Shown piece by piece: positions 1 through 20,759 of a stretch of DNA of 20,759 nt (position 1 is its first letter; every line of letters begins with the position of its first letter). A program made the position numbers and the translations under genes. A model generated the notes under the pieces. That model had not been told where the DNA came from. It worked only from the letters and a program-made list of their open reading frames with translations, and made no database searches. Origin of the DNA: a virus; IMG/VR virus record IMGVR_UViG_3300037427_004457, positions 1 to 20,759 of that record; one strand, given 5' to 3'.

Positions 1-1
1 C

Positions 2-181
2 CAGATGGTATGGTACCCACAAGAATGGAGGGCAGAAATATCTAGAGTGGCATATATTCCCGCAGTTCATATAACAAATGAGAACCTGCAAGACATTGGA
101 AGAACAAACAATATACAATGGAAAGGCATAGACAACGACCCAAGCTCACCGACCTACGGCGAGGCTACTGAGGAAGAGTAG
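2..181 (+). CDS. C-terminal fragment of an unknown protein (5' partial)
   Basis: An open frame runs from the left edge to a TAG at 179-181 and gives 59 residues. The start lies outside the window. The visible part is rich in Trp, Tyr and Asn early on and ends in an acidic tail (GEATEEE). No motif is recognisable and no function is assigned. It is kept as real because it is open to the edge, lies on the same strand as everything else, and ends just before a well-formed promoter for the next gene. Confidence 0.6.
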   Translation, partial: QMVWYPQEWRAEISRVAYIPAVHITNENLQDIGRTNNIQWKGIDNDPSSPTYGEATEEE

Positions 182-184
182 GGC

Positions 185-218
185 TTGACTTTATGCCAAC
201 CCCATATATATAATAAAT
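185..218 (+). promoter_or_regulatory. Predicted leaderless sigma70-type promoter of the 219 gene
   Basis: TTGACT (185-190), 16 nt, TATATA (207-212), 6 nt, then ATG at 219. With standard sigma70 geometry the first transcribed base would be the A of the start codon. TATAAT at 209-214 (spacer 18) is an overlapping alternative -10. There is no Shine-Dalgarno sequence. The same spacing recurs at five other starts in the window. Confidence 0.6.
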
Positions 219-596
219 ATGGCAAAAAGAAAGCCCAGCTGGAAATCATTAGCAATAGATAGAATATTATCATTACCAAAAAGATTTCCATGCAAGCTAT
301 TTGGAACGACAGTTATTAAAAATAAAGGATCTTTTTATGCAAGGGAAGTTAAAATTTTCGAATCACTCCTTAAACAGTGCCCGAAACAAGATTTCTGGGA
401 AAAAGTAAAATTCAATAAAGAACCAGAAAGCTTAAGTTTTTTCGCGAGCGAGTTCGGAAAAAAAATACTCAAGGAAAAGTATAACGAATTTAATTATAAA
501 GTGCCCAAAGCAGAAACGTTTTCCGTGGGAGAAAAACAGGGTGAAGATAAAATAATAGAAGTCAAGCCCAAAACTTTAAAAGATTTTTTAAAATAA
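219..596 (+). CDS. Small basic protein of unknown function
   Basis: This 125-residue protein is lysine-rich throughout, with many Phe residues and no signal peptide or membrane segment. I recognise no domain. A predicted leaderless promoter sits immediately upstream, and recA has its own promoter just downstream, so this gene looks like a single-gene transcription unit. Small size and positive charge would suit a nucleic-acid-binding or structural accessory role, but that is only a guess. The start is supported by the exact promoter-to-ATG spacing and by the lack of a nearby alternative. Confidence 0.75.
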   Translation: MAKRKPSWKSLAIDRILSLPKRFPCKLFGTTVIKNKGSFYAREVKIFESLLKQCPKQDFWEKVKFNKEPESLSFFASEFGKKILKEKYNEFNYKVPKAETFSVGEKQGEDKIIEVKPKTLKDFLK

Positions 597-597
597 T

Positions 598-631
598 TTG
601 ATTATTAGAAATCTTTAGATATATTATCTGA
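598..631 (+). promoter_or_regulatory. Predicted leaderless promoter of recA
   Basis: TTGATT (598-603) begins 2 nt after the upstream stop codon. It is followed by 16 nt, TATATT (620-625), 6 nt and the ATG at 632. The -10 sits inside a small dyad, AGATA-TAT-TATCT (617-629). Geometry is identical to the promoters of the 219, 8305, 12014, 13995 and 19044 genes. Confidence 0.6.
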
Positions 632-1729
632 ATGAAAGAAAGCGAAACCCTAAATCAGATAAACAAGTTTCTATCAGATAAAGATAATAAAAAATATCAC
701 TACAACGACGCAAAAAGCGAGGACTATAAAGTCTCCACAGGAAGCCTAAATTTAGACCTAGCCCTAGGAGGAGGAATATCTTCTGGAGTGCATCGATTTA
801 CTGGAATAAACGAAGGAGGAAAGACAAGCTGTGCGCTTTCTATAGCCAGAGAATTCCAAAAACAATTTAAAGACGGAATGGTGGTGCTAGTAATGAGCGA
901 GGGAAGATGCTCTCAAGAAATGATGGACAGAGCGGGAATTGATACGAACCCAGAAAAGTTTTTTAGGTTTGATTGTAATGTTTTCGAGAAAGTTTTTGAG
1001 TTAGTAAGAATGCTGGTTAAAGACAACCCAGAAGACAAGAAATACTTTTTTTTAATTGACAGTATTGATGCTCTGTGTAGACTTAATGATGTAGATAAGG
1101 CATTTGAGGATAGTGAGCAAGTGGCAGGAGGCGCGTTAATAACCTCAGTCTTCCTAAAGAAAATGGTTCTGCCTATTGCGAAGCTAAACCACATAATGAT
1201 ATTGACAAGTCAAGTAAGAGTTGAGGTATCAGCAAACCCATACGCCTCGAGAGGAGGCCCCAAAGCAAAGGAAGCGGGAGGCAATGCAGTAAAACACTAC
1301 GCAAACTTTATTTTAGAATTTCAGGAAAGATATACGAACGACATACTATTCACAAACCCCTCAGCAACAAGACTAGATGACAAAGGAGACCCAATAGGAC
1401 ATTATTGCAAAATAAAATTCAAGAAGTCTATTAATGAGAGAACAGGATCTCAAGTAAGATACCCAGTAAAATACGGAAGAAAAAATGGAAACAGCGTCTG
1501 GATAGAGCGGGAAATTTTAGACCTAATGAAAATGTGGGGCTACCTAGAACAAAAGGGATCCTGGATCGCAATAGATCAAGACCTCATAGAGAAAATGAAG
1601 GCAAAAAAGATTGATTGCCCAGAAAAAATCCAAGGAGAACATAATTTAGTAGAATTAGTGGAAAACTCACCTAAAATAAAGAAGTTCCTTTTTGATCATA
1701 TAAAGCAAGAGTTAAATAGTATATCATGA
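632..1729 (+). CDS. recA: RecA/UvsX-type recombinase
   Basis: This 365-residue protein is an ATP-dependent strand-exchange protein that coats single-stranded DNA in recombination and repair. Walker A is GINEGGKTS with the catalytic Lys at about residue 64. Walker B is FFLIDS with Asp at about 143. The DNA-binding loop 2 region with the family-typical AGGNAVKHYA is at about 214-224, preceded by TSQVRVE. The length matches bacterial RecA (about 350) and the motifs look bacterial-type. The stop overlaps the next start as ATGA, so the gene is coupled to the sugar-modification cassette, which is an odd partner for a recombinase. The start is supported by the upstream promoter spacing. Confidence 0.93.
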   Translation: MKESETLNQINKFLSDKDNKKYHYNDAKSEDYKVSTGSLNLDLALGGGISSGVHRFTGINEGGKTSCALSIAREFQKQFKDGMVVLVMSEGRCSQEMMDRAGIDTNPEKFFRFDCNVFEKVFELVRMLVKDNPEDKKYFFLIDSIDALCRLNDVDKAFEDSEQVAGGALITSVFLKKMVLPIAKLNHIMILTSQVRVEVSANPYASRGGPKAKEAGGNAVKHYANFILEFQERYTNDILFTNPSATRLDDKGDPIGHYCKIKFKKSINERTGSQVRYPVKYGRKNGNSVWIEREILDLMKMWGYLEQKGSWIAIDQDLIEKMKAKKIDCPEKIQGEHNLVELVENSPKIKKFLFDHIKQELNSIS

Positions 1730-2898
1730 ATAAAAATAAAGCAGAAGCAGTAGAGGGAGAATTTTCAGTAATCTCCGAAGCAAAAAACCAAATTAAAAAA
1801 AATGAATTTGGAGATGAGCTAAATGATGTCTGGGTAGGAGAAGGAGATAAACAGAGGGCTGCAGCTGTAGCCAAGGCCTCCGCACAAAACACAATTACAA
1901 ATTACGTCCCAAGAACCGACGGAAAAAAAGATTCAGTAATGTTGATTCACTGGAACGGTAGATTCGGAAACAGAATGCATCAGTATGCATATGGAGCGAC
2001 GTATGCAAAACTCAACGATATGAATTTCGAAATGGCCTCAGACTGGGAAGGAAATCATATTTTTAAAAATCAAAAACATACAGTCGTTGAAGACGATGAA
2101 TTGAGGCTTTGGTTAAATCAAACATCAAAAGACCTAGACAACCTTACGGCGAGACTCGATGCGCTAAAATCCTTCAAAGAAAGAAGCGGAGAGTCGTTTA
2201 ATTATGTCAACGTAGACAAGCCCGACCAGAACTACAGAAAGCAGGGAAACGTTTGCTTTGATAGTGTCTGCGCCTACCACCCTTCGGTTTTTGAACCAAT
2301 GTCAAAAGATTATTTATTAAATGACGTGTTCGAGTTTAACGATCATGTTAAAAATTCAGAAATATATAAAAGACTGGAAGACAACCAAGGAACATATGAC
2401 ATTGCGCACCTAAGAAGAGATGACATTTCGAATGTAAACTACAAGCAAAATGGAGGCTATTCTGTAGTAAGTAAGGACTCATATATAGAAGCGTTTAAAA
2501 AGTACGACTATGATCCAGAAAAAATAGAATGGACCAGCGATGACTGGACAGGAAAATGGGGAGTAGGCAAACCCAGTCAAAATTTTGGATGGAATTATCC
2601 CGAGGGGGCAGTTTATCATAGCGAACACATATTTGATTTCTTCGCAGACTTCCTAAGGCTTTATTTTGCAAGAACAATATTCAGGGCAAACTCTTCATTT
2701 AGTTGGTGGGCCTCATTTCTATCAGAGCAAAGAGAGGAGCCTGCAAAAATATTTGCACCTAGATTAGACAAAAAGATTTTATACGCTGCAAAAGAAACCT
2801 ACAAGGAAGAAGCTAAATTTGACTTCGAGGAGGGCAACCACCCGCATTGGCTCTGTACCACAAAAGAAAATAGATGCAACGATATTATTATAAAATAA
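1726..2898 (+). CDS. GT11-like fucosyltransferase family protein
   Basis: This 390-residue protein is a probable sugar transferase of the alpha-1,2/alpha-1,6-fucosyltransferase superfamily. Three family motifs occur in order: GRFGNRMHQYAYG at residues 78-90 (compare GGLGNQMFQYAFG), HLRRDD at 228-233 (compare the nucleotide-sugar-binding HxRRGD), and NSSFSWWASFLS at about 322-333. In the second motif Gly is replaced by Asp, so donor use may differ. About 70 N-terminal residues, charged and Ala-rich, precede the domain and match nothing I recognise. The gene overlaps recA (ATGA) and abuts the next gene with no gap. The acceptor could be a virion glycan, a host surface glycan or DNA; nothing in the sequence decides this. 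Confidence 0.75.
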   Translation: MNKNKAEAVEGEFSVISEAKNQIKKNEFGDELNDVWVGEGDKQRAAAVAKASAQNTITNYVPRTDGKKDSVMLIHWNGRFGNRMHQYAYGATYAKLNDMNFEMASDWEGNHIFKNQKHTVVEDDELRLWLNQTSKDLDNLTARLDALKSFKERSGESFNYVNVDKPDQNYRKQGNVCFDSVCAYHPSVFEPMSKDYLLNDVFEFNDHVKNSEIYKRLEDNQGTYDIAHLRRDDISNVNYKQNGGYSVVSKDSYIEAFKKYDYDPEKIEWTSDDWTGKWGVGKPSQNFGWNYPEGAVYHSEHIFDFFADFLRLYFARTIFRANSSFSWWASFLSEQREEPAKIFAPRLDKKILYAAKETYKEEAKFDFEEGNHPHWLCTTKENRCNDIIIK

Positions 2899-3537
2899 AT
2901 GAAAAACCAGATGAGCATAGTGTCCTCTATGGGAGGCACGGGATCAACAAGCTTTATTCATTGGTTTTCTAGGAGAATATCGGTAAACTGTTATCTAAAT
3001 TCGGAAGGCCTGCCGAAAAGAGGGCCTGGAGCAAACCCTAAAGGGTTAAAGCATAGGCTGGACCCGCCAAGGCAAAACGACCCATATTTACCAAACGTAA
3101 ATGCGATCAAGAATGCGGTATTTATTACGGACACTCCATACAACATAATCCCGAGCCTTTTTAGAAGAAAAATAGCAGCGGGACATGCAAAAGCAATCTC
3201 TGGGCATCGACCAGAACACGAAAACAGCCTAGAGTCTTTTTTATCACATGGAATTGACTCATTTTGCTTTACAGAACAGTTTGAGAATTGGACTAACCAC
3301 AAAAACGAAAGAGGTTATAAAAGATTAATTGTCAGGTTTCCGTATCTCTGGAATTATTTAGATCAAATATTTGACTTTCTGGAAATCTCTAGGTTTGAAG
3401 TAGAGAAGTTTCCTCCCCAGAAACAGAGAAACTCCTCATTCGACAGATTGCCAGAGCAAGACAAAGAAAGGTTCATGGCAATTTATGCCCCACTAGATGA
3501 GAAAATAAACAACACCCCGAATCTCATAATCATATGA
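2899..3537 (+). CDS. Sulfotransferase-like P-loop protein
   Basis: This 212-residue protein opens with a hydrophobic strand leading into MGGTGSTSF (residues 11-19), which resembles the 5'-phosphosulfate-binding loop of PAPS-dependent sulfotransferases. Around 138-151, RGYKRLIVRFPYLW resembles the region containing the 3'-phosphate-binding residues. The C-terminal stretch (about 176-203) has the form common in sulfotransferases: basic residues, a Leu-Pro-Glu helix start and a final amphipathic segment. Its place inside a run of glycosyltransferases supports a role in decorating a glycan. A kinase-like P-loop of another family remains possible. It starts directly after the upstream stop and overlaps the next start as ATGA. 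Confidence 0.5.
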   Translation: MKNQMSIVSSMGGTGSTSFIHWFSRRISVNCYLNSEGLPKRGPGANPKGLKHRLDPPRQNDPYLPNVNAIKNAVFITDTPYNIIPSLFRRKIAAGHAKAISGHRPEHENSLESFLSHGIDSFCFTEQFENWTNHKNERGYKRLIVRFPYLWNYLDQIFDFLEISRFEVEKFPPQKQRNSSFDRLPEQDKERFMAIYAPLDEKINNTPNLIII

Positions 3538-4130
3538 AGGAAATTTTTACAGGAATTTTTCAAGAAAACAAGTGGAGATGCTCAGAGAGCGCTAGCGGAG
3601 CTGGATCCACATTAGGGTGGACAAAGAACCTCAGGACTGGCCTACCTCTTTTACTAAAAGGCTTAAATATAAAAACCTTTCTCGACGTACCGTGCGGAGA
3701 CTTTAACTGGGCAAAAGAAATTGACTGGGGAGGCATACATTACATAGGGGGAGATATCGTAGGGAGTCTTATAGAAAAGAACATAGAGCTATATGATGAC
3801 GAAAATACTTCGTTCAAGCAGATAGATTTATCAAAGGATGAGCTGCCGAAAGCGGACATTATTCTAGTGAGGGACTGCCTAATGCATATGTCTGTAGATG
3901 ATGCAGGCAAATGTCTTAAAAACATACGAAACAGCGATGTAAGGTACATTCTAGCATCAACTTACCCCGACAAAAAACAAAACAATACATCGTTCAAAAC
4001 CTCTGCGGCCTTAAGTAGACATAACCTAGAGGCGCCCCCGCTCAACCTGCCGAAGCCGATACTTTATTTAAACGACTCAAATAGCCATGTTCCAGAAAAA
4101 CTTCTTGGACTCTGGGAAAACAAAGCGTAA
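3534..4130 (+). CDS. Class I SAM-dependent methyltransferase
   Basis: This 198-residue protein has a Rossmann-type methyltransferase core. Motif I is FLDVPCGDFNW (about residues 49-59), where the SAM-binding loop has CGD in place of GxG. YIGGDI at about 77-82 is the strand with the acidic residue expected to bind the SAM ribose. DIILVRDCLMHM fits motif IV and the following helix. Position among glycosyltransferases suggests O-methylation of a sugar, but DNA or a small molecule cannot be excluded. It overlaps the upstream gene by 4 nt and ends 1 nt before the most likely start of the next. Confidence 0.75.
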   Translation: MKEIFTGIFQENKWRCSESASGAGSTLGWTKNLRTGLPLLLKGLNIKTFLDVPCGDFNWAKEIDWGGIHYIGGDIVGSLIEKNIELYDDENTSFKQIDLSKDELPKADIILVRDCLMHMSVDDAGKCLKNIRNSDVRYILASTYPDKKQNNTSFKTSAALSRHNLEAPPLNLPKPILYLNDSNSHVPEKLLGLWENKA

Positions 4131-4131
4131 C

Positions 4132-4821
4132 ATGAGCAGGAGAAGAAGGCAAAAAGCCAATGAGCCACAACAAGAAACTACACAAAAAAAAATTAAACAG
4201 GGAGTGGTTTATGGAGTTTCTGGGGCAGAAAGAAATCTGCTCGAGTGTGTTTTTTCAGCGCAGAGCATAAAAAAGCTTCATCCAGATCTCCATATAACTT
4301 TATTCATAGACGCACAGCTCGAAAAAATTATAAAAGATAAAAGGTGTTTTGATGAAATAAAAATAATTACAAATCCAAATAGAAGAAACAAGCTGGACGC
4401 AATACTACAATCCCCTTATGAGCAAACGCTATATCTAGACAATGATACTGAACTTAAAAAACCCATACTAGCAGAAGCATTTCAACTTTTAGATAGGTTT
4501 GATATTGCACTAACGCATGCTCCACTTAAAAGAGTTTGCACTCAAATTGACCACATACCAAATTCATTCCCAGAATTTAACGGAGGAGTTATTTTCTTCA
4601 AAGACTCCCCAGAAGTAAAAGAGCTAATGCAGAGATGGAACGACGACTATCATGCAAGGAACATCAATACTAGATACGGGCACAGAGATCAACCCTATCT
4701 AAGGAGGGCCTTATGGGAGTCAAACCTAAGAATCGCTACACTTCTGCCAGACTACAACAATAGACGGAGAAGTAACCTAAGAACTTGCATCAGGCATAGA
4801 CACAAACTCTACAAACAATAA
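4132..4821 (+). CDS. GT-A fold glycosyltransferase (GT8/nucleotide-diphospho-sugar transferase-like)
   Basis: This protein has 229 residues from this start. An in-frame ATG at 4087 would add 15 residues but overlap the methyltransferase by 44 nt. I prefer 4132 because it lies 1 nt past the upstream stop, as is usual in this cassette. The metal-binding DxD motif is LYLDNDTEL (Asp 103 and 105). FNGGVIFF at 149-156 is the second hallmark of this family, and HRDQPYLRRAL near 187-197 matches the late acidic/aromatic segment. The N-terminus is a short basic stretch (SRRRRQK) and the C-terminus is also very basic. The sugar donor and acceptor are unknown. TAATG couples it to the next gene. Confidence 0.75.
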   Translation: MSRRRRQKANEPQQETTQKKIKQGVVYGVSGAERNLLECVFSAQSIKKLHPDLHITLFIDAQLEKIIKDKRCFDEIKIITNPNRRNKLDAILQSPYEQTLYLDNDTELKKPILAEAFQLLDRFDIALTHAPLKRVCTQIDHIPNSFPEFNGGVIFFKDSPEVKELMQRWNDDYHARNINTRYGHRDQPYLRRALWESNLRIATLLPDYNNRRRSNLRTCIRHRHKLYKQ

Positions 4822-5513
4822 TGGGAAAGCGTATAACAATATCATTATTATATTATAATGATGAAGAACATGTCTCCAGGCATATTGAAAAATGGGAGTC
4901 ATACAATGATTTAGCAAAGTTTCAAATTATAGATGACGGATCATCGACTCCAGCAAAAAAAATCCTAAAACATACCGCGTTCCCCGATCTCGACTCAAGC
5001 CTATATAGAATAGAAGAAGATATACCATGGAACATACCTGGCGCAAGAAATTTAAGCGCCACAGTTTGCGACACACCATTTATACTGATTTGCGATATGG
5101 ACCAAATTTTTGACAGAAAGGGGCTAGAGAAGATGATTGCGCTTACAGCTCTTAACGGAGGAAGCTGGTTTTACTCATTCAAACGTTTTTCCAACGATGA
5201 GAGATTAAAATCAAAATGCGGAAGGAAAACCTGCGGAACAATGCTTCTCTCAACAAAAGACTGGTGGTCAGTTGGAGGGTATGATGAAGATATGACTGGA
5301 AGCTATGGGCACAACGACCCCCTCTTCAGGAGACAATTAAAAAACGCGGGACTAAAAGAAGTAACGCCAGAAATATATTGCGAAGAAATTTCAGCAGACT
5401 GCAAGCTAGACAGAAAATCCAAAAACAAAGCAAAATATCATCAAAAAATAAAACAATTACCGAGGCAAAGCTGGAACTGCCTTAGATTCAACTGGAAACA
5501 TGAAAAATTTTAA
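4821..5513 (+). CDS. GT-A glycosyltransferase with GT2/galactosyltransferase-type motifs
   Basis: This 230-residue protein carries IIDDGSS at about 36-42, the nucleotide-binding Asp of GT2 enzymes, and ICDMDQIF with a DxD at 92-94 for metal and donor binding. WWSVGGYDEDMTGSYGHND near 148-166 matches the GGYDE...GxGxED signature shared by GT2 and the galactosyltransferase C-terminal domain. The enzyme is probably cytoplasmic, with no membrane segment. The ATG shares one base with the upstream stop, so the two glycosyltransferases are likely made together and may add successive sugars. The tail is basic and overlaps the next gene by 14 nt. Confidence 0.8.
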   Translation: MGKRITISLLYYNDEEHVSRHIEKWESYNDLAKFQIIDDGSSTPAKKILKHTAFPDLDSSLYRIEEDIPWNIPGARNLSATVCDTPFILICDMDQIFDRKGLEKMIALTALNGGSWFYSFKRFSNDERLKSKCGRKTCGTMLLSTKDWWSVGGYDEDMTGSYGHNDPLFRRQLKNAGLKEVTPEIYCEEISADCKLDRKSKNKAKYHQKIKQLPRQSWNCLRFNWKHEKF

Positions 5514-5730
5514 ATTAATTTCGCGCCAAATAGTTTACTCAGAGCACGGTTATGATGAATGCTTTGAATATAAAGACGGCGCAGGCAGAGTGCCAGACGG
5601 ATTAGCTATAGGATATGAGTTTGACAATAAAGGGCTTGTATTATTTAGGGACATAAAGTATAGCGAATACGACCACAAGTATTGGGATAATTATGAATTG
5701 GAATTAGATGTGGATCGCATTATAATATAA
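5500..5730 (+). CDS. Small acidic protein of unknown function
   Basis: This 76-residue protein is rich in Tyr, Asp and Glu, with no recognised motif, signal peptide or membrane segment. Its first 14 nt overlap the end of the preceding glycosyltransferase, and it ends just before a perfect inverted repeat and the next gene. The coupling and similar base usage argue that it is real. Its place in the sugar cassette is the only hint to its role. Confidence 0.6.
   Translation: MKNFKLISRQIVYSEHGYDECFEYKDGAGRVPDGLAIGYEFDNKGLVLFRDIKYSEYDHKYWDNYELELDVDRIII
5698..5726 (+). promoter_or_regulatory. Possible promoter before the exostosin-like gene
   Basis: TTGGAA (5698-5703), 17 nt, then TATAAT (5721-5726), a full -10 match 8 nt before the GTG at 5735. 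This would give a leader of about 2 nt. The -35 is weaker, and its position does not share the exact -34 spacing of the six strict promoters. Confidence 0.35.
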
Positions 5731-5733
5731 TGC
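5717..5733. repeat. Perfect 17-bp inverted repeat at a GTG start
   Basis: GCATTATA (5717-5724), a single A, then TATAATGC (5726-5733): 8-bp arms with no mismatch, ending 1 nt before the GTG start. It covers the candidate TATAAT -10, so it could be an operator; as RNA the loop is too small for a stable hairpin along its full length. AT-rich sequence makes short dyads likely, but 8 bp with GC at both ends is more than expected by chance. Confidence 0.5.
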
Positions 5734-5734
5734 A

Positions 5735-6664
5735 GTGCCTTTAAAAATAAATCCAAAACTAAAACTCTTCCATAATACAAGACATGCCTCAGGCAGGCAC
5801 AGTAAGATAGGTAGAAACGAGAATTCAACTAGCCCTTGGCTGGAGAAATTCGATTGGGTAATAGACACTCACCTCGACTGGAAGCGAGGAATGAGGACCA
5901 TGAGCAAAATCAAAACGGAACAGTGCTCTCCACCACAGACTGTTTTTGTGAAGATGAACCACCTAAGGTATTTTATAAACAATATTTTACCAACAATAGA
6001 ATCGGAGTTCGTGTTGTGCCTCGGAAACGCAGACAAGAGCATAAAAAGAGTCTTAAATAGAGATCAAAGAAAAAGACTTTTAAACGAAAAGAAAATAATT
6101 AAAGTTTTTTCAGAAGAGAAAGATATAGATTCCGACAGGATACGCGCGGTACCCATAGGGATACATCCAGCGCCTTTAATAAATCACCATAAAGAACTTA
6201 AGGATTTAATTAGAGATATAAATATAGAAGAAAAAAAAGATGAGGTCTGCGGGGGTTGGAGCCCATGGGGGAAAACTGTTTTTGGGACAAGAAGAGATAG
6301 GTCTAACGCACAATCTTATATGGAAGAGAATAAAGACTTTTGTTATTTTTTTGGAGGATTAACTCATGTAGGATACTGGGAGACAGTAAAATCACACAGG
6401 TTCTTTCTGTCCCCGCTTGGAACAACCTACGACTCCTTTAAGACATTTGAAGCTTTAGCGCTAAAAACAATCCCGATTATACAGAAACTTGGAGTATGGC
6501 AGGAAGCATACGAAGATCTACCAGTGGTAATTATAGACGACTTCTCCCAGATAAATCCAAAAAATTTAGAGCGATGGTGGAGGGAATTATCCCCAGAGCT
6601 AGAAAACTTACAAGACAAACTTACAACAGATTATCAGTGGGGCAAAATATTAGATGAAATTTAA
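5735..6664 (+). CDS. Exostosin (GT47)-like glycosyltransferase
   Basis: This 309-residue protein has a GTG start. The strongest signal is FFLSPLGTTYDSFKTFEAL at about 223-241 followed by LKTIPII, matching the donor-binding region of exostosin-like GT-B enzymes (compare CPRGNGLDTHRFWEAL then GCIPIV). The segment WQEAYEDLPVVIIDDF then matches the same fold. The N-terminal half (about 1-110) should be the acceptor domain and is poorly conserved. No signal or membrane segment is visible. The GTG start is chosen because the only nearby ATG (5730) is in another frame and stops at once. It closes the sugar cassette and overlaps the next gene by 11 nt. Confidence 0.65.
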   Translation: MPLKINPKLKLFHNTRHASGRHSKIGRNENSTSPWLEKFDWVIDTHLDWKRGMRTMSKIKTEQCSPPQTVFVKMNHLRYFINNILPTIESEFVLCLGNADKSIKRVLNRDQRKRLLNEKKIIKVFSEEKDIDSDRIRAVPIGIHPAPLINHHKELKDLIRDINIEEKKDEVCGGWSPWGKTVFGTRRDRSNAQSYMEENKDFCYFFGGLTHVGYWETVKSHRFFLSPLGTTYDSFKTFEALALKTIPIIQKLGVWQEAYEDLPVVIIDDFSQINPKNLERWWRELSPELENLQDKLTTDYQWGKILDEI

Positions 6665-7061
6665 AACTTTAAGCGGCTCGCAGAGGAGAGTGCAAAATAT
6701 AAGAAAATACCTCATAGATTGGGAGGGAGAAAGCAAGAGCAATTTTCAATTTAGAGCTAAAAAATTTCTTAAAAAATACTGGTTAAATCATGTAGTGTTT
6801 GAAGAACTTCCTGTGGCAGGAACAAAACTGTCTTTAGATTTCTACAATGCGAATGAAAAAATTGCAGTAGAAGTGCAGGGCGCACAGCACACAAAATTTG
6901 TAAAGTTTTTTCATGGAACAAAGGCAAACTATATAGACCAACTAAGAAGGGATGTGCAGAAGCGAGATTTTTGTGTAATTAATGATATAAAATTAATAGA
7001 AATTTACCCGAAAGATAAGATAAACAAATCATTATTTAAAAAATTCAATATAACTCTATAA
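6654..7061 (+). CDS. Vsr/DUF559-like PD-(D/E)XK endonuclease
   Basis: This 135-residue protein has the order of a very-short-patch-repair/DUF559-like nuclease: a basic N-terminal helix region, then LSLDFY with Asp 62, then IAVEVQGAQH with Glu 73 and Gln 75 (an ExQ in place of ExK, as in several members of this superfamily), and finally a helix with RRDVQKRDF followed by INDIKLIEIY. Related proteins cut DNA in mismatch repair, restriction or homing. In a phage, a stand-alone copy between functional cassettes is compatible with a homing-type mobile gene, but nothing here proves mobility. It overlaps the upstream gene by 11 nt. Confidence 0.65.
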   Translation: MKFKTLSGSQRRVQNIRKYLIDWEGESKSNFQFRAKKFLKKYWLNHVVFEELPVAGTKLSLDFYNANEKIAVEVQGAQHTKFVKFFHGTKANYIDQLRRDVQKRDFCVINDIKLIEIYPKDKINKSLFKKFNITL

Positions 7062-7062
7062 T
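7035..7062 (+). promoter_or_regulatory. Possible promoter of the secreted protease gene
   Basis: TTTAAA (7035-7040), 16 nt, TATAAT (7057-7062), then 5 nt to the ATG at 7068. The -10 is perfect but the -35 is weak. TATAATAAAT here also repeats the sequence at 209-218 before the 219 gene. It would yield a nearly leaderless transcript. Confidence 0.4.
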
Positions 7063-7067
7063 AAATT

Positions 7068-7988
7068 ATGAAAAAAGTAAATATCTTCCTACTCTTATCT
7101 TTAAGTTTTATTAATGCCTGGGGAATATCTCCAAAGGAAAGGAGGGAAGTATCTGATTATCTCCAAGATATCTCTGTTACTATCAGGGCTCAATCTGATT
7201 ATAGCAAATCGGAAGGATCTGGAGTATTAATTACAAGAGAAGTGGATGGAGAAAAAATTACATTTGTTTGGACTTGTGGGCATGTGGTAGACAATTTGAG
7301 AGAAATCAGAACAGTAATACAAGACGGCAGACCGAAAAAGATTGTTGAATTTGACGACGTTCAAATAATAAAAGAGCTAGTTGAAGACGGCAGAAGGGTC
7401 GGAGAAATTAAAATGGATGCCACGGTAGTAAAATATAGCGATGCAGACGACGGAGAAGACTTGGCCCTACTAATGGTTATTGCAAAAGACTATGGAAAGG
7501 CGAGCGCGAAATTTTATTTAGACAAGGAGGAGATCATACCAATAGGAACACCGCTGTTTCACGTAGGCTCTTTATTGGGGCAGTTTGGCTCAAATAGCAT
7601 GACAAGTGGAATCATATCTCAAGTAGGAAGAATAAGAGATAAAGTGGAATATGATCAAACCACAGTCACAGCGTTTCCAGGAAGCTCTGGAGGAGGAGTA
7701 TACCTTCAAGACGGAAGATATGTAGGAATGATAGTTCGAGGCGCAGGAGAAGGATTTAACTTAATGGTTCCAGTAAGAAGAATGAAGCGCTGGGCAAAAG
7801 AACATGGCATAATGTGGGCATTAGATCCAAGCGAAAAGACGCCAACACTTAAAGAAATCAAAAATCTCCCAGTCGAAAATGCATCAAAAGCAGAAGAAGA
7901 TGATGACGACAAGGACAAAAAGAAAAAAACAGAATTCCCAAAGGCGTTTGAAAAGTTGCCGTTCCTCATTAGAGTTACAGATAAGTAA
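7068..7988 (+). CDS. Exported trypsin-like serine protease
   Basis: This 306-residue protein has an N-terminal signal peptide: a Lys pair followed by a hydrophobic run to about residue 19. A chymotrypsin-fold triad follows in the right order: His 72 in TCGHV, Asp 131 in EDLALL, and Ser 207 in GSSGGGV. GSGVLIT before the His is the usual oxyanion-side strand, and YVGMIVRG after the Ser fits the substrate-binding strand. There is no PDZ domain as in DegP. The tail (about 270-285) is a dense Asp/Glu then Lys run. The enzyme should act in the periplasm or outside the cell; targets are unknown. It could degrade host surface proteins or act at lysis. It ends TAATG into the next gene. Confidence 0.85.
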   Translation: MKKVNIFLLLSLSFINAWGISPKERREVSDYLQDISVTIRAQSDYSKSEGSGVLITREVDGEKITFVWTCGHVVDNLREIRTVIQDGRPKKIVEFDDVQIIKELVEDGRRVGEIKMDATVVKYSDADDGEDLALLMVIAKDYGKASAKFYLDKEEIIPIGTPLFHVGSLLGQFGSNSMTSGIISQVGRIRDKVEYDQTTVTAFPGSSGGGVYLQDGRYVGMIVRGAGEGFNLMVPVRRMKRWAKEHGIMWALDPSEKTPTLKEIKNLPVENASKAEEDDDDKDKKKKTEFPKAFEKLPFLIRVTDK

Positions 7989-8278
7989 TGCTAGGTAGCG
8001 ACGATAATTTTGACCCAGATGACCTTCCAGAGTTCTCGCTGCCAGAGAGCTTGTTAGATCAACTCTTTGAATTCACAGGGGGGGCAAACGGGAATAAAGG
8101 GTTTATGTTAATATATACAGACCAGAACGGCAGACCCATGGTTTACACAAAAACGGATGCGCAAATAGTAGAGATGGGACTACGAAAAGCAATGGAGAAA
8201 TACCTCATAGAAGTAGAGGGCGTAGAAGGAATGCTCAATCTAAGAGATGAAGACGAAGGAGAAGAAAGACTTGACTAA
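7988..8278 (+). CDS. Small acidic protein of unknown function
   Basis: This 96-residue protein is strongly acidic at both ends (SDDNFDPDDLPE and RDEDEGEERLD). The middle segment, around FMLIYTDQNGRPMVY, looks like a small beta hairpin followed by a helix. No family is recognised. It shares one base with the stop of the protease gene (TAATG), so the two are probably translated together; a partner or regulator of the protease is conceivable but unproven. Its last codons contain the -35 box of the helicase promoter. Confidence 0.65.
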   Translation: MLGSDDNFDPDDLPEFSLPESLLDQLFEFTGGANGNKGFMLIYTDQNGRPMVYTKTDAQIVEMGLRKAMEKYLIEVEGVEGMLNLRDEDEGEERLD

Positions 8279-8304
8279 AGCTCTTCCTCGTTTACATTCT
8301 CTAT
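8271..8304 (+). promoter_or_regulatory. Predicted leaderless promoter of the helicase unit
   Basis: TTGACT (8271-8276) overlaps the stop of the upstream gene. It is followed by 16 nt, TACATT (8293-8298), 6 nt and ATG at 8305. The spacing is identical to the other five strict promoters. A CTATAT-GAT-ATATAG dyad (8301-8315) spans the start codon. Confidence 0.55.
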
Positions 8305-9876
8305 ATGATATATAGTTATGAATTAGAGCAACACCTACTAGCGGGATTAATAAAATACCCAGACAAGTACGCTGAAATAGCACCCTTTGTAGGAGAAAAG
8401 GACTTCTGCAAAATTAATTCTTCTGTAAACTCTACAATATATAGTATACTGTCTAAATCACTTAATGCAGGAGAAGTCTTAGATGAGACCCTCCTCGCAG
8501 AACGAATAAAGTCACTTAATATCTCTTTTGAGGATAACGTAGATATAGTTCAATACATAAAACATTTAGGACTAAAAAAGATATCAAAAGACGGGGTTGC
8601 TACAGCAGCAAAAGAACTCAAAAAGTTCACTATAAGAAGGGAGATATATTTCGCTTGTAATAATGTAGCGAAGAAAATGAAGTCGATGTCCCCAGAAATG
8701 TCCTATAAAGATATAATAAGCCAGGCGGACAAAATCTACAACGATCAATTAAATTTCTACGAGGCGGGAGCAAAGCACCCAGAAGACATTTACGAATCAA
8801 TGCCTGAATTCATAGACCTTCGCGGACAAAATTCAGAAAAATATAGTGAGTCTGGAATGCTTGCCCCACACATGCCAATGGTGAATGACCTATATGGCTC
8901 ATTACTAAAACCTGGAAACATTACAGTGGTTGTAGCAAGGACTGGAGTAGGAAAAACTCAATTCTGCATGGACTTCTGCACAAAAGTATCAAAAGAATAC
9001 GATGTGCCAGTACTGCATTTCGATAATGGAGAGATGAGCAAAGAAGAACTAATGCTCAGGCAGTGTTCCGCATTAAGCGGAGTACCGCTTTATTACCTAG
9101 AGACAGGAAAATACATGCATGTAGAGGGCGCAAAAGGAGAGCAGATGAGAGCGTCTGTAGACGCCCTTTGGGAGAAAATCAAAAACGACAAGCTAAATTA
9201 CTACTATTACAACGTAGGCGGGCTGAGCGTGGACGAAATGGTTAATGCATTAAGGAGGTTTTATTACGCCAAGGTAGGAAGAGGCAATCCCTTAATTTTT
9301 AATTTTGATTACATTAAAACCGCCTCAGAAAAAAGCAAAGATAACGCTGCCTCCCACTGGGAAAGGGTGGGGGATATGGTTACTAAATTCAAAACCATAA
9401 TTCAGTCGGAAATAGTTGACTCAGAAGGCCCACTAATTTCAATGTTCACAAGCGTACAAAGCAACAGGACTGGAATCACAACAAACAGAAGGGCGGAAAA
9501 CGTAATAGATGACGAAAGTATAGTTTCCCTTTCAGACCAAATAACCCAATTCTGCTCTCACTTGTTTCTCTTGAGAAGGAAGACAAACGACGAAGCAATG
9601 GGGGAACCCGCCAATTTCGGGTCACATAAATTAATATGCCTAAAACACAGGCACCTTGGCCCCAACGTATCAAGAGCCTTAAATCTTGTAGAGAGGGAGG
9701 AAACTGGAGCAAAACAACAAAACTACATAAACCTAAACCTAGATAATTTCGTCGTAGAAGAGAAGGGCGATCTCCAAGATATGGAAGACTATATAAGCAA
9801 TGGGGCAGATCCAATACAGGATGGATTTTCAAACCTAGGAGAGAGGGAAGATTCTTTATTTCCATCAGATGAGTAA
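8305..9876 (+). CDS. dnaB: DnaB-type replicative helicase
   Basis: This 523-residue protein is a hexameric helicase that unwinds the fork. The N-terminal domain begins at once with ELEQHLLAGLI, the standard DnaB opening, which fixes the start. Walker A is ARTGVGKT (211-218) and Walker B is IFNFDYIK with Asp 335. LHFDNGEMS after Walker A matches the DnaB H1a region. Near the C-terminus LLRRKT and LICLKHRHLGPN fit the arginine-finger and terminal-strand motifs. An acidic tail of about 50 residues follows. It overlaps the primase gene by 8 nt, and a predicted leaderless promoter lies in front, making it the head of a helicase-primase-nuclease unit. Confidence 0.92.
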   Translation: MIYSYELEQHLLAGLIKYPDKYAEIAPFVGEKDFCKINSSVNSTIYSILSKSLNAGEVLDETLLAERIKSLNISFEDNVDIVQYIKHLGLKKISKDGVATAAKELKKFTIRREIYFACNNVAKKMKSMSPEMSYKDIISQADKIYNDQLNFYEAGAKHPEDIYESMPEFIDLRGQNSEKYSESGMLAPHMPMVNDLYGSLLKPGNITVVVARTGVGKTQFCMDFCTKVSKEYDVPVLHFDNGEMSKEELMLRQCSALSGVPLYYLETGKYMHVEGAKGEQMRASVDALWEKIKNDKLNYYYYNVGGLSVDEMVNALRRFYYAKVGRGNPLIFNFDYIKTASEKSKDNAASHWERVGDMVTKFKTIIQSEIVDSEGPLISMFTSVQSNRTGITTNRRAENVIDDESIVSLSDQITQFCSHLFLLRRKTNDEAMGEPANFGSHKLICLKHRHLGPNVSRALNLVEREETGAKQQNYINLNLDNFVVEEKGDLQDMEDYISNGADPIQDGFSNLGEREDSLFPSDE

Positions 9877-10927
9877 CCAAGACAAAGTAAAAGAAATCCT
9901 CGATGAACTGGGCTATAGGCTCGCGGACAGGGGCTCGTATTGGCAAACAAATGCTGCGTTCAGAGATGGAGACAATAAAACTGCGATTCAAATATACAAG
10001 GATAGCGGAGTCTGGAAAGATTATGTAGAGGGAACAGGCTACCAGCCACTACAAGCATTAGTAAGCAAAACTTCTGGCAGTGAAGAAAAAAACCTAAATA
10101 AAATTTTAGGCGAAATTAAGAATAATGAAACAGAAACTTCTTCAGTACAAAAATTGGAGACTGAAAAAAAATTTGACGATACTATATACCAAAACCTAAT
10201 ACCGCACTATGATTTTTATACACAAAAAGGAATTAGCGAGAAAACTTTAAAGTATTTTAATTCGGGTTTATGCACTGGAGGCCCCATGTATCAACGGCAC
10301 GTGTTCCCAATATTCAATGAGCACCAAGAAATACACGGGCTTTCTGGCAGAGACGTATCAACTTCAGGTAATACTTCTAGACCAAAATGGAAACACATGG
10401 GAAAGACTAGTAATTGGGTCTTCCCATTGTACCTAAAAAACTCCCACGACTCAAGCCAGTGCTACGAAAGCATAATTAAAGAAAGAGAAGTGGTAATAGT
10501 AGAGAGCGTTGGGGACTGCATAAATTTATTTGAAAATGGGTATCAAAATTGCCTAGTCAGCTTCGGCCTAACAATTTCACAAAAGCTAATATGCGCAATC
10601 ACAGAGCTTAATCCATCAAGGATTACAATATCCTTCAATAACGACAAGTCCAGCGAGGAGAATAGGGGATTAATTGCATCTATAAAAAATTACTGCAAAC
10701 TTCTAAGTTTTTTTGATTATGAAAAAATAAACATCTGCCTTCCAACCAAAAAAGATTTTGGAGATATGAACGAAGAAGATTTTCAAAACTGGAAAATCAA
10801 GAAAGAAAATTTAAACCAAAAAAAATTAAGAATTAACATTAAAGAAACAGCAGAAAAACTTTACGACAAAAAAAAGATAAGCAAAAACCTGTTTTCAAAC
10901 TTAAAAATCCTACCAATAGATGAATAA
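9869..10927 (+). CDS. DnaG-like primase with degenerate zinc and TOPRIM sites
   Basis: This 352-residue protein would make primers with the neighbouring helicase. The N-terminal 60 residues follow the pattern of a CHC2 zinc-binding domain (WQTNAAFRDGDNKTA, then a GVWKDYVEGTGY segment) but contain no cysteine. The middle has the DnaG pattern FPIFNEHQEIHGLSGRD, then a KWKHMG segment. The TOPRIM domain has the conserved Glu in VESVGD (E212), while the DxD motif reads FNNDK (256-260), so the first Asp is Asn. It may be an active divergent primase or have another role. Primase identity is supported by the 8-nt overlap with the helicase gene. Confidence 0.7.
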   Translation: MSNQDKVKEILDELGYRLADRGSYWQTNAAFRDGDNKTAIQIYKDSGVWKDYVEGTGYQPLQALVSKTSGSEEKNLNKILGEIKNNETETSSVQKLETEKKFDDTIYQNLIPHYDFYTQKGISEKTLKYFNSGLCTGGPMYQRHVFPIFNEHQEIHGLSGRDVSTSGNTSRPKWKHMGKTSNWVFPLYLKNSHDSSQCYESIIKEREVVIVESVGDCINLFENGYQNCLVSFGLTISQKLICAITELNPSRITISFNNDKSSEENRGLIASIKNYCKLLSFFDYEKINICLPTKKDFGDMNEEDFQNWKIKKENLNQKKLRINIKETAEKLYDKKKISKNLFSNLKILPIDE

Positions 10928-12002
10928 AAACGTAAAACTTTCCGCAAGCAGAATAAGTACTGCAAAAAAATGCTCTTGGTTATATTACTGTAAATATATA
11001 CTCAAGCTACCAGACACATCTAACGACGGAGCAAGCAGGGGCTGGATATGTCATTTAATTTTTGAGTGCTTGGGCAATCCTAGGCACAAAAAAACTTATA
11101 ATAAAATAATTAAAACATCAGATATATTTTCCGTAAGCTCAATAGAGAGGCTGGTTAGGTATCATGCAAGAAAACTAAACGTAAACGACGAAGAGAATAT
11201 TGAATTAATTAAAGATATGACTCTAAATGGTTTATTGTATGATTTCTTCGGAACGGACAACGGCGTACCCACAAAAGCTATTTCGGAGGAAAAATTCGAT
11301 TTAAAAATAGATGAAGACGGGAAGAGATATAACATATTGGGATTCATAGACAAATTATTTCTATACAAAAAGAAAAAACAGGCAATCATTAGAGACTTCA
11401 AAACAAGCAAGCAAGTATTCAAAGGTGCGGAAATAACAGATAACATGCAAGACTTAATGTACTGTCTTGCGGTCAAGCATCTGTACCCAGAATACTTAAA
11501 AAGAAAAAGTGAATTTCTTTTTTTGAAATTCGAAGTAGGTAGAGACCTCCTGGGAAAACCGACAAAAGGTATAGTAGAAATGGCCCAGCTCTCAGAGGAA
11601 GAGCTAGAGGGTTTTGAATTTCAATTAACTGAAATCCAAAAATACCTAGAATCTTTTGGAATGGACGAGGCAACCTCCAACTTTGCAGGGGATCAAGGCT
11701 ACCCGTCGGATGGCACTTTTGGCGGACCATTGGTCTGCGGCAAAGATGGATTCAAAATGAGCAGGGGTAGCGAGGTATTAGATAAAGACGGAAACCCAAT
11801 AAAAGCCTACATATGCGCCTTCAGAAAACCCTTTGATTATTATGTTCTGCTAAATGAAGACGGAACGATAGCAAAAACATGCTTCCTGGAAGATAAAGAT
11901 TCTCTTAAAAAGTCGGACAAGCAAACCATAGAAAAAAGAACTTATGAGGGCTGCCCAAGATGGACAGCAAAAAAACCTCTTGACGATGAGTTTACATTGT
12001 AA
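10920..12002 (+). CDS. RecB/Cas4-like PD-(D/E)XK nuclease
   Basis: This 360-residue protein shows the RecB-family nuclease signature in order: LSASRISTAKKCSWLYYCKY at the N-terminus, His 45 in WICHLIFE, Asp 144 in GFIDKL, Asp 159 and Lys 161 in RDFKTSK, and Gln 177 in NMQDLMYCL. Such enzymes degrade or process DNA ends. An N-terminal Cys (KKC) and several C-terminal Cys residues are present, but not in the clean C-x2-C-x5-C spacing of Cas4 or AddB iron-sulfur clusters, so a cluster is doubtful. No CRISPR array or other cas gene is nearby; a role in recombination or replication is more likely. It overlaps the primase gene by 8 nt. Confidence 0.82.
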   Translation: MNKNVKLSASRISTAKKCSWLYYCKYILKLPDTSNDGASRGWICHLIFECLGNPRHKKTYNKIIKTSDIFSVSSIERLVRYHARKLNVNDEENIELIKDMTLNGLLYDFFGTDNGVPTKAISEEKFDLKIDEDGKRYNILGFIDKLFLYKKKKQAIIRDFKTSKQVFKGAEITDNMQDLMYCLAVKHLYPEYLKRKSEFLFLKFEVGRDLLGKPTKGIVEMAQLSEEELEGFEFQLTEIQKYLESFGMDEATSNFAGDQGYPSDGTFGGPLVCGKDGFKMSRGSEVLDKDGNPIKAYICAFRKPFDYYVLLNEDGTIAKTCFLEDKDSLKKSDKQTIEKRTYEGCPRWTAKKPLDDEFTL

Positions 12003-12013
12003 ATATTATATAG
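11980..12013 (+). promoter_or_regulatory. Predicted leaderless promoter of the PHP-exonuclease unit
   Basis: TTGACG (11980-11985) lies inside the end of the nuclease gene. It is followed by 16 nt, AATATT (12002-12007), 6 nt and ATG at 12014. TATTAT at 12004-12009 (spacer 18) is an alternative -10. The -35 starts exactly 34 nt before the ATG, as in five other cases. Confidence 0.5.
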
Positions 12014-12796
12014 ATGATTCCATTATGGAAAAGCCACTACTCAATCGGGGGAAAATCTATATTAACCCTCTCTGAGTCCTCGGAAGAGGGGGGAGCAGAT
12101 TCAATTTTCTCTCTAATAACCCAGTCAAAATTAAATCAACTGATCCTAGTAGAAGACACGATGATTGGATTCCTCGAGGCGGTGAAAAGAAGCGAAGCTC
12201 TAGGCGTACAATTAATTTTCGGACTAAGAATTACTCTCTGCGGAGACGCCTCAATCTCAAAGAAAGACTCCAAGGAAGATAACTGCGAGCACAAAGTTAT
12301 TATTTTCGCAAAGAACGACAAGGGCTGCAAAAGACTTTATGGGATATATTCTTCCGCTTTCGTGAAAGGGGAGGGTAGAGTAGATGAAGAAATACTTAAA
12401 AAAATATGGAATGATGACGACCTATATATGGCGATACCATTCTACGATTCCTTTATTTTTAAAAACACAATGGGATTCAATAACTGCACGCCCCACTTAC
12501 AAGATTTCTCGCCTACGTTTTTCATAGAAAGAAACGAGCTTCCCTTCGATGAGCTAGTGGAAGAAAAAGTTTTATCGTACGCTAAATCTTTTGGATTTGA
12601 ATCTTGTCTATCGAAAAGCATATACTACAATAAGAGAGAGGACTTTGAAGCATTCCAAACATACAAGTGTATTTGTTCCAGAAATTTTGGAAGACAAAGC
12701 ACGCTAACTAGACCCAATTTAGACCACTGTTCAAGCAGAGAGTTCTGCTTTGAAAGTTTCCTAGAGAACAAAGACGATGAACTTACTCAGATTTAA
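12014..12796 (+). CDS. Detached PHP domain of DNA polymerase III alpha, metal site lost
   Basis: This 260-residue protein aligns by eye with the first quarter of bacterial DnaE. GFLEAVKRSEALGVQLIFGL matches the segment after PHP motif 2. HKVIIFAKNDKGCKRLYGIYSSA matches HLVLLAKNxxGYxNLxKLxS, and GRVDEEILKKI follows as expected. SIYYNKREDFEAFQTYKCI matches the end of the PHP region. Metal ligands are mostly gone: the HxHSxYS motif is WKSHYSIG, TDHGN is VEDTMIG, and the Glu of IGCExY is Arg. It therefore probably has no phosphoesterase activity and may serve as a scaffold. It overlaps the exonuclease gene by 20 nt. Confidence 0.75.
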   Translation: MIPLWKSHYSIGGKSILTLSESSEEGGADSIFSLITQSKLNQLILVEDTMIGFLEAVKRSEALGVQLIFGLRITLCGDASISKKDSKEDNCEHKVIIFAKNDKGCKRLYGIYSSAFVKGEGRVDEEILKKIWNDDDLYMAIPFYDSFIFKNTMGFNNCTPHLQDFSPTFFIERNELPFDELVEEKVLSYAKSFGFESCLSKSIYYNKREDFEAFQTYKCICSRNFGRQSTLTRPNLDHCSSREFCFESFLENKDDELTQI

Positions 12797-13412
12797 TAAA
12801 GATCAAAAATATATGGTCTTCGATTTTGAGACCTGTAATTTAAACCTAGGGTCACTAGATAACAAACCTTGGCAATTAAGTTTTATTGTGGCGCAAGGAG
12901 GAAGAGTGACGGAAAAGTTAGACTATTGGTTAAAGTGGGATAATTTAAAAATGTCCCCAGAGGCCGCAAAGATAACAGGGTGGACAAAGAAAAAATACCA
13001 AAGCAAGGCAATAGACCCAACAGAACCCCTAAAGCATTTTGAAAAATACCTATATGACGATTCTTATATTAAGGTAGCGCACAATGGACTTGGCTTTGAT
13101 GTTTATATTCACGGCATTTATAGAGAGCTCTTAGGAAAGAAAAGAGATTTCTCTTATTTAAAAAGCTTTATAGATACAAATTGCATAGCCAAAGCAATAA
13201 AAGCAAATATAAACTACGACAAGAACCACGACCTACTTTCTTGGCAATACAAATTAACTCAATTCAGAAAGAAGGGGCTCAAGACTTCGTTAGCTCAATG
13301 CTGCAAGGATTACGATGTAGGCTTTGACCCAAAGAAATTACATGATGCTCTATATGACATCCAAAAGAATTACGAAGTATTTCAAAAACTAATATGGAAC
13401 ATAGAAATATAA
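12777..13412 (+). CDS. DnaQ-like DEDDh 3'-5' exonuclease
   Basis: This 211-residue protein is a probable proofreading exonuclease. The motifs are complete: Exo I FDFET (Asp 16, Glu 18), Exo II AHNGLGFD (Asp 108), and Exo III LHDALYD (His 189, Asp 194), the DEDDh pattern with the catalytic His five residues before the last Asp. Length is that of the epsilon subunit core. It starts inside the end of the PHP gene (20-nt overlap), so it is likely translated by re-initiation with it. As the PHP protein has lost its metal site, this enzyme most likely supplies proofreading for the split polymerase. No clamp-binding motif is obvious. Confidence 0.9.
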   Translation: MNLLRFNKDQKYMVFDFETCNLNLGSLDNKPWQLSFIVAQGGRVTEKLDYWLKWDNLKMSPEAAKITGWTKKKYQSKAIDPTEPLKHFEKYLYDDSYIKVAHNGLGFDVYIHGIYRELLGKKRDFSYLKSFIDTNCIAKAIKANINYDKNHDLLSWQYKLTQFRKKGLKTSLAQCCKDYDVGFDPKKLHDALYDIQKNYEVFQKLIWNIEI

Positions 13413-13430
13413 AACCCAAAAACAAACAAA

Positions 13431-13964
13431 ATGTATCAACACAGTAGAGATAAAACAGGAGAGTGCGCCATAGTAGGGCATAACGCAGAAGAGCTTTTTG
13501 TGGCTGAAGCAAGAGCCCGAGGCTACAAAATCAGAAAAGCAAAACTAGAAGAACAGTTTTCGCATAAAGACTTTTTTCTATCAAAAGAAAACATGGAATT
13601 TTCTGTGGACGTAAAAGCAAGAAAAAAAGTATCACGAAGAAATAAAAATTTTAATGACGACTGGATATGGCTTGAACTTACAAGTGTAAACGGAAAGCCT
13701 GGCTGGCTTCGCAGCGGCCCAGATTTTATAGCGTTCGAAAGGGAGCGTGATTTCGTCCTCTCGAACAGGGAGATACTTTATAATTGGCTGGTAAATGAAA
13801 GCCCAGCGAAGGAGTCCATAGAGAGCAAAGACTACGTAGATTCAGCGAGACAAGCGAAATATAAGATATACAGAAGAAGAGGGAGAAAGGATGAGCTCGT
13901 TCAAGTGAGAATAGAAGATATTCTGGCGCTCGAAACTACCACTTGTTGGGATAAAAATTCTTGA
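13431..13964 (+). CDS. PD-(D/E)XK nuclease-like protein
   Basis: This 177-residue protein has features of a nuclease fold: an N-terminal helix with GHNAEELFVAEARARGY, then FSHKDFF with Asp 47, then SVDVKARKK with Asp 60 and Lys 62 (the D-x-K half of the motif), then WLELTSVNGKPGWL, a strand-turn common in phage proteins of this fold. A Holliday-junction resolvase-like or structure-specific nuclease is possible; the precise substrate is unknown. It follows the exonuclease after an 18-nt A-rich gap (aacccaaaaacaaacaaa), the only start here that is neither coupled nor behind a TATA-like box. Its last codons hold the -35 of the polymerase promoter. Confidence 0.6.
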   Translation: MYQHSRDKTGECAIVGHNAEELFVAEARARGYKIRKAKLEEQFSHKDFFLSKENMEFSVDVKARKKVSRRNKNFNDDWIWLELTSVNGKPGWLRSGPDFIAFERERDFVLSNREILYNWLVNESPAKESIESKDYVDSARQAKYKIYRRRGRKDELVQVRIEDILALETTTCWDKNS

Positions 13965-13994
13965 TTATAAAGCTTAATTAACCATATTGTAAAT
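13961..13994 (+). promoter_or_regulatory. Predicted leaderless promoter of the polymerase gene
   Basis: TTGATT (13961-13966) overlaps the upstream stop codon. It is followed by 16 nt, CATATT (13983-13988), 6 nt and ATG at 13995. CATATT-GTA-AATATG (13983-13997) is a perfect dyad that ends on the start codon. Confidence 0.55.
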
Positions 13995-16559
13995 ATGGAT
14001 TCTTTTGTAAGTAAATTTAAAAAATATAAGGACTGCGCCCCTGCGGGGGTCCGCCTCCCAGAGATTGATATTGAAGACAAGTACTACGAAGACTTAAACA
14101 TATCAAAAGAAGCTTCTAACTTTGATTTCCTGAGAAAGCTATGTCATAAGGGCGTAAAAGATAGGGGAATAGACGAGTTAAAAAATAAGAACGACTACTA
14201 TGAAAGAGCCAAGATTGAGCTCGATATTCTTGAAGACCTAGGTTTTACAGATTATATTCTACTCAACTGGGATATACTAAAACACTGTCACGAAAATGAT
14301 ATTCCAACTGGGCCAGGTAGGGGATCTGCAGCAGGAAGTTTGGTTTTATATTTAATCGGCGTAACAAACATAGACCCCGTAAAGCACGATTTATTCTTCG
14401 AGAGATTTGTATCCAAAAGCAGGGCAAAAAAGATAGAGAAAAATGGAATAACTTATCTAGACGGATCATTACTCGCAGACGTAGACAATGACATTTCCTA
14501 TGAAAGAAGGAAAGAGGTCATAGATTATATTGAAAAAAAGCATCCTGGAAGAACCTGCAAGATCCTAACTCTAAATACATTAAGCGGAAAGCTATGCATA
14601 AAGGAATGCGGAAAAATAGTAGGAGAATATTCGGAGCAAGAAGTTAATAGGGTTAGTGATCTAATACCCAAGCATTTCGGTAAAGTCGCCCCGCTCAATG
14701 TAGCGATAGTTGAAAGCGAAGCATTTGCGGAATGGGCCACAAAAAACAAAAAGATTTTTGACATAGCAAGAAAGCTGGAAGGATTAAATAAAAATACAGG
14801 AGTTCACCCATCTGGAATAGCTATATCCTACAACAAGCTAACAGATATATGCCCAGTTCAATTAACCAATGAAGGGGCGTTAGTCACGGGCTATGACATG
14901 AATTGGGTATCAGAGCTTATGGTCAAATTTGATATCTTAGGACTGCGAACACTTAGTGTAATACATGATGTATGCAAGAGGCTCGATTTAGACATGTCAA
15001 ACATGGACTTTCTGGACGACAAAAAGACCTACGAAAATCTAAAGAATTTAAAAACGCCACACGGTTTATTTCAAATCGAAGCGGACGCAAATTTCAAGGT
15101 TTGCAGAAAGATAAACCCCAAGAATTTAGAAGAGCTTTCTGCGGTAATTGCAATCGGAAGACCAGGCGCATTAGACTTTGTAGACGACTATGCCTCTTAC
15201 GTTAGTACTGGAGAGTTTCAAAGCGTACATGAATTTTATGACGACGTGCTATCGTACACGGGGGGATTACCCCTATACCAAGAGCAGCTAATGAAGATGG
15301 CAGTTAAAGTAGGCTTCTCCTTAGATGAGTCAGAACAGCTCAGGAGGATTGTAGGAAAAAAGAAAGTCGACAAAATGTCAGAATGGAAAGATAAGATCTC
15401 CCAAAAGATAGAAGAGAATGGTTTGGACCCAGAAATTGGAGACGTATTATGGAAAGTTGCAGAAGACAGCGCTAATTACTCATTTAACAAATCGCACTCA
15501 ATTGCGTATGCATCGCTTGCGGCATGGACAGCCCACCTAAAGTTTAAATACCCACAAGATTTTTTCTTGAGCTTATTGAAAATGACAAAATACGAACCTT
15601 CCCCCCAAGAAGAAATAAGGAGAGTTTGTCAAGATTTACCTCATTTCAATATATCATTGAAGTCACCAGACTTAGTTAAATCAAAAATAGACTTCTCCAA
15701 AGAAGATTCGGACATAAGATTTGGGCTCAATTCAATAAAAGGGGTTAGTGAAAAATCCCTTCAAGCACTAAGAAGTTTCAGGGAGAGCGACACCCCAACA
15801 AAATATGATATATTTTTATCGGCAAAACAAGCTGGGCTAAATATAGGCATACTTTCTGCACTCATTCAAGCTGGAGCTCTGTCCGAATTTAAATCCAGAA
15901 GGCCAAGGCTCGTACTGGAAGCGCAGTCATTTAATCTATTGACAGATAGAGAGAAAAGAAATTTTATAGAGATTGGACCTAAATATGATCACGACATATT
16001 AAAAAGCATTCAAGCCTGCGTAAAAGAAAATACGCCAGGAGATGACAATAGAGCCATAATGTCAGAATCAAGATTTAATACATTTAAAAAGAAATACCTA
16101 CCCTACAAAGAGATTTACGACAAAAACAAAAGATATGAAAAGTTTGCCAACTGGTATTTTGAAACCCAATTATTGGGGTATAGTTACAGCATCTCTCTTA
16201 AAGAAACTTTTTCTTTAGAATTTGGGGACCTTATGGATGCCAACGACTACTATGCTATGGCAAAAGGAGAGAGGGGTAAATTTATAGCAGTCGTGGAAGA
16301 CTCTATGAAAAGAATCAGCAAAAATGGAAACCAATACATAAGGCTATTCCTTAATGACGAGGTAGGCAGGTACAGCGCAATGATTGCAGATAACAGGCGC
16401 AACGCAAGCTGCAAAAAATACCTAGACAGGGGAGGTAAGGTTCCGCAAAAAGGAAGTATAGTCATGGTTTACGGATCAAAAGGAGAGGATATTGTTTTCG
16501 CCAATGACCTATCTATAGTTGATGAAAAAATTTACATGAAGCTTAGCGACCTAAAATAG
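13995..16559 (+). CDS. dnaE: DNA polymerase III alpha, catalytic part (PHP-less)
   Basis: This 854-residue protein is the C-family replicative polymerase core. GPGRGSAAGS at 106-115 is the palm signature. The catalytic Asp pair is in ADVDND (Asp 162 and 164, aligned with PDIDID), and the third is Asp 313 in KFDILGLRTL. Finger motifs include LYQEQLMKMA and RRIVGKKK, followed by NYSFNKSHSIAYA. From about 750 an OB-fold follows (IAVVEDSMKRISKNGNQYIRLFLND), and the protein stops after it, with no tau-binding domain. The start corresponds to the point just after the PHP domain in DnaE (LPEIDI aligns with LPEFPT), so the break lies exactly at the domain border. No intein sequence is present at either end. 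Its own promoter precedes it. Confidence 0.93.
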   Translation: MDSFVSKFKKYKDCAPAGVRLPEIDIEDKYYEDLNISKEASNFDFLRKLCHKGVKDRGIDELKNKNDYYERAKIELDILEDLGFTDYILLNWDILKHCHENDIPTGPGRGSAAGSLVLYLIGVTNIDPVKHDLFFERFVSKSRAKKIEKNGITYLDGSLLADVDNDISYERRKEVIDYIEKKHPGRTCKILTLNTLSGKLCIKECGKIVGEYSEQEVNRVSDLIPKHFGKVAPLNVAIVESEAFAEWATKNKKIFDIARKLEGLNKNTGVHPSGIAISYNKLTDICPVQLTNEGALVTGYDMNWVSELMVKFDILGLRTLSVIHDVCKRLDLDMSNMDFLDDKKTYENLKNLKTPHGLFQIEADANFKVCRKINPKNLEELSAVIAIGRPGALDFVDDYASYVSTGEFQSVHEFYDDVLSYTGGLPLYQEQLMKMAVKVGFSLDESEQLRRIVGKKKVDKMSEWKDKISQKIEENGLDPEIGDVLWKVAEDSANYSFNKSHSIAYASLAAWTAHLKFKYPQDFFLSLLKMTKYEPSPQEEIRRVCQDLPHFNISLKSPDLVKSKIDFSKEDSDIRFGLNSIKGVSEKSLQALRSFRESDTPTKYDIFLSAKQAGLNIGILSALIQAGALSEFKSRRPRLVLEAQSFNLLTDREKRNFIEIGPKYDHDILKSIQACVKENTPGDDNRAIMSESRFNTFKKKYLPYKEIYDKNKRYEKFANWYFETQLLGYSYSISLKETFSLEFGDLMDANDYYAMAKGERGKFIAVVEDSMKRISKNGNQYIRLFLNDEVGRYSAMIADNRRNASCKKYLDRGGKVPQKGSIVMVYGSKGEDIVFANDLSIVDEKIYMKLSDLK

Positions 16560-16561
16560 TG

Positions 16562-16569
16562 TATATAAT
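16562..16569 (+). promoter_or_regulatory. Probable -10 element of the Clp ATPase gene
   Basis: TATATAAT (16562-16569) directly precedes the ATG at 16570. The hexamer TATAAT (16564-16569) is exactly 6 nt before the second in-frame ATG at 16576, which reproduces the leaderless spacing. No TTGA box is found at the expected place; GTGTATATA (16559-16567) also occurs before the last gene at 20293-20301. Confidence 0.4.
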
Positions 16570-19005
16570 ATGAGAATGAACAGCGTAACACCTAACTTTA
16601 CGCCTAGGGCACAAAAAGCCATAGGTACTTCTAAAAAAATTGCGCATGAACTTAATAATGAAGAAGTGTTCCCCGTGCATTTAATGATTGCGATTTTAGA
16701 ATCGAGACAATTTAGCATCAATTCTATACTAGAAGACCTAAATATAGACGGAGCGCTACTATCAAGCCTACTCCAAGAAGCCTTAATAGGTTCTTCGGAG
16801 GGTATTCCCCCAGAGTATAGCTCAGAATTTAAAGAAAAAATAAAAGAATCCCTCAACTGCGCAGCAAAATTTCAACACGATTACGTCGGACTAGAGCATC
16901 TGCTTTTCGTATGTCTCTCGTCAGCAGGAATAAAAACATACCTCGAGGATCTTGGGCATAATCCCCAAAAAGTCCTAAAGTCTGTAGAGAATTATATTAT
17001 ATCCAATAGAGCTCCAGAGATTACACCAAAAGACGACCGCCTCCCACAAACTTCAGAATCCACAAGTCAATTGCCAGCGCCAAAGGAAACTGCGCTATCT
17101 AGATTTTCAATAGACTATTCCCATTTAGCAGCAGAAGGTAAACTGGAAGAAGTTTTCTTCAAGGAAAAAGAACTTGCACAAATTTCTGAAATTTTATGCA
17201 GAAAATCAAAAAACAATCCAATACTACTGGGAGATGCAGGAGTAGGAAAAACCGCAGTAGTAGAATTTCTTGCGCAAAAAATAGCCTCGGGAGACGCGGC
17301 AGAATTCTTGTTGGACAAAAAAATTTATGGAGTAGATCTTCCTGCAATGATTGCTGGAACAAAATACAGAGGTCAATTCGAGGAGAGATTAAAAAAACTC
17401 ATAGACGAAGCGTCTTCAGATAATAGAGTAGTCCTTTTTATAGATGAAATTCACACCTTAATCGGAGCAGGAAACTCAGAAGGAAGTATGGACGCGGCAA
17501 ATATACTAAAACCCTTTTTAGCTAGGGGCGAAATAAGGTGCATCGGCGCAACAACCTATGAAGAATATAGAAAAACCATCCTAAAAGACGGAGCTTTAGA
17601 CAGAAGATTTCATTCTGTTTCAGTCGAAGAGCCAACAAGGGATCAGGCAGTTAAGATATTAAACAAAGTATCTAAAACATATGAAAACTTTCATGGAGTA
17701 TTATATACACCAGAAGCAATCATGGCATCGGTAGATCTATCAAAAAAATATGTTATGGATAAATTTCTACCAGATAAAGCCATAGATCTAATAGATCAAG
17801 CGGCATCAAAGGTAAAAATAAAGTCCTTCAAACGCCCGACTAGTATAAAAAAAATAGAAAAAACCTTACAAGTACTGTTCGACCAAGAAGAAAAAGCGGG
17901 GGGAGAAAAAAGAACCAAGCTGATGAATAAGGCGGAAAAAGTTTTTGATATTTATAAGATAAAGCTAGATCAGTGGGCCGCAGAATGCAAGAAGCAGGGG
18001 GCAAAAGTCACAGAAGAAGATGTCTGTAAGGTTGTGGCAGATAAAACAGGTATCCCTATTGAGAAAGTAAAAAAAGACTATAGCGAGGAAGCAATAAACC
18101 TAGAAGGCAAATTACTAAAGTCTATAATTGGGCAAAGCGAAGCAGTAAGAGCCATAAATGAGTCGGTAATGTTTTCTTTTTCTGGACTAAGTGACGGCAA
18201 AAAGCCAATAGGAAGCTTCCTACTCCTTGGGTCAACAGGACTAGGCAAAACGCATACAGCAAAGATGATTGCAAAGAACCTATTCGAAAGAGAAGATAAT
18301 CTCATTCAGTTAGATATGTCAGAATTTTCAGAAAAAACCTCAGTCAGTAGGCTGATCGGCGCATCTCCAGGTTATGTTGGGTATGAAGAGGGCGCCCAAT
18401 TAATAGAGCGAGTAAAAAGAAACCCATACTGCGTAATTATTTTTGATGAGATCGAAAAGGCGCACGAAGATGTATTAAATTTACTACTACAAATACTTGA
18501 AGAGGGAAAGCTAACAGGCAACATGGGACAGTCTGCGGACTTCTCTAATGCAATTATAGTAATGACGTCAAATATCGGGCAGGAGCTATATCAAAAAACC
18601 AATTCAGTAGGATTCATGAATCAAGAGTCCTCACTAGACGATCTTAAAAAATCAATCCTAAACTCCGCAAAGAAACACTTTAAGCTTGAGCTTCTAAACA
18701 GAATAGGCTCGATTATTCCCTACAACCAACTAAGACTAGAAGACTTGAGGGCAATACTGAACATAGAAATCAGAGAATTCCAAAAACAATTAAAAAAGAA
18801 AAACATAAATTTAAAGATTTCCGCTCAAGTAAGAATAGATATATGTAAAAGAGCAATGGAAGAAAACATGGGGGCAAGACCCCTGCAAAGAATTTTTAGA
18901 GACGAGGTTCAATCGATTTGCGCAAGAAAAATTCTAGAAAGCCAAGACGTTAAAGAAATTAATTTCAAATTTCACGAATCAAAAGCGCGGGTTGAAACAA
19001 AGTAA
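16570..19005 (+). CDS. clpC: ClpC-like AAA+ unfoldase
   Basis: This 811-residue protein is a class I Clp ATPase that threads proteins through its pore. The N-domain is at about 10-150. AAA1 has Walker A GDAGVGKT (221-228), Walker B LFIDEIHTL and pore loop KYRG. A short middle domain of about 50-60 residues makes it ClpC-sized rather than ClpB-sized. AAA2 has Walker A GSTGLGKT (554-561), Walker B IIFDEIEKAH and pore loop GYVG. VGF at 680-682, after TSNIG, sits where ClpC and ClpX/A carry the ClpP-docking tripeptide; ClpB has none there. LNRIGSIIPY replaces the usual NRIDEII. It probably feeds host ClpP. The start could equally be Met 3 (16576), which fits the leaderless spacing. Confidence 0.9.
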   Translation: MRMNSVTPNFTPRAQKAIGTSKKIAHELNNEEVFPVHLMIAILESRQFSINSILEDLNIDGALLSSLLQEALIGSSEGIPPEYSSEFKEKIKESLNCAAKFQHDYVGLEHLLFVCLSSAGIKTYLEDLGHNPQKVLKSVENYIISNRAPEITPKDDRLPQTSESTSQLPAPKETALSRFSIDYSHLAAEGKLEEVFFKEKELAQISEILCRKSKNNPILLGDAGVGKTAVVEFLAQKIASGDAAEFLLDKKIYGVDLPAMIAGTKYRGQFEERLKKLIDEASSDNRVVLFIDEIHTLIGAGNSEGSMDAANILKPFLARGEIRCIGATTYEEYRKTILKDGALDRRFHSVSVEEPTRDQAVKILNKVSKTYENFHGVLYTPEAIMASVDLSKKYVMDKFLPDKAIDLIDQAASKVKIKSFKRPTSIKKIEKTLQVLFDQEEKAGGEKRTKLMNKAEKVFDIYKIKLDQWAAECKKQGAKVTEEDVCKVVADKTGIPIEKVKKDYSEEAINLEGKLLKSIIGQSEAVRAINESVMFSFSGLSDGKKPIGSFLLLGSTGLGKTHTAKMIAKNLFEREDNLIQLDMSEFSEKTSVSRLIGASPGYVGYEEGAQLIERVKRNPYCVIIFDEIEKAHEDVLNLLLQILEEGKLTGNMGQSADFSNAIIVMTSNIGQELYQKTNSVGFMNQESSLDDLKKSILNSAKKHFKLELLNRIGSIIPYNQLRLEDLRAILNIEIREFQKQLKKKNINLKISAQVRIDICKRAMEENMGARPLQRIFRDEVQSICARKILESQDVKEINFKFHESKARVETK

Positions 19006-19025
19006 TGTCTTGATTTTTTAGACAT
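19005..19025 (+). other. Candidate hairpin A before GMP reductase
   Basis: ATGTCT (19005-19010), a 9-nt T-rich loop, AGACAT (19020-19025). The 6-bp stem has its T run in the loop rather than after the stem, so it is a poor intrinsic terminator. It starts on the last base of the Clp stop codon and overlaps hairpin B by 3 nt. It contains the candidate -35 (TTGATT, 19010-19015). Confidence 0.35.
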
Positions 19026-19043
19026 AAGGAATATATATACCTT
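19010..19043 (+). promoter_or_regulatory. Predicted leaderless promoter of GMP reductase
   Basis: TTGATT (19010-19015), 16 nt, TATATA (19032-19037), 6 nt, then ATG at 19044. Spacing is identical to that upstream of the 219 and recA genes. Confidence 0.6.
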
Positions 19044-19046
19044 ATG
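19023..19046. repeat. Inverted repeat that includes the GMP reductase start codon
   Basis: CATAAGG (19023-19029), 10 nt (AATATATATA), CCTTATG (19040-19046): a perfect 7-bp inverted repeat whose last three bases are the ATG. As DNA it brackets the candidate -10 and could be an operator. As RNA, in read-through transcripts from the Clp gene, it would hide the start codon. Confidence 0.5.
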
Positions 19047-20036
19047 CGAGCTTTAAAATATTCAGACATCTCACTAAGCCCAAACTTCTCCTCCTGCAAA
19101 AGCAGAAGCGAGTGCGATACATCTACTTTAATTTTCGGCAACGAATACAAGCTTCCAATTATTCCCGCAAACATGAAGGCAGTAGTAACCGAAGATCTCT
19201 GCAAGTGGCTATCAAGGAATGGATATTTTTATATAATGCACAGATTTGACGTAGATAATATTAATTTTGTAGATCGAGCAAACAGAGAAGATTGGAACTT
19301 AATCTCAATCAGCCTTGGAGTTCAAAAAAAAGACGTAGATATTTTATATAAGCTTAAAAAAAATTCAGATAGAGGCAGGGTGCATTGTATTACAATTGAT
19401 ATTGCCCACGGACATTCACAAAGAATGAAAGAAATGCTTGAACACTGCAAAAACTTAATGCCTAAAACAAAAATTATTGCAGGAAACGTCGCGACCCCCA
19501 ATGCGGTTTCAGACTTATACAGATGGGGCGCAGATATGGTCAAGGTCGGAATAGGGCAAGGCTCTCCATGTACAACCAAAGATAAGACGGGATTCACCAT
19601 GCCAATGTTTACTTGCGTGAAAGATTGCGCGGAAGTTTATAGCGGGGATTTATTTAATCAAACAGCAGACCATAATAGAATTCCAATTATAGCAGATGGG
19701 GGAGTGAAATGTAATGGAGATATTGCCAAAGCTCTAGTTGCTGGAGCGGATCTAGTTATGGCAGGAGGTCTTTTTGCATCATGCTCAGATAGCCCTTCTC
19801 ATTCAATTGAGATAAAGGGGGCGACGCACAAAGCATATTACGGATCGGCCAGCTTTGAAAACAAGAAAACAAAGACGCACATAGAAGGGTTATTAAAAAA
19901 CGTACCTTCCTCAGGAATGACATACAAATCAAAGTTAATCGAGATAGAAGAAGATCTCCAAAGCTCAATTAGCTACGCAGGAGGATCAGAACTTTCATCA
20001 CTTAACTCAAAGAACGTAGAACATATAGAATTATGA
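19044..20036 (+). CDS. guaC: GMP reductase
   Basis: This 330-residue enzyme of the IMPDH/GMPR family converts GMP to IMP with NADPH and release of ammonia. It has no CBS insert. The sequence closely follows Bacillus-type GuaC as I recall it: SRSECDT near 20-26, IPANM, NGYFYIMHRF, ITIDIAHGHS and IIAGNVATP. The catalytic loop is VGIGQGSPCTTKDKTGF with Cys 176, and Lys-Thr-Gly after it favours reductase over IMP dehydrogenase. Then follow PIIADGG, YYGSAS, and a C-terminal EEDLQSSISYAGG as in GuaC. It overlaps the next small gene as ATGA. A likely role is shifting host guanine nucleotides toward IMP and thus adenine nucleotides for an AT-rich genome. Confidence 0.92.
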   Translation: MRALKYSDISLSPNFSSCKSRSECDTSTLIFGNEYKLPIIPANMKAVVTEDLCKWLSRNGYFYIMHRFDVDNINFVDRANREDWNLISISLGVQKKDVDILYKLKKNSDRGRVHCITIDIAHGHSQRMKEMLEHCKNLMPKTKIIAGNVATPNAVSDLYRWGADMVKVGIGQGSPCTTKDKTGFTMPMFTCVKDCAEVYSGDLFNQTADHNRIPIIADGGVKCNGDIAKALVAGADLVMAGGLFASCSDSPSHSIEIKGATHKAYYGSASFENKKTKTHIEGLLKNVPSSGMTYKSKLIEIEEDLQSSISYAGGSELSSLNSKNVEHIEL

Positions 20037-20212
20037 GCCAAAAAATAGTCAAAAAGATTAAAAAAATTATTAAGTACAGTAAAGAAGACCAAGTTCACAA
20101 GAGGGTTTTTCGCAGGCTTCACAAAGAATATAAAAAACTTCCAGAGCAAAAAAGGGGTAGGTTCCTCAATGAGCTTGAGGCGCAATTCGACGGAAGAGAG
20201 ATTAAGTCTTAG
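20033..20212 (+). CDS. Small basic protein, 59 residues, unknown
   Basis: ATG at 20033 overlaps the GMP reductase stop (ATGA), and the frame stays open to TAG at 20210-20212. The product (MSQKIVKKIKKIIKYSKEDQ...) is very Lys/Arg-rich at the N-terminus, with a helical middle and an acidic end. It resembles nothing I recognise; a nucleic-acid-binding protein is plausible from charge alone. The last base of its stop codon is the first base of the tRNA, so 3' processing of the tRNA would trim this message at its end. Confidence 0.65.
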   Translation: MSQKIVKKIKKIIKYSKEDQVHKRVFRRLHKEYKKLPEQKRGRFLNELEAQFDGREIKS

Positions 20213-20287
20213 CCACCTTAGCTCAGTTGGTAGAGCAGCTCACTTGTAATGAGCAGGTCGTCAGTTCGAACCTGACAGGTGGCTCCA
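20212..20287 (+). tRNA. tRNA-Thr (anticodon UGU)
   Basis: This is a complete 76-nt cloverleaf. The acceptor stem GCCACCT pairs with AGGTGGC, the D stem GCTC with GAGC, the anticodon stem GCTCA with TGAGC around loop CTTGTAA, and the T stem GTCAG with CTGAC around TTCGAAC. The discriminator is T, and CCA is encoded. Anticodon TGT reads ACA (and possibly other Thr codons by wobble); ACA is common in the genes here. The gene shares one base with the preceding stop codon. Confidence 0.97.
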
Positions 20288-20301
20288 TTTTCGTGTATAT
20301 A
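20272..20301 (+). promoter_or_regulatory. Possible promoter partly inside the tRNA
   Basis: CTGACA (20272-20277, in the T stem), 18 nt, TATATA (20296-20301), 5 nt, ATG at 20307. The -35 starts 35 nt before the ATG, one more than the strict set. The -35 match may be accidental because the T stem is fixed by tRNA structure. Confidence 0.35.
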
Positions 20302-20306
20302 GGTAT

Positions 20307-20750
20307 ATGAGGCTGGTTACTCTCCTAATGCTATCCATACTACCCTGCTTTTCGTCTACGACTATACAGGTAAGAGATTTTTTATGTGGGTGCGAATACT
20401 GCAAAACCGTAAACCCACATGAGCCACTAGATATAGGAGGACATATGATCAGGTGCCATAGCTGGAGAAAAGGCATGCAAAAGACAATGGAAATGATGAA
20501 CCAAACGAAAAAGCCAGAAGTCATAAAGAGAGAAGTTCCCAAAGAAAACAATGCGATTAAAAAAGAAAATCCAGAAAACCCTCAAACACCTAATTCAAAA
20601 CATAAGTGGGATAAAGACATTGACGGCGCTTGGATATACTCAAAGCAATACAGCCTCATAGACTCTTGGCTCTACAGAGAAGATTCTGGGTGGTTCTGGG
20701 CATTCAATAAAGGAACTTTTTTATTCTCTGAGAATTACGGCTGGCTTTAA
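20307..20750 (+). CDS. Small exported Cys- and Trp-rich protein
   Basis: This 147-residue protein has an N-terminal signal peptide (MRLVTLLMLSILPC, then a Ser/Thr-rich stretch). Cys 14 follows Pro, so it is not a canonical lipobox. A cluster of possible metal ligands follows: Cys 27, 29, 32, His 46, Cys 50, His 51. A Lys/Glu/Pro/Asn-rich linker (about 65-100) leads to a C-terminal segment with six Trp in 47 residues and the phrases GAWIYS, SWLYREDSGWFWAF and FLFSENYGWL, which look like degenerate repeats. I recall similar W-rich endings in secreted proteins of Verrucomicrobiota, but this is unconfirmed. Function unknown; it probably acts outside the cytoplasm. The gene ends before the window edge. 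Confidence 0.7.
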   Translation: MRLVTLLMLSILPCFSSTTIQVRDFLCGCEYCKTVNPHEPLDIGGHMIRCHSWRKGMQKTMEMMNQTKKPEVIKREVPKENNAIKKENPENPQTPNSKHKWDKDIDGAWIYSKQYSLIDSWLYREDSGWFWAFNKGTFLFSENYGWL

Positions 20751-20759
20751 AACTACATA

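Follow-up and report, generated by a model that had tools for sequence, protein, structure and literature searches.

A phage DNA polymerase III alpha encoded as separate PHP and catalytic proteins

The PHP domain of bacterial C-family DNA polymerases is described as universal and strictly conserved, yet it is often catalytically dead (PMC3666897, PMC12926913). In E. coli, the dead PHP stabilises the whole polymerase, which needs it for its own stability and activity, and unfolding takes place in one step (PMC3666897). As this unfolding involves the chain as a single unit, it has been hard to isolate the structural role of the domain (PMC3666897, PMC12926913). The epsilon-binding site also sits on PHP, and it is this domain that the E. 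coli epsilon exonuclease binds (PMC3919608).

Phage polymerases encoded by genes in pieces are already known, and the clade described here is a new form of them. In the group 2.2 jumbo phages, Pol III alpha likewise occurs in pieces, which presumably reconstitute the enzyme (Iyer et al. 2021, PMC7824862). The break lies there within the catalytic module and the genes are far apart, whereas here it is found between PHP and palm and the genes are clustered; moreover, those phages lack the other Pol III domains and have a family B polymerase (PMC7824862), while none was found here in the ten long contigs considered below. The gp43A/43B proteins of phage 25 co-purify with polymerase activity, and the split NrdA of Aeh1 is active (PMC2988022). 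In these T4-like cases, too, an essential enzyme is made of two reassembling polypeptides with foreign genes in the gap, but the enzyme is a family B polymerase or a reductase and not Pol III alpha (PMC2988022). Furthermore, their breaks concern single phages and are tied to homing endonucleases or an inserted sequence, while here a whole clade is affected and dnaQ lies in the gap.

The dnaE gene of Cellulophaga phage phiST, Bacillus phage KLEB27-3 and Rossellomorea phage phiT1 is also divided into two ORFs, but within the polymerase domain, such that PHP and part of the palm remain in one chain. Cyanobacterial DnaE is encoded by two genes too, but these carry a trans-splicing intein, located elsewhere than the break point between PHP and the catalytic protein (called POL below), where no intein is present. 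In Gram-positive PolC, finally, PHP, exonuclease and polymerase are likewise close together, but the exonuclease is situated inside PHP in a single chain, whereas the DnaQ found here adjoins an intact PHP and POL is of the DnaE type.

We propose that the alpha subunit of this phage replicase probably consists of two polypeptides which come together again by non-covalent binding, while DnaQ would be the proofreader. One of the two would be a catalytically dead PHP protein that stands alone, the other a catalytic protein lacking PHP. The split is a natural separation, in which a seemingly dead PHP is kept under selection as a protein of its own in a large clade of uncultured phages. With a separate gene, the poorly understood role of PHP in stability, synthesis and exonuclease docking becomes directly testable.

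The two parts of the polymerase

The window, i.e. the whole stretch of viral DNA analysed, is 20,759 nucleotides long. The four ORFs for PHP, DnaQ, the PD-(D/E)XK-like protein and POL were all confirmed at the positions where a preliminary description had placed them (Table 1). The DnaB-like helicase gene belongs to the same gene cluster as POL, and its upstream place is kept in relatives.

Table 1. Replication genes of the window, with coordinates and supporting matches.
Feature	Coordinates	Strand	Evidence
DnaB-like replicative helicase (context)	8305..9876	+	PHROG_19 1.4e-37
DNA primase (context)	9869..10927	+	PHROG_47 2.4e-18
Cas4/RecB-like PD-(D/E)XK exonuclease (context)	10920..12002	+	PDDEXK_1 1.1e-12, PHROG_1218 1.6e-15
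Detached Pol III alpha PHP domain, 260 aa	12014..12796	+	Pfam/NCBIfam/PHROG matches, model, homologues
DnaQ/epsilon-like DEDDh 3'-5' exonuclease, 211 aa	12777..13412	+	RNase_T 1.5e-10, PHROG_192 2.9e-15
Putative PD-(D/E)XK-like protein, 177 aa	13431..13964	+	weak YraN-family match 7e-4
POL, catalytic DnaE part (palm, thumb, fingers, HhH, OB), 854 aa	13995..16559	+	

The smaller protein belongs to the DnaE PHP family, with matches to Pfam PHP (2.9e-6, above the cut-off), to NCBIfam DnaE PRK05673 (4.8e-10, columns 45-245) and to PHROG_405, annotated as 'DNA polymerase' (7.7e-11, columns 74-292). When its AlphaFold model (pLDDT 80, pTM 0.82) is compared with the PDB, the top 20 matches comprise nothing but Pol III alpha and PolC, with E values from 1.6e-9 to 3.6e-7, after which the next E value jumps to 0.13.

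POL matches PRK05673 at columns 278-1034 (2.1e-143) and PHROG_405 at columns 325-1078 of 1190 (8.1e-161), in addition to the Pfam families PF07733 (1e-62), PF17657 (1.7e-31) and PF14579 (7e-13). It has the fingers, the HhH and a DnaE-type palm, in which the catalytic residues D162, D164 and D313 are invariant, fused outgroups included. In the predicted structure (pLDDT 82, pTM 0.79), all 19 matches at E <0.001 are to Pol III alpha or PolC. The bit scores are 480 for DnaE and 29 for PolC, and with DnaQ located beside PHP rather than inside it, the parallel with PolC drawn in the preliminary description turns out to be a loose one.

Together, the two proteins tile one DnaE in both PRK05673 and PHROG_405, leaving a gap of ca 32 profile columns and duplicating nothing, and the break point is the PHP/palm border, as had been suggested. 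The domains, their order and the catalytic aspartates are those of DnaE Pol III alpha, e.g. E. coli alpha, T. aquaticus DnaE and the fused polymerases of phages RHEph10, SSU5 and Lika. The earlier equation of the two parts with one complete DnaE has to be modified at the C-terminus, however: both profile and model show that POL ends past the OB fold, without the C-terminal tau-binding region. The split clade differs from fused DnaE in this respect and in its separate PHP gene.

Ten clade contigs of 126-211 kb, all fragments, were inspected for their polymerase complement. Each has one copy of PF07733 and no second one, which agrees with the expectation that there is no other dnaE, and none has a PolA or PolB (family A or B) polymerase. 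No match was obtained in them to PF00712, the sole beta clamp family searched. The best explanation is a replicase of the virus's own, a Pol III alpha of the DnaE type. Eight matches in MAG contigs fall into unrelated bins, and no host is therefore claimed.

The role of the detached PHP

The metal motif of an active PHP proofreading exonuclease is HHDHEH[C/H]DH (PMC12926913). When 77 family members are aligned, the detached PHP retains the ligand in 0 of the 9 columns, the alignment being less certain at column 7 and, for the H/K register, at column 6. With all nine metal ligands lost, PHP should not proofread, and we conclude that it should be catalytically dead; the PHP of E. coli alpha is degenerate as well. 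Judging from the sequence, its role can only be that of a structural element or a docking site. At the lost metal site it shares the motif SxGxSI with the fused polymerases of the RHEph10/SSU5/nickie phages, which have the closest fused PHP found. The gene is under purifying selection (median dN/dS 0.071), as is POL (0.045).

One option considered is that PHP has left the polymerase and taken up a new job, for example scaffolding some other protein of the replisome or the host. The strong clade-specific motifs PFYDSF, ExNxLPFD and PNLDHxGS, which have no counterpart in canonical PHP, would fit such a change, and so would the variable position of the gene relative to DnaQ. On the other hand, the fold is retained, and PHP is missing from no locus whose flank is long enough; without exception it precedes POL on the same strand. 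This makes the scenario quite improbable.

Another option is that a split intein joins PHP and POL after translation, as in cyanobacterial DnaE. Split inteins do seem to occur in the clade, since one locus (L261) has an intein-like break within POL, at FNK|SHS. At the PHP/POL junction, however, the sequence of both termini contradicts this: there is no intein sequence or motif, nor room for one. Only 17 residues precede the first conserved motif of POL, GVRLPEI, and ca 13 residues follow the last conserved motif of PHP in the window, and fewer in relatives. Joining by an intein is thus hardly conceivable here.

In the two-polypeptide arrangement that we favour, PHP and POL most likely associate non-covalently, and PHP would sit against the palm and thumb, as it does in a one-chain DnaE.

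The exonuclease and the other genes in the gap

The five DEDDh catalytic residues of DnaQ (D16, E18, D108, H189 and D194) are invariant in 17 homologues, and the gene is under purifying selection (median dN/dS 0.033). The exonuclease domain spans residues 14-202 of 211, and the protein ends 9 residues after it, lacking the C-terminal tail that E. coli epsilon uses to bind PHP. Any docking on PHP can therefore not follow the E. coli mode. This exonuclease, encoded between PHP and POL, would supply the proofreading, and it probably docks on PHP or on the joined PHP-POL surface.

In the preliminary description, PHP and the exonuclease were instead taken as a detached proofreading module, which would act in trans on a polymerase that is otherwise complete. 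The split itself and the adjoining DnaQ stand. In favour of such a module, the two ORFs overlap by 20 nt in the window (12777-12796), PHP and DnaQ are contiguous in 86 (66%) of the 131 distinct loci, and epsilon binds the PHP domain in E. coli (PMC3919608). What does not hold up is the inclusion of PHP in the module. It lacks every metal ligand, DnaQ has no epsilon-type PHP-binding tail, and contiguity is better kept between DnaQ and POL (<60 bp in 109 of the 131 loci, 83%). In addition, the E. coli polymerase itself needs PHP for stability and activity (PMC3666897). We consider this alternative unlikely.

In about one third of the distinct loci, PHP is separated from DnaQ by unrelated inserts, for example a GuaB-like or SET-domain gene, and tight co-translation of PHP is therefore unnecessary. 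The PHP-POL gap contains DnaQ and a variable set of SET, cupin, GuaB-like or nuclease-like genes, but often DnaQ alone. The gap genes that were scanned gave no HNH, GIY-YIG or LAGLIDADG homing endonuclease match. We reject a mobile nuclease as the permanent cause of the split, as the gap genes vary and there is frequently none besides DnaQ. Of the two nuclease genes originally reported in the gap, DnaQ is confirmed, while the PD-(D/E)XK label is weak. The latter gene is found in the DnaQ-POL gap of only the window and one close relative (L002); it is a lineage-specific insert and was discarded as a component of the system.

The suggestion that POL has its own promoter was not borne out. The region has 8 promoter-like sites, which is at chance level (6.0 +/- 2.2 expected), and none lies immediately 5' of POL, the nearest upstream site on the + strand being ca 1.4 kb away.

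Distribution and origin of the split

Related phages were searched for fused and split versions. PHP and POL are separate genes, with PHP upstream on the same strand, in 231 of the 231 related loci that have both, representing 131 distinct polymerases. Among the clade loci we found no natural fusion of PHP with POL or with DnaQ, which would have proved contact. In the 13 loci with POL only, POL starts at most 733 bp from the contig end. IMG/VR contains at least 397 polymerase and at least 573 PHP matches to the group, which is widespread, uncultured and without a close cultured relative.

Elsewhere, PHP is part of the polymerase chain in all surveyed bacteria and in nearly all other phages examined; of the 152 judgeable loci in the other phage DnaE lineages, 144 have it fused. 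A break at the same PHP/palm border is also seen in two unrelated contigs.

The POL trees, which are unrooted, give a single origin of the split (support 100/100) and leave the sister group unresolved. At 2.2-3.5 changes per site, the POL branch is very long, and union of the split clade with the SxGxSI fused group is neither rejected nor shown by the AU test (p 0.22). From the near universality of fusion elsewhere we infer that the fused PHP-POL state is probably ancestral, but on a tree that cannot be rooted. There is a small chance that the separate PHP instead represents a pre-fusion state of the C family, or that POL runs without PHP and recruits PHP and DnaQ to enter a stable proofreading mode. 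If PHP were such an exchangeable subunit, fidelity would be set by subunit association.

It is also important to consider sequencing or assembly artefacts, a frequent cause of seemingly broken genes, which here would mean a frameshift in a fused gene. This possibility is negligible, being refuted by the 131 distinct polymerases from many assemblies that have the same layout with the intervening genes intact. One locus (L217) has a break within POL that is probably a frameshift of this kind.

Two parts of one DnaE

Two DnaE profiles, PRK05673 and PHROG_405, are each matched by PHP in one stretch and by POL in the next (columns 45–245 and 278–1034 of the former, 74–292 and 325–1078 of the latter), which bears out the preliminary description of a DnaE in two ORFs, PHP and then POL. 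AlphaFold models of each piece, based on clade alignments, have significant structure matches to Pol III alpha and PolC entries only. The window is a linear IMG/VR virus fragment of 20,759 bases.

Replication gene cluster of the window
Feature	Position	Remark
RecA	632-1729	name from sequence reading, without profile test
DnaB helicase	8305-9876	replication cluster
primase	9869-10927	replication cluster
Cas4-like nuclease	10920-12002	replication cluster
PHP	12014-12796	replication cluster
DnaQ	12777-13412	replication cluster
177-aa protein	13431-13964	replication cluster
POL	13995-16559	replication cluster
Clp ATPase	16570-19005	name from sequence reading, without profile test

Pattern scans of IMG/VR, whose counts are lower bounds, place POL relatives in at least 397 places and PHP relatives in at least 573. 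Both genes are present in 231 of the 247 loci examined; in each of the 231, which hold 131 distinct polymerases, PHP is an ORF of its own, encoded upstream of POL and on its strand. In 13 loci POL stands alone, starting at most 733 bp from a contig end. No ORF among the clade loci examined combines any two of PHP, DnaQ and POL. The median dN/dS is 0.071 for PHP, 0.033 for DnaQ and 0.045 for POL. The expectation that the genome has no second full-length dnaE agrees with ten clade contigs of 126–211 kb, in each of which Pfam finds exactly one PF07733 domain and neither PolA nor PolB nor a bacterial beta clamp, these contigs being fragments in which absence is no proof.

No close cultured phage was found (best polymerase identity ca 33%), and the terminase, helicase and RecA of the clade are as remote from cultured phages as the polymerase. 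Genes for a terminase and for baseplate-wedge-like proteins on one 203-kb clade contig show the clade members to be tailed phages, probably contractile.

State and possible role of the detached PHP

The ligand is lost in all nine metal-ligand columns when 77 clade PHPs are aligned to canonical DnaE. The columns hold L/V/I, K, K, D, R, K, a variable residue, S/T and Y/F; column 7 is poorly aligned, and in many members a histidine adjoins column 6. The catalytic aspartates of POL are kept, invariant even against fused outgroups, and so are the DEDDh residues of DnaQ.

By profile comparison, the closest fused PHP is that of the RHEph10/SSU5/nickie phage group (95.7% probability, E 1e-8); canonical DnaE from phages and bacteria reaches 79.8%. 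This group has also lost the ligands and has SxGxSI in common with the clade, which suggests that PHP died before its detachment. The polymerase tree is compatible with kinship between the two without showing it. Fused DnaE with a dead N-terminal PHP, SxGxSI replacing the metal motif, were seen in L242, L245, L264, L265, L266 and L268, from Rhizobium, Stenotrophomonas, SSU5-like and Pseudomonas nickie-like phages.

The explanation that fits the dead PHP best is a subunit that would bind the PHP-less POL and complete the polymerase, because it is dead, yet under selection beside a PHP-less polymerase in every sampled member. This binding we infer, as we do the docking of DnaQ and the direction of evolution. 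The dead PHP of E. coli stabilises the enzyme, and its mutation lowers synthesis (PMC3666897); reassembly is known for phage enzymes cut in two (PMC2988022). DnaQ would be the proofreader. In E. coli, PHP is the dock of epsilon (PMC3919608), which has a PHP-binding tail; clade DnaQ, on the other hand, lacks such a tail, since its chain stops where the exonuclease fold ends, and it may dock differently from the E. coli mode.

Phages with a polymerase in several pieces have been described before; in some jumbo phages it is the Pol III alpha, whose break lies within the catalytic module (PMC7824862). PHP is called universal in surveys of bacterial C-family polymerases (PMC12926913, PMC3666897), whose domain organisation is described in PMC3919608. 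The detached PHP is a variant of which no report was found in the open literature searched.

Gene order around DnaQ

Over 131 distinct loci, with contiguous meaning a gap below 60 bp, DnaQ and POL are contiguous in 109, mostly overlapping by 19 or 4 nt, and PHP and DnaQ in 86. Inserts include GuaB-like and SET-domain genes in the PHP–DnaQ gap, and genes of nuclease-like and cupin-like proteins in the DnaQ–POL gap. Of the two nuclease genes described between PHP and POL of the window, the second "nuclease" occurs at that place elsewhere in the locus L002 only. The promoter proposed for POL is not supported, promoter-like sites near POL being no more frequent than by chance.

The SET-domain genes lie in L006 (Pfam SET, 6.5e-12), L014, L020, L030 and L049, the latter four assigned by resemblance. 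An IMPDH/GMP reductase-like gene (6.6e-58) is found at 19044-20036 of the window and in the PHP–DnaQ gap of many relatives (L007, L010, L022 and others). Within the replication region, the proteins of 1726-6664 form a cluster and read like glycan-modifying enzymes by sequence (glycosyltransferases, one sulfotransferase-like and one methyltransferase-like protein). Next comes a weak DUF559-like nuclease (6654-7061). A tRNA-Thr (anticodon TGT) occupies 20212-20287.

Other breaks in phage DnaE

In cultured phages of ten lineages, DnaE is a single ORF of 966–1287 aa. Other DnaE groups of IMG/VR were covered by two scans, which gave 158 loci, with PHP and polymerase in the same ORF in 144, 6 cut by contig ends and 8 with no PHP in the ORF. 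Four of these 8 have a separate PHP gene and represent two contigs. In L374:652-6125 (same contig as L342), a PHP of 317 aa is followed by three unrelated genes and a POL of 906 aa; in L372:2994-6490 (same contig as L353), a PHP of 307 aa has an ATGA overlap with POL. Both PHPs keep the metal motifs as read from sequence. These are independent PHP/palm splits in unrelated phage contigs, and the border is therefore a recurrent break point. In L300 and L352, by contrast, the break lies within the polymerase domain, as in phage phiST, and the remaining 2 of the 8 have a 1042–1046-aa ORF without recognised PHP. Among the groups scanned, a dead detached PHP and a split throughout the group occur in this clade only.

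In L217:8592-11179, POL forms two ORFs without intein sequence, probably through a frameshift error. In L033:7248-10580 (same as L211) it is extended at the N-terminus by 240 aa that look PD-(D/E)XK-like on inspection by eye and have no Pfam match, possibly a nuclease–polymerase fusion where the window has its gap gene. In L261:9614-12598, a MAG contig of a divergent clade member, the gene has a further break, at FNK|SHS. An N-intein-like segment from CMSLDTLVEG (Pfam Intein_splicing 2.4e-4, below the curated cut-off) closes the first ORF; the second opens with a C-intein-like segment whose end is HNFYAEGLVTSN, followed by SHS. A split intein apparently interrupts this POL, which would give a polymerase of three pieces.
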